This document shows positions 1-39,263 of a stretch of 39,263 nt of DNA, piece after piece. This stretch comes from a virus, in the IMG/VR virus record IMGVR_UViG_3300007963_000015, positions 1-39,263 of that record; one strand, 5' to 3'. The position numbers and the translations under genes are program-made. The number at the start of each line of letters is the position of its first letter. Within the stretch, counting starts at the first letter, position 1. The notes below the pieces were generated by a model. The model saw nothing but the letters and a program-made list of their open reading frames with translations. It was not told the DNA's origin and searched no databases.

Positions 1-10
1 CTCTTTCTGT

Positions 11-66
11 AAAAAAAAACTGAGACCTAGCTGGGGATTTGGTGGGGAAATCCTGCTAGGCCTCAG
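11..66 (-). terminator. Strong intrinsic terminator of the leftward operon
   Basis: Read leftward, CTGAGGCCTAGC pairs with GCTAGGTCTCAG (12 bp with one mismatch). An inner GGATTT/AAATCC helix extends the stem, and nine T follow. It lies 12 bases past the stop of the last gene of the operon that starts at 3332. If the window is circular, the next leftward gene (39258) starts immediately beyond it, so it would attenuate rather than fully stop transcription. Confidence 0.88.
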
Positions 67-78
67 AGGAGGTGTGTT

Positions 79-537
79 TTAGTACCTTACCTTAAACTTA
101 AAATCATTACTATTAAAATCTTCTACATTGTCTAAAACATCACTTACTGCCTTTCCTTTTGTGATCGTTTCTAGAACCCTAAAGGTTTCTTTCTGAGTAT
201 TCGTTAATGCTCTCTTTAGATTAGACAACTTAAAAGATCTGTGCATGACTCGAAGACTAAAGTCACACTTCCATTCATTCTCAAAGTCATCGTTCTCTAT
301 TAACTCAATTGCATTCTGGAAGTTCACAAATGCATTGCGTACTTCTTCATGTACTTCACGCATAGTTTTCTTTGATACGCACCATGAATCTGGCATTACT
401 TCTTCTAATCCTATTGCAGATTTATCAAGGTATGCAATCAGCATTGCCATGTCTTCAGGATCTAATATCCCCGCGTCTAGTCCATTCATGAACCTAGTAA
501 GCTCTTCTGCTTTACGCTCTCTATTACTCTGCTCCAT
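79..537 (-). CDS. Unknown early protein, 152 aa
   Basis: I do not recognise this protein. It is acidic to neutral and mostly helical in appearance, with no membrane segment or cysteine cluster. The open frame can be extended to a GTG at 609, but no ribosome-binding site precedes that codon. The ATG at 537 has GGAG six bases upstream, so I place the start there. This also reduces the overlap with the preceding zinc protein to 14 nt. It is the last gene of the leftward operon and is followed by a strong terminator. Conserved function cannot be inferred from position beyond 'early-type accessory gene'. Confidence 0.7.
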   Translation of the reverse strand: MEQSNRERKAEELTRFMNGLDAGILDPEDMAMLIAYLDKSAIGLEEVMPDSWCVSKKTMREVHEEVRNAFVNFQNAIELIENDDFENEWKCDFSLRVMHRSFKLSNLKRALTNTQKETFRVLETITKGKAVSDVLDNVEDFNSNDFKFKVRY

Positions 538-709
538 ATGTTTCTCCATATACTTGATCTCTGTGTGCGTCTCTTGCACTGGCTTCTGTTTGTCGGTTAA
601 TTCTGTCACAGTTTGTACACAAAACTTCTTCTGGCTTGCTTACCATGCTTACAAATACTTGTAGCATAGGGCTGTGTATCTCTCCGCACTGCTTGCATCT
701 TTCGTACAT
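524..709 (-). CDS. Small zinc-ribbon-like protein, 61 aa
   Basis: This short protein has two CxxC knuckles, C5-x2-C8 and C31-x2-C34, spaced as in a minimal zinc ribbon. A polar C-terminal tail rich in R, D and E follows. The ATG at 709 is preceded by GAGGAATA, a good ribosome-binding site. It sits between two unknown genes with short overlaps on both sides, so it is translated as part of the operon. Proteins of this size and pattern in phages often bind nucleic acid or a host protein, but the sequence gives no specific role. Confidence 0.66.
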   Translation of the reverse strand: MYERCKQCGEIHSPMLQVFVSMVSKPEEVLCTNCDRINRQTEASARDAHRDQVYGETYGAE

Positions 710-1206
710 TATTCCTCAATCCTATTGTTTTTTTCTTTGTCCTTTTTTTGCATTGTTTCAAACAAAGACTTTAATGCTTCAATCATTCTCAATGAGATCA
801 TGGCTAACAAGTTGTGGTGGTACTCTGTTACTCCACCATTAGCCATGACTTTGAACTGATCCATGAGTTCATCGTCTGATAACAAAATGTAAAGTGATTG
901 ATCTAAAACCTGTTCGTTAGTAGCCAGTTCGTATTCAGCATTAAACCAATCAAGGACTGCAACTACTACATTCTTGGCATCCATTTGTGCCATAATGAAT
1001 GCACCTAATGTGATTGGGTGAAGCATTAGTTCTTTCCATCTTTCGGAAGAATCTTCTTCACTCATTCTTAAAAACACATCTTCTATTACTGGGTGCTGGT
1101 ACACCACGTTACCACCTTGTGGTGTTAAAGATTGTTCCCACATTTTTGTATTCATTACTAACTGAATAGTATCTTTCCCCAAGTTTCCGGATTCTTCTTT
1201 ACTCAT
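709..1206 (-). CDS. Unknown early protein, 165 aa
   Basis: No family is recognised. The protein is acidic and looks helical. Hydrophobic stretches in the middle (around residues 60-90) are too mixed for a membrane segment, and the C-terminus is a charged K/E tail. Its ATG overlaps the end of the ArdC-like gene by four bases, and its own stop overlaps the start of the zinc protein by one base. It is therefore tightly coupled within the early leftward operon. It could be a partner of the antirestriction protein upstream, but that rests on adjacency alone. Confidence 0.72.
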   Translation of the reverse strand: MSKEESGNLGKDTIQLVMNTKMWEQSLTPQGGNVVYQHPVIEDVFLRMSEEDSSERWKELMLHPITLGAFIMAQMDAKNVVVAVLDWFNAEYELATNEQVLDQSLYILLSDDELMDQFKVMANGGVTEYHHNLLAMISLRMIEALKSLFETMQKKDKEKNNRIEE

Positions 1207-2237
1207 TTACCTGTCCATTTCCATTTGTATCTCAGGCTATTGATTGCGTCTGCTCGTTCTTGTTCTTTTTCATCTTCTTCTTTTGGATGCCACTTCATGA
1301 TCTCTGCTCTCGCTTTCTTTGCTCTGGCATCTGCTTGTCCAAACATTTCATTTGATCCATCTAATTCATTAGCCCAACCTCTAATGTATTCGACTGTGTT
1401 TTCCCAATCAGTTTTATCAACTGGTAGGTTTAACTCATGCATAGTTTGGGCGGCGGCTAACTCTGCTGTCAGTTCTTCTAATGAATACTGTTCAGTCTTT
1501 TTATTGTAGTTATCTTTGGTAAATCTATTGAGCCGTTCCTTGTGACCTGTGCTGTGCATAGCCTCATGTAGTAGTACCTGTGCGTATCCTGTTGGTGAGT
1601 GGAAAGTCTCTAAAGGTGGCATAACAATTCGATCTCTTGATGGTTGATAGAATGCTTTGCTACCTGTGTGTTCTAACTTAATCTTATACTTATCAAGGTA
1701 TGGCTTGAGCCAAGCAGATACTGTACTAACTACTTCAGACTCAGCCACTAGTGGATTATTGAATGATTGATGGTCAAAGCACTCAGGCAATTCTCTCCAA
1801 GTAAACTGTTCTACGTTGTAGAGATTCAAGTATCCAAATCTAAATACCTGCTTAGCATTTACTTTCTTTGTAGGCTTTCGGTCATACCACTTATTGTTTG
1901 CATCTACCCATGCTGGGAACCACCGATAAAGTTGAGTGCTTTCTGTTCTAGGTTTTAGCATTCCTCCCATTCGTTTACCTCTTGAACTTGTAATCCAGTT
2001 AGGACTTAGAAACCCTTGCTCTCTCATTCTGAGTGACAGTAGGAACTCATTCATCAATGAGTAGTTATGCTCGTTATTAAAGTTCATAGGTCTTGTTGGA
2101 CTAATCACCCATGGCCTGTGCCATGTGTAGATTTGATCACTCCTTATTTCTTCTATTATTTTTGTTGTTACTGTGTGATTATTTAACTCGTTTGTTTTCT
2201 TTACCACTCTACCTCCGGAGGGTTTTCTGTTGCCCAT
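1203..2237 (-). CDS. ardC: ArdC-like antirestriction protein with zincin protease domain
   Basis: ArdC-type proteins bind single-stranded DNA and protect entering DNA from host restriction. This one has the usual two parts. The N-terminal region (about residues 20-110) has the ArdC_N pattern, including IIEEIRSD, W39-H-R-P-W43 and the SSRGKRMGG segment. The C-terminal zincin domain has HEAMH at 224-228 followed by STGH and a downstream EELTAEL segment, giving a plausible zinc site. At 344 aa it is close to family size. The ATG at 2237 has only a weak ribosome-binding site. A GTG at 2207 sits four bases after GGAGG and overlaps the stop of the upstream gene, so the true protein may be 334 aa. 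It lies in the early operon, which suits a protein needed on entry. Confidence 0.85.
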   Translation of the reverse strand: MGNRKPSGGRVVKKTNELNNHTVTTKIIEEIRSDQIYTWHRPWVISPTRPMNFNNEHNYSLMNEFLLSLRMREQGFLSPNWITSSRGKRMGGMLKPRTESTQLYRWFPAWVDANNKWYDRKPTKKVNAKQVFRFGYLNLYNVEQFTWRELPECFDHQSFNNPLVAESEVVSTVSAWLKPYLDKYKIKLEHTGSKAFYQPSRDRIVMPPLETFHSPTGYAQVLLHEAMHSTGHKERLNRFTKDNYNKKTEQYSLEELTAELAAAQTMHELNLPVDKTDWENTVEYIRGWANELDGSNEMFGQADARAKKARAEIMKWHPKEEDEKEQERADAINSLRYKWKWTGK

Positions 2238-2506
2238 TCTTCTAACTCAATATAAATATAATCGCGTACCTCTTTTGGAAACTGATGATTAAGCCACCTC
2301 CAGTTCCAGCCATGGTAGACTTTGTGATCTTTATCTACTCCGTCTCTCGTATCTTTCTTTAACCAGTAGTATCCAAACTTCTTGTGGTCGTAGATCTCAC
2401 CAATAGCAGTAACTTCTATTGTGAATTCCCACTCTGCGTCATAAAGCATTGGTATCTCAAGTGATACCTCTACGATTGAAGTCATTTCCTCAAAGAACCT
2501 AGCCAT
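2201..2506 (-). CDS. Unknown early protein, 101 aa
   Basis: An acidic protein with many aromatic residues (W and Y), especially in its second half (YYWLKKDTRD, GWNWRWLNHQFP). No family is recognised. The open frame has an upstream ATG at 2521, but only the ATG at 2506 has a ribosome-binding site (AAAGGA, six to seven bases away), so I use it. It overlaps the preceding gene by 8 nt and its stop overlaps the region where the ArdC-like gene starts. The tryptophan-rich part suggests a compact folded domain. Confidence 0.68.
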   Translation of the reverse strand: MARFFEEMTSIVEVSLEIPMLYDAEWEFTIEVTAIGEIYDHKKFGYYWLKKDTRDGVDKDHKVYHGWNWRWLNHQFPKEVRDYIYIELEEWATENPPEVEW

Positions 2507-2744
2507 TCTTATTCCTTTCATTCATTGTCTTGTAGTTCTTTGGTTGGTTGGCTCCTTCCAGCTCAAGCAATCGCTCGTCAATCTTTTTAATCTCATGTGC
2601 ATTTGACTGGCAGATCTGACGCAACTCTTCTCTGTTCTCGCGATAGTCACTTTGAATCTGAAGGTCCATTAATTGAACCTTACGAATCAACTCTTTTTGC
2701 TGAGTGATAATGTCACTCAACATTCTTCTCATTTCCATTTCCAT
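2499..2744 (-). CDS. Small coiled-coil protein, 81 aa
   Basis: Nearly all of the protein reads as a charged amphipathic helix with heptad-like spacing of L, I and M (for example LSDIITQQKELIRKVQLMDLQ), followed by a short polar tail. This suggests a coiled coil. The open frame extends upstream to 2837, but AAGGAG lies nine bases before the ATG at 2744, which is taken as the start. It is preceded by a small membrane protein gene (30-nt gap) and overlaps the next gene by 8 nt. No function can be assigned. Confidence 0.65.
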   Translation of the reverse strand: MEMEMRRMLSDIITQQKELIRKVQLMDLQIQSDYRENREELRQICQSNAHEIKKIDERLLELEGANQPKNYKTMNERNKNG

Positions 2745-2773
2745 TACGTTGACTCCTTTTTTATTCTTTGTTA

Positions 2774-2992
2774 TTATTTTCCTGTTAATGCATTTACTAA
2801 TGACTGAAGCGGGATCGATCCTCTCAATAGATCCCATACATAAACTGTTGCTAGTGCTATCAATGGACTAAACAATACTCCTAGCCACATTCCGGCTAGA
2901 AGATCAGAAATAAAACTAGAGCGATTAGTGATATGACGCTTAGCCACATCACGAACTCTTCCATTTCTTCGAACAATCTTTCCCCTAATCAT
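2774..2992 (-). CDS. Small membrane protein, 72 aa
   Basis: The N-terminal 25 residues are strongly basic (MIRGKIVRRNGRVRDVAKR). They are followed by one clear transmembrane segment at about residues 31-56 and a short polar tail. The basic end should stay in the cytoplasm. The ATG at 2992 has AGGAG eight bases upstream. A TTG at 2998 is also open but too close to the ribosome-binding site. It overlaps the preceding gene by 8 nt. Single-span early proteins of this kind can modify host membranes or exclude other phages, but no family is recognised. Confidence 0.66.
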   Translation of the reverse strand: MIRGKIVRRNGRVRDVAKRHITNRSSFISDLLAGMWLGVLFSPLIALATVYVWDLLRGSIPLQSLVNALTGK

Positions 2993-3332
2993 TCCCAAAT
3001 CTCCTTTTCATTTCTTTTTTGATTTGTTCTTCTTCTTTACCTAAGTCTTTAAGGAGTCCTTCATATCTATCTTTCTCAATCTGAATCAGATTTCTAACGT
3101 GGTCAGGATCTGAGTCATGATTGATATCCCTCTTAAATCTAATCAAACCTGTTTCATCGTCCTCCTCTCTATGTATTTCAGTTTCAGTATATGCATTATC
3201 ATCCTCTAGATTATGTTGAGATTGTGACTGCTGATGCCAACTACTACCCTCAATCTTTCTTTTGTTGTCGTGATACTCAGTGGTATCGAATGGCGAGTGA
3301 AATGTTCTGTCGTGTCGAATACGTTTTGGCAT
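2985..3332 (-). CDS. First gene of early operon; its start lies in a long inverted repeat, 115 aa
   Basis: The N-terminal third is basic and histidine-rich, the centre is acidic, and the C-terminal ~45 residues are a charged helix likely to form a coiled coil. I recognise no family. The ATG at 3332 follows AAAAGGAG by seven bases, so the frame open further upstream is ignored. This is the first gene after a good leftward promoter (3605-3633). Its ribosome-binding site and first ~23 codons form the left arm of the inverted repeat 3264-3572. In the mRNA the start would be paired with an upstream decayed copy, so translation may be strongly controlled by RNA folding. Confidence 0.7.
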   Translation of the reverse strand: MPKRIRHDRTFHSPFDTTEYHDNKRKIEGSSWHQQSQSQHNLEDDNAYTETEIHREEDDETGLIRFKRDINHDSDPDHVRNLIQIEKDRYEGLLKDLGKEEEQIKKEMKRRFGND

Positions 3333-3572
3333 GGTATGTCTCCTTTTCATGCCGCCTCCAATCAACTGACATCCAGCATGTCAACCCCAAAATTGCGTAG
3401 GATTTGCCGAGGAGCCACCGCACCGAAAGGCAAAGGCAAGCAATATTTTGGGGTTTACAGCTGGAAGTCAGTTGATAAAAGCGGTGCAGGAAAAGGAGAC
3501 TACCTGCTCTAAATGTGCACGACATCGACAGACATTTCCTAGACATTTCGATCCACTGAGTACCACGACAAC
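3264..3572. repeat. Long imperfect inverted repeat covering an operon leader and gene start
   Basis: Two arms of about 130 nt face each other around an axis at about 3418. Clear complementary blocks are 3264-3283 with 3553-3572 (20 nt, one difference that is a G-U pair in leftward RNA), 3338-3348 with 3490-3500 (11 of 11, including the Shine-Dalgarno site), 3361-3370 with 3467-3476 (10 of 10) and 3383-3392 with 3446-3455 (10 of 10). Every block has the same midpoint within one base. The left arm is the leader and first ~23 codons of the 115-aa gene. The right arm is a decayed inverted copy in which the start codon aligns with CTG. The leftward transcript starts just outside the right arm and would form one long rod. 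Confidence 0.9.
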
Positions 3573-3604
3573 TAAGGTTCCTTACAAACTCATTTGTTTT
3601 ACTT

Positions 3605-3633
3605 ATCTTATCTTGATACTTACTGTACCTCAA
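3605..3633 (-). promoter_or_regulatory. Sigma70-like leftward promoter of the early operon
   Basis: Read leftward, TTGAGG (3628-3633) is separated by 17 bases from TAAGAT (3605-3610). The expected transcript start is near 3598, just before the right arm of the inverted repeat. This would make the repeat the 5' leader of the operon that runs to the terminator at 11-66. Confidence 0.6.
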
Positions 3634-3652
3634 TTGCTATTTTAGTTTTAGT

Positions 3653-3699
3653 CTCAGCGGATTTTGTGACTACTCATCTATAGCCTCAGCGGATTTTGT
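3653..3699. repeat. Two 15-bp direct repeats beside the early promoter
   Basis: CTCAGCGGATTTTGT occurs at 3653-3667 and again at 3685-3699, exactly 32 bases (about three helical turns) apart. They lie 20-65 bases upstream of the leftward promoter, between the two giant inverted repeats. The spacing and position fit binding sites for a regulator, perhaps the double-HTH protein. That assignment is inference. Confidence 0.7.
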
Positions 3700-3814
3700 C
3701 TATATGCCACGAGTCTCTAGGGCCTAGGCCTCCTCAGCCCTAACCATTAGGCCCGCCCGCTTACCTCGGCTGCTCTGGATCTCCAGCTTAGAGCCGAGCC
3801 GCTAGGCCAAGGGC

Positions 3815-3846
3815 AAAAAAAACTCCGGGACCACTTGGCCCCGGAG
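3815..3846 (-). terminator. Intrinsic terminator after the 128-aa islet gene
   Basis: Read leftward, CTCCGGG and CCCGGAG form a GC-rich stem with a ten-base loop, followed by eight T. It lies 20 bases after the stop at 3867. A decayed version (CTCCGGGG...GTCCGACTG) is present at the matching place in the other arm, about 4882-4911, but without an intact stem or T run. Confidence 0.88.
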
Positions 3847-3866
3847 GAGATTGAACTGTTTTGGTG

Positions 3867-4253
3867 CTAGGCTATGTGCTTAGCAAACGTGGCTCTGATT
3901 GTCTCATTGCCCTTGGTCTGAATGGAATGGAACTCGATCTTGGTCCCCTTAGCAATCTTGAGATCCCGGAACTTGAGCGGTCCCTCAGCGATCAGAGTCA
4001 TGACTGCGAGGCAGAGGGCAGGATCGTAGTTGCTTGGGTAGCAAGACTTCTTGTCCTCAGTGACTGGGGAATGGACAGGTTGGTCGATCACAACAACGCC
4101 AAGACGCTCCTGTGAAGGGACCTTCTTGCCCGTGAGGTTGAAAATGCAGGCTGAACCTTTGACTGCGTCAATCTGATCCTTTAGGTCGAGGACATCGATA
4201 GTCTCGCCGAAGGGAATCAGAATGACAAGTTTCACCGTTTCTGGCTTGGACAT
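3867..4253 (-). CDS. Orphan 128-aa protein encoded in one arm of the giant inverted repeat
   Basis: No family is recognised. The protein alternates hydrophobic and polar residues in a way that suggests beta strands (VKLVILIPFG, LGVVVIDQP), has two to three cysteines, and lacks a signal peptide or membrane segment. The ATG at 4253 has AGAAAGG nine bases upstream, and the open upstream extension to 4304 is unlikely. Codons are GC-richer than in the rest of the phage, which suggests separate ancestry. The gene has its own terminator, but I see no convincing promoter. A full inverted copy lies at 4484-4864 with frameshifts and no start. A leftward RNA crossing both arms would fold the whole gene into a rod. 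Confidence 0.72.
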   Translation of the reverse strand: MSKPETVKLVILIPFGETIDVLDLKDQIDAVKGSACIFNLTGKKVPSQERLGVVVIDQPVHSPVTEDKKSCYPSNYDPALCLAVMTLIAEGPLKFRDLKIAKGTKIEFHSIQTKGNETIRATFAKHIA

Positions 4254-4483
4254 GATATTAACCTTTCTAAAAAAATGTGGTGTCCAATCTCGGAGGAACC
4301 GCAAGAGGGGAAGCGTCCAGCGTCAACCCAAATCTACGATTTTATCTTGCCCCCGCCCCACTGGACGGAGGGCAATAGAAAATCTTTGTTAGATTTGCGG
4401 TTTACGCAGGAGGAAGTCCCCTCTAGCGTCGTTCTGGAGGATTGGATACCTCTCATTTTTTTGATGGAAAGGTTAATAGCATC

Positions 4484-4864
4484 CTGTCCGTCTAAGCCAG
4501 ATACGGTCTGAAACGTGAGGAAATACCTGATTCTTCGGCGAGACCAATCGATTTGTCCGTCCTCGACCCAGAAGGTCAGATCAGACCAGTCTCAAAGATT
4601 CATGCTACTGCTTTCATCCTCACCAGCAAGAAGTCCCCACAGAGCAACTTGAACTGTGTTGTTGTGATTGACCACCAACTCTCTTCCATATCACTGAGGA
4701 CACTTCTTGCCTACCTCGCAACTTAACGATCCTGCCCTCGCCTCACGCTCTGACTGATCGTGGGACCGCACATTTCTAGGATCTCATTTGCTAAGGGGGC
4801 CGAGACCTGTTCACCATTCAGACCGGCTAATGAGACTATCGCCTCATTGCTCAGCACAGCCTAG
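4484..4864 (+). pseudogene. Decayed inverted copy of the 128-aa islet gene
   Basis: On the plus strand this 381-nt stretch aligns end to end with the 387-nt coding strand of the gene at 3867-4253. Shared blocks are TTCGGCGAGAC, GTTGTTGTGAT, CACTGAGGAC, TTGCTAAGGGG, CCATTCAGACC and the stop context AGCCTAGCACCA. The start codon position is CTG, and several indels that are not multiples of three destroy the reading frame. It cannot make the protein. Similarity continues outside the gene on both sides, so it is either a remnant of an inverted duplication or one half of a selected fold. Confidence 0.85.
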
Positions 4865-5096
4865 CACCACGTCTCACTCATCCTCCGGGGCTGTGGTCCG
4901 ACTGATTCTTTGCCCTTGGCCGCATTGTAACTGCGTGACCGTTAATACAGCGGCGAACTCTAGGATGGAGATCCTTTTCGCTGACCTCGGTATTTGCGGG
5001 CAAGGGCTGATAATGGTTAGGTGTCTGAGGGGGTCTAGGCCCCCCTGTAGTTGATGCAGTTCTGATATATATATCCGGCATCCACGATTTTTAATT

Positions 5097-5138
5097 AAAA
5101 ACCCGCTCCTTAGTAAACCCATGAAACCAAGGAACGGG
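5097..5138 (-). terminator. Intrinsic terminator after the two-gene operon 5723-5152
   Basis: Read leftward, CCCGTTCCTT pairs with AAGGAGCGGG (ten pairs, one of them G-U) across a 17-base loop, followed by five T and then AATTAAAAA. It lies 14 bases past the stop of the 86-aa gene. It should keep transcription from the right from entering the giant inverted repeat. Confidence 0.8.
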
Positions 5139-5151
5139 CGACAGATTGGGG

Positions 5152-5412
5152 CTAGTCCATTTCGAGATTCAGCATAAGTGGTGAGTGAGGTCCCATATCA
5201 ACGATCTCGATATTGTTATAATAATGCTCCCAAGCATCATCTAAGTCAAGTCCATTATCCTGAAGTTTATCAATAATCATTGAAGTAGAGTAGACTGCAA
5301 CAGGAGCAAAAGAACCAACAGTAGTAGCGGTTCCTACTAAGCAATCGTCAAATCCACAGATAACGACTGCTTCTGGATTATTATCAGTAAGGTGTTGAAG
5401 CACTGATTTCAT
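5152..5412 (-). CDS. Small conserved-type phage protein, 86 aa
   Basis: The pattern VVICGFDDCLVGTAT, then a Y/S-x-I-I-D segment, then DDAWEHYYNNIEIVDMG and a final P-x-M/L resembles a widespread small phage protein family of unknown function. That family has a GFxDxxxG motif near the start and an N-x(5)-G-x2-(S/T)-P motif near the end. This match is from memory and no search was run. The ATG at 5412 has AGGGGGA a few bases upstream. It is the second gene of a two-gene unit and is followed by a terminator. Confidence 0.75.
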   Translation of the reverse strand: MKSVLQHLTDNNPEAVVICGFDDCLVGTATTVGSFAPVAVYSTSMIIDKLQDNGLDLDDAWEHYYNNIEIVDMGPHSPLMLNLEMD

Positions 5413-5423
5413 GGTAGTCCCCC

Positions 5424-5723
5424 TTAATCTTGATGGTTGATATACTTGATAGGGGATTTAGAGTCAAGAGTATCTATACTTACAACAACTCCTAGAGGTA
5501 TAGATGTTACGCTACCAAAAGTATGATCTTTAGAAAAAGAGTCTGCTAAGGTGATGTGTTCTTTAGTTTTATGAATAATCCAGCCACAAGAAACACAAAG
5601 CATGGGTTCATGTTCTTCTTTGATTTCTGAGATAGAGCCAACCCATTCAGCTTCAGTAGTAATATCTTTCCAAACAATAACTGAAATTTTTTGAGGTAAT
5701 GGGTCTTTTTTAGAAGGGTTCAT
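5424..5723 (-). CDS. Small conserved-type phage protein, 99 aa
   Basis: The layout is V-x-W-x-D near the start, an acidic E-x-E-P-M-L segment, then C/S-x-G-W-I-I-H-K, a central hydrophobic stretch with S-F-S-K-D, and IPLGVVVSI near the end. It resembles a common family of small phage proteins of unknown function; this is recall, not a search. The ATG at 5723 is preceded by TAGGTTGATAA, giving a modest AGG ribosome-binding site. It is directly upstream of the 86-aa gene with an 11-nt gap. Its leader carries one copy of the imperfect repeat found again at 5854. Confidence 0.75.
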   Translation of the reverse strand: MNPSKKDPLPQKISVIVWKDITTEAEWVGSISEIKEEHEPMLCVSCGWIIHKTKEHITLADSFSKDHTFGSVTSIPLGVVVSIDTLDSKSPIKYINHQD

Positions 5724-5889
5724 TTATCAACCTAGATTGAGTAGATTTACTTGAAGCCTTCTCAAAACCCCCCCTCCCCCCATTTCCTTAAAAAAAGAAA
5801 ATAGACTAAGTATAGTCAAGGAGGAGGGGAGCAACAGAAGGAGAGATGCCTTGTTATCAACCTGAGTTGAGTGAGTTCACCGTCGCCTT
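5724..5889. repeat. Pair of imperfect ~36-nt direct repeats
   Basis: The stretch 5724-5760 (TTATCAACCTAGATTGAGT...GCCTT) recurs in altered form at 5854-5889 (TTATCAACCTGAGTTGAGT...GCCTT), 130 bases apart. The right copy contains a perfect small palindrome, TCAAC-CTGA-GTTGA; the left has one mismatch. The left copy forms the ribosome-binding region of the 99-aa gene. Between the copies are a C-rich run, an A-run and a GACTA-AGTA-TAGTC hairpin. This 247-nt gap holds no gene that I can see. Confidence 0.6.
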
Positions 5890-5895
5890 ACAGAC

Positions 5896-5955
5896 GAAGA
5901 CCCCCGAACTTGTCTGAACCCTTTCGGGCCTCAAGAAACAAGATAGGGGGTCTTC
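5896..5955. repeat. Stable hairpin downstream of the zinc-protein gene
   Basis: GAAGACCCCC (5896-5905) pairs perfectly with GGGGGTCTTC (5946-5955). A second helix, CTTGT (5909-5913) with ACAAG (5938-5942), stacks inside it. It lies just past the stop of the leftward gene 5971-6297. No T run follows on either strand, so it may be an mRNA 3' stabiliser or a factor-dependent stop rather than a simple terminator. Confidence 0.65.
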
Positions 5956-5970
5956 TTTCGAAGTCAAGAA

Positions 5971-6297
5971 TTAAAAAGGAACGTCGTCAGTAACGGTTAC
6001 AGGGGCTTGTCTTTTTTCAGAACAGGTATCAAAGTGGCAAACACCGTCTTTGTTTACCGGAACATTTTTGCCCTTCTTAGTTTTGACCCACCAGATTTCT
6101 CCTTGACATGAGCGGCATTTACTGGCTTTTTTATGGGTAGGAACTTCGTAAACCCATTCGCCGTCGGCGTTTTGATACCGTTTGGCAGGTGCTTCATCGC
6201 CACCACTGGTTACTTGGCTGACTACACCCTGAGTCTTCAGGGTATCCCGAATCTCCGTAAGGAGACTAACAATCTGTTTCGCTGTTGCTTCATCCAT
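5971..6297 (-). CDS. Zinc-knuckle protein with an SSB-like acidic C-terminus, 108 aa
   Basis: The first 25 residues are a helix. A basic linker follows, then a zinc site of C61-x2-C64 and H88-x3-C92 around GEIWWVKTKKGKNVPV. The protein ends in TVTDDVPF, close to the DDDIPF tip by which bacterial SSB recruits replication and repair proteins. The tail could bind the same partners, and the zinc domain could bind DNA. I infer a role in DNA metabolism or in hijacking the host replisome. The ATG at 6297 has AGGGAG six bases upstream; the TTG at 6303 lies too close to it. It is the first leftward gene next to the divergent terminase gene. Confidence 0.76.
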   Translation of the reverse strand: MDEATAKQIVSLLTEIRDTLKTQGVVSQVTSGGDEAPAKRYQNADGEWVYEVPTHKKASKCRSCQGEIWWVKTKKGKNVPVNKDGVCHFDTCSEKRQAPVTVTDDVPF

Positions 6298-6319
6298 GTG
6301 CAACTCCCTTCAACGACAG

Positions 6320-6349
6320 ATTATATACTAAGGTGAATAGGCGAGTCAA
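6320..6349 (-). promoter_or_regulatory. Near-consensus leftward promoter in the divergent region
   Basis: Read leftward, TTGACT (6344-6349) and TATAAT (6320-6325) are separated by 18 bases. It drives the zinc-protein gene starting at 6297. The divergent gap is only 57 bases. A rightward -10-like TATACT is at 6324-6329 but lacks a good -35, so the rightward virion promoter is unclear. Confidence 0.8.
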
Positions 6350-6354
6350 TAAAA

Positions 6355-6984
6355 ATGGCAGAAAAACAAGATCCAGAAATTGTTCCGCAAAGAACGAACA
6401 AAGTTGGAAGTTACCTCATACGAGAAGGGCGAAGAGAAGAAATGGCCAAAGCTATCGCCAACGGTCTTCACTTCGAGGATGCGGCAGAAAAGGCAGGGAT
6501 TCCTTACGAGGTTGCCCTTTCTGCGAGCCGGAAAGATCCTGAGTTTATGGCATGGTATGACGAATCTAGGAGTAGACCTCGAATAGAAAAAAAGCCTGCA
6601 AAAAAGTACAAGCCCAAAACGAGTTTGCAAATCAAAAGTGATTTTGTAAATAAACTAAGTCAAGTTGGTTTGTTTGACAAAATTGCTGTTATGGCAGAAG
6701 AAGCGGACCCGGCAACAGAAGAAGGGAAACAAGTGTTAGGTTTCTTTATGAGGTATGTTGTTAAAGACATTCTTCCAAAAGAAACAGCGGCAAAAGTAGA
6801 ACATACGGAAAAAGCCGCTTACGACACTATGACGGACGCAGAGTTACTAGAAATGCTACAAGACCGCCGCCAGCAAAGATTGGCGTATGATCAAGAAAGA
6901 AGTCAAGCAGACGGCCAAAGATCTTCTCATACCCAAAAGTACATAGAACAGGCACAGGAATACTATGAACGAGAAAGTGAATAG
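6355..6984 (+). CDS. terS: Terminase small subunit (probable), 209 aa
   Basis: The small terminase recognises phage DNA and hands it to the large subunit for packaging. The call rests on position directly upstream of, and overlapping by 20 nt, the large terminase, and on a helix-turn-helix-like N-terminal region (MAKAIANGLHFEDAAEKAG, about residues 30-50). A helical middle and a highly charged, Q/R/E-rich C-terminal tail follow, as in many small terminases. Length is in the usual range. No strong Shine-Dalgarno site precedes the ATG at 6355 (only AGGCGAG). It is the first gene of the long rightward virion block. Confidence 0.72.
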   Translation: MAEKQDPEIVPQRTNKVGSYLIREGRREEMAKAIANGLHFEDAAEKAGIPYEVALSASRKDPEFMAWYDESRSRPRIEKKPAKKYKPKTSLQIKSDFVNKLSQVGLFDKIAVMAEEADPATEEGKQVLGFFMRYVVKDILPKETAAKVEHTEKAAYDTMTDAELLEMLQDRRQQRLAYDQERSQADGQRSSHTQKYIEQAQEYYERESE

Positions 6985-8419
6985 AGACCAAATCCTTGAA
7001 GAACTTCGGCTAGAAGAAGAACTAGCTCGAAGAAAGGAGTACGACGTATTGGGGCGATTAGCTCCAAATAAACGTCAATGGGACTTTATTAACTGCCATT
7101 CTCACGAAACTATGTTTAGTGGACTAAACCAAGCGGGAAAGTCTACGGCTCTTTGCATTAAAGCGGCTTATCATCTCACAGGACTCTACCCCCCAGATTA
7201 TGTAGGGGTGCGTTTTGATAAGCCCGTGAACTGTGCGATAGGTGGTGAAACAGCACAGTCAACACGAGATTTGTTATGCGACAGACTGCTGGGAGATTCC
7301 TTAAACCGTGGGGGCGGTTATCTCCCGGCAGGTACTTTTGATCCTGAAAAAGACGTTAAACGTCTCAGTGGTGGTATTACTAACCAGATTGATTTCTTTC
7401 AGGTCAAGCACCACGACAAAAATGGGAACTTTGACGGGTACTCTAAATGCTACGTTTTCTCGTATTCAACAGGCTGGCAACGTCTACAAGGTTATACGCT
7501 TCATTGGATTGGGATTGACGAGGAACCGCCGTTCCCAGTTTATGACGAGTTCTCTGCTCGATTAAATGCCACTAATGGATACATGGATATCAGCATGACC
7601 CCTCTACAGGGGGAAACTCAACTGTATCTGATGTTTGACGAAAGCACCGATCACGAGGCTCGGTTCTTATTAAACTATGACATTGATGATGCTCAACACA
7701 TGACAGACGACGACAGAGAGCGTCTAATCAGCAAATACGAAAATCATCCGTTAGCAGAAGCTCGATTGCATGGCCGTCCGGTTCGTGGCCACGGTCTGAT
7801 TTATAATGTACCAGACGAGTTGCTATACGTTGAGGATTTCCAAGTACCGTCTCATTGGAAGAAAATCATAGGTTTAGATTTTCCTCATAGTGTAGGAAAC
7901 TTTGCGGCGGCGAAGATGGCCTACGATGAAGACAACGACGTATTATATTTGACAGGAGAATACAAAGAGGATAATAAAGAGAGTTACCATTATGCCCATC
8001 GAGCTTTAACAATGGGGGCAGGTCGAATACCTTGTGCATGGCCACATGACGCTGGCAGAAACTTTACTGACGGCTCAACCGTTGCACAGCGGTACAGAGA
8101 ACTGGGGTTAAATATGCTGAAGGAGTTTTCCCACAGCATCAACCCGGAGGGCAAAAAGACATTTGCAGTCATGCAGGTCATTGAAGAAGTGTGCGACCGT
8201 ATGGCTACAGGCAGGTTTAAGGTGTTCTTTACCTGTCAAGAGTTCATGAAAGAAAAGCGACGTTACAAGCATGACGCAGGTAAAGTCGCAAAAAGACAAG
8301 ACGATCACATTATCGACGCTATGCACAAAGCGGTGATGATGCTGAGATTCGCAGAATCTGAGGAACCAAATAAGGCACTCCCGCAAAAGTTGCCAGAGAT
8401 GGATTTCTTTAACTTTTAA
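6965..8419 (+). CDS. terL: Terminase large subunit, packaging ATPase and nuclease
   Basis: This enzyme cuts concatemeric DNA and pumps it into the procapsid using ATP. The N-terminal ATPase domain has a Walker A-type loop, SGLNQAGKST (about residues 52-61), and a Walker B, HWIGIDEEPP (about 180-190), with the catalytic E after D. The C-terminal RNase H-like nuclease begins with IIGLDFPHSVGNF (about 300), supplying the first D, and ends with a DDHIIDAMHKA segment (about 444-454), supplying the last acidic residues. At 484 aa it is close to the usual length. The ATG follows AGGAATACT and overlaps the small subunit. The Q-A-GKS form of Walker A groups it with Terminase_6-type enzymes. Confidence 0.95.
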   Translation: MNEKVNRDQILEELRLEEELARRKEYDVLGRLAPNKRQWDFINCHSHETMFSGLNQAGKSTALCIKAAYHLTGLYPPDYVGVRFDKPVNCAIGGETAQSTRDLLCDRLLGDSLNRGGGYLPAGTFDPEKDVKRLSGGITNQIDFFQVKHHDKNGNFDGYSKCYVFSYSTGWQRLQGYTLHWIGIDEEPPFPVYDEFSARLNATNGYMDISMTPLQGETQLYLMFDESTDHEARFLLNYDIDDAQHMTDDDRERLISKYENHPLAEARLHGRPVRGHGLIYNVPDELLYVEDFQVPSHWKKIIGLDFPHSVGNFAAAKMAYDEDNDVLYLTGEYKEDNKESYHYAHRALTMGAGRIPCAWPHDAGRNFTDGSTVAQRYRELGLNMLKEFSHSINPEGKKTFAVMQVIEEVCDRMATGRFKVFFTCQEFMKEKRRYKHDAGKVAKRQDDHIIDAMHKAVMMLRFAESEEPNKALPQKLPEMDFFNF

Positions 8420-8428
8420 GGAGTTAAA

Positions 8429-9172
8429 ATGCCTAACTATCCGTACGGATTAGGTCGTGGATTTGGACTGCCTTCTGGTTTGCCTTCAACCAGAGCAATG
8501 GCAAATGCAGGATTAAGAAGTTCTGGTAATCTTGTTCCAGCACCTATTTCACATTCGCCAGCAGTTATTCGACCTCCAAGAGGTCCGGTGATTGATTCTA
8601 GAGGACCAATGCCTGTTGCTCGTGCAGGAGGACGTTCTGTTGGTCCAGCCAGAAGAATGAGACCTTCCATTCCTCAACCAACTATTATTGAGGCAAATTT
8701 AGTAAATCGTCCTCTTCTTGGTACTAAATACGCAGGTCGAGCCGTTGGGATTGCGGCTACCATGGAAGTTATGAGGCGTATTGTCGATGAGTTTAGCGAA
8801 GGCCCACCGCCTCCAGAAGTAACAACTGTTCGACTTCCAAACTCGTTGGCTGAAAGATATGGACAGCGTATTACCCCTATGGCACCGGGTTCAATTGATT
8901 TTGGATACACTCCAAATACAGACGACCGAGCCAAAGATAAAGGCAAGGGTACGATTAAAGACCAAGGCATTAAGCCTAAAGTAAGACACGCTCCCGGACA
9001 AAAAGAACCACAAGACGTTGTTCCAGTAGGATCTAAATCTCAGTACGAGATTAATCTTAGAGGTGGAAGCATCTTCCCTCTTGATGTCACTATTGGAAAA
9101 CTTGCTAAGTTCCCAGTTACCGTTACAGGAAAACTACTCAAAGTTGGCGGCTCATTGCTGACCGAGGAATAA
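8429..9172 (+). CDS. Proline/arginine-rich protein between terminase and portal, 247 aa
   Basis: I recognise no family. The first ~95 residues are low-complexity and rich in P, R, G and S (for example PPRGPVIDSRGPMPVARAGG), likely disordered. A short helix at about residues 105-125 (GIAATMEVMRRIVDEF) is followed by another basic linker and a beta-like C-terminus. The ATG has AAGGAG five bases upstream, and only two bases separate its stop from the portal start. Position suggests a minor head or packaging protein that enters the particle. That is inference from neighbours. Confidence 0.72.
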   Translation: MPNYPYGLGRGFGLPSGLPSTRAMANAGLRSSGNLVPAPISHSPAVIRPPRGPVIDSRGPMPVARAGGRSVGPARRMRPSIPQPTIIEANLVNRPLLGTKYAGRAVGIAATMEVMRRIVDEFSEGPPPPEVTTVRLPNSLAERYGQRITPMAPGSIDFGYTPNTDDRAKDKGKGTIKDQGIKPKVRHAPGQKEPQDVVPVGSKSQYEINLRGGSIFPLDVTIGKLAKFPVTVTGKLLKVGGSLLTEE

Positions 9173-9173
9173 A

Positions 9174-10556
9174 ATGCACAGACCTCCAGTCCAAGAACTG
9201 ATTCACAGGTTTGACTACCTAAAGAAGCGACGTTTTAACTTTGAAAAAGCGTGGCAAGATATCAGTGATTTGATGATGCCGTATCGTGGTGACATTACTA
9301 CGAAACGCTCTACAGGATCACGAAGAGTCAAAGGTGTCTTCGATACTACTGCTATGAATGCGGCAGACTCTTTTGTGAACTTCATTAAAGGAGCCATCAT
9401 TCCTTCTGGTAATGATTGGGTGCGTCTTCACGCTAAAGCTCCCTACACTGATGTAATTCAAGTCAGACAGGTTTTAGATCTTGTTGCTGATAGAGTCTTA
9501 ACAGAACTTTCAAACTCTAACTTTTACAAAGAAGCCAGTGGGTTTTTGCGTGATTTTGCAGTGTTAGGGAATGGAACATTACACGTTCGTGAGGGCAAGC
9601 CCAAGTTTGGATCTAAAGGTCAGACCTTTGGAGGCTTGGTTTTTGAGGCTGTTCCTATTGGCCGTATGTGGTTTATGGTTGGTAACGAAGGTCGTCCAGA
9701 CTTTCTTGTTCGCCAAATAACCATGACGGCAGTTGATGCTATGCGTTTCTTTGATGGCAATGCCGGAGGAGATGCGGAGTATCATATCAATGCAGGCAAC
9801 CCTATGGAGGAATGTAACTTCCTTCATTTTGTTTACGAAAATGAAGACTTCCTCCCTCACGGCGTTCCTACTCCAGATAATAGAAAGTACGCCAGCATCT
9901 ACGTTTCTGGTTACGGTGATTTCGTAACTGGTACAGGTTCTATGTCAGAGCCAGCCATTGTTAAAGTTGGTGGTTTTGATCACTGCCCTTACATTGTGGC
10001 ACGTTGGATGGTGGTGGATGGGGAAGAGTACGGCAGAGGCAAGGGCCATTTGGCTCGTGCTGATGCTATGGGAATCAATGAACTACGCCGTCAGATTTTG
10101 ATTGCGGCAGGTAAAGATCTCAATCCTCCCCTTATGGTGGAACATGATACAGTTGTTGAGTTGGATATTACTCCTAACGGCCTTATGGTTACTCGGCCCC
10201 CCGTCAAAATGGGACCGCAGTACCTCAAGTCGGACACGAACTACCAAGTCGCAGACCTCATTGCGAGGCAAGACAGAGACCAAATCAAGAAAGCGTTTTT
10301 AGGAGACATTCTTGATGACCCAGAGACGCAACCAAGAAGTGCTGAAGAAAGTCGTCAAAGACAAACTCGTGCATTAAGCAGACTGGCGGCTTCGGCAGAT
10401 ACAGTAAACTATGAGTTTCTTGATCCCATGATTCAAAGTTGTATTGACATTATGTATCGTGGAGGAATGTTGCCGGAGTTGGACATGCTCCAAGAAATGG
10501 CTCCTGATGCAGAGTTTGAAATTGTGTATCAGTCTCCATTCTTTACTTCCCAATAA
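9174..10556 (+). CDS. Portal (head-tail connector) protein, cut short by an in-frame TAA
   Basis: This is a T7 gp8-type connector: a dodecameric ring at the head vertex through which DNA passes. Family signs are the N-terminal HRFDYLKKRR...W-x-D-I-S-D-L-M-M-P, then FDTTAMNAADSFVNF and GAIIPSGNDWVRL, a GRG-K-G segment with ARADAMGINELRRQ, and EESRQRQTRALSRL. The frame stops at TAA 10554-10556 after SPFFTSQ. The same frame then continues without interruption to 10832 with sequence expected for the connector C-terminus. The fused product would be about 552 residues, the usual connector size. The start ATG follows GAGGAATAAA. Explanations are a sequence error, a nonsense mutation, readthrough, or a truly two-piece portal. 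Confidence 0.93.
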   Translation: MHRPPVQELIHRFDYLKKRRFNFEKAWQDISDLMMPYRGDITTKRSTGSRRVKGVFDTTAMNAADSFVNFIKGAIIPSGNDWVRLHAKAPYTDVIQVRQVLDLVADRVLTELSNSNFYKEASGFLRDFAVLGNGTLHVREGKPKFGSKGQTFGGLVFEAVPIGRMWFMVGNEGRPDFLVRQITMTAVDAMRFFDGNAGGDAEYHINAGNPMEECNFLHFVYENEDFLPHGVPTPDNRKYASIYVSGYGDFVTGTGSMSEPAIVKVGGFDHCPYIVARWMVVDGEEYGRGKGHLARADAMGINELRRQILIAAGKDLNPPLMVEHDTVVELDITPNGLMVTRPPVKMGPQYLKSDTNYQVADLIARQDRDQIKKAFLGDILDDPETQPRSAEESRQRQTRALSRLAASADTVNYEFLDPMIQSCIDIMYRGGMLPELDMLQEMAPDAEFEIVYQSPFFTSQ

Positions 10557-10565
10557 GCTAGTGGC

Positions 10566-10832
10566 ATGAATCGTGTCAGTGCTTTCTTGGAAAGACGAAT
10601 GGCTTTGTATCAAGCTACACAGTCTCAAGCATACATTGATGATTTGAATCCTGACGCGATCTCTGCATACGATGCAAAGGTTAGCGATATCCCTGCTTCG
10701 ATTCTTAGAACGCCGGAAGAAGTAGGAGCGATTAGGCAAGCACGAGCACAAGAAGAAGCCATGCAAATGCAAATGATGCAAATGCAACAAATGGCTCAAA
10801 TGCAACAACAGCAACAAAGCGAAGAAATTTAA
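10566..10832 (+). CDS. Portal C-terminal part, in frame after the TAA
   Basis: This 88-codon open frame is in the same reading frame as the portal and starts three codons after its stop. Its content matches the connector tail: an RVSAFLERRMAL helix, then DAKVSDIPASILRTPEEV and A-I-R-Q-A-R-A-Q, ending in a long M/Q-rich run. Other connectors show the same order, with a Q-rich end. The ATG at 10566 lacks a good ribosome-binding site (CTAGTGGC), which argues against an independent gene. If CAA once stood at the TAA, the joint would read SQQASGMNR. Whether the piece is made alone, by readthrough or not at all cannot be told here. Confidence 0.7.
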   Translation: MNRVSAFLERRMALYQATQSQAYIDDLNPDAISAYDAKVSDIPASILRTPEEVGAIRQARAQEEAMQMQMMQMQQMAQMQQQQQSEEI

Positions 10833-11164
10833 TGATAAATATGCCAATGAATTTTAGTCAAACCTCTGGCGGTGGCGGTGGCTATCGAAGCGAAAGTGGT
10901 TTTTCTAGCTTTGGAGACGTTGCTAAAAGACAACTTGAAAAAGAGTACAAAAAGAAGAAAGTTAAAAAACTCGTAGCAGAAGCACAAGCAAATCATTATC
11001 GAGGGGCGGGTGATTTGCTTAATAGGATTAGGTTTGGTATGTCTTTGACTGACGCACAAATTGCACAACACAATGTTGCTACAGGTCAGAATCCTCGAAC
11101 TACTAGACCTAATTTTACAGATATGCTTGGATTCAAATACGCTAAAAATTTAGGAGTTCTTTGA
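10832..11164 (+). CDS. Unknown small basic protein, 110 aa
   Basis: The N-terminus is glycine- and serine-rich, followed by a strongly basic helix (RQLEKEYKKKKVKKLVAEAQ) and a mixed C-terminal half. No family is recognised. The start is uncertain: ATG at 10832 overlaps the preceding stop (TAATG), and two further in-frame ATGs lie at 10841 and 10847, none with a clear Shine-Dalgarno site. The stop overlaps the next start as TGATG. Located among portal and scaffold genes, it may be a minor virion protein. Confidence 0.6.
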   Translation: MINMPMNFSQTSGGGGGYRSESGFSSFGDVAKRQLEKEYKKKKVKKLVAEAQANHYRGAGDLLNRIRFGMSLTDAQIAQHNVATGQNPRTTRPNFTDMLGFKYAKNLGVL

Positions 11165-12492
11165 TGAGAAATCAAACAGGAATAAATGCAATTGAGGAGC
11201 TTTATGGAGTTCCATCACATAAAAAGTTTATTGACTTAAGACCTAAACCAAAACCAACACAGTTAAAGCAAGGTGGTTGGCGACGGAAAAGACAGCCTAG
11301 AGCAGGTACAGGGACCCATGAAACAGCAAAAATGGCTTACGACTTTATGGAGCCGGGATATGTTCATGCCGCTAGGACTGGAACAATCCCAGAGTCAATC
11401 TTTGGCAAGGCAATGCTTGGCGTAGAAACAACACTTGATCTTGCTCCCGGTCTTGGCAAAGTCGTTTCAGCGGCAATACCCTTTGGATTGATGAGAAAAG
11501 TAGATCCTGTCGAAATCCAAAGAAAAACTATTAACATAGGTGAACAAATAAGCAATACCGACATTTTTGATATACCTACTCTTGAAAAGTATATGCCTGA
11601 ACAGTTGGCTATGTCTATGCATAGACTGCCTCCAGTTCAACAACAAAAAGATATGCTTGAAACTACTAACCTATTAGATCTTATTCAGGGGGCTACTAAA
11701 AAAGAAACTAAAAAATGGCGTGAGAGTGTAAAAAGTTTGCCAGCCAGCCAGAGGGTGGGATTCCCAATCCATAACATTGACACAATGTATCCAGCAGGTA
11801 GTGACACAGGAGCCATTCTCGCCGATCAAATAGGATCAGCTCAGAATATGGATGATTTAGCGTTTAACCCTAACCTCCCTTTGTTTCAAGCAACTGCAAG
11901 AGCACAAGGAAACATTGAAACAGCCTCAAAACGCATTATTGAAAAACTTGGAAGTGGTGAAATAGAAAGAACTGTAGGCCACAAACAAAAAGCAAAACTT
12001 CTTAAAGATTACATTGCCGCAGAAGCCGACCGACAAGCACATCTAAAAGCATTTCCACAGGTAAAAAATAAAACAAAAGAAATCTTTAGAGAGTCTAAAA
12101 CCGAAGCAATGCGTCTTGGTGATAAATACGAAGCAGATGAAGTAACCCGCTTGTACGAAGAACACGCTTTTGGAAAAGGTCATGGAGACGAGTCTGCTAA
12201 ATATTTTCTTCCAGAGTTTCAAGCACAAGCGGCAAATGACGCAAAGCATTATCGTGCTGAAGAGTTCATGGAACAAATCAATGCACGAACAGAAGCAAAA
12301 GCAATAGAAACAGTTAAACGTAGCATTCCCGCTCAAACAAAAGAGATCAAGAATCAAATTCAAGAAACAGGAACCTACGATCCTAAAAACCGAATGCAAA
12401 GAGGTTTTGGAGAAGATGCTGAAGCACTTAGACAAATGCAAAAGAATCTTCAGTCGTACAATCCAATGAATATGAGAATTAGAAGTGTCTAA
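11164..12492 (+). CDS. Large unknown virion-region protein, 442 aa, with a shared N-terminal motif
   Basis: No family is recognised. Near the start (about residues 17-30) is SHKKFIDLRPKPKP, very similar in place and sequence to PPKSFVDLRSNKP in the next gene, so the two share an N-terminal module. The rest is a short hydrophobic stretch (about 80-105) and then a long, charged, helical region rich in K, E, Q and A. The ATG at 11164 has AGGAG seven bases upstream; the TTG at 11161 is too close to it. It overlaps the previous gene as TGATG and the next by 8 nt. Size, helix content and position suggest a protein packaged and ejected with the DNA. Confidence 0.7.
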   Translation: MRNQTGINAIEELYGVPSHKKFIDLRPKPKPTQLKQGGWRRKRQPRAGTGTHETAKMAYDFMEPGYVHAARTGTIPESIFGKAMLGVETTLDLAPGLGKVVSAAIPFGLMRKVDPVEIQRKTINIGEQISNTDIFDIPTLEKYMPEQLAMSMHRLPPVQQQKDMLETTNLLDLIQGATKKETKKWRESVKSLPASQRVGFPIHNIDTMYPAGSDTGAILADQIGSAQNMDDLAFNPNLPLFQATARAQGNIETASKRIIEKLGSGEIERTVGHKQKAKLLKDYIAAEADRQAHLKAFPQVKNKTKEIFRESKTEAMRLGDKYEADEVTRLYEEHAFGKGHGDESAKYFLPEFQAQAANDAKHYRAEEFMEQINARTEAKAIETVKRSIPAQTKEIKNQIQETGTYDPKNRMQRGFGEDAEALRQMQKNLQSYNPMNMRIRSV

Positions 12493-13969
12493 AAAAAGAG
12501 ATAATCAAGTAGTTAATGAGTTCATTTTTGGAATGGGATCACAGACTCCTCCAAAAAGTTTTGTTGATTTACGCTCTAATAAACCTGCGGCTCCTAATGC
12601 AACCATTGGGCCAAGACCTTCTCCATCCATGAGAAGCCAACAAAGAAGACAAGCACATTTAACAGGTAACTATCCCAACCCTTTGATTGAACCTCGTGGA
12701 ATTAATCAACTTGGTGCAACTCCTCGTAGGGGCGACTTTCCTGCGGGGACGGCTGAAGATGTAAAAGATTTTACTAAAAATGCAGTTGGATTCTACTACG
12801 GAGAAACACCGCAGGAAGTTGCAACAGGTCTTGCATTTGAAGCGGTTATTCCAATAGTAGGTGGTGCTTTATGGAAAACAGGAAAAGGCATTTATGGTGC
12901 TGGCAAATCAATAAGGCAAGCGTACCAATACGCAGACTCAATGGTTCCGGGCAATAGACCGCCTAGACCGCCTAGACCAAAAACTCCTACTGCACCTGTT
13001 AACCCAGCAGACGTTGAAGGTAGACGCAATGTTCTAAAAGGTGGTCTTGTTGTTGCCGCAGGTGGAGCCGCCGCCGCTTCAAAAAACGTAGAAGAAGCGG
13101 TTAATTTTGGACAGCAAGTTTTAAGAGGACTTAAAGGACAAGGCAGAAGAGTTTTGCCTGAAGGTTTTTTACAGGGTTTTGGAAAATATAACTACCAAAA
13201 TTTGAGCAAACGTTTTGGAAAAGAAATGAAAAAGATGACTGATGACTTTAGCCCAGAGTTTGATCCAAATGATTTTGGTGGCATAGGATACGTTCGAGAA
13301 GAAGCGGCTAACTTTGTGCTAGATGACATGATTCAAGGTGTTGTATCTCGTACTATTCCTACGCTTCCCCAAAGAGCAAAAAAACTGTTAGGATTAGGCA
13401 AGGATGCAAAACATCCATTTGTTATGTCTGATATTGAAGAGGGCATAGAAAAGGCGATGTTGAAAAATGTGCATCGCTCAGGGGATTCTAAAGTCCAACC
13501 ACTTTTTAATATGACTTCACATATAGATAGCATGGTTGGTCGAGAAAAAAATGAACTTCTTGCCGCAAATGCAAGGTATAGAAAAAGAATACAACAACAT
13601 ATTGATTCTCAGTTTGAAAAACCCCTCACTGATATGACTCCAGAACAAAGTAAAAAGTATATAGAAAAACAAATAAAGTCTTTACAATCGTCCATCACAA
13701 GAAATGAACAACTTTTGAACTCTATTGACAGAGCACCAACAGATCTTATTACTGAAAAACAAGTTCGAGGAATTTTACAAGAACGAATGATGCAGAATGT
13801 CTTAGGTGAAATAAAACACAAGCTAGGTAATTGGAAAGGGAAAGATAAAAAAGAATATCTCAAAAAGTTTCAGGAAGAAATAAAAAAAAGGCTAGATGAC
13901 TTTGACTACATTAACACTGTAAAAAGGCAACGTGGTAAATACGCAAAGAACGGATCGCCTATTGTTTAA
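12485..13969 (+). CDS. Large unknown virion-region protein, 494 aa, with shared N-terminal motif and Tat-like segment
   Basis: The N-terminus (about residues 10-34) carries the same K-(K/S)-F-(I/V)-D-L-R module as the preceding gene, so the pair may be distant paralogues or share a packaging tag. A proline-rich linker (about 158-174) is followed by RRNVLKGGLVVAAGG (180-194). That resembles a twin-arginine signal core but lies far from the N-terminus. The remainder is charged and helical. The start is GTG with a poor ribosome-binding site. The gene overlaps its neighbours at both ends. A role as an ejected or internal head protein is possible. I do not recognise a family. Confidence 0.68.
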   Translation: MSKKRDNQVVNEFIFGMGSQTPPKSFVDLRSNKPAAPNATIGPRPSPSMRSQQRRQAHLTGNYPNPLIEPRGINQLGATPRRGDFPAGTAEDVKDFTKNAVGFYYGETPQEVATGLAFEAVIPIVGGALWKTGKGIYGAGKSIRQAYQYADSMVPGNRPPRPPRPKTPTAPVNPADVEGRRNVLKGGLVVAAGGAAAASKNVEEAVNFGQQVLRGLKGQGRRVLPEGFLQGFGKYNYQNLSKRFGKEMKKMTDDFSPEFDPNDFGGIGYVREEAANFVLDDMIQGVVSRTIPTLPQRAKKLLGLGKDAKHPFVMSDIEEGIEKAMLKNVHRSGDSKVQPLFNMTSHIDSMVGREKNELLAANARYRKRIQQHIDSQFEKPLTDMTPEQSKKYIEKQIKSLQSSITRNEQLLNSIDRAPTDLITEKQVRGILQERMMQNVLGEIKHKLGNWKGKDKKEYLKKFQEEIKKRLDDFDYINTVKRQRGKYAKNGSPIV

Positions 13970-14249
13970 CACTAATGAAGAAAGGTTTCTGAAGGAAACG
14001 CACCAGTTGTTTTCTTCAGATAATGGCAAGCGGGTTCTGGAGTATCTTCGGCGTGTTCTTCATGTTGAGGATACTTTGGAACCTGAAGAACACTTAAATC
14101 GTGATTTAGAAGCCTCTGGTAGAGCAGAACGAGTACACATAGACCCGATTGGGTTTGCTAAGAGGCAGGGAATGAAATCCGCATACTATAAAATCGAAGC
14201 CCTGATTAGGCAGGGTGATAGAATGTCAAAGGAGAAAGACAGTGAATGA
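13932..14249 (+). CDS. Bbp19-like small phage protein, 105 aa
   Basis: The segment F-L-K-E-T-H-Q-L-F-S-S-D-N-G-K-R-V-L-E-Y-L-R-R matches the core of the small Bbp19-type proteins often found near portal and scaffold genes in podoviruses. Their function is unknown. The GTG start at 13932 has AAGG five bases upstream and lies 38 nt inside the preceding gene; a later start is possible because the recognisable domain begins about residue 17. Its stop overlaps the scaffold start by 8 nt. The family match is from memory. Confidence 0.7.
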   Translation: MVNTQRTDRLLFNTNEERFLKETHQLFSSDNGKRVLEYLRRVLHVEDTLEPEEHLNRDLEASGRAERVHIDPIGFAKRQGMKSAYYKIEALIRQGDRMSKEKDSE

Positions 14250-15060
14250 AATAAATGATCTGGAAGAACACCTTCCAATCGACATGGACGGCAGGGACGC
14301 AATCCTTGGCAAGTTCAACAGTGTCGATGATCTAGCAAAGTCCTATGTAGGACTGGAAAAGAAAATGGGACAGGGCAAAAGAGTCCCTCAAGAAGAAGCC
14401 TCGCAAGAAGAGTGGCGTGAGTTTTACCAAGAACTTGGTGCTCCTTCTTCAGCAGACGCATATCAGACTCCTGAAGAAATGCCTGAAGGTTTTGCTGATA
14501 TGATGCAAAGAGCAAGAAATGTTGCACATGAAAAAGGACTGACTCAAGATCAGTTTGGAAACATGATTGAGCCATTTCTTCAAGCTGAAAAAGAACGGCA
14601 AGTCGTTGCTGACAATGCCGTGAAAGAAAGTCAGGACCGTTGGAAGCGACAACTACAAGAGCAATATGGGGCCGAATATGAGTCTAAATCTGCATTAGCC
14701 CAACGTGCGTATGAGTCTGTCGTGAATAACAACCCTGATCTACAGAATGTGTTTGATGCAACTGGAATGGGGCACCACCCCGCTGTTATGGACTTTATGG
14801 TTAGAATGGGATCTGGAATGTCAGACGAAGTAGTACCCTCTGGTAGTGGTGGTGATGTCCTTGGATTTGACCCTGCTGGGCTTGCGGCTCGTGCTAGGAA
14901 ACTCGCTAAAATGGGAGCAATCCACAATAATCGCCATCCTGATTACGAAGAACACTTCAAAGAGTTTATGGATATTCAACAGAAGTTGGCTGAAGAAGGC
15001 TACGAAGGAATGAGCGATCCTCGCCTTCAGCCTTCTGGCGGATGGGTTTCTGGAAGATAA
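14242..15060 (+). CDS. Scaffolding (capsid assembly) protein, 272 aa
   Basis: Scaffolds guide coat subunits into a procapsid and then leave it. The protein is very acidic and helical, with a central region rich in Q, E and R (about residues 95-155) and no cysteine. Near the N-terminus it has DGRDAILGKFNSVDDLAKSY, a pattern frequent in T7-like scaffold proteins, followed by GAPSSADAY. It sits directly upstream of the coat gene, the classical place. The GTG at 14242 follows AAAGGAG with about seven bases spacing, a far better start than the open frame at 14215. The C-terminus is more mixed, with a helix that may bind the coat protein. Confidence 0.85.
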   Translation: MNEINDLEEHLPIDMDGRDAILGKFNSVDDLAKSYVGLEKKMGQGKRVPQEEASQEEWREFYQELGAPSSADAYQTPEEMPEGFADMMQRARNVAHEKGLTQDQFGNMIEPFLQAEKERQVVADNAVKESQDRWKRQLQEQYGAEYESKSALAQRAYESVVNNNPDLQNVFDATGMGHHPAVMDFMVRMGSGMSDEVVPSGSGGDVLGFDPAGLAARARKLAKMGAIHNNRHPDYEEHFKEFMDIQQKLAEEGYEGMSDPRLQPSGGWVSGR

Positions 15061-15233
15061 TACTTGACAAATAGTTTTTTTTAGGAACGATTTGTTATAC
15101 CCGATAACCGAGAGGCCGGGTTGACGGTAGGAAAGACTGCCGACTGAGGGCTTGCGTAGTAGCCAAGAGGAGCCGGGTTGCCGATAACTCTTCGACGATA
15201 ATGTTAACCATTGTCAATGAAGGGTTTTTAATC
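15061..15233 (+). promoter_or_regulatory. Structured leader upstream of the coat gene
   Basis: This 173-nt gap between scaffold and coat genes holds ordered repeats and hairpins. CCGATAAC occurs at 15101-15108 and 15181-15188. GCCGGGTTG occurs at 15115-15123 and 15172-15180. Between them, CGGTAG-GAAAGA-CTGCCG (with one G-U pair) and GGCT...AGCC form two hairpins. A TTGACA is at 15064-15069, but the next TTATAC is 25 bases away, too far for a normal promoter. The element may be a structured RNA that sets coat protein level or mRNA stability. I cannot name a family. Confidence 0.55.
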
Positions 15234-16577
15234 ATGACAATGACTGGTCTTGGTAACCTCGCTGGTTCCGGTGTTGGCGGTTCTGGCGACGGTGGCGTTA
15301 ATGTTTTTGACGGCACTGGTCCGTCGCTTTCTAATCTTTATAAGCAGGTCTACACCGATCTCATTCGTTTGCAGATCCAGCAGTATGACTCTGTTCTTTC
15401 TGACACGCTCATGGGTGAAACCATTGAGGGTGAAGTTAAGTCTTTCGATAAGTACCTGAAGCACGATGTAAGCGAAATTAAAACTCGTGCCCGTTTCGGC
15501 GAGTTGGGTGCAGGAGACAATAAATACAGCACTACAGACAATGAGCGTCGTCTCATTGAACCGCTGTTCTTTGAGTATTCCGAGTTGTTTGATCCTCGTG
15601 ACGAGGTTGGACTTCTTCGTGCAATCGCGCCGGATGGTCAGTACCTTCGTAACATCGGTGCTATCTTTAATCAGAAGAAAGACCTTTTGATTCTAGATGC
15701 TCTGAAAAATGACGTTCTTGTTCAGACTCGTACTGGTGACGGCGTTACCGCTAACACCGCTATGGCTTTTGGAACAAAGATTTCTGCAACCGAATGTACA
15801 GGAACTGCTGATCTTTCTGCCGCTGGTGCAATCACCCTTAAAGGTGGATACGAAGGTTTTGAAATTGGCTGTAAACTAGCCAAGAAAGCTACTGGCAATC
15901 CTCAAAACGACAAAACTCCTTTGATTCGCTACAAAACAGATGGCGATCTTGAAGGTGATGCCGCCGCTGGTGCTAATATGCTTGAGGTTGCTGGTACTGG
16001 AATCAACGTCAAAGTTGCTGATCCAAACTACCACCCAGCCGCCACTACTGGCCTTAACGGCGTTACTCCCATGAACATTGAGAAGTTGATTCGTGCAAGG
16101 CAGAAGTTGGATGCTAACAACGCCTTGATGCCGGGTATGCCTTACATTTGCCTGATGCACCCGAATAACTTTTACAGCCTAATGTCCGATGCTGATGACA
16201 CTCGTTTTACTAGCATTGACTTTAACGAAGGCAAGCCGCTCTTTGGTGGCGAAGCTTTTGTGTACATGGGCTTCCAGTTCCGTTTGAGCAATCTCCTTCC
16301 TCAGGTAACTTTTGAGGGACCGACTGGAGACGGTTCTGCTGTTGACGGTAAAGAAACTATTACTGCCGCAGACGAAGACTCAAACGCCATTCGCTACGTT
16401 TACTTCTACACCCCGGCTTGCGGAGTCTTTGGTATGAACCAAGGTATGCAGATCCGTTTTGACGAGATCCCGGAGCGTGGATATGCCCTTCAGATGTACC
16501 ACGCTGTTGGTATGAACGGCATTCGTATGGACGGTGATTGCATGGTTCGTGTTGCTTGTGTTGACGAGGGTGCTTAA
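15234..16577 (+). CDS. Major capsid (coat) protein, 447 aa
   Basis: This is the shell-forming subunit. It follows the scaffold gene, has the expected size, and shows features common to podovirus coat proteins: a glycine-rich N-terminus, then LYKQVYTDLIRLQIQQ, a long alpha/beta middle with LRAIAPDGQYLRNIG, and a C-terminal part with ACGVFGMNQGMQIRFDEIP and HAVGMNGIRMDGDCMVRVAC. This last part resembles the ends of HK97-fold coat proteins in marine podoviruses. The ATG at 15234 has GAAGGG about ten bases upstream; the ATG at 15201 lacks one. A structured leader precedes the gene, and a terminator follows the next two genes, fitting high expression of this block. Confidence 0.88.
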   Translation: MTMTGLGNLAGSGVGGSGDGGVNVFDGTGPSLSNLYKQVYTDLIRLQIQQYDSVLSDTLMGETIEGEVKSFDKYLKHDVSEIKTRARFGELGAGDNKYSTTDNERRLIEPLFFEYSELFDPRDEVGLLRAIAPDGQYLRNIGAIFNQKKDLLILDALKNDVLVQTRTGDGVTANTAMAFGTKISATECTGTADLSAAGAITLKGGYEGFEIGCKLAKKATGNPQNDKTPLIRYKTDGDLEGDAAAGANMLEVAGTGINVKVADPNYHPAATTGLNGVTPMNIEKLIRARQKLDANNALMPGMPYICLMHPNNFYSLMSDADDTRFTSIDFNEGKPLFGGEAFVYMGFQFRLSNLLPQVTFEGPTGDGSAVDGKETITAADEDSNAIRYVYFYTPACGVFGMNQGMQIRFDEIPERGYALQMYHAVGMNGIRMDGDCMVRVACVDEGA

Positions 16578-16601
16578 TCAGTAGTTTAGAAGGAGGCGGC
16601 A

Positions 16602-17081
16602 ATGCCTAAATCTCACGCTCAATCAGATACGATTCTGCGTAGGTTTATAGGCAGTGCCGCCTCTCCTATTGCTACGACTTACGTTAACTTGTTGACCACA
16701 ATGCCTACGTCCTCGAATCCCACGGGTTGGGTAGAGTGGCGAAGTGCAACTGATACGCCGATTGATAGGATTAGAATCCACGGATCTTCTTCTTCAGGAT
16801 CGCCGTATTGGAGTGAGCCATTTGTCGATTCAAATCTGAAGTACATTAAAAACATTGGGCTGGTCATCTGGTCTGATACAGAAACTCAGACATTGTTAGA
16901 CGGTTCACAAACTGCGGTTGGAGTTGGAGTCTTTACGACTGCATCAACTACTTACAGTTCAGGGGTTCCTACGGACCTCACTGATTTGATCTACTGGCAA
17001 GAGTTGCCGAGTAGTCTGACTTTTATAAACGAAGAAGCCGTTGTGTTTCTAGACGGCAATTTGAAAGTTACGGAGCAGTAA
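16602..17081 (+). CDS. Probable minor virion protein, 159 aa
   Basis: No family is recognised. The protein is rich in S, T and short beta-like stretches (LVIWSDTETQTLL, LTFINEEAVVFLDGNLKV) and has no charge-dense region, consistent with a small structural or decoration protein. The ATG follows a strong AAGGAGGCGGCA ribosome-binding site, suggesting high expression. It lies 24 nt after the coat gene and 1 nt before the next gene, and all three precede a terminator. A head-decoration or head-completion role is inferred from this context only. Confidence 0.68.
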   Translation: MPKSHAQSDTILRRFIGSAASPIATTYVNLLTTMPTSSNPTGWVEWRSATDTPIDRIRIHGSSSSGSPYWSEPFVDSNLKYIKNIGLVIWSDTETQTLLDGSQTAVGVGVFTTASTTYSSGVPTDLTDLIYWQELPSSLTFINEEAVVFLDGNLKVTEQ

Positions 17082-17082
17082 C

Positions 17083-17817
17083 ATGAGTTCAAAAGGATCT
17101 GCTTCCGACTCGGCAAACGTGAATGTCGTTCGGAATCCAAAGGTTCATGCGGAACCTATTAACCTTTCGGTTAAGGGTATGTTTCATTTTAAGATTGAGC
17201 GAGCAGGTGGACTTGTAGAAGAGTTCACGGCTCCAAACTTGGTCACTCAGCATGGACTTGAGCAGTTGCTTACTGGCATTGCTACAAAGTCAACTACCAA
17301 CAACTTCGCAAGTGCGGCAAATAGTTACACTAGCAGAAAGTGCGGCTTGTTTCTTTCGACTACCGCCGTTCCCGGTAGTGGTGGCGGTTCTACACAAGGA
17401 TCTGCCAGCATTGATTTGGATGATAGCACTGGCAGTGGTGGTACTGCTTACTGCGGAAGTGCTGGTTCTGTAACCAATACTGGACCTGCAACTAACTTCA
17501 GTGAAGTTCTCGATAGTAGTAACAATCTTCTTTATATGCTTGGTGATGGTAGTGCTGGCGGAGGCGAGGCTGAGTGTGTTTTTGGAACCACGGCTGTTCA
17601 AGCAGGAACAGGAGCAAAAAGAAAAGTCGTATCTGCTGGAGTTAAAGTCGATGCTACTGATGCTAGTGGAACGATTAAAACTGCTGGTATTTGCATTGGT
17701 GATGTGGGAAGTCCAACTGCCGCCGCCGCAAAAGTCTTTTGCGTTGCTACTATTAGCGATGTGGCTCTTACTAATGGCGATTCTCTGACAACGACATACA
17801 CCATCGAGTTAACTTAA
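17083..17817 (+). CDS. Probable virion protein, 244 aa, glycine/serine/alanine-rich
   Basis: I recognise no family. After a polar N-terminus comes FHFKIERAGGLVEEFTAPNLVTQHGLEQLL, a pattern seen at the start of several phage particle proteins. A long G/S/T/A-rich middle (about residues 90-170) and beta-like repeats near the C-terminus (VKVDATDASGTIKTAG, TLTTTYTIEL-like end) follow. Five cysteines are present, four in the last two thirds. It ends the coat cluster, just before a terminator. A decoration or surface protein is likely but not shown. Confidence 0.68.
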   Translation: MSSKGSASDSANVNVVRNPKVHAEPINLSVKGMFHFKIERAGGLVEEFTAPNLVTQHGLEQLLTGIATKSTTNNFASAANSYTSRKCGLFLSTTAVPGSGGGSTQGSASIDLDDSTGSGGTAYCGSAGSVTNTGPATNFSEVLDSSNNLLYMLGDGSAGGGEAECVFGTTAVQAGTGAKRKVVSAGVKVDATDASGTIKTAGICIGDVGSPTAAAAKVFCVATISDVALTNGDSLTTTYTIELT

Positions 17818-17836
17818 TCTTGGCCTTTCTTCTGGG

Positions 17837-17875
17837 GGGGACGGTTTAGTGCGGGCTACCGTCCCCTCCTTTGTT
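17837..17875 (+). terminator. Rho-independent terminator or attenuator after the coat cluster
   Basis: GGGGACGGT (17837-17845) pairs perfectly with ACCGTCCCC (17858-17866), followed by TCCTTTGTTT. The stem is strong and the T tract imperfect, so part of the transcription may continue into the tail genes, lowering their level relative to coat protein. Confidence 0.78.
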
Positions 17876-17886
17876 TCGGAGGATTG

Positions 17887-18249
17887 TTGGCTACACCATT
17901 CGATCCCTCTAACCCGGAACCTAGAGGGCTAGAAAGTCCTTTAATATCTATTGCCGATCTGAAGACTCAGGTCGCAAATGGTGATATTTTACTTGCAACT
18001 CAAGATAGTCTAACTGACGAGTGGTTTTGGTCTGGTCCATTTGAATGGGTCGAAGACGAAGACGACGGTTGGGTTTCTTTTCGATTTGGTGCTTTCGTAT
18101 GGAAAGACCAAACAAGATTTCCGGATCGAAAAGCTTTAGTCAGAGTTTCAAATATGGCTTTGGTAAGACTTCCTAAAATAAGCTCACCTTCTTATCAAGA
18201 AATTAATGAAGAATATAGAGCCGGGTGGCCAGAGCCTCCGTCATGGTAA
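17887..18249 (+). CDS. Unknown tryptophan-rich protein, 120 aa
   Basis: The protein is acidic with clustered aromatics (DEWFWSGPFEWVEDEDDGWVSFRFG) and ends in P-E-P-P-S-W. No family is recognised. The start is probably TTG at 17887, which gives MATPFDPSN and has GGAGGA just upstream. The TTG at 17884 is too near the ribosome-binding site. It follows the terminator closely and overlaps the giant tail gene by 25 nt. It may be a partner or assembly factor for that protein, inferred from overlap only. Confidence 0.6.
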   Translation: MATPFDPSNPEPRGLESPLISIADLKTQVANGDILLATQDSLTDEWFWSGPFEWVEDEDDGWVSFRFGAFVWKDQTRFPDRKALVRVSNMALVRLPKISSPSYQEINEEYRAGWPEPPSW

Positions 18250-21131
18250 TAGCAGGAAATTCTTGGATACGGGCTGGCACTGGAACTAGTGGCGAACCTG
18301 CTCAAATAAACGGAGTCAATGAAGCCGCCAACTACACAATGTCTTCAACGACTGAAGTTATTTCTCTTTGTGCAGGAGCGGCAGACAATAACGATAGATT
18401 TGAGCCTGATGATACAAGCGAAGGCAGTGCTACGCTTTCTCATCGAGTAGTAGGGACTACTAGTTGGAGCACAACGGGAACTTCTAGCACAGCAAACGGT
18501 CCTTATATTGCATCGAACTCTGTTCTTGTTCATGACACTGCTGTTTCTTCAACAATGCAGGTAACAAGCCCCCCTTCTGGAGAAAATGCTAATGACTATG
18601 TAGCGGCAGGAAGGCAACACGAAACTTCAAATCGTTTGGACATGGCGGCTGAGTGCCGAAGAGGTTGGACAGAAGTACAGTTTGGTGTTGGCTTTGGTTC
18701 TAGTACAAGTGCGGGAGCACAGTATGAGTTTAGGGTTGCGTGGCAGGCAAAAGATGGCAACCTAAATACTATACTTGCTTCGAGGTTAACAAGTGCATCT
18801 TCTGCTGTAGATTATACACGATCTGCTACTGAAGCAGTCGGCGTTGCTGATGATCTCACCCTTGGACATGGAAGATCATTAAGTGATAATGTAACAAGAT
18901 TTTTTTCCATTAATCCTCCTGAAGCCGTTTCGACAAAAACTGTAAACTACACAAGAGCGGCTAGCAGTTTTCCTTTTGCTTTTGACACTATTATTGATCC
19001 AAAGATTCAGGTTGAAAAAGTTCTTTCTGAATCAATAACATCAGGTGATTCAGTTCTCCCTGACCACGATCAGGCTTATACAAGAACTCCAGACGATGAG
19101 TCTGTTGTTGCTTCTGACTCTGCTGTTGTTTCGATTAGTTTTGTAAAAACTGACGGTGTAACAGTAAGCGATTCAGGAGCAAGAGATCACGATCAAGCAT
19201 ACACAAGGGCACCTGATGACGAGTCTGTAACAGTAGGAGACTCAGCATCTTTAGCAATCGCATTTGTTGCAGATGATTCTTTAGCAGTCTCTGACACACC
19301 TGTTGTTGACGAAGACAATGCATACACAAGAGCACCGGATGACGAATCGGTTGCTGTTTTTGATGACGCTACTTTTGCTCTCTCTATTGTTCAACAAGAT
19401 GGTGTTGCTGTTGCAGATACCCCTGTAACAGATCACGACGATGACCAACTCGCTGTTGCAGAAGACACTTTTACGGTATCTGATTCTGTTTCTTTGGTTA
19501 TTAGCGTTGCCCCTGATTCTTCTGTTCAGGTAGATGATGAACCTACTGTAGACGAAGACAACGTTGTAACTAGGGCTAAACAAGAAGATGTTGCTGTTGC
19601 CGACGATGTATTGCTGGCTGTTTCTTTGGGTGTTTCCGAAGGAGCAACCGTTAGCGACAGCATTGCAACGGACCATGATAACGACCAGCAGGATACGGCT
19701 TCTGAACTTGCAACTGTTTCTGATTCCGTTTCAACAGTTGCTACATTTGCAGTTACACCAGAGGATGCGTTTGTAGTATCAGACAGCGTTTCTTCTGCTA
19801 TTTCTACAACCACAAGCAATACTGAATCATTAACGATTTCTGATTCGGTTGATACTGCTATTGCATTTGTAGAAACGCCTTCAGATGCGGCTGTAGTTTC
19901 TGAAGATGTTAATGCAGACAAAGATGGTTCAGTTACAAGACAACTTTCTGAGCCTGTTCTTGTTGACGATAGCGTCAATCTTGGGCTGTCACTGGTTACT
20001 CCTGATACAGGAACAGTTAGTGATTCTGCAAATGCAGTTAAAGGATCTCCTCTTGTCAGAGAAGTAGAAGATTCTATATCAGCCGGAGACGGAACTGGTA
20101 TTGGAATCGGAATCGATGTTGGGGATCAGTTCGAGATTGATGACCGTGGAAACCTTACTCACGGCAGAAATCCTGAAGAAGAAGTTAGCATTGATGACTT
20201 CCCCCTAAAAACAAGACAGCCAAAATGCGGTGCAGGAGTAGAAGATTCTAATATCCTCGACATTACCTTTATAAAGGTAAGCGAAGTAACTGTTGGCGAC
20301 TCTGCTACTGCAAATAAACAACAAGACCTTGAAGAGCAAATCACGGATGAAGCAGGAGTAACTGATTCCGTAACGCTTGTTCAACCAATAAGAAGAGAAA
20401 TAACAGCCACCATCGTTGGTGATGGGGGCATTGATCCAAATCTAATGAAAGAGGCACAAGCCGTGGCTACCATAGATGTTTGGAATGTGGCATTGAATGC
20501 CTTGGGTATTAGCACTTTGGAGACAACCACTGGCAATAATCCTCAGCAGACACTGCTTAACAACACATTCCCCTTGTTTAGAAAACAGTTCTTATCTGAC
20601 CATCTATGGAATGGTGCTAAGAAAACAGCAGACCTTACCAAACTGGACGTAAACACCACCGATCAGTCAGTGGCTAATCGTTGGAAGTACGTCTATGTCC
20701 TTCCCACAGACTGCATGAGGGTTTGGCGTTTGAACGGTCAGGAAAACAAACCCGTTCATGTTGGAGGCAACTCTAATATCTACACCAATAGGTGGGAGAT
20801 TGAAGTTGTTACCAAAGGAACTACAGGTGGCGACACCAATACAGGTAAGTACAGAGCATTATGCACTAACGAAGACGAAGCTCGCATTGAGTATGTCTTT
20901 GATGTAGGAAATGATATTGATCTGCTTGGTCCACTTACACAGCACGCAATGGGATTAACACTTGCCGCATTTGTTGCTACTAACTTTGGTAAGTCTGCAA
21001 GTGAAATAGCACAACTTGAGGCTCAAGCTAATAATGCTATTACAGCCGCTAAGGGTGTAGACGGTCAGGAAGGTACTCCTCAAATGTTTGGAGATACCAG
21101 TCTTTTGGGCGTTAGGTCGATTGGCTACTAA
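18225..21131 (+). CDS. Giant repeat protein fused to tail tubular protein A (adaptor), 968 aa
   Basis: The last ~225 residues (from about 743) are a T7 gp11-type adaptor. The signs are VATIDVWNVALNALGI, then LFRKQFLSDHLWNGAKK, YVLPTDCMRVWRLNG, EARIEYVFDVGND and LTQHAMGLTLAAFVATNFG. Such adaptors are normally about 200 aa and stand alone. Here one uninterrupted frame adds about 740 residues in front. Residues 1-~210 look beta-rich. From about 279 there are tandem, acidic ~41-residue repeats with DHDQAYTRAPDDESV and TVSDS/VVSDS motifs. I found no ribosome-binding site near the ATG that opens the adaptor part, so a true fusion is likely. In T7 the fibre docks where gp11 meets gp12, so this extension may serve as a fibre. 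The start is GTG 18225 or ATG 18243. Confidence 0.85.
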   Translation: MARASVMVIAGNSWIRAGTGTSGEPAQINGVNEAANYTMSSTTEVISLCAGAADNNDRFEPDDTSEGSATLSHRVVGTTSWSTTGTSSTANGPYIASNSVLVHDTAVSSTMQVTSPPSGENANDYVAAGRQHETSNRLDMAAECRRGWTEVQFGVGFGSSTSAGAQYEFRVAWQAKDGNLNTILASRLTSASSAVDYTRSATEAVGVADDLTLGHGRSLSDNVTRFFSINPPEAVSTKTVNYTRAASSFPFAFDTIIDPKIQVEKVLSESITSGDSVLPDHDQAYTRTPDDESVVASDSAVVSISFVKTDGVTVSDSGARDHDQAYTRAPDDESVTVGDSASLAIAFVADDSLAVSDTPVVDEDNAYTRAPDDESVAVFDDATFALSIVQQDGVAVADTPVTDHDDDQLAVAEDTFTVSDSVSLVISVAPDSSVQVDDEPTVDEDNVVTRAKQEDVAVADDVLLAVSLGVSEGATVSDSIATDHDNDQQDTASELATVSDSVSTVATFAVTPEDAFVVSDSVSSAISTTTSNTESLTISDSVDTAIAFVETPSDAAVVSEDVNADKDGSVTRQLSEPVLVDDSVNLGLSLVTPDTGTVSDSANAVKGSPLVREVEDSISAGDGTGIGIGIDVGDQFEIDDRGNLTHGRNPEEEVSIDDFPLKTRQPKCGAGVEDSNILDITFIKVSEVTVGDSATANKQQDLEEQITDEAGVTDSVTLVQPIRREITATIVGDGGIDPNLMKEAQAVATIDVWNVALNALGISTLETTTGNNPQQTLLNNTFPLFRKQFLSDHLWNGAKKTADLTKLDVNTTDQSVANRWKYVYVLPTDCMRVWRLNGQENKPVHVGGNSNIYTNRWEIEVVTKGTTGGDTNTGKYRALCTNEDEARIEYVFDVGNDIDLLGPLTQHAMGLTLAAFVATNFGKSASEIAQLEAQANNAITAAKGVDGQEGTPQMFGDTSLLGVRSIGY
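19063..20040 (+). repeat. Tandem ~41-residue acidic repeats within the adaptor fusion
   Basis: The DNA encodes successive units beginning DHDQAYTRTPDDESV, DHDQAYTRAPDDESV and DEDNAYTRAPDDESV, about 123 bases apart. More diverged units follow with DHDDDQ, DEDNVVTR and DHDNDQ openings and VSDSV cores. Early units are most alike and later ones drift. The many D residues may bind calcium. Nucleotide identity between units is moderate, so the array looks old rather than freshly expanded. Confidence 0.8.
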
Positions 21132-24100
21132 TGGTATACATAGCACAACAATCTTTTGGCACTGGAGAAGTAGACCCGAACATTCGGGCACAGTACGACT
21201 CTATGCCCTACAAAACAGGGTGTCAGATTCTTGAAAATGCTTATCTTAGCGATACAGGTTCAGCTCTAAAACGTTGGGGTTCTACTGTATTTTCTACAAG
21301 TTCTGGTCAGTATAAAGCGTTTAGTTTCGTAAACTCATACGGCGAAACTTACTACATCTTAAACATTGTTGATTCTGGTACATCGGGATACAAGATTATT
21401 CGTGCTTCTAATGCTACTGTAATTTCTACTTATACTAACAGCGAGACTTCTAACTCTTCCGAGTACGTTAAAGACATTGCTTCTTCTGGAACTCAGTTGT
21501 TTGTTATGACTATCGAGGGTGTTTACTCTCACATTATTCATGATGACAAAGACAAAAGAACACACCTGACAGATCTAAATATTGGAATCCTTGAAAGCGT
21601 CAATCCTGTTTCATTAATTGTTACTAATCACCCTGAAGCATCGACTCATTACAAAGGCTTGAAGGTTACAAGTAGTCAAAAAGTCTTTAATAAGAATGAC
21701 GTTGGCACTCTTTGGAAACTAATGCCGGGGCCTTCTTCAGAAGATATTACTCCTGTGTTTAGAGAGTTAGATGCAAGAAACTTTCAGGATTCATTTAACC
21801 CTGTAAGCGAGACTTTGGATGCTCCTGATTATCCATTTGTATCTGAAACAGAAGTACGAATGGAAAATTACTTTGTCGATGACAATGAAAACCCTGACAA
21901 ATACGGAGTTGCTAAAAATGTTTACCTTAAACAAGGACACACAGTTTCTAGCAACACTTTAGTAGCAACTCATACTTTAACTAATCAAGACTCTACTGGA
22001 GCAGATGAGGCTTATTGCAGAATCTATAATATTGGCGACTTAAACATTCAACATCGATACAGCACAGGAGATCCTTTTGTTCCATACAAAGAAGGCGAAA
22101 TTATTTCCTTTACTTTAACAAATGGCTCAAAAAATATTGCATTTGAGTCTGCTTACAATACTGTTTCAGGAACTCAGTCTGCTGAAACTATTGTTAAGAT
22201 TGAAACCAGAGAAGGAACTAACTCCACAAGAGATTTTTGGGAGTTTCCAAATACCGACATTACACCAAACATTCAGGTTCCCGGATCGGATCAACTTGCT
22301 GAAGGTCAGTACGATTGGTCAGGTCCATACACTAACTGGGTAACTATTGGAAAAATATTCACTAACTACAATGGAAGTGAAGACGTTACAGGTGTTATTA
22401 AAAATGCTACATGGAATACAAATCTAAATCAGACTCCAGTTCTTCTGTCTACACTTGTAACAGATGCTACGTCTTCTGCTTCTTTGATTACTGACGATCA
22501 TAAAAAGGCTTTAACTCAAGGTGCAGTTGGAGTTATTGAGCAGTGCATTGGCTCTAGCGTCTACAATAAAACTTACTTCTACGTTTCTAAAAAGAAGTTC
22601 GTGGAAGATAACGGAACAAAAGTACCTAACAATACTGATGATCCATATGTGACTTTGATTACAGGGCAACCTTTGATCCCTCCTGTTGCTGTAGATGCTG
22701 ACAACCCAATGTACACAACATTGAAAATCAGACTTGCATCTAGCACTGACAACTCTGGAACAAATAAAACTAGCGATGGTCTTGCTGTAAACAGAAATGG
22801 TTTGTTTGCTGATGCTCTTGTGAGAGACAATAACTACCGGGTTGGCTTGGTTGGAAGTGCAAGTGCCAGCGTTGATATTACTTCTTACGACGTTTCAGCG
22901 TATGGAACTTCAACTAATATTATTAATGGCACTACTTCTTTTACCAACAAAGTATTCTTGACCAATCTGATTGGCGATACTAATCCGGGACCAAAAACAA
23001 ACACCTTTAGAATTTCGCAGTTTGAAATAGACAACGAACATACTAATGTGTTCAATACTTCTACAGAAGGACAAGCAGGATCTTACTACTGGAAAATGAC
23101 TGAAGAAGCGTTTAATCCAGTAACCGCATCTGGAAAAACAAAAGAAGTTCTCGCTTACGCTGAAATTGTAGAATACCACCAAGAAAGATTGTTTCTTTCA
23201 GGCTTCAAAGTTTCGGATGCAATCAAAGACATCTCTACGGCACAAAGAGTTCCTTTGACAATCCTTGCTAGCAAATCAGGCAATACAAATAACTTTCAAA
23301 CAGGACCTAATGGTGACGATGGGTTGTCTGTTGCGGTTGCTTCTAAGGATGGTGGCTACATTCAGTGGCTTAAAAGCCTTGGCAATGCTCTTTTTGTAGG
23401 TAGTGACGAAGAAGAGTTCATTATTGCAGACGCTCCAATGACTCCTACTTCCTTAAATATTTCAAGACAGTCTAATTACGGCTCTAGAGAAGATGTAAGT
23501 GCTAAAGTATATGGCAATGCAGTTCTTTATGTTACTAAAGACGGCAAATCTGTTAGGGCATTAAACTTTAATGAAAGAACAAATCGATACGAATCGGACG
23601 ATTTGCTTCAATATGCTAAACATTTAACTAAATCAGAGCGAATTAAGAAGATTGAAGTAGTTCATACTGCTACTCCTCTGCTTATGGCCCTGACTGAATC
23701 TGGCAAACTGTATTGTTTTACCTCAAAAACCAAAAACTCGGTGTATGGTTGGTCTGAATGGAGCAACTCTCAACTTGGAACCTTTAGCGAGATTGTTTCT
23801 GGCCGAGATTCTTCGAGTAATCCTTGTCTTTTTGCTCGTTGCTCTAATCTTTCTTCTGGTGCTGGCTCCGTTCTTATTACTTCAGACGATACTAGGCTAG
23901 ATTATCTTTTAGATTACGCAACTGAAGTAGATACAGATCAATCAGCTCCTCTTTCGAGCGTGACTAGCAGTGCATACGCGAATAAAACCGTTTCTGTCAT
24001 AGTCAAAAAGACTACAGGCGAAGAAGTTTACGTTGGCGACTATGTAGCAAGTGCTCTTGGGGTGATTACTTTTGACGGATTGTCCTTTAATAACGTCGAT

Positions 24101-24433
24101 AAGGTTATTCTTGGTCTTCCGTACACCATGAAGTTGGCACCAAACATTCCAGAAGTAATGATGCCCGGCAAAGGTAGCACTTTGGGTAGAGATAAAAATG
24201 TAAGTAGGCTTAGGATCTTCTTTAATCAGGTGTTAGGAGCTGTAGCCGCTGGCTATAACGTGTTTCCGGTGCCTTTGGATACAAAAGATGCGGCACCTAC
24301 GAATACTGCTGGATTCTATTCTGTCCCGGTAATCGGTCAGTATGGTCCCCAGCCTACAATCATCATTGAACAATCCGCTCCATACTCATTTGAAGTTAGC
24401 GGATATAACGCTGAATATGACTTTGGAGATTAA
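21131..24433 (+). CDS. Tail tubular protein B (tail nozzle), 1100 aa
   Basis: T7 gp12-type proteins form the tail nozzle below the adaptor ring. The N-terminus has the family opening: QQSFGTGEVDPNIRAQYDSMPYKTG, then a CQILENAYLSDTGSALKRWG stretch (compare gp12 'SFxxGExSP...Y..G...ENF...GxxxRR'). The C-terminal half contains VEYHQERLFLSGF, the conserved 'RLxF' region, and SDEEEFIIADAP and GSREDVSAKVYGNAVLYVTKDG. At 1100 aa it is longer than T7 gp12 (about 790), mostly by insertions in the middle. The ATG overlaps the adaptor stop by one base. The pair builds the short tail together. Confidence 0.9.
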   Translation: MVYIAQQSFGTGEVDPNIRAQYDSMPYKTGCQILENAYLSDTGSALKRWGSTVFSTSSGQYKAFSFVNSYGETYYILNIVDSGTSGYKIIRASNATVISTYTNSETSNSSEYVKDIASSGTQLFVMTIEGVYSHIIHDDKDKRTHLTDLNIGILESVNPVSLIVTNHPEASTHYKGLKVTSSQKVFNKNDVGTLWKLMPGPSSEDITPVFRELDARNFQDSFNPVSETLDAPDYPFVSETEVRMENYFVDDNENPDKYGVAKNVYLKQGHTVSSNTLVATHTLTNQDSTGADEAYCRIYNIGDLNIQHRYSTGDPFVPYKEGEIISFTLTNGSKNIAFESAYNTVSGTQSAETIVKIETREGTNSTRDFWEFPNTDITPNIQVPGSDQLAEGQYDWSGPYTNWVTIGKIFTNYNGSEDVTGVIKNATWNTNLNQTPVLLSTLVTDATSSASLITDDHKKALTQGAVGVIEQCIGSSVYNKTYFYVSKKKFVEDNGTKVPNNTDDPYVTLITGQPLIPPVAVDADNPMYTTLKIRLASSTDNSGTNKTSDGLAVNRNGLFADALVRDNNYRVGLVGSASASVDITSYDVSAYGTSTNIINGTTSFTNKVFLTNLIGDTNPGPKTNTFRISQFEIDNEHTNVFNTSTEGQAGSYYWKMTEEAFNPVTASGKTKEVLAYAEIVEYHQERLFLSGFKVSDAIKDISTAQRVPLTILASKSGNTNNFQTGPNGDDGLSVAVASKDGGYIQWLKSLGNALFVGSDEEEFIIADAPMTPTSLNISRQSNYGSREDVSAKVYGNAVLYVTKDGKSVRALNFNERTNRYESDDLLQYAKHLTKSERIKKIEVVHTATPLLMALTESGKLYCFTSKTKNSVYGWSEWSNSQLGTFSEIVSGRDSSSNPCLFARCSNLSSGAGSVLITSDDTRLDYLLDYATEVDTDQSAPLSSVTSSAYANKTVSVIVKKTTGEEVYVGDYVASALGVITFDGLSFNNVDKVILGLPYTMKLAPNIPEVMMPGKGSTLGRDKNVSRLRIFFNQVLGAVAAGYNVFPVPLDTKDAAPTNTAGFYSVPVIGQYGPQPTIIIEQSAPYSFEVSGYNAEYDFGD

Positions 24434-24435
24434 TC

Positions 24436-24969
24436 ATGGCAGTAGATCCAGTTTCCGCTATTGGCTTCGGATTAAAACTTGGCGGGGCAATATTTGGTCA
24501 TAAGGCCAAAAAGGAACTTCTTAACAAACAGTTTGCCTTGCAACAAAAAATGATCAGGCAGGGTGCCGCAGATCAAAGGAGAATGTCTTCTGAGAAATCT
24601 GAAGATCTTCAAGGACGCATGAAATCTACAATGGGTGCTACTGGTGGTAAAATGGGTAGCGGTCAGTTTACTGCTTTGTTAGCAGATCAGGGTTCTGATT
24701 TTAACTTTGAGCAAAGAATGATTGCAAACCAAGAGCAGAACGCCATTGATAAAGCCGCTATGGAATTCAAGGCTGGCAAGAAAGCGGCTAATACCGAACT
24801 GTTTGCCAATGTTGGAAGTGCTGTAATGGGTGGTGGTGCTAGAGACTTTAAGCATTACTTAGGCAAAGGCATGGAGGGTCTTGGTGGACTGCTTACTGGC
24901 GAAGGCAATGCTCCTGTCGACATTTTTCAATACGGTCCAGACGCAGGTGGCGGAAGTCTATTCAGTTAG
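24436..24969 (+). CDS. Internal virion protein, gp14-like, 177 aa
   Basis: Position and form match T7 gp14, a small internal core protein ejected into the outer membrane at infection. The protein begins with a small hydrophobic glycine-rich segment (SAIGFGLKLGGAIFG), then a helical Q/K/R-rich middle (QFALQQKMIRQGAADQRRM), and a glycine-rich end. It lies between tail tubular protein B and two very large internal proteins, the T7 order gp12-gp14-gp15-gp16. Sequence similarity alone would be weak at this size. Confidence 0.72.
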   Translation: MAVDPVSAIGFGLKLGGAIFGHKAKKELLNKQFALQQKMIRQGAADQRRMSSEKSEDLQGRMKSTMGATGGKMGSGQFTALLADQGSDFNFEQRMIANQEQNAIDKAAMEFKAGKKAANTELFANVGSAVMGGGARDFKHYLGKGMEGLGGLLTGEGNAPVDIFQYGPDAGGGSLFS

Positions 24970-24976
24970 GTAAAAC

Positions 24977-27900
24977 ATGGCAAATTTAAGAATCCCTTCG
25001 AGCGTTAATAGTTCTAGGCAAATGCCTAGATTGCCTGATATTCCCGGAGCCAAGGTAGATATCGCAATCGGTAACGCTTTGAATAAATTGGGTCAGTCTT
25101 TAACAGACTACGCAAAAAGCGAAGCTGTTCGTTCTGATAAGCTCTTAATGGGTTCTGCTGGAATTCAAGGGATTATAGAAGCTTCGATTGAACAAACTCA
25201 AAACTTCTATGAGTTTGACGATTCAGGCGGGATTGACTATGAGCAATCTATTCTGAAGTCTAATAACATCGTTGAGTATTCAGAAGCGACATGGGAAGAG
25301 GCTCGTCAAAATGCTATGGAGCAAGTCGAGAACCTGCCATGGAAAACTTCCGATGTAAAAAAATCTGCCGTTGCTACTGTTGAAAGTGCATTTAAGAGCC
25401 AAACTAACCAGCAGATAAAATTAAACTTAGTAAAACAACAAGATCAGTTAAAATCAGACTATGTAGAATCTCTACTTACGGAGGCTTCATTCGATCCTGA
25501 CACAAATATTGCCCAAGTTATTGATACTGCAACCAACACCATAGAGTCTATGGCCGATTCTACGAAGGCCAAACAGAATTTCCTTGTCAGGGCTAAGACC
25601 TACATTAATAACGCCTCTCTGACCCGCTCAGGGGCCTTAGAAATCTTTCAGGGAACCGACAACCAGTACCTTCAGCCCTTGTTCAATGCTGTTACAGGCA
25701 ATGCAAAAAGAACTTTGAAGAATGCTTTAGGCTTATCTTCATCTAATGCAGATAGTACAGACATGACTGTTACCCCTGTAGATATAGGGGCACTTGGCGA
25801 GGCAAAAATTGCATTCGAATCAATGCCTGACGGTTCAAATAAATCGGCTATGGCGTTGTTGATTGCCGAAGCAGATGCTCAGGCTAAGTATAATGCAAAC
25901 ATTATTCTTCAAGCCTCTGCATTAACTCAAGGTAGCAACGATATCCTTGACGACCCTAAAGGCGTGGATAGTTACCTTGCTAAAAGAGATGCTTATCTTT
26001 CAATGGATGAAGATCAGTTCATTTCTTTCCTTGATGGATACAGCAAGTTTACCTATCTCCCTCCTAACATTGCTAGTTACGTTAATGAGTTTCTCTCTCA
26101 ATCTTCGTACAACACTCGTGAGTTGCAGTTGGTTAATGAGTTGGCTGATAGGTACAACCAAACAAAACTGCATGGAGTTTCCGATCAATCCAAAGCAAGA
26201 CTTCAAACATGGATTGAAAATAGACATCTTAAAGATGAGGATCGACTTGCTGTTTCAATGTTGGTTGAAGGCACAACGCTAAGCGAAGCAGAACAAGGCC
26301 ACATTAATGGGCTTAAACTCCAAACCAATCCCACTGGTCTTTTTGGTTGGTTTGATTCTCAGTTAGAAGATTTCTTAGAAGCAAATGCTCTTGATGATGA
26401 ATACGACTGGGATGAGTTGACTCCTGTACAGCAACAAATGATTGCAAATAAACTTAATCTTCAGATTCAAACCGAAGCCAAAATCGCAAAGGCTAGTAAA
26501 AACGATATCCTTGCTATAAGTGGTGAGGTTATTAGAAAAAGAGCACTTCGTTCTTTGCTTAACAACAGCATTATTGTTCCTGCTCCGGGTTCTGAAGCAC
26601 CTTTGTACATTCCCTTTGACCTTAATGTCAGAAAAAAGAATGGACAACTGGATCAAATCTCAGTTCAAAATGTGATTCAGTTTTACAGGGACAATCTTAT
26701 TAAGCACGTTAAGAATGCTGACCCCACTCTTTCGGGAGAAGACTTAAAAGAAGAAGTAGACAAACTGATTCCTAATATGTCAGTCTTTCCGAACCCTCTG
26801 GAGATTGGCACCTACACAATGAGAACTGAAGAAGGTGATGTCATTGGATATCTTGACCCTCAGCTTCTCGTGCAGGATCAGTATGTTCCTTCTGCGATCC
26901 TTTCTTCTTACGAACTAGACCCTGCTAGTCCTGACTTCATCTTGAAACAAACCTCTCCTTTTTCTCCTGAGCAAAAAGAAGACTTTGATTCTTGGAAATA
27001 CGAAGATCCTACTAAAGAAGAATCGATTCAGTTGTACCCATTCAAGGAACAGTTTGCTGAAGTTCTATCTGACGAGTCATTTAAGGCTCTGCCTGTAGAT
27101 CAGCAATACGATATGCTTCAAATGCTGGGCGATAGATTGGTTGTTACTTCTAAGGCTGACCCATACTTAATGATTCCTGAGTTCAGACGAATCTACCAAC
27201 AAGAGTACGAAAACTTTTTGGAATCACAAAAGGTAACGGCTGGCGTAGTGCCCGGAGTTGGGCCAACTACAAATGTTCTTCCCAAACTTATCAAGAACAC
27301 AATGCCTTCTGATTGGAAAAACGACCTCGATGAACTGCCTTGGGACGCAGGTAGGCCACAGTTTAAGGATCAAGAGTGGTACGACATTAGTTACCCTGAG
27401 TTTGAGGGAACATTAGAAGCCGAATGGGTGTATCAGATCTACGATAAGGCTGTAGATACTTACACAGAAACTCTGCAAAATATGTCAGAAAGCCAACTTC
27501 GTACCGTATATAACAAGGCGAAGTCTGCTTCTATCACAGGTCTTGATCTAGGCATTGAGCACTTTACTCCGCTTGGTGTTCTTCAGGGCTACAAAGAAGC
27601 CGCCAAGATTAAAAACAAATCCTTTGTCACCGTTCTTAAAAGCAAAATTGAACGCATGGCTGAGGTTAATGACCCTACCTTAAAACCTACAATCATTCAG
27701 CAGTTAGTTCCTACTGATACAAAGATCTACGCTATTATCGAAAGCGAATCAGACGCTACGCTTTCTAAAAGAATGCGAACAATCTCTAGTGCTGAGGCTT
27801 CAGAGTTGCGTAATGCAGAAGTTGACATGGCTCTTCCTGAAGATTTTGTACGCATTGCCTTAATGGATTTGGCTGTTGATAAACAAATGGCTCAAATCAT

Positions 27901-27982
27901 TGCAGGTATGAGTGACAAAAGGATGAGTAGGTTCCTTAAGAAGTTCTTACAGACAAAGGTTATTGGCAATGGATTACAGTAA
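24977..27982 (+). CDS. Internal virion protein, gp15-like, 1001 aa
   Basis: In T7 gp15 forms part of the periplasmic tube through which DNA enters the cell. This protein is long, almost entirely helical, and acidic, without a signal peptide, as expected. It opens with a basic polar tail and LPDIPGAKVDIAIGNALNKLGQSLTDYAKSE-type helix, typical of podovirus core proteins. It follows the gp14-like gene with a 7-nt gap (AGG ribosome-binding site) and overlaps the next gene by 14 nt. No enzymatic motif is seen. The call depends on size, composition and gene order. Confidence 0.76.
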   Translation: MANLRIPSSVNSSRQMPRLPDIPGAKVDIAIGNALNKLGQSLTDYAKSEAVRSDKLLMGSAGIQGIIEASIEQTQNFYEFDDSGGIDYEQSILKSNNIVEYSEATWEEARQNAMEQVENLPWKTSDVKKSAVATVESAFKSQTNQQIKLNLVKQQDQLKSDYVESLLTEASFDPDTNIAQVIDTATNTIESMADSTKAKQNFLVRAKTYINNASLTRSGALEIFQGTDNQYLQPLFNAVTGNAKRTLKNALGLSSSNADSTDMTVTPVDIGALGEAKIAFESMPDGSNKSAMALLIAEADAQAKYNANIILQASALTQGSNDILDDPKGVDSYLAKRDAYLSMDEDQFISFLDGYSKFTYLPPNIASYVNEFLSQSSYNTRELQLVNELADRYNQTKLHGVSDQSKARLQTWIENRHLKDEDRLAVSMLVEGTTLSEAEQGHINGLKLQTNPTGLFGWFDSQLEDFLEANALDDEYDWDELTPVQQQMIANKLNLQIQTEAKIAKASKNDILAISGEVIRKRALRSLLNNSIIVPAPGSEAPLYIPFDLNVRKKNGQLDQISVQNVIQFYRDNLIKHVKNADPTLSGEDLKEEVDKLIPNMSVFPNPLEIGTYTMRTEEGDVIGYLDPQLLVQDQYVPSAILSSYELDPASPDFILKQTSPFSPEQKEDFDSWKYEDPTKEESIQLYPFKEQFAEVLSDESFKALPVDQQYDMLQMLGDRLVVTSKADPYLMIPEFRRIYQQEYENFLESQKVTAGVVPGVGPTTNVLPKLIKNTMPSDWKNDLDELPWDAGRPQFKDQEWYDISYPEFEGTLEAEWVYQIYDKAVDTYTETLQNMSESQLRTVYNKAKSASITGLDLGIEHFTPLGVLQGYKEAAKIKNKSFVTVLKSKIERMAEVNDPTLKPTIIQQLVPTDTKIYAIIESESDATLSKRMRTISSAEASELRNAEVDMALPEDFVRIALMDLAVDKQMAQIIAGMSDKRMSRFLKKFLQTKVIGNGLQ

Positions 27983-30900
27983 GTTCGAACCTATCAATTT
28001 TACTTCTGATGCAGAACGAGACGCTCTTACTAGAAGGTACGGGCAGAATGTTCCATACGTCAAGGAGACTGATTACAGTTGGATGCGTAGAACGTATGAA
28101 CAAATCCATGCATACAATACCCTGAGTCTTCTTTCTCAAGAGGGAAGCATCTCGAACTCTTATGAAGAGCTTGACTATAATCCAGCAAAAGATCCTGCTG
28201 TTACTGCTAATCAGTGGATATCTGGTTATTACCCTGAAGTATGGCAGTCATTGCTAGAGTCTAATAGCAGTGCTTACACTCAAAGCGTAATTAAGAATGT
28301 TAGCAGAAACCACAAGTCTGCTGAAATCATTGGGTCTGGTGGGCTTGTAGGTAACTTGGCCGGCAGTCTGGTTGCTGGAATCTTTGATCCTATTAACTGG
28401 ATCTTTCCTACTGCTGGTATTCTCGCTAAAGGTGGATCTCTTTCTAAACAGGCTGTCAGTGCTGTTAAAGGCATGAAGCAAACCCATATCGCACAGCAAA
28501 CCGCAGGGCTTACACTTAGGCAGAAAGCACAATACGCTGCTATTGATAACATGGTTACTACCAGCATTGTCGAACCTTTAATGCAAGCGAAGAACATGAC
28601 AAGGACTGAACAGGATTACCTGTACGACCTTGTAGGTTCCGCTGTATTTGGTGCCGGGCTTAATGTAACCGTCAGCAAGATGGGCGACGGCCTCAATACA
28701 GTACGTGAGAATGTCACCATGCGAATGGTAGGGGCACCTACTATTGAAGAGGCAATGGAGACTGCTGGTGAAAGAATCGTTGCCAGCGTGAATAGGCAGA
28801 TTGAAGACCTTCCTTTGAACGATGCTCGTAAAGTAGAGCAACGTATGAACAACATTGAAGACTTCTTAGATGCTGTTAGAGACAATCCTGAGGATCTAGA
28901 GTTCGATATGAAACTCTATGACAATGCATTCAATGAAGTATTCCCTAACATTGGTGAGGTATCTGGGCTGGGTAAGTTGGTTAAATGGTTTATTATGAAC
29001 CCGAACCAACAACTATTGAAGACTGGTAGTAGGCAGGTGATTGATTTCACCACTAACCTGCTTGAGGGCAACCTACATTTTGAAGGAAGCACTGGCCGTG
29101 TTCCTATTGAATCCAAGATTAAACTCGTTGACTTTGTAATGAAGAGACAAATCGGTGAGTTTGGATCTAAGTTTGACGACTATGCTCATGCTAATAGAGA
29201 GATGGAATTAACTCCTGATAAAATTCGAGAGATGGTTTATTACTTAGTTGTCAGCGGACAGGATACTGTTGAAGGTGCAATGAACAGGACGTTTAAGGTC
29301 AACAATAATGGTGATTTGATTGACGCTTACGTTTTCAAAGATATCTTTGGCAAGCAAGTCGAACTTGGCAATCAGTCTAAACTTAATGAACTTAGCAAAT
29401 TTATTGAGGACCAAGCAGATGTTTATCGGGGAATCGTAAAGACCCTTGATAACAGCTTAAACTCTGCGGGTGTACTAAGCAGTGTTATGCGTTCAGCAGA
29501 TGATAACCCTTTGAATCTCATGGCTTATGTTAGCCGTTGGATTTCTGAAGAGGGTGCTCATTCTATTGATTTGTTTGTTCGTTCTGTAGACGAAGGTATT
29601 GTACAAAGACACACAACTATTAAAGGGCAGATCACTAAAGATCTTAGGCAACTTTCTGACGAACTGAATTCATATCAGAAAATCGTAGAAGAAGGTGGGC
29701 TTTCTCATTGGGAAAGATCTAGACTCCGTAATAAAATGGAGATCTCTAAAGAAAAAATAAAGTCTGCTGAAAATGAACTTGCTGAACTTCAGAAACTTAT
29801 TGACGATCCTGTTGCTCGTGAGTTGTTTGCTAAACGCATTGTCAATAATTACACTCTTTCTTACGACAAAAATATTGTTGGTGCTCGTGGTTTTGGTTCT
29901 GGCAATACTACTCAAGAGATTCTTTCTCGTCGGGTAGATATTTCTGATACTTTTCTTTCTCCTTTTGTTGTGCGTGATCCTGCCGCTACGCTTGATAAAG
30001 CTCGTATGCACTTGGTTCCCAAGATTGTTCTTGCTGACGATCTTTTGAACAGGTATGGCGGTACTCGTGGCATTAACTTTAACAGGTCTCTTGGTCAGCA
30101 AATGGATAAGTTGGCTGAACTAGAAGAAGACATGAAGCTTAAGTCTGAAAACGGTGAAATTGTTACAGAGGCTGACGCTTCTCTGGTTAAAAACCTTCAA
30201 GACGATATCCTTGACGACATTGCTACTTCACGACTAATAAATGAAGCAATGATGATTGCTGATCTGAGTGACCTGAACAAAGCAATGAACGCAGAGTTCA
30301 GCAGTCTTGAAAGAGCCATTAAAGAAATACTAGATCTTAATGCTTCTAGAAAAGAAAAAAGAAAGAAAGCATCTGAGATCCTCAACAAACTTAAAGAGAC
30401 TGAACAAGAAATAGAAAATAGATCTACTTATGGATCTGATCTTTCTAGGCTAATTAAACAAAAATCCTATTGGGAAAGAGAACTTTCTTTCTTAGATACT
30501 TCTTCGTATGACGATATTGGATCTGTTTACGCTGAGGTTTTGAATCAAGGTTTTATTCCTGAAGGAAGATCTGATCTTGAATCTCGTAATCGCCTTGATG
30601 ATTCTATTGTTGAAGTAATCTTTGATGGGACTAACGTTCGACATCAGGTAATGATTGATGGAGTTCTTTCTGATGTAACCATTCGGGAAGCACCTTTTGC
30701 TAAGAGTCCCGGAAGACCTAATCTAGATATTATTGACGACGTAACTTTGGTTTATTGGTTTACTAATGATGGTCGTTGGGGCTGGGCTAATCCTTTAGAA
30801 CTTCAAGACGCTACTCGTATTCAACACGCAAAAGCATTAAGGGATTCTCCCCGTGTGACAGATCAAGCTAAGATTAACTCTGCTATGAGAAAGATTGAAA

Positions 30901-33011
30901 AAAATAGACCTGAGTTCAAAGAAAAAGAAGACTCGATTCTTCTTAAACAATACTTCTTTGAAAACATTGAAGACCAAAGATCTTACATTAATGAAACTCT
31001 AAGTGGCATCTACGAAAACATTGGTAGAAACATTGACGAGTTAGATCTTGTAGCACTTAGCAAAAAGCATACAAAACTTCACGAAGACTTTAGGTCTATG
31101 TACAAAGACATGAATCAGGTCCGTTCAAGGCTTAATGACTTTGCTGACGGAGTTCATTCTGTTATTGGTGGCAAGAAGCAGTTTGAAGACATGGGGTTAG
31201 GCAAACCTTCTTTGCGTCGTGCAATGTCTGATCTTGACGAGGCTGACGAACTGTCAATGTTTGATTACATTGGCTATGAAGACAACTTCAAATACTACAA
31301 GCAGTATGGTTGGCACCCTGTTGGTCTTTCTAGATCTCTTTCTGGTGCTTCCAATATGGATCTTCGCATTGGATACAGCGACTTTCGTGGAGATCTCTAT
31401 AACATTTCTAAACTTGCACAGGCTCAAAGGAATGCAAACATTTCCTTTATCTTAAACCCTCAATGGATGATCGAATCGATTAAGCGTGAGGGCAGTGTTG
31501 ATTTGAAAGACCTTGAGAATGTTACCGCAAACATTGGTTTTATCTTTAATCAACTTCAGAACAAAGATATTGCTAGTGGTGTCGGTGCTGACGTACAGAA
31601 AATGACTCGTATTGTCAGAAACATGAACTATATGCGGTACATGGGAATGGTAACGATTTCTTCTTTAGGTGACTTTTCCAACGCCATTGGAACTTTAGGC
31701 ATGACTAGGTATGTCCGTACTTTGTTTGATACCTACGGAGACTGGAAAGACAGGAAAAATCAGAACAGTATTGCTGGGGTAATCGCCGCCGCTGAAGAAG
31801 CAGACATTAACTACCGTAACACACAGATGTATGGCGTTGATGGTGAGGCTACTTATGTTGATCCAATTACCGGCAACCCTTATTCAGCAAAGCGAAAAGG
31901 AGGCTGGGGTCTTCTTGACAAAGCAGATAATCTTTTCAGGTCTGATAGCGGAGTCTCTAAAACCTACAATAGATACGGCAACTTCCTTGGTCGTTGGAAT
32001 GCTTTTAATAAACGTGTCGTAACTCTTGGCCTTGAAGATATGTTGATTGAGATTGCAATCAAACAGGCTAAGGGTCAGCCAATTAGGGCTAGGGATAAAG
32101 GAATTCTTGAAGCTCTTCGCTTTGAAGAGTCTGACCTTGCAGAGATCTACACTCGCTGGAACAAAGCGGATCAAGATTCCAACATGAGAGCCAGAAAAAG
32201 TAAGATCATTGGTCGTGATTTTTATTTGGCAAACTCTGCTGATTGGGATGATGTCTTTGGCTATCAATACCTTATGAAAGTCCAATCCGCTGTTGATACA
32301 ATCATTGTTACTCCTTCGCTTGGCGATCTTCCCAAAGCATTTAGAAATCCTGCCCTGTCTCCTTTCTTGCAGTTCAAATCATTCATGTTTGCACAAACTC
32401 AAAAGATGCTTTTACCCGCGATTCAACGTGGCGTTCTCTACAAAGATCCCAATCAGTTAATGATGGTCTTTGCTACTGCCATGCTGGGTACTATGAGTTA
32501 CGGCTTGCATGAGTTGACTTCTGGTAGGGATCTTTTTGCTGATTCTTCTGACGGTGTTTCATGGGAACGTAAGGCTTTGCTTCAAGGTATTGACCGTGGT
32601 GGTATGTTTGCTCTTCTTTTTGAAATGAGCAATACTTTTGAACGTCATACTAACCTTGGATTCCATTCTTTGTTTGGTGGCGAACTAGATAAAAGGTATC
32701 GCTCTCGAACAATGTCGGACACTCTTCTTGGTCCTTTTGGTTCTTTTATGACTGATGTTGGTAAGTCTGTCACTTTGTTTGGTGATTTGCTTACAGGTAA
32801 AGAAGTAGGCGAGGGGCAATTAACTGCCTTTAGAAGACTTTGGCCATTCCAAAATGCAATCCTTTCAAAGACTCTTTTTGATAACGGTTTGACTGCTTTG
32901 GATGTAATGGGTTCTGGACCCGCCCTCAGTGGAGATAGCACCTACAGACGTTACATGGACAACTACATGACATTCCAAGGTAGGGTTCATTCTACCTTCT
33001 TGGAGGAATAA
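27969..33011 (+). CDS. Very large internal virion protein, gp16-like, 1680 aa
   Basis: This is the largest gene and holds the T7 gp16 position: an ejected core protein that spans the inner membrane. T7 gp16 has an N-terminal lytic transglycosylase; I see no such E-S-x-G motif here. A glycine-rich hydrophobic segment (about residues 119-150, LVGNLAGSLVAGIFDPINW) may insert in membrane. Charged coiled-coil helices fill the middle. The last ~250 residues (SPFLQFKSFMFAQTQKMLLPAI, VFATAMLGTMSYGLHEL, FDNGLTALDVMGSGPALSGD) resemble the conserved C-terminal part of podovirus gp16-type proteins. ATG 27969 has AAAGG upstream; the frame is open from TTG 27963. Confidence 0.84.
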   Translation: MDYSKFEPINFTSDAERDALTRRYGQNVPYVKETDYSWMRRTYEQIHAYNTLSLLSQEGSISNSYEELDYNPAKDPAVTANQWISGYYPEVWQSLLESNSSAYTQSVIKNVSRNHKSAEIIGSGGLVGNLAGSLVAGIFDPINWIFPTAGILAKGGSLSKQAVSAVKGMKQTHIAQQTAGLTLRQKAQYAAIDNMVTTSIVEPLMQAKNMTRTEQDYLYDLVGSAVFGAGLNVTVSKMGDGLNTVRENVTMRMVGAPTIEEAMETAGERIVASVNRQIEDLPLNDARKVEQRMNNIEDFLDAVRDNPEDLEFDMKLYDNAFNEVFPNIGEVSGLGKLVKWFIMNPNQQLLKTGSRQVIDFTTNLLEGNLHFEGSTGRVPIESKIKLVDFVMKRQIGEFGSKFDDYAHANREMELTPDKIREMVYYLVVSGQDTVEGAMNRTFKVNNNGDLIDAYVFKDIFGKQVELGNQSKLNELSKFIEDQADVYRGIVKTLDNSLNSAGVLSSVMRSADDNPLNLMAYVSRWISEEGAHSIDLFVRSVDEGIVQRHTTIKGQITKDLRQLSDELNSYQKIVEEGGLSHWERSRLRNKMEISKEKIKSAENELAELQKLIDDPVARELFAKRIVNNYTLSYDKNIVGARGFGSGNTTQEILSRRVDISDTFLSPFVVRDPAATLDKARMHLVPKIVLADDLLNRYGGTRGINFNRSLGQQMDKLAELEEDMKLKSENGEIVTEADASLVKNLQDDILDDIATSRLINEAMMIADLSDLNKAMNAEFSSLERAIKEILDLNASRKEKRKKASEILNKLKETEQEIENRSTYGSDLSRLIKQKSYWERELSFLDTSSYDDIGSVYAEVLNQGFIPEGRSDLESRNRLDDSIVEVIFDGTNVRHQVMIDGVLSDVTIREAPFAKSPGRPNLDIIDDVTLVYWFTNDGRWGWANPLELQDATRIQHAKALRDSPRVTDQAKINSAMRKIEKNRPEFKEKEDSILLKQYFFENIEDQRSYINETLSGIYENIGRNIDELDLVALSKKHTKLHEDFRSMYKDMNQVRSRLNDFADGVHSVIGGKKQFEDMGLGKPSLRRAMSDLDEADELSMFDYIGYEDNFKYYKQYGWHPVGLSRSLSGASNMDLRIGYSDFRGDLYNISKLAQAQRNANISFILNPQWMIESIKREGSVDLKDLENVTANIGFIFNQLQNKDIASGVGADVQKMTRIVRNMNYMRYMGMVTISSLGDFSNAIGTLGMTRYVRTLFDTYGDWKDRKNQNSIAGVIAAAEEADINYRNTQMYGVDGEATYVDPITGNPYSAKRKGGWGLLDKADNLFRSDSGVSKTYNRYGNFLGRWNAFNKRVVTLGLEDMLIEIAIKQAKGQPIRARDKGILEALRFEESDLAEIYTRWNKADQDSNMRARKSKIIGRDFYLANSADWDDVFGYQYLMKVQSAVDTIIVTPSLGDLPKAFRNPALSPFLQFKSFMFAQTQKMLLPAIQRGVLYKDPNQLMMVFATAMLGTMSYGLHELTSGRDLFADSSDGVSWERKALLQGIDRGGMFALLFEMSNTFERHTNLGFHSLFGGELDKRYRSRTMSDTLLGPFGSFMTDVGKSVTLFGDLLTGKEVGEGQLTAFRRLWPFQNAILSKTLFDNGLTALDVMGSGPALSGDSTYRRYMDNYMTFQGRVHSTFLEE

Positions 33012-33319
33012 TGGATCTGCCAATTGAAACTGGTCTTGCATCTACTGCGTTAGCTCTGTTAATACTGCGGGAAGTCTTTGGATTTCTCAAAGACCGCAAA
33101 GTTAATGGAAACGGACATAAGTTGCACGAAGTAGAAAAGTTTACAGAGTTAGAAAAAGAATTAGAACACCTCAATGAAAATCTTCGGAAGTTGACTCACA
33201 CAATCAACAACCAAACACAAACTATGAATGCTGTTCTGTTTAAGATTCAGCATGATGTTCAAGAAACCAGACAGCAGATTAAAGAAGCTGTCACAGACTG
33301 TAGGAGGACCAATGCGTAA
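33011..33319 (+). CDS. Small membrane coiled-coil protein, possible lysis gene, 102 aa
   Basis: One transmembrane segment lies at about residues 7-27, with acidic residues before it and KDRK after it. A ~65-residue coiled-coil helix follows (VEKFTELEKELEHLNENLRKL). The shape fits an inner-membrane spanin, but the positive charges after the membrane segment suggest the coil stays in the cytoplasm, which fits a holin-like or XhlA-like protein better. GGAGGAATA precedes the ATG, which overlaps the gp16-like stop by one base. It overlaps the next lipoprotein-like gene by 8 nt, so a joint role in lysis is likely. Confidence 0.68.
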   Translation: MDLPIETGLASTALALLILREVFGFLKDRKVNGNGHKLHEVEKFTELEKELEHLNENLRKLTHTINNQTQTMNAVLFKIQHDVQETRQQIKEAVTDCRRTNA

Positions 33320-33602
33320 GGTTCTTTTGTGCTTCCTGTTTATTCTCATTGCTGGCTGTACTGTCAAACGTGAGGTTGTTCTTGACCCTTCTGGTACACC
33401 TTCTGGTGTCGAGCGTGTGGTCGTTGAAGGTCCGGGCGGCGATATGGTTGGGGTAACCGTAGACACCGTTGAGAGGCTTGCTCCTTTGCTCCCTGAGCCT
33501 TGGAACTCAGTCCTTGTAGCCTTGACTGCTGGATTCTCTGCCGCTACTGCTGGCTGGGTTTTCCGCTCTCGTAAGGAAAAGAAAAAAGCTAATGACGGCT
33601 AA
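33312..33602 (+). CDS. Lipoprotein-like small membrane protein, probable lysis partner, 96 aa
   Basis: The N-terminus is a clear lipoprotein signal: M-R-K, a hydrophobic core, and lipobox I-A-G-C16. A second hydrophobic segment lies at about residues 67-85 (SVLVALTAGFSAATAGWVF) and is followed by a strongly basic tail (RSRKEKKK). A second span is odd for an outer-membrane spanin. The alternative is a two-span holin whose first span happens to look like a lipobox. GGAGG ends five bases before the ATG at 33312, so the upstream open frame is ignored. It overlaps the coiled-coil gene by 8 nt and the next gene by 11 nt. Confidence 0.68.
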   Translation: MRKVLLCFLFILIAGCTVKREVVLDPSGTPSGVERVVVEGPGGDMVGVTVDTVERLAPLLPEPWNSVLVALTAGFSAATAGWVFRSRKEKKKANDG

Positions 33603-33843
33603 AAGAAACTATAAGAAAGAATACAAAAAGTTTCAGTCATCAGACGAGCAAAAGAAAAAGCGAGCTACTCGAAATAAGAATCGAGCAGAAGCTGAAAAAG
33701 ATGGGCGTGTTCGTAAAGGAGATGGCAAAGATGTTCACCATAAGAATGGTAAAACTAAAGTAATGTCTAAGTCTAAGAATCGTGGCATAGCAGAAAAGTC
33801 TCGCTTGAAAGGAAGTAAACGTGGCAAAAAAGAAGGCAAGTAA
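33592..33843 (+). CDS. Small basic protein with HNH-like fragment, 83 aa
   Basis: The protein is extremely basic (K/R-rich) and contains GDGKDVHHKNGKT followed by MSKSKNRGIAEKS. This layout recalls the D-V-H-H-K-D-G...N core of HNH endonucleases and a known group of small basic phage proteins with the same core and unknown role. A complete HNH site is not evident. The ATG at 33592 overlaps the lipoprotein gene by 11 nt; AAGGAAAAG upstream is rather far. It starts a run of four small to medium lysine-rich genes at the end of the virion block. Confidence 0.72.
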   Translation: MTAKRNYKKEYKKFQSSDEQKKKRATRNKNRAEAEKDGRVRKGDGKDVHHKNGKTKVMSKSKNRGIAEKSRLKGSKRGKKEGK

Positions 33844-34123
33844 GAAAGATTCACGTTTGGCTAGGGCTGGCGTGAGTGGATACAACAAACCTAAACGTAC
33901 ACCTAATCACTCTACTAAGTCGCACATTGTGGTTGCTAAAGAGGGTGATAAAGTAAAGACGATTCGCTTTGGTGAAAAAGGTGCGAAGACTGCTGGCAAA
34001 CCTAAGCCGGGTGAGTCTGATCGTATGAAAGCCAAGCGTAAATCTTTTAAGGCTCGTCATGCTAAGAACATTGCCAAGGGTAAAATGTCTGCGGCATATT
34101 GGGCTGATAAGGTAAAGTGGTAA
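33821..34123 (+). CDS. Conserved small basic phage protein, 100 aa
   Basis: The segments TKSHIVVAKEGDKVKTIRFG, GKPKPGESDRMKAKRKSFK and the ending KGKMSAAYWADKVKW are familiar from many environmental and marine phage genomes, where the protein is conserved but of unknown function. This is recall, not a search. The start is GTG at 33821 with AAAGGAAG five bases upstream, overlapping the previous gene by 23 nt. Strong positive charge suggests DNA or RNA binding or a packaged DNA-associated protein. Confidence 0.8.
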   Translation: MAKKKASKKDSRLARAGVSGYNKPKRTPNHSTKSHIVVAKEGDKVKTIRFGEKGAKTAGKPKPGESDRMKAKRKSFKARHAKNIAKGKMSAAYWADKVKW

Positions 34124-34806
34124 TGGCTAAAAAGAAAACAAAGCACTGGTCTGATAACATGCCTGAACATAGTTCTATTCTATGGGAACAGGGAGATCCT
34201 CGGAGTTACATTGCTTCTTCTAACTTGATTGAGCAAATCGATGGAAAACGAGGTCGTTATATTTTCAATCATGCGATTTCAAGTCAAGCACCGGGAGATC
34301 GAAACATTAGACCAGAAATGGTTGCAAAGCTGGCTCCTTATGTTGCCGCACTTCGCCCCGCTGAAGGCCGGCACGTTCGAGACGGTATTGCTTACGGAGA
34401 AAAAGATGATAGGGCACTAGATACTGTTTACACAAACTCTTCTGATCCTCGTTTAAGAAACACACTAAGAACTCAGGCTGGTTGGGCGGCGGCTGGTACT
34501 CAAAATAGTTATGATAGATATGTGTCTGGTGTTCATCGCAAGTCTGATCTTGCAGAGTCGATTCAGACATGGAGAACTCCGTTGGATGCAACAGACGATC
34601 CTGACGGGTTAAATAAAAACTTTTTGCCCAACTACAGATTTTTTATTAATAAGATTCAGCAAGATCAAAAGTCATTTGAAGCTAAGGAAAGAAAGAAGTA
34701 TGACATACATGGACGAAAGTCTATTGGTAGACTTCGTGGCGTAAGGAATTTCATGGCAAAAGAGAGATTTTTTTACGCAAAAAACAATAGCCCGCTTAGA
34801 CCATAG
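34123..34806 (+). CDS. Unknown basic protein, 227 aa
   Basis: No family is recognised. The N-terminus is MAKKKTKHWSDNMP and the C-terminal third is rich in K, R, F and Y. The middle contains EGRHVRDGIAYGEKDD and TQAGWAAAGTQNSY. I see no catalytic motif, signal peptide or membrane segment. The ATG at 34123 overlaps the previous stop by one base; the frame is open from GTG 34117. It is the last sizeable rightward gene. An undiscovered lysin is conceivable because no other candidate exists, but nothing in the sequence supports that directly. Confidence 0.68.
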   Translation: MAKKKTKHWSDNMPEHSSILWEQGDPRSYIASSNLIEQIDGKRGRYIFNHAISSQAPGDRNIRPEMVAKLAPYVAALRPAEGRHVRDGIAYGEKDDRALDTVYTNSSDPRLRNTLRTQAGWAAAGTQNSYDRYVSGVHRKSDLAESIQTWRTPLDATDDPDGLNKNFLPNYRFFINKIQQDQKSFEAKERKKYDIHGRKSIGRLRGVRNFMAKERFFYAKNNSPLRP

Positions 34807-34822
34807 AAAGTAGGTGATCCAA

Positions 34823-34918
34823 ATGCCTCAGGGTAAAGGTACATACGGCAGTAAGCGTGGCCGTCCCCCGGAAAAGGGAAGTAAGAAGACTAAAAAGAAA
34901 ACCCGTCGGGGAAAATAG
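34823..34918 (+). CDS. 31-aa basic peptide with AT-hook-like core
   Basis: The peptide begins MPQGKGTYGSKRGRPP and ends in a run of K and R with a final G-K. K-R-G-R-P-P is close to the AT-hook core (R-G-R-P), which binds the minor groove of AT-rich DNA. Small peptides with this opening are common in environmental phage genomes (recall). The ATG at 34823 is preceded by GTAGGTGATCCAA, giving AGGTG about eight bases away. Its end overlaps the end of the leftward nuclease gene by 29 bases, with no terminator between the two convergent blocks. Confidence 0.7.
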   Translation: MPQGKGTYGSKRGRPPEKGSKKTKKKTRRGK

Positions 34919-35324
34919 GAATGTCATGGTTGGGGTCGCTCTCAATGTGCGGCTTAAGGGCGGCCCACAACCAATCCGTAAAGTTCACTTCTTTAACGTG
35001 AACATTTGTAATCCTGAAGACCCTCCAGCCCATGGCCGTGGCTGTATTATATTTGTCACAGTCTTTGGTAAACCCTTTGCCGCTAGTATGTCCACCAAAC
35101 TTCCCCTTCCAAATGCCACCCTCTACTTCTAGAGCAACCATTTGGTCTGGCCATGCAAAATCGAAACGCCACCTGCGTTCGCAAAACCTATGTTCCTCAA
35201 CCCACGCCGGAAACCCTTCTGCTCTGAGTATGAGAGCAGTCTTTTTCTCTAACTTGCTCCGCTTGTAAGAGGAAGACTCTTTTGGGGGTGATGATTTTCC
35301 ATTGTCCTTTTTCGTAGAAGACAT
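34890..35324 (-). CDS. PD-(D/E)XK-like endonuclease, 144 aa
   Basis: The core reads RRWRFDFAWPD (D55) and VALEVEGGIW (E66-x-E68). It then runs through GGHTSGKGFTKDCDKYN to GWRVFRIT. This is the layout of small PD-(D/E)XK nucleases related to DUF559/VRR-type phage enzymes, with E-x-E in place of the usual E-x-K. It probably cuts branched or flap DNA in recombination or replication, fitting its place downstream of RecT and YqaJ. The ATG at 35324 has only a weak GAAG ribosome-binding site. It lies 128 nt inside the preceding frame, and no later start would keep the domain. It is the last leftward gene and overlaps the convergent 31-aa gene. Confidence 0.82.
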   Translation of the reverse strand: MSSTKKDNGKSSPPKESSSYKRSKLEKKTALILRAEGFPAWVEEHRFCERRWRFDFAWPDQMVALEVEGGIWKGKFGGHTSGKGFTKDCDKYNTATAMGWRVFRITNVHVKEVNFTDWLWAALKPHIESDPNHDIPIFPDGFSF

Positions 35325-35403
35325 CGATTTCTTCGTTTCCGTCGAATCTTTGAAAATCTTGTCCGGGCTTTAAGGTTACTTGTGTTCTGCTACCGGGTTT
35401 CAC
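35197..35403 (-). CDS. Possible small protein overlapping the nuclease gene, 68 aa
   Basis: Starting at GTG 35403, 14 nt before the stop of the preceding gene, the frame reads VKPGSRTQVTLKPGQDF, then EEIDVFYEKGQWKIITPKR. It looks like a folded beta-rich domain rather than random sequence. It then runs 128 nt into the nuclease gene in another frame. The ribosome-binding site is weak (GGA nine bases away). Either both genes are real and overlap, or this one is a shadow. Without it there would be a 65-nt gap in a tightly packed operon. Confidence 0.5.
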   Translation of the reverse strand: MKPGSRTQVTLKPGQDFQRFDGNEEIDVFYEKGQWKIITPKRVFLLQAEQVREKDCSHTQSRRVSGVG

Positions 35404-35935
35404 TGCTCATTTCCATTTCGGTATTTTTTCTTCTGACTCGAAGAATGGTGTTTGCTATACTTTTGGATGCAATAACTTCGTCAGATAGTCCTTCTTGTCG
35501 AGACCATTCTTTTATTTTAGGTAGGTCTTTTTCTTCTAAAGGGCATCCATTGGCGAACCACCACTCTACTGAGTTCTTTGCTTTTTGCAACCCACTGATC
35601 CATGCTCTGGCATTTGTTGAGTTTTGCACTGCGTGTCTGTATTCATTTGGATCACAATAGTCTAACCCCATTAATTTTTTCAAAAGAGCATCGACTGTTG
35701 TAAGCATTTGTTTTCCTACATAGTTGTGCTTTAATTCTTCACTGACATCTGGCAAGTTTCTTTCTTGCATATAACTAATAATCCAAGTGTCACTACTATC
35801 GCAACAAACGTAATGCTGATCTTTGAAATCGTTGTGAACTCTAATGTACACCCTTCCAAGATAAGTAAATATCTCGGAAATGGTGCCATCAAAGTTCAAC
35901 TTTTCAAACTTCTTATTCGCTACTGCTGTCTCCAT
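35390..35935 (-). CDS. Unknown early protein, 181 aa
   Basis: The N-terminal third is beta-like (ISEIFTYLGRVYIRVHNDF) and includes a C-C pair. The rest is helical and ends with a charged R/K/E tail. No family is recognised. The ATG at 35935 follows AAGGAGACAG, a good site, and overlaps the recT stop by 23 nt, so it is translationally coupled to recT. It may assist recombination; this rests on adjacency. Confidence 0.72.
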   Translation of the reverse strand: METAVANKKFEKLNFDGTISEIFTYLGRVYIRVHNDFKDQHYVCCDSSDTWIISYMQERNLPDVSEELKHNYVGKQMLTTVDALLKKLMGLDYCDPNEYRHAVQNSTNARAWISGLQKAKNSVEWWFANGCPLEEKDLPKIKEWSRQEGLSDEVIASKSIANTILRVRRKNTEMEMSSETR

Positions 35936-37013
35936 CTGTCTCCTTCATGAGTTCTGTAATGCTAAATGATGCTTCTTTGACTACCGTCTGCCCTTCTTTT
36001 CTAAATCCCCCTTCTGTCGCAGTTTGGTAGTGGTCAGGGTTTCCTTTCTTAGGTACACGAAGCAGGATATCCAAGTCGCACTTAGACCAATCTTTTACTT
36101 TCTCGTGATCGAATCCCATAAACGCTTCGTCTGTCTTGTTCCAGAAGTCTTCAACGTCTGCCAACCCGAAGCCTTCTTCTTTAATTCGTTGCTTGAGCAT
36201 GGTCTGTCGTGGGGTGGTGATCTTGTTCCACCGTTTGAATCCCAACATTTTACTTAGTGTATTTGCTCGCTCTAAGTGCTTGTCCCATACAGAAGAATCA
36301 GCTTTTTTCGTTTCGATTTGGGCTGTGATCTTTTCTTTCAAAGGAACCTTTGGCTCTGTTGGCTGTGGTCTTCCATTGCCAAACTCTGCCTTGTCGGACA
36401 TATCGATAACCTCTTTGGTTTCGACTGAGAGGGGTGCCCTCTTCAATGCCCGACGAATCACCACCTTTTTAGCCATTTCACCCCAGTGGTCACGCCATGC
36501 AGGAGAGTTTGCTGAACGGCTCCCAGATCGAATCTGTTCAACTTCTTCAGCCGTCATGAGTTCTGGGTAGGTCGCACCTGTCGGAAGCTCTACAAGGCAA
36601 TACACGCCCACCACAGGGCCTCTGTCTGAATCAAAGGGGTCATAGTCGTGAGTGAATCCAGTAGCCGTAGCTTTGTAGTCATCGTTCTGTCTCACAATGC
36701 CTGTATGGATTGCTTTAAGTCCAGACCTGTATGCTAAGTCAATGTATCCCTGATATCCAATGCTTAACTGAGCCTCATTACCGTAAGGCACAAGGTAAGC
36801 AGATCCCAATACTCCAATATCCAGACCTAAAGTGCTGGCTTGTACACACGCTTTTGCGATGCTGGAGGTACTGCATTTGTGTAGGCTGGGGTTCATTTTG
36901 ATCTGCATGACAATGTTTCGAAGGAATCGTTCCTTCTGAATTGTGCTGGGCAACAATGCACACAGTTCATCTTTCTTGGATTCTAACCAAGTCTCAATCG
37001 CTAGATCGCTCAT
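35913..37013 (-). CDS. recT: RecT-family single-strand annealing protein, 366 aa
   Basis: RecT proteins coat single strands left by an exonuclease and anneal them to matching DNA. Family signs are the N-terminal helical region with FLRNIVMQIKMNP, then ACVQASTLGLDIGVLG (about 55-71), the core AYLVPYGNEAQLSIGYQGYI (about 72-91), and KVVIRRALKRAP (about 187-198). At 366 aa it is longer than typical RecT (about 270) because of a helical C-terminal extension containing SKMLGFKRWNKIT. It overlaps the exonuclease gene by 20 nt, the standard exonuclease-annealase pairing. The ATG has GAAAGGAA upstream. With no phage polymerase found, it may drive recombination-dependent concatemer formation. Confidence 0.93.
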   Translation of the reverse strand: MSDLAIETWLESKKDELCALLPSTIQKERFLRNIVMQIKMNPSLHKCSTSSIAKACVQASTLGLDIGVLGSAYLVPYGNEAQLSIGYQGYIDLAYRSGLKAIHTGIVRQNDDYKATATGFTHDYDPFDSDRGPVVGVYCLVELPTGATYPELMTAEEVEQIRSGSRSANSPAWRDHWGEMAKKVVIRRALKRAPLSVETKEVIDMSDKAEFGNGRPQPTEPKVPLKEKITAQIETKKADSSVWDKHLERANTLSKMLGFKRWNKITTPRQTMLKQRIKEEGFGLADVEDFWNKTDEAFMGFDHEKVKDWSKCDLDILLRVPKKGNPDHYQTATEGGFRKEGQTVVKEASFSITELMKETDGDSSSE

Positions 37014-37908
37014 GGGGTTCCTTTCTTCTCCATTTGATCTGTCTGTATTTAGTTGGGGCTACTTCGTACCCCTTCCTGTCGTACTCATAATAAGTCAACG
37101 TACCTAACGAACACTGCCCTTCTTCAGCGTCTACCATGGTGTTTAATACTTTTTCTCTCAGTAACTTTTCTTCTTTTTGTGCTTCTGAGACTTTATCTTT
37201 AGCCTCAAGCCATAGTTTTACATCATTTTCTTCTATATTTGTACTTTTATTTGGAGTTCTTATTACTTTTTTCAGAGTTTCTACACTTGGAAGCGTATCT
37301 TCTGGAGGTTTTTCTTCCATAACGTGGTTGTTCCAGAAGTTACCTACGGCATTAATCATTTGCTCACGCTCTTCTTCGTACTGAGCTGGATCTACCTCAT
37401 ACATTTTGAAGTGGAATCCACGGTCAGCAATCAGGACAGCCACATGAACCATGTTCAGATCGGCTACTTCTGCTTGCCACAAGCATTGCAATAGAACGTG
37501 TTCGGGAATCTCGTCAGTGTATTCTTCGCCCCACCCGTAACGGTAACTAGTAGTCTTTGCTTCGAGACCACAGCGACCAATCTCCGGCGCGATGAACATG
37601 AAGTCCATATTTGCATGAGCAGGAACAGATCCACCTTTAGTACAGTTTAGGGTTTTGGTACGTCGTACATTTGCAGAAGACCATTTCATATCCTCAATTT
37701 TTAGACGTTCCATGCCCCATTCAATGACAGCAGATTCCAGTTGGTGCCCAGCTTCGATAGCAGATGACGTTGATTGTTGAACACCTACTGTTTTAGCAAG
37801 GTAGATATCTGAAGAAGACTTAAAGGGACTTAGACCCAAAATTGCAGGGACATCAGATCCACCTACAGAGTTTTGTCTTTTGCTGTATTGCTCTTCAGTT
37901 AGTGCCAT
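36994..37908 (-). CDS. YqaJ/lambda-type recombination exonuclease, 304 aa
   Basis: The enzyme degrades one strand of DNA ends in the 5'-to-3' direction to make tails for RecT. The YqaJ domain is clear: SVGGSDVPAILGLSPFKSS (14-32), E61-type helix before W64, D102 in MDFMF, and E116-A-K118 in CGLEAKT as the metal-binding core, with later LLQCLWQAEVA. The last third is a helical extension. The ATG follows GAGGAATA and overlaps the regulator's stop by one base. It precedes recT with a 20-nt overlap. Function is secure by motif and pairing. Confidence 0.93.
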   Translation of the reverse strand: MALTEEQYSKRQNSVGGSDVPAILGLSPFKSSSDIYLAKTVGVQQSTSSAIEAGHQLESAVIEWGMERLKIEDMKWSSANVRRTKTLNCTKGGSVPAHANMDFMFIAPEIGRCGLEAKTTSYRYGWGEEYTDEIPEHVLLQCLWQAEVADLNMVHVAVLIADRGFHFKMYEVDPAQYEEEREQMINAVGNFWNNHVMEEKPPEDTLPSVETLKKVIRTPNKSTNIEENDVKLWLEAKDKVSEAQKEEKLLREKVLNTMVDAEEGQCSLGTLTYYEYDRKGYEVAPTKYRQIKWRRKEPHERSSD

Positions 37909-38531
37909 TATTCCTCCAGTCTGTGAATGTTCTGCTCAATGTAAAGCACAGGATCGCTGGTATCTTCAGCATTCCACTCTTTCATTTCAGTTAGCAGATC
38001 ATCCATACTTACATTAAACGCTTCACAAAGTTTACTAAGAGTCGTTGTATTAGGCATACATTTGCAATCAATCCAGTTTTTGATTGTTGCTTTGCTGATA
38101 TCTACCTCTTCAAGAAATTTAGCCGCACTTATTTTCTGCTTGTTTAAGTTCCTAAAGAACGGATGCAGCTGTCTATGTACTAGCCTTGCAATCATTTGCT
38201 TGGGAGTTTCACCCGGCTTGGCTACGATTCTTAAAGTTCTGGCGTGTTCTGAGCTAATGGTTTCCATACCATACTCCAATATTGAAACGTACAACTCAGC
38301 AGGGGGTACCCCAAGTGCCACTGCTAACTTGTACACGGTTTTAGGTTTGGGTTTGACTCTCATGATTTCTATGAAATGGATTGTCCACCGATACACACCA
38401 GACTTCTTAGCGAGACATGATAGTGATAGTGATCGTTCCATTCGTAACTGGCGAAGTGGGTGGAAAGCAGTTCTAACTGTCTTGGTAATGGTGTCTAAGT
38501 CAGCAGGATCATAAGTGTAATGTTCATGCAC
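37908..38531 (-). CDS. Regulator with two XRE-type helix-turn-helix domains, 207 aa
   Basis: Two HTH units are visible. One is at about residues 25-80 (LRQLRMERSLSLSCLAKKSG, with VYKLAVALGVPPAELYV). The second is at about 130-190 (ISAAKFLEEVDISKATIKNW, with LSKLCEAFNVSMDDLL). Two such domains in one chain are unusual for a phage repressor and would let one subunit bind two half-sites. No dimerisation or peptidase domain is present. The GTG at 38531 has only a distant AGAGGG, but no better start would keep the first domain whole. A near-consensus promoter lies 30 bases upstream. It heads the recombination operon and may control it or the 3653/3685 repeats. Confidence 0.82.
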   Translation of the reverse strand: MHEHYTYDPADLDTITKTVRTAFHPLRQLRMERSLSLSCLAKKSGVYRWTIHFIEIMRVKPKPKTVYKLAVALGVPPAELYVSILEYGMETISSEHARTLRIVAKPGETPKQMIARLVHRQLHPFFRNLNKQKISAAKFLEEVDISKATIKNWIDCKCMPNTTTLSKLCEAFNVSMDDLLTEMKEWNAEDTSDPVLYIEQNIHRLEE

Positions 38532-38561
38532 AGCGGATATTGCCCTCTCATTCAGCAGATA

Positions 38562-38590
38562 ATTTTAACTTATGATTGGTGTTATTTCAA
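38562..38590 (-). promoter_or_regulatory. Sigma70-like leftward promoter of the regulator-recombination operon
   Basis: Read leftward, TTGAAA (38585-38590) and TAAAAT (38562-38567) are exactly 17 bases apart, in an AT-rich setting. The start would fall near 38555, giving a leader of about 24 nt before the GTG at 38531. Confidence 0.72.
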
Positions 38591-38614
38591 TACTATTTTA
38601 TAAGAATAATAAAT

Positions 38615-38685
38615 GAGCCAGAGGGTACACCAACTGTCGTGACTAGAAGGCCATGAGTTCCTCTAGTCCAGTGTCCCTCTGACTC
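38615..38685. repeat. Imperfect long hairpin between two early genes
   Basis: GAG-C-CAGAGGG (38615-38625) pairs with CCCTCTG-A-CTC (38675-38685), CAC with GTG inside, and GACTAGA (38641-38647) with TCTAGTC (38662-38668) at the tip. It begins about 12 bases past the stop of the 73-aa gene. Leftward, a T-rich stretch follows, so it may work as a weak terminator separating the upstream genes from the regulator operon. The 166-nt gap otherwise holds only the promoter. Confidence 0.72.
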
Positions 38686-38696
38686 GAATCGAATTA

Positions 38697-38918
38697 TTAA
38701 TCCATGGGATCTACTTCATCCCATACATTATTGAGTAGATCTATCATTTCATGTTTCAGTTTCATGTGGCCTTCCATGATTTCTTTATGCGTGTTTACTG
38801 TTCTCTCAACCTGTTTCTTTAATTGCCAAGAAGCGTTGTTAAGAACTTGCGTTTGCTTCTCAAGTATTTCAAAGATCTGTGCGATCTTGTCGCCTGTTGA
38901 ATCCTTTTCTTTTTGCAT
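38697..38918 (-). CDS. Small helical protein, 73 aa
   Basis: The chain is one long charged amphipathic helix with regular hydrophobics (IAQIFEILEKQTQVLNNASW, then QVERTVNTHKEIMEG), ending in the acidic VWDEVDPMD. A coiled coil is likely. The ATG at 38918 has GAGGAG four bases upstream. The upstream frame to 38945 is not needed. The preceding gene ends one base before it. No family is recognised. Confidence 0.68.
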   Translation of the reverse strand: MQKEKDSTGDKIAQIFEILEKQTQVLNNASWQLKKQVERTVNTHKEIMEGHMKLKHEMIDLLNNVWDEVDPMD

Positions 38919-38919
38919 G

Positions 38920-39258
38920 TTACTCCTCGCTGTATGTTCCGTCATACGGGTTTGGTTCGTAGTCTTCAGGTCCAGATCTTAATTCGTTGTCAATGTTTAG
39001 CATGTTGTAGTCATTCCAACCTTCTTCTTTTGAGTTGGTTTCTTCTTCTACTTCATGCAAGAATGCTGTTATTGTTTTGGGATAATCTTCCATGTACTGA
39101 CCAAACCCTACTGATTCAATACCTCTAGTAAGATTTTCTACTTCACTCATCATTCTTCCGTATAACTTTATCATGTATTTAACATCTGTTTTCTTTTGAA
39201 GACTATGCAACTCTTGATCTAAAGCCGCTAAGCAATAAATCAATCTTTGCTCACTCAT
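38920..39258 (-). CDS. Unknown acidic protein, 112 aa; ribosome-binding site supplied by the other window end
   Basis: The first half is helical (LAALDQELHSLQKK, MIKLYGRMMSEVENLTR). The second half is acidic and probably flexible, ending in N-P-Y-D-G-T-Y-S-E-E. No family is recognised. The ATG at 39258 is five bases from the window end. If base 1 follows base 39263, the leader reads AAAGAGGTGAAATG, an excellent ribosome-binding site, just after the terminator T run of the other leftward operon. This supports circular permutation and shows that the gene is complete. Confidence 0.7.
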   Translation of the reverse strand: MSEQRLIYCLAALDQELHSLQKKTDVKYMIKLYGRMMSEVENLTRGIESVGFGQYMEDYPKTITAFLHEVEEETNSKEEGWNDYNMLNIDNELRSGPEDYEPNPYDGTYSEE

Positions 39259-39263
39259 TTCAC

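Follow-up and report, generated by a model that had tools for sequence, protein, structure and literature searches.

A conserved rod-forming inverted repeat at the head of a leftward phage operon and its putative role as a structured leader

The DNA analyzed here, called the window below, is the whole stretch of 39,263 bases of an IMG/VR virus record that encodes a distant P22-like terminase as well as RecT- and YqaJ-like genes. Among cultured relatives we found no DNA match and only distant P22-like terminases of less than 60% identity, and prokaryote genomes held no relative of the neighboring gene. The comparisons below use related contigs, designated by L and a number, of which L008 is used most; 2 adjacent genes of the window at 11161–13969 are highly diverged from L008 at the protein level (dN 0.21 and 0.40) amid well-conserved structural genes. 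The locus lies at the head of a leftward operon and comprises the following features:

2985–3332, minus strand: first gene of the leftward operon, an ORF of 115 aa with its ATG at 3332
3261–3418, minus strand: 3' arm of the inverted repeat IR-A, which comprises leader sequence, the ribosome-binding site and codons 1 to 24 of the first gene
3340–3347, minus strand: ribosome-binding site AAAAGGAG, base-paired within the rod (computed unpaired probability 0.001 with the leader)
3380–3458, minus strand: apical domain of IR-A, with ~90% identity to L020, whose arms cannot be aligned with those of the window
3419–3575, minus strand: 5' arm of IR-A, a noncoding leader complementary to the 3' arm (11 of 156 sites differ from L008)
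3605–3633, minus strand: candidate promoter TTGAGG-17-TAAGAT, a weak match with 8 of 12 consensus bases
3649–3667, minus strand: direct repeat ACAAAATCCGCTGAGACTA of 19 bp, a candidate operator or promoter element
3681–3699, minus strand: second 19-bp copy of the direct repeat
3732–5030, minus strand: IR-B, a larger rod adjoining IR-A, with its axis at about 4366 and a tip of the same apical architecture at 4322–4405
3816–3846, minus strand: intrinsic terminator that follows the IR-B ORF and is complementary in sequence to the 5' arm of IR-B
3867–4253, minus strand: IR-B ORF of 128 aa, wholly inside the IR-B 3' arm (dN/dS 0.39 versus L008)
5066–5088, minus strand: motif ATCGTGGATGCCGGATATATATA resembling a promoter, located at the outer edge of IR-B and retained by the relatives

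IR-A is one continuous imperfect inverted repeat (3261–3575) with an axis at 3418–3419 and small bulges of 1 to 2 bases. Its arms share ~76% identity when the window is compared with itself (blastn, E ~1e-35), and its self-complementarity score is 141 compared to a maximum of 35 among 1831 other windows of equal length in the same genome. The minus-strand RNA of 3250–3600 folds computationally into a single rod of -170.8 kcal/mol versus -90 ± 5 kcal/mol for shuffled sequences (z -15.8), and this z together with the self-complementarity score rules out a chance origin. An earlier note on this DNA had described a ~310-nt rod of 4 complementary blocks heading the leftward operon; we find a rod of ~315 nt in which these blocks are 19/20, 11/11, 10/10 and 10/10 complementary around axes of 3418.0, 3419.0, 3418.5 and 3419.0. 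A chimera of assembly or amplification is unlikely because rods recur in contigs from different samples with arms that have diverged and co-vary. Searches of the window and 5 relatives against the Rfam families gave no match at gathering score, and the best further match was at chance level (E 0.45).

The promoter at 3605–3633, which the earlier note had called good, turned out to be weak only and falls below the threshold of our promoter scanner (9 of 12 consensus bases), although most of it is conserved in L008. Upstream of the leftward operon stands the direct repeat ACAAAATCCGCTGAG (3649–3667 and 3681–3699), both copies of which are fully conserved in L008. L020 and L061 also have the motif AATCYGCT from this repeat at the base of their rod, and L015 has it in front of the operon.

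Rods at the position of IR-A (A rods) precede the first leftward gene in 5 lineages: the window with its near-identical relatives L004 and L006, L008 (314 nt), L020 and L033 (472 nt), L061 and L077 (204 nt), and L084 (327 nt). The arms of these rods are largely unrelated between lineages, and the first genes are different. Fold z values are about -12.4 for L008, -12.3 to -13.0 for L020 and -12.5 for L061, and the L084 rod reaches -170 kcal/mol over 351 nt. Self-comparison detected no A rod in L015, L028 and L029. By eye, a hairpin with an A/U-rich stem (AAAAACUUUU) and a CAAC-containing loop recurs in the structured leaders of relatives, at about 4680–4745 in L015, 3690–3750 in L028, 2870–2935 in L020 and 4515–4580 in L061.

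In the window, the rod encloses AAAAGGAG and 24 codons counted from the ATG at 3332, in good agreement with the ribosome-binding site and ~23 codons that had been placed in the paired region before. The earlier proposal that the rod hides its own translation start is likewise borne out by computation: in the window and L008, the ribosome-binding site has an unpaired probability of 0.001 in the full leader, which rises to 0.90 once the 5' arm is deleted. The corresponding computed values are 0.014 and 0.53 for L084 and, with looser burial, 0.14 and 0.44 for L020; a start that is paired and becomes free on removal of the leader is thus computed for 4 of the 5 lineages. Burial of the start is not universal, since the ribosome-binding site of L061 lies outside the rod and has a computed unpaired probability of 0.63 with or without the 5' arm. 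The rod ends 72 nt past the start codon in the window and 71 nt past it in L084 (i.e., ~24 codons into the gene), and the tip is separated from the ribosome-binding site by 32 to 33 nt in the window, L008 and L020, with an intervening sequence that differs between the window and L020. A Pfam search with the 115-aa product of the first gene gave no match.

Synonymous sites are nearly saturated between the window and L008 (dS about 0.6 to 1.3; 0.56 to 1.24 in the neighboring operon genes), and the noncoding 5' arm of IR-A differs at 7% of its sites. Within the first gene, dS is 0.27 in the part covered by the rod versus 1.30 in the remainder, with synonymous-codon counts alone not significant (P = 0.19). 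All 5 double changes in IR-A are still paired (0.47 expected, p = 7e-6), as are 21 of the 25 in IR-B (5.7 expected, p = 3e-13). These are the co-varying pairs that the earlier note had pointed to as a check; many are transversions in both rods, and those of IR-B are clustered. The same note had taken the 5' arm for a decayed upstream copy, a view not supported by the strong conservation of this arm and its co-variation with the 3' arm. Decay is ruled out by conservation for IR-A and by evenly spread interruptions for the rods at the IR-B position (B rods) and the A rod of L020. Judging from these alignments, the rod is clearly kept by evolution and not decaying.

The tip opens with GUAAAC and closes with GUUGAC. 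Between them lie the stems P1, P2 and P3, of which P1 and P2 are separated by a one-sided bulge and P2 and P3 by an internal loop; P3 carries a C-RGUG-G tetraloop. The same architecture is present in 6 sequences including both IR-B tips (window and L008) as well as L020 and L061, so that the apical domain is common to 4 lineages. Over 79 bp, the tip is 90% identical between the window and L020 compared to 69% for the terminase and portal genes, and 5 of the 18 consensus pairs show two-sided changes. In the P3 stem (CCGUCC/GGGCGG), B-type tips keep a U-G pair on the sense strand. A gapped pattern of the tip matched this phage group only when searched against IMG/VR, and a covariance model found full-length tips in these loci only. 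The rods of L084 are without this tip; by eye, its B rod keeps GUAAACC/GGCUGAC and not the tetraloop stem. A candidate hairpin of L028 with a CCAGUGG loop was rejected, its fold not being significant (z -1.05).

IR-B spans 3805–4921 by blastn and continues at lower identity to about 3732–5030, giving a length of about 1.2 to 1.3 kb, for which a single rod without branches and with a free energy of -736 kcal/mol is predicted over 1328 nt. The product of its ORF belongs to no known family (no Pfam match) and gave no usable structure model (AlphaFold, pLDDT 41). This protein evolves faster than most other genes in comparison with L008 (many at dN/dS 0.02 to 0.1). No homology was detectable between this ORF and the ORF at the same site in L020, and the ORFs found there in relatives are not recognizably homologous. 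L084 also has a B rod, of 1.0 kb, around an ORF, and the transcripts of L020 and L061 at this position are structured but branched or hairpin-rich. In L015, the coding sequence of the ORF itself (4027–4506, minus strand) is a succession of local near-perfect hairpins, an alternative way to equally heavy structure. Wherever the sequence of a close relative spans the site of ATCGTGGATGCCGGATATATATA, this motif is conserved, even if the relative lacks a rod.

Our preferred reading, to which we give roughly even odds (about 0.5), is that IR-A is the conserved structured leader of the leftward operon, with the start of the first gene locked in the rod and the tip as a likely docking site for a factor. 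The minus-strand transcript would be the functional molecule. Transcription would yield the 5' arm first, and the emerging 3' arm would zip onto it and thereby lock the ribosome-binding site together with ~24 codons at the beginning of the first gene, so that burial of the start would control translation. The apical domain, with its C-RGUG-G tetraloop and GUAAAC/GUUGAC base, is the part kept in sequence and would be the docking site for a phage or host factor or for RNA polymerase, timing gene expression; the tip probably binds something and is a putative regulator site. A role as RNA is favored because the edges of the rod track the gene start, the spacing of the tip is constant at 32 to 33 nt and the start is buried in 4 of 5 lineages, and also because the U-G pair of P3 is kept in the sense of B-type tips. 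Since the first genes differ between lineages and the start of L061 is free, the rod may serve the operon message as a whole and not any one gene.

The nearest known layout is the nutL–N leader of phage lambda, where a structured RNA similarly precedes the ribosome-binding site of the first gene, at the head of the first leftward early message. As far as the account in PMC5725501 goes, which cites RNase III work, the lambda leader structure between nutL and the N start is linked to translational repression. IR-A differs in its shape, an unbranched rod of 315 nt, and in its direct pairing with the start site. For comparison with the RNase III-sensitive hairpin of lambda next to the start of its first early gene, the hairpin seen here has an outermost helix of 20 bp. 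No boxA match with up to 2 mismatches lies in 3138–5084 (33 in the whole window, below a chance mean of 41), no boxB-type loop was recognized and no N-like protein was identified. We call IR-A a structured phage leader, i.e., a known kind of element, in unusual form.

Another explanation is that the locus controls transcription like lambda nut or the put RNAs of phage HK022, which are cis-acting RNA structures near the promoter on 2 phage transcripts. The tip, transcribed shortly after the promoter, would then modify RNA polymerase for terminator read-through, with the rod as a scaffold and burial of the start as a side effect. This would fit with a tip that heads 2 transcripts in the window and L008 as putL and putR do (PMC9378689), with the persistence of rod and tip while the first genes differ, and with the complementarity of the IR-B 5' arm to the terminator at 3816–3846. 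However, put RNAs act on RNA polymerase as ~70 nt with 2 stem-loops (PMC9378689), while IR-A is one long unbranched rod with a single apical stem and another tip. The lack of boxA enrichment or an Rfam match and the absence of this tip from the L084 rods also speak against this explanation, which we consider unlikely.

Over 8 rods, the mismatches comprise 47 G-U and 66 A-C (no G-U excess), and strand-specific shuffles indicate about equal excess stability on both strands for the A rods and IR-B. This balance and the equally good folding of both strands are unlike the usual outcome of selection on a sense RNA and therefore oppose a purely RNA reading. They could instead reflect a role at the DNA level, with complementarity kept in the DNA as a hairpin or cruciform, e.g., as a site of replication, priming or recombination, and for more than half of the compensations G-U is not an available intermediate. 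Yet the edges of the rods follow gene starts and features of the transcript, P3 keeps its sense U-G pair, and no replication protein or site is tied to the repeat, which leaves such a role improbable. In the rod of L020 at 1461–1932, the antisense fold is -253 kcal/mol versus -214 kcal/mol for the sense fold, and the sense mismatches are 13 A-C versus 3 G-U.

The lengths of the helices bear on a different role, as an RNA shield or decoy whose near-complete pairing would block single-strand ribonucleases or serve as a sink for a double-strand binder while its helices stay too short for RNase III. The longest helices of the B rods have 16 bp in the window, 16 bp in L008 and 11 bp in L084, below all simulations of random decay (60 runs each; smallest longest helix 17, 17 and 14 bp, respectively), and the A rod of L020 stops at 10 bp (0 of 200 simulations as short). 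The transcripts of relatives at the IR-B position, which are over-structured to varying degree, would also agree with a shield. On the other hand, the longest helices of IR-A (20 bp in the window, 14 bp in L008 and 13 bp in L084) show no significant cap compared to random decay, and a shield leaves the conserved tip without reason. The helix lengths of the A rod of L061 are indistinguishable from random decay. All in all, we regard this role as rather improbable, too.

That the rods are a functionless mutational by-product, an inverted duplication with arms kept alike by template switching during replication, is very improbable and already disfavored by these data: hairpins and multi-base compensatory changes can arise and persist through template switching (PMC8794818) and the double changes of IR-B are clustered (14 of 21 near another versus 7.4 expected, P = 0.011), but the noncoding arm is strongly conserved, the tip is conserved in sequence, the site is the same in 5 lineages and the B rods are without long perfect tracts. 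As a contributor to the upkeep of the rod, arm-to-arm template switching is likely by contrast, because of the clustering in IR-B and because by our own count about 10 of the 26 double changes that stayed paired across the two rods belong to the G-U-passable kind compared to 61% of instantaneous compensations in rRNA (PMC8794818). It leaves the conserved tip, the conserved arm and the capped helices unexplained.

Large structured elements are known from other systems as well. Some of the GOLLD and ROOL RNAs are carried by phages. These large ornate bacterial RNAs, as far as they are described in PMC12286853, differ from the rods in being branched and forming homo-oligomeric complexes, and their Rfam models have no match here. 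The coding palindromes of Nematomorpha mitochondria are long inverted repeats over protein-coding sequence for which template switching was proposed to maintain the arms; they are perfect with both arms coding (PMC6649704), while here one arm codes and pairing is imperfect. Obelisks, in the features given in PMC11922315, resemble IR-B in shape only, being unbranched, about 1.2 kb long and with one ORF in one arm. Unlike these circular RNAs without DNA counterpart, IR-B is part of the DNA in a 39-kb tailed-phage record, and the rods lie in this record of 39,263 bases as well as in independent DNA-metagenome contigs. No Oblin was recognized in the IR-B ORF by Pfam. Tentatively, and with less confidence than we have in the leader, we suggest that the paired set of rods, one over the start of the first gene and one around the whole adjacent gene, may form a new class of phage element whose arms diverge freely yet stay complementary and whose larger rod has helices capped at 11 to 16 bp. 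Such elements would share the shape of obelisks or the delta agent but be part of the messages of a DNA phage.

At this locus, coding sequence and a leader of hundreds of nucleotides have evolved jointly so as to remain paired, which makes it a compact example from nature. It is relevant to the timing of first-gene expression in phages and to the ways in which long RNA rods might escape RNase III. It also bears on the shares of selection and template switching in what is called "compensatory evolution", which can be tested here because the compensations are clustered, rich in transversions and without G-U bias.

Follow-up and report, generated by a model that had tools for sequence, protein, structure and literature searches.

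Long imperfect hairpins with co-evolving arms and a conserved apex form a small family in related marine phages

The locus and its two rods

The record studied here (G000; we call its whole length of 39,263 bases the window) comes from a marine bacterial virus, and the proteins it encodes include a large terminase, a head-tail connector, a capsid protein, RecT-, RecE- and ArdC-like proteins and a double-HTH regulator. A separate contig, L001, is 99.95% identical to the window over 10.2 kb and bridges positions 1 and 39263 with about 380 bp between them, so that the window represents a nearly complete, circularly permuted genome. The slot considered below contains two long imperfect hairpins, rod 1 and rod 2, and the following features (window coordinates, strand, description).

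3261-3379, minus: left arm of rod 2, spanning the leader and codons 1-23 of the leftward gene 2985-3329
3380-3458, plus: apical tip domain of rod 2, GTCAAC..GAGGAGCCACCGCACCG..GTTTAC, of the same kind as the rod 1 tip
3459-3575, minus: right arm of rod 2, an inverted match
3720-4321, minus: gene-bearing (left) arm of rod 1, with distal part, terminator, gene X and leader, from inverted match and fold
3815-3846, minus: intrinsic terminator of gene X, a pattern match inside the left arm, identical in the relative L002
3870-4253, minus: gene X (protein P0001, 128 aa), ATG start, intact, within the left arm of rod 1
4262-4268, minus: ribosome-binding site of gene X, AGAAAGG, from sequence; predicted to pair with the opposite arm
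4322-4405, plus: apical tip domain of rod 1, GTCAAC..GCCCCACTGGACGG..GTTTAC, common to rod 2, L002, L020 and L022
4406-5045, minus: non-coding (right) arm of rod 1, a decayed inverted copy that co-varies with the left arm; it would be the leader of gene X if transcription runs leftward
5068-5085, minus: conserved single-copy motif GTGGATGNNGGATATATA, promoter-like, directly outside the base of rod 1
5097-5139, minus: terminator-like hairpin and T-run after the upstream 86-aa gene, kept in relatives
5152-5412, minus: gene for the 86-aa neighbour (phrog_13182, function unknown), which serves as the core marker of the slot

Rod 1 (3720-5045) is an imperfect inverted repeat of about 1.3 kb that folds as a single rod. 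In a self-BLAST of the window, 3805-4921 aligned with itself in inverted orientation (71% alike, 1207 columns, E 1e-102), the only inverted match obtained for rod 1, and the predicted fold extends the pairing to about 3720/5045; together these bear out the arms of about 650 nt given in the original prediction. The inverted blocks are of at most 14 nt and lie symmetrically from the apex outwards, and the inverted gene copy in the right arm is non-coding as had been claimed, with indels and a lost start codon. The apical loop of 17 nt (4353-4369) described earlier is present, but it forms the inner portion of a structured tip domain (4322-4405); likewise, rod 1 itself was correctly recognised at the outset, while the smaller rod at 3261-3575 was overlooked. 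Folding 3700-5060, a check that had been proposed, gave minimum free energies of -761.3 (+ strand) and -756.0 kcal/mol (- strand), far more stable than dinucleotide shuffles (-454 ± 13 kcal/mol, n = 40), and non-overlapping window segments of the same length, rod-containing ones included, ranged from -294 to -530 kcal/mol (n = 28). An apparent regularity of helix length, as if long perfect duplex were avoided, was dropped: the longest run in rod 1 is 14, but the tail was unconvincing.

Rod 2 (3261-3575), the smaller of the two, has arms 75.8% alike by self-BLAST and a z-score of -13.4. Between the rods lies a direct repeat, TAGTCTCAGCGGATTTTGT (3649-3667 and 3681-3699, 95% alike), and similar letters, CAGCRGATT, adjoin the rods of L020, L022 and L055.

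Gene X encodes a protein with no Pfam match and no PHROG match below E 0.3. Its reading frame is open in L002, with a dN/dS of 0.39, and its fold is undecided because the AF2 model, a mixture of strands and helices, is of low confidence (pLDDT 36). The dS of gene X between the window and L002 is 0.22, as compared to 0.12-0.37 in the neighbouring genes rightward and 0.26-1.6 leftward; we rejected this value as proof of an overlapping constraint, since the neighbours spread so widely and recombination blocks confound it. Upstream of gene X, beyond the base of the rod, the motif GTGGATGNNGGATATATA (5085-5068) comes after the terminator of the upstream gene when read leftward. The window has a single copy, as do most relatives whose sequence spans the site, rod-less ones included, and 22-24 nt past the motif stands a run of five or six G with a C-rich partner, forming a G-rich hairpin. 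By its position and its conservation only, the motif resembles a promoter, and a scan for the sigma-70 consensus did not list it, which counts against a promoter role. Further upstream, TTATCAACCTNNNTTGAGT occurs twice (5724-5742 and 5854-5872) before the gene at 5424-5723, possibly as operators, and an SSB-like acidic tail (DDVPF or DEVPF) ends the proteins encoded at window 5971-6303 (-) and at L011:4418-5110 (-).

Co-variation of the arms and recurrence of the layout

Two relatives of P0001 were found in the viral collection, L001 (99% aa identity) and L002 (87%); in the phage records and bacterial genomes searched there was no relative of P0001 or of the rod, except for one 28-base chance match. 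A relative that keeps the protein and lacks the second arm was sought, and both of the two keep the second arm; indeed L001 and L002 each retain both arms of both rods. The possibility that the arms arose by chimeric assembly is excluded because the window and L001, which are separate contigs, differ by only 2 substitutions across the rod region and because the arms, 71% alike, differ from each other at about 30% of positions. That independent contigs carry the same rods favours the original claim, and elsewhere in the group L020 and L021 are again separate contigs having the same rod, with 0 substitutions between them.

The comparison of the window with L002 reveals how the two arms change. 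In rod 1, 59 paired positions differ in the non-coding arm and 53 in the coding arm. Both sides have changed in 25 pairs, when 5.9 would be expected from independent change, and 21 of these 25 still form a standard pair; in rod 2, which is kept in L002 with compensatory changes, 5 pairs have changed and yet been kept against 0.5 expected. Exchanging arms between the two rod 1 sequences (+ strand) gave -630.2 and -682.3 kcal/mol for the chimeras, as compared to -718.5 and -692.8 for the natives, an average cost of about 49 kcal/mol per chimera, and for rod 2, where the chimeras are again weaker on average, the natives stood at -135.3 and -125.5 and the chimeras at -112.8 and -128.2 kcal/mol. 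Taken with the numbers of changes, the co-variation and the arm swap indicate that the non-coding arm is constrained about as much as the protein-coding one.

Other members of the group were retrieved through two anchors, the terminase and the 86-aa neighbour (window 5152-5412). In L055, where the homologue of the 86-aa neighbour is 57% identical, two rods stand at the same places as in the window: a large one of 1.03 kb (z -20.6), which encloses a gene for a 135-aa protein, and a small one of 0.33 kb (z -16.2). This protein has no alignable similarity to P0001 in any test run, and a match between the two suggested by eye was rejected, every homology test being negative. Similarly, the right arm of L055 pairs with the left arm of the window no better than unrelated sequence does. 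As the same two-rod layout is found with unrelated letters, the fold itself is probably preserved; the layout appears to outlive the sequence, and this is the strongest single argument for selection on shape.

Rods also occur in L020 and L021 (0.47 kb) and in L022 (0.2 kb), and the L020 and L022 rods, like rod 2, span only part of a gene. There are syntenic relatives without rods. In L012, the slot gene (L012:6450-7250) is a row of short near-perfect hairpins within coding sequence, with z about -6.7 for 500-nt stretches, and in L010, L011 and L013 the slot is present with no unusual structure. Rods therefore recur in one hypervariable slot but are not obligatory there. Wherever they were found, their arms are 69-76% alike, never better than 76%, mismatches persist, and the fold is far more stable than that of shuffled sequence.

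A tip domain of 78-84 nt is common to both window rods, both L002 rods and the L020 and L022 rods. Its layout is GTCAAC..GTTTAC enclosing an inner hairpin with SCCACYGSACSG; the stems vary in letters between rods with pairing retained, and a C.T mismatch stands at one fixed place of the outer helix in all six of these rods and also in the large rod of L055. Ten further GTCAAC..GTTTAC matches were judged to be chance, having neither an inverted repeat nor the inner motif, so that the tip is not a widespread motif; a match in L047 was judged likewise. Based on these data, related marine phages carry a small family of rods in which the arms co-evolve and the apex is conserved, and the phenomenon is broader than first noted.

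Possible functions of the rods

Selection on the fold, the central proposal of the original prediction, is well supported by the co-variation, the arm swap, the L055 layout and a non-coding arm as constrained as the coding one. This support is limited by the finding that positions unpaired in both the window and L002 change no faster than paired ones.

We tentatively put forward, as a first choice that may well prove wrong, that rod 1 is a selected long-range hairpin, probably formed by the RNA of a leftward early transcript that locks gene X. Rod 1 is read as a leftward product because the gene, its terminator and the single-copy motif GTGGATGNNGGATATATA share the leftward orientation and the motif lies at the base of the rod; the leftward RNA rod, one of the options first offered, is plausible. 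How such an RNA would arise and act is inferred: its start point, the lock on translation, the part played by the tip and the RNA nature of the rod itself. A leftward early transcript would start from the conserved motif (5085-5068), cross the non-coding arm as its leader, then the apical tip and gene X, and end at the gene X terminator (3846-3823) or at the outer base of the rod. The 640-nt leader would be complementary to the ribosome site and to the entire body of gene X (4252-4275, with the ribosome site, is predicted to pair with 4459-4482 in the leader arm), so that the message would fold into the rod and gene X would go untranslated. It would stay silent until the rod was opened or a shorter transcript started past the tip; meanwhile the rod message would be shielded from single-strand nucleases, and the shared apical domain could serve as a binding site or switch.

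The evidence as to the strand of a rod RNA is mixed. Over six rods, G.U-type wobbles in the arms favour the + strand (63 vs 39, p 0.022), which counts against leftward RNA, and the + strand fold is the more stable in 7 of 8 rods; the window and L002 alone display no wobble bias (33 vs 28). Furthermore, a lock on the ribosome site would work without 640 paired bases and without any pairing past the terminator.

This last point is better explained if the product is the rod RNA in its own right, a long duplex-like molecule of either strand that acts as a decoy, scaffold or sponge, a reading that we consider possible but somewhat unlikely. Its target, to be named with the same reserve, would be a host factor or a defence enzyme, with the tip docking and gene X expressed separately. 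Pairing well past gene X and its terminator would be expected of such a product, the wobble bias would fit RNA of the antisense (+) strand, and the persistence of the L055 layout beyond sequence, the rods that span only part of a gene and the different yet extremely hairpin-rich slot of L012 are all in line with it. It leaves the intact gene within the arm unexplained, the scan brought up no outstanding promoter or terminator on the + strand, and rod-less relatives manage without a rod. The wider proposal, that gene-bearing kilobase rods are a new class of phage element selected for shape, whose duplex-like RNA body would be the working product, is in our opinion likewise possible but somewhat unlikely; if true, sequence and encoded protein would turn over fully while the two-rod layout stays.

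It is rather unlikely that the fold is unselected and that the rods descend from an old inverted duplication whose arms stay similar passively, through template switching or hairpin-templated repair during DNA replication. The process is known: template switching in replicating DNA creates and maintains hairpins, with compensatory changes (PMC8794818). Some of the compensations are clustered, and both the lack of a clear strand bias between the window and L002 and the rate at unpaired sites agree with such upkeep. However, the helices that hold compensated pairs are no longer than average (6.5 vs 6.9 bp for all pairs, from two sequences only), the mismatches persist with no rod reaching arms more than 76% alike, and neither the L055 rod pair without shared sequence nor the conserved tip is accounted for.

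We doubt that the rods are a DNA-level signal. As such they would be hairpins, extruded or in single-stranded DNA, with a tip that is bound or nicked, and would serve replication, recombination or packaging. A conserved tip with a fixed mismatch amid otherwise changing stems would suit such a role, as would wobble counts that are mostly strand-symmetric and the direct repeats TAGTCTCAGCGGATTTTGT between the rods; on the other side, no nickase, transposase or reverse transcriptase was found among the window proteins tested, rod-less relatives replicate, and a short hairpin would suffice. The mobile cassette also suggested at the outset finds no support among the same proteins, which include no transposase, integrase or reverse transcriptase; a transposon or retron reading lacks its defining enzymes among the window proteins scanned.

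Lastly, a DNA-captured Obelisk- or viroid-like RNA replicon, although alike in its size of 1.0-1.3 kb, its rod shape and its single one-sided ORF, is very improbable, given that the rods have no Rfam match, ribozymes included (none at gathering, nothing relevant at E up to 5), that P0001 lacks the GYxDxG motif present in most, though not all, Obelisk clades and its low-confidence model mixes strand and helix where Oblin-1 is a helical bundle, and that rod 1, with its own terminator, sits in a single slot inside phage DNA contigs and not in the RNA-only circular state.

The rods and known systems

Obelisks, common marine RNA replicons (PMC11922315), share with rod 1 a rod of about 1 kb with an ORF along it, a marine setting and a fast-changing protein (PMC13096302, PMC11922315). 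The rod described here differs in being DNA-encoded in a phage slot, no recognisable Oblin or ribozyme was found, and gene X pairs with a separate non-coding arm, whereas the Obelisk ORF pairs mostly within itself (PMC13096302). Template-switch quasipalindromes (PMC8794818) have imperfect inverted arms and compensatory changes too; the rods, in contrast, are of kilobase scale, hold their arms at a steady 69-76% with persisting mismatches, and appear repeatedly at a single locus in phages, with the tip conserved. Phage rods provide a natural test of whether shape is selected while sequence is not conserved, and a case for telling selection from the upkeep of hairpins by template switching.

Type I toxin mRNAs and attenuators are examples of cis-antisense leaders or self-locked mRNAs, where an upstream stretch of the RNA base-pairs with the gene's ribosome site. 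The predicted pairing of the gene X ribosome site with its leader is similar, but the complement in rod 1 covers the whole gene, the terminator and about 100 bases more. Eukaryotic long hairpin RNA (hpRNA) genes, like rod 1, consist of coding sequence duplicated in inverted orientation on the kilobase scale, with arms that match imperfectly; the difference is that in rod 1 the gene itself is one arm, and to our knowledge RNA-interference machinery is absent from bacteria.

Coding genes and kilobase hairpins are normally mutually exclusive, long inverted repeats being unstable in DNA, and full pairing of a message should silence it. A gene retained within a co-evolving rod by a phage group, in a single slot adjoining a conserved start-like motif, points to an unrecognised role of double-stranded-like nucleic acid when phages infect their hosts. 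No named element so built is known to us or listed in Rfam, Pfam or PHROGs, and a targeted literature search, covering few of the subscription journals, yielded no phage element so described.

One part of rod 2 has exact counterparts elsewhere. The inner motif of its tip, GCCGAGGAGCCACNGCACCGNAAGGC, recurs in DPANN archaea (L067:1767-1792, L068:6861-6886 and L069:4583-4608), where it belongs to three homologous, structured, non-coding, single-copy elements that have no Rfam match. The motif is rare in that phylum: at up to 3 mismatches it was found in 2 of 371 genomes, one being an already-known copy, and about 0.03 such matches would be expected by chance in this collection.

Follow-up and report, generated by a model that had tools for sequence, protein, structure and literature searches.

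The portal (head-tail connector) gene of this virus is interrupted by a single in-frame stop codon, and the locus therefore raises the question of whether the stop belongs to the phage lineage, as a site of readthrough or as the boundary of a two-chain portal, or to this one assembled sequence. The DNA that we analyzed, hereafter the window, comprises all 39,263 bases of one IMG/VR virus record. We examined the frame and its family, the corresponding codon in related genomes, and the remaining features of the window, and then weighed the possible explanations of the stop.

The portal frame and its family

The frame occupies positions 9174-10832 of the plus strand. It opens with an ATG at 9174, runs for 460 codons (9174-10553) to a TAA at 10554-10556, after which a further 91 sense codons (codons 462-552; 10557-10829) follow in phase up to a terminal TAA at 10830-10832. 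An earlier note on this DNA, made from the sequence alone, had described a single in-frame TAA inside a portal gene of about 552 residues, and both points hold, as 552 aa is also the length found in intact sister genomes. The note was likewise right that the frame past the stop continues with the portal C-terminus, although its count of 92 codons has to be corrected to 91.

Both sides of the stop belong to the same protein family. The phrog_332 profile matches the part 5' of the stop with an E value of 5.5e-73 (model positions 11-453) and the part 3' of it, searched alone, with an E value of 3.3e-9 (positions 471-541 of 560), so the open frame after the TAA is not a product of chance. In addition, a match to the Pfam family PF12236 (Head-tail_con) spans the stop, covering model positions 2-489 of 489 with one TAA inside, and its 254 bits exceed the curated cut-off of 27. 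Among solved structures, the nearest by sequence to codons 1-460 is that of a portal protein (8ck0_A, E value of 7e-38). The gene also has the position expected in a head/packaging cluster, following the large terminase (ORF 6965-8419) and preceding a protease-like gene at 14215 and a major head protein gene at 15201. Thus, the window gene resembles the portals of T7-type podoviruses (PF12236; phrog_332) in its full-length model match, in its total of 552 aa, and in its place shortly 3' of the large terminase, from which a single ORF separates it; the sole difference is the TAA, which is found in the window only. Portals of Pelagibacter phages (EXVC032P Baldr, HTVC035P, HTVC100P, and others) are among the nearest annotated phage relatives, and the protein match covers 98-100% of the part upstream of the stop, although identity is only 25-28%. 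No nucleotide similarity to any phage record was found, and a scan of host-genome contigs returned no relatives of the portal.

Given that a truncated product would end at codon 460, we considered which part of the protein would be lost. Portals of the Head-tail_con family are expected to form dodecameric rings with wing, stem, clip, and crown. The crown of T7 gp8 is built from the C-terminal part of the protein, and a hinge connects the first helix of the crown to the last strand of the wing (PMC6702177); the crown contacts the core proteins and possibly senses DNA pressure (PMC6702177). An AF2 model of the intact sister protein, built from 12 sequences and of low confidence (mean pLDDT 54.7, pTM 0.42), places the last strand at residues 448-452 and helices at 455-482, 493-503, and 514-548. 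By analogy with T7 gp8, in which the crown starts directly behind the final wing strand (PMC6702177), the mainly helical segment encoded at 10557-10829 would correspond to the crown. In the model the stop falls a few residues beyond that strand, and almost all of the crown would be missing from a product that terminates at codon 461. The note had expected a truncated connector to lack part of the crown; on this analogy and the low-confidence model, the crown would indeed be affected, and its loss would be nearly complete rather than partial. A crownless portal of this kind, ending at the wing-crown junction, would presumably be defective in assembly or packaging.

The stop position in related genomes

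Related portal genes were found at 25 loci in a scan of a single collection, IMG/VR, with protein identities of 45-100%. Each of them encodes Lys or Arg directly after the conserved motif SPFFT(S/A)Q and stays open into the C-terminal part, so that none carries a stop at the site; the 12 representative relatives that we traced to their own stop codons encode one chain of 552-573 aa. The closest relatives are IMGVR_UViG_3300006929_000268 (L002/L027) and 3300025151_005627, which stem from other metagenome records and share 99.9% identity with the window over 13.7 kb and 10.6 kb, respectively. These partial contigs represent the same phage species as the window by DNA identity and show few other substitutions, but unlike the window they have an intact portal gene. 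Both read AAA at 10554-10556, which is their sole difference from the window within the 1,659-bp gene, and AAA is also present in a 90% relative (L004). An exact-sequence search found no other IMG/VR record with the TAA allele, although such a search may omit records very near the window. Judged by these alignments, the TAA is private to this single contig and not a feature of the lineage.

The comparison with sister genomes, which the earlier note had called for, also bears on the origin of the stop. The note had proposed a C-to-T change of CAA. We rejected this origin, as the relatives have AAA, AAG, or Arg codons at the site and Gln is encoded by the codon before it. Since the sisters have AAA, the stop would instead stem from an A-to-T transversion, here within an A-run. 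Beyond the stop, the portal tail differs from that of L004 by 18 nucleotides in synonymous codons versus 3 nonsynonymous codons. The tail is thus conserved as coding sequence; this conservation predates the stop and is therefore uninformative on readthrough.

We further compared the 6.1 kb common to the window and the two sisters. Private differences numbered six in the window, one in 3300006929_000268, and none in 3300025151_005627. Four of the six window-private differences are transversions (10554, 12063, 12064, and 12074), and at each of these positions L004 has the base of the sisters. Three of them fall within 12 bp (12063-12074, plus strand) of ORF 11161-12492, and this cluster hints at local consensus or assembly errors. 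A window-only transition at 11572 lies inside the same 10554-12074 stretch. With that transition set aside, the other differences between the window and its sisters comprise 17 transitions and 3 transversions, and within the genes examined they are mostly synonymous, a pattern like that of natural variation. Transversions thus make up four of five differences in 10554-12074 versus 3 of 20 elsewhere (Fisher p 0.012, for a region chosen post hoc), a contrast that is suggestive of consensus errors in the 10.5-12.1 kb part of the assembly. Separately, at 38600-38669 the window differs from its sister contig L032 by seven transitions in 70 bp, the two genomes being otherwise nearly identical; this tract may be a local hot spot or may have been recombined.

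Genome ends, other genes, and long hairpins

The sister contig L032 links base 39263 of the window to base 1 via 379 bp that are absent from the window, and L029 shows the same end join with a similar insert. The join in L032 indicates that the window is nearly the whole of a circularly mapping or permuted genome of ~39.6 kb. Genes outside the head/packaging cluster include, all on the minus strand, those for an ArdC-like antirestriction/metallopeptidase protein (1203-2237), RecT (35913-37013), a YqaJ-type recombinase domain (36994-37908), and a protein with two helix-turn-helix domains (37908-38531). The region 18225-33011 holds very long ORFs of 968, 1,100, 1,001, and 1,682 aa. A Pfam scan of the first three gave no match, and the 968-aa ORF has a partial match to a tail protein. 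Peptide-pattern scans of IMG/VR found no relatives of the 1,100-aa ORF or of the first 1,012 residues of the 1,682-aa ORF.

Positions 3805-4921 form an imperfect palindrome of ~1.1 kb (71%), which folds as a single giant rod with many small bulges. Folded as RNA, it has a predicted energy of -636 kcal/mol, compared with -371 +/- 9 kcal/mol for 15 mononucleotide shuffles. The hairpin is kept in the sister L027/L032 and in L029, in which the aligned region is ~86% identical, and where base pairs are altered on both sides they stay standard pairs in 19 of 23 cases, that is, the changes are compensatory. An exact 20-mer from the palindrome was found in those two contigs only; the window gave no match to Rfam families, and phage records gave none to 3805-4921. 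A second, smaller hairpin of ~0.3 kb lies at about 3261-3575 (-173 kcal/mol for a 390-nt segment) and is also present in L029 at 4413-4726. The larger element, which may be a sizeable structured RNA or a hairpin in the DNA, is far more unusual than the portal stop.

Explanations of the stop

We consider it very probable that a single-base change private to one assembled contig created the TAA and that the lineage itself makes a regular portal consisting of one chain of 552 aa. Two of the alternatives listed in the earlier note, a sequencing error and a defective genome, survive as the two branches of this explanation. We lean toward the former, in that the TAA is probably a sequencing, amplification, or consensus error of the metagenome assembly. 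It is possible, though we hold this with less confidence, that the stop is a real nonsense allele, namely a true A-to-T change carried by a sub-population or a defective genome, perhaps rescued by a co-infecting intact phage, that would yield a crownless portal of 460 aa. The real-looking polymorphism elsewhere between the window and its sisters, mostly transitions and mostly synonymous in the genes examined, suggests that they represent different populations, in which a private mutation could arise, and the window is intact in its other late genes open to comparison. However, a crownless portal would be expected to be counter-selected, a consensus contig would be expected to carry the majority allele, and the clustering of window-only transversions nearby points to local error. 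We rejected the idea that the genome is decaying under many lesions: in the late region compared, the portal alone is interrupted in its sense frame, the other stops listed there falling in opposite-strand, off-frame, or upstream-extension frames. No further gene break supported by relatives was found in the late-gene region compared; the 3' half of the late region (~18.5-35 kb) had no near relatives, and other lesions may lie there.

The note had also named readthrough and a two-chain portal. As features of the lineage, both are contradicted by the sense codon present in the two 99.9% sisters and in 23 further relatives. Programmed or suppressor-tRNA readthrough, which would give portals of 460 and 552 aa, is highly improbable: the downstream frame is open and encodes conserved portal sequence, but the stop is absent even from the nearest sisters, the window contains no tRNA genes, and RNA folding behind the stop is ordinary, with z scores of -0.42, -0.75, and -0.50 for three stretches and thus no sign of a stimulatory structure. 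In addition, TAA is the terminator of 19 of the 26 gene models that we examined, whose 10,665 codons include a single in-frame TAA. This usage bears out the note's view that general recoding is unlikely, and we rejected recoding of the kind known from recoded phages, in which late genes use the codon as sense throughout and a suppressor tRNA is often encoded, given that TAA is a normal terminator here and a suppressor tRNA is lacking. A literature search, judged by titles and the starts of abstracts, found nothing on point concerning readthrough of portal genes. Separate translation of the C-terminal part is extremely improbable. An ATG is present at 10566 (codon 465 of the full frame), but it is not preceded by a Shine-Dalgarno-like sequence (AATAAGCTAGTGGC) such as the portal gene has (ACCGAGGAATAAA), and at codon 465 the relatives have mostly Val and in some cases Ser or Leu, in an uninterrupted frame. 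An internal restart was thus discarded, its start being unconserved and without a ribosome-binding site.

The private change that we favor carries a caution beyond this phage, in that single in-frame stops in metagenome-assembled phage genes ought to be checked against sister contigs before they are read as signs of readthrough or split proteins. It is very unlikely that the TAA is real in the population and tolerated, whether because the host suppresses the stop, because the portal can do without its crown, or because the crown is provided separately, with a crownless or two-form portal as the result. If the stop were nevertheless real and tolerated, the essentiality of the portal crown in T7-like phages would come into question.

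Follow-up and report, generated by a model that had tools for sequence, protein, structure and literature searches.

The genome examined here, an IMG/VR viral record (IMGVR_UViG_3300007963_000015) of 39,263 nt that was analysed over its whole length and is hereafter called the window, carries a T7 gp11-type tail adaptor as the C-terminal domain of a long chain, behind a predicted beta-sandwich tip and an arm of acidic repeats. At the joint between arm and adaptor lies a conserved internal start, which predicts a nested second product, a bare adaptor of about 222 aa. We consider it fairly probable that this one gene specifies two nested in-frame products, that armed and bare subunits would share a mixed ring, that the arm would replace the tail fibre, and that its tip would bind the receptor. 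With less assurance, and only somewhat in favour, we suggest that the phages sharing this organisation form a podovirus-like clade without a separate fibre, in which translation would set the number of arms, the anchor would be C-terminal and the N-terminal tip would be swapped.

Table 1. Features of the arm-adaptor locus and its neighbours in the window.
Feature	Position	Strand	Remarks
g121, small upstream gene	17884..18249	+	stop overlaps arm start; travels with tip as a cassette
Full-length arm-adaptor chain	18243..21131	+	962 aa; likelier start is ATG 18243
N-terminal tip domain, predicted beta-sandwich	18243..18842	+	AlphaFold2
Repeat arm and linker	18843..20447	+	acidic ~41-residue repeats, each two ~20-residue units
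Internal Shine-Dalgarno AAAGAGG	20448..20454	+	duplex energy -5.8 kcal/mol
Internal start codon GTG	20463..20465	+	codon 741 of long chain
Adaptor domain / predicted short product	20463..21131	+	222 aa, T7 gp11-type
Nozzle (gp12-type) gene	21131..24433	+	PHROG 376 tail protein, residues 648-1099, E 1e-49

The initial annotation had described a chain of 968 aa with the adaptor at its C-terminal end. Positions 18225-21131 (+) are indeed a single open frame of 968 codons, but the likelier product is slightly shorter and begins at an ATG that overlaps the TAA (18247-18249) of the preceding gene g121, a stop/start overlap that is common to many relatives. The placement of a T7 gp11-type adaptor behind a long repeat arm is borne out by PHROG 394 (tail protein), which matches residues 749-964 only (E 3e-28). 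Since T7's own gp11 gave no match to PHROG 394, it is fold and gene order that connect the window adaptor with T7. The best profile match of the adaptor was chain 8ck1_E of Carin-1 (E 7e-8). In the AlphaFold2 model (pLDDT mostly 50-74), residues 739-937 display a helix-helix-beta-helix-helix order, and comparison with known folds (Foldseek and VIA-align) retrieved the connectors of Carin-1 (Z 10.8) and LME-1 (10.0), T7 gp11 (9.4 and 9.2) and the KP32 TTPA (9.2), the top VIA-align rows being adaptors. The model retains a beta insertion resembling the region that forms the fibre dock of T7; residues 938-962, where the C-terminal embracing helix would be expected, were modelled at low confidence and without a helix. 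The genes follow the order capsid-adaptor-nozzle, and the adaptor directly precedes the nozzle gene, as T7 gp11-type adaptors do; the start of the nozzle gene overlaps the adaptor stop and is syntenic in relatives.

The same in-frame fusion was found in 40 further IMG/VR contigs, so that the search for other fused adaptors proposed in the initial annotation was productive. Searches with the adaptor provided 38 of these, while L086 and L108 came from tip and broader adaptor searches. In all 38 the frame of the adaptor continues upstream over a long region or is open to the contig end; among the first 39 loci (window included) an upstream stop is reached in 28, the others running off the contig. 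Measured from the first ATG, the upstream part has 610-1408 aa in nearly all complete cases, and the open frame of L108 extends to 1784 aa. All complete members of this adaptor clade among the IMG/VR contigs are fused likewise, and a stop codon between arm and adaptor occurs in none of its members. Each of the 18 fused contigs searched for adaptors gave exactly one match, and a second, separate adaptor gene is thereby rejected for these contigs. Clustering of the first 39 loci at 85% identity yielded 19 adaptor lineages, which share about 40-65% identity with the window adaptor and which stand apart from 10 unfused adaptors in the tree with a bootstrap of 100, although long branches call for caution. 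The unfused adaptors have 186-201 aa and include those of the pelagiphages HTVC010P and HTVC100P and of phiV10, YeP5 and ctVRi840. No cultured relative with the fusion was found: in the annotations examined, adaptor queries matched unfused adaptors of 187-201 aa, and the isolates matched with the window chain as query were pelagiphages only. A host search, in which genome contigs were scanned for the adaptor, gave a single match, distant and unfused.

In-frame nested genes with internal starts are known from phages, e.g. C/Nu3 of lambda and 4A/4B of T7, whose products are scaffold/protease and primase/helicase. The locus described here resembles them in having one frame, an internal Shine-Dalgarno (SD) sequence with a start codon, and an extra C-terminal product; it differs in that its products would be armed and bare subunits of one tail ring. 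In all 19 lineages an SD-like sequence lies at the adaptor boundary, with a start codon 5-9 nt downstream in all but L017. The combination of xTG and SD (-5.5 kcal/mol or better, a cut-off chosen after the data had been seen) falls on the joint column in 18/19 lineages, as against 6/19 for the next-best of 265 columns, which share the same phylogeny; the exception, L017, has its GTG one codon earlier than the joint column. By simple duplex estimates, on which all SD energies given here are based, the internal SD of the window compares with those at starts of the same genome (g244, -5.8; portal, -5.9; TerL, -4.3 kcal/mol). The encoded residue at the joint alternates between Val, Leu and Met, yet the codon stays xTG (GTG, TTG or ATG); calculated from the codon usage of each ORF, the odds for xTG multiply to 10^-11.3, a product that ignores kinship, the lineages not being independent. 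As the GGAG core occurs in all three codon phases (in about 10, 3 and 4 lineages), it is the nucleotides that are kept and not the residues. Protein constraint alone, considered as a source of the conservation at the joint, was ruled out by the Val/Leu/Met variation together with the SD phases. GTG accounts for only 3 of the 105 Val codons in the window ORF, which upstream of the joint contains no other xTG with a comparable SD; downstream, inside the adaptor domain, there are two ATG/TTG codons and one other TTG with a comparable SD. The internal start is also near the normal gp11 N-terminus, residues 732-944 of the model aligning with residues 1-180 of T7 gp11 and the start being residue 741. 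A conserved ribosome-binding site and start at the joint were absent from the initial annotation.

The acidic repeats of ~41 residues claimed for the arm were recovered as an autocorrelation peak at lag 41/40 (0.24 vs a shuffled maximum of -0.27) in a sequence with 21% D+E and 5% K+R. Repetition above the shuffled level, at periods of 20-25 residues or twice that, was also seen in most other arms that were tested, while in L028, L036, L042 and L044 it is at noise or barely above it. Laminin_G_3 lectin-like domains were detected within the arms of L042 (E 4e-24) and L108 (E 4e-17). The linker before the joint shows a dN/dS of about 0.2-0.4 in unsaturated pairs, i.e. purifying selection, and therefore the long read-through product is under selection too. 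Structure prediction for the N-terminal ~740 residues, as recommended initially, had a divided outcome. Modelled alone with 11 sequences, the tip gave a beta-sandwich (pLDDT 70, pTM 0.74) with strands between residues 2 and 183; the full-chain AlphaFold2 model likewise shows the tip as a sandwich, but in it the arm has no confident fold (pLDDT about 25) and the model is unusable there. Against the PDB and BFVD the tip model had no significant fold match and no specific receptor-binding fold.

Homologous tips occur in 12 other loci, and overall at least seven families of N-terminal tips can be distinguished, with no similarity detected from one family to another. Their distribution is at odds with that of the adaptors: L022 and L023 have adaptors that are 100% identical and tips that are unrelated, while the tips of L024 and L030 are 88% identical and their adaptors 49% identical. 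Between L028 and L036 both flanks retain at least 90% DNA identity and the block between the upstream gene and the joint has been replaced, with the breakpoint 33 nt before the internal start; L021 and L026 share 90% identity only over the upstream gene, the tip, part of the arm and a short piece of the adaptor. Likewise, window positions 17813-18799, which comprise g121 and the tip only, have 78% DNA identity to L086, a locus whose arm is different and whose adaptor is similar to that of L027/L030. The gene preceding the arm largely covaries with the tip. Homologues of g121 with 121-137 aa precede related tips in L008, L022, L027, L029 and L037, and g121 itself matched nothing in PHROG or Pfam; nor did the upstream genes of 364-398 aa, concanavalin-like by eye, have a Pfam match. 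A cassette of g121 and tip with 91% DNA identity to that of L037 is present in L097, where it belongs to a free-standing arm protein (L097:5601-8159, 852 aa) whose tip shares 77% protein identity with the tip of a phage that has the fused adaptor. In this phage, which has a different tail, a stop codon closes the arm frame, and the next gene is a neck/tail gene unrelated to the adaptor; covalent fusion is therefore not essential for the arm everywhere. Judged from these loci, the exchange of tips independently of the adaptor is a signature of host-range modules, and because tips are swapped and some arms hold lectin-like domains, we read the arm as probably a swappable receptor-binding part.

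The absence of a recognisable separate fibre gene, noted from the start, holds on closer inspection. A search for the N-terminal domain of T7-type fibres (PF03906) that recognises T7 gp17 at 4e-77 gave no match in the window and none in 18 further contigs of IMG/VR, and the window contains no long ORF after the gp16-like gene. Nine relatives of 31-45 kb have the order capsid, small variable genes, arm-adaptor, nozzle, internal virion proteins, gp16-like and spanin-like, wherever the contig covers those genes, with no other long late ORF among them. The arm itself may act as a fibre, but it is not a gp17 (no PF03906) and has the opposite polarity, being anchored C-terminally. With the T7-like beta insertion of the fibre dock retained, a small separate fibre protein may exist, and a short or unrelated fibre may have escaped the search.

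Several other explanations of the locus deserve consideration. That the fusion is an artefact of assembly, a frameshift or a missed stop codon might be suspected from one probable broken gene elsewhere in the window, the portal; its recurrence in 40 other contigs refutes this, and we regard an artefact as practically negligible. A uniform ring, in which all twelve adaptors would be armed and the internal start would have no meaningful use, agrees with the lack of a stop between arm and adaptor throughout the clade. It leaves unexplained, however, why SD and xTG are conserved independently of phase across adaptors of about 40-65% identity, and seems unlikely. The same conservation weighs on the possibility that a protease cleaves the long chain near the joint, so that arm and adaptor would be separate in the virion. 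A prohead-type protease gene is present in the window (14215-15060, PHROG 458) and the related arm in L097 is a separate protein, but the internal start, which cleavage would render superfluous, is kept, and no conserved cleavage motif was noticed by eye in the linker alignment; we give this explanation an equally low probability.

It may also be asked whether the arm serves a structural or protective purpose as an appendage (a neck whisker, a decoration or a means of general surface adhesion), the receptor being bound by something else, for instance the product of a variable gene between capsid and arm, or a small protein seated on the fibre dock that the adaptor retains. Both the T7-like dock insertion of the adaptor model and the small genes without assigned role between capsid and arm would allow for this. 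Unrelated tips on identical adaptors are nevertheless typical of receptor-binding parts, and lectin-like domains in some arms point the same way, which makes an appendage of this kind improbable.

According to the two-product reading, which we prefer, initiation at ATG 18243 would give the tip-arm-adaptor chain (962 aa) and initiation at the internal SD/GTG 20463 the bare adaptor (222 aa). The ring of 12 subunits that lies between portal and nozzle would take up armed and bare subunits alike, and the relative use of the two starts would determine the mean number of arms per ring. Since the loop that connects helices one and two contacts the nozzle in T7, the N-terminus is expected at the dock/portal side of the bundle, and an N-terminal arm could exit the ring there. 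The arm would project from the ring with the tip outermost, would take the place of a separate tail fibre and would bind the host receptor by its tip. With the chain anchored at its C-terminus, exchanging the 5' part of the gene together with the small gene ahead of it could shift host range. Twelve arms of 740 residues on a single ring would be crowded, and bare subunits would relieve the crowding and allow tuning. As to its history, the simplest course would be that the stop of a free upstream arm gene, such as that in L097, disappeared and the ribosome-binding site of the adaptor was retained. The uniform chain with up to twelve arms that had been envisaged initially does not fit the conserved internal SD and xTG, which predict a bare adaptor too; hence the arm number is probably below twelve. 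What stands of that proposal, a new way to attach receptor-binding parts, is the fusion, the lack of a recognisable separate fibre and the genetic behaviour of the arm, which resembles that of a receptor-binding part, without the uniform chain. A separate adaptor of ~22-25 kDa, formerly named as grounds for refutation, is a prediction of the two-product model, alongside the long chain.

The T7 adaptor forms a ring of 12 subunits, with the fibres docked where this ring adjoins the six-fold nozzle (PMC6702177); P-SCSP1u has the same arrangement of adaptor, nozzle and fibre (PMC10575957). With T7 gp11 and the TTPA proteins (T7, KP32, P-SCSP1u) the window adaptor shares its fold and its place between portal and nozzle, and its internal start maps only a few residues from the gp11 N-terminus (PMC6702177, PMC10575957). 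Whereas gp11 is one short chain and the T7 fibres are separate gp17 trimers located between gp11 and gp12, in the window the adaptor chain carries the arm at its N-terminal side, and no gp17 was found. Carin-1 (8ck1) is the nearest solved structure, but there, as in the pelagiphages HTVC010P and HTVC100P, the adaptor is a separate protein (222 aa in the Carin-1 chain, 193 aa in the pelagiphages). A role in adsorption at the level of the adaptor, putative in the window, has a counterpart in Vibrio phage OWB, where tail tubular proteins A/B act as receptor binders (PMC7241545); those are standard tubular proteins, in contrast to the long dedicated arm in the window. A search of open-access papers found no published fused adaptor. 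Anchor and arm in one chain set this system apart from T7 and similar short-tailed phages with their separate receptor-binding subunits, and the conserved second start would tune the number of arms per virion. A long in-frame arm with SD/xTG at the adaptor boundary may serve as a signature for host-range determinants in uncultured phages without an annotatable fibre, and the locus could offer a natural system in which a 12-fold ring handles two subunit types.

Some observations concern the remainder of the genome. An in-frame TAA (10554-10556) cuts short the portal gene (9174-10556, 460 aa), and beyond it a homologous C-terminal part follows in the same frame; portals of relatives have 539-568 aa in one frame, and the gene is probably broken, by sequencing error or real truncation. 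Between portal and protease, at 11161-13969, lie two long ORFs of 443 and 494 aa that had no PHROG or significant Pfam match; G005-G007 are examples of relatives in which the portal is directly followed by g105 and the protease gene. The gp16-like protein (27963-33011, 1682 aa) matches a PHROG described as internal virion protein with endolysin domain, and its relatives range from about 1400 to 2343 aa. After it the window encodes a 100-aa protein of PHROG 7595 (33821-34123), of which G003 has a 73% identical copy between the capsid and arm genes, i.e. a gene that changes place. Finally, 35390-38531 and 1203-2237 contain RecT/RecE-like recombination genes, a repressor-like regulator and an anti-restriction protein (PHROG 7245), which together with a P22-like terminase suggest a mosaic, possibly temperate phage.
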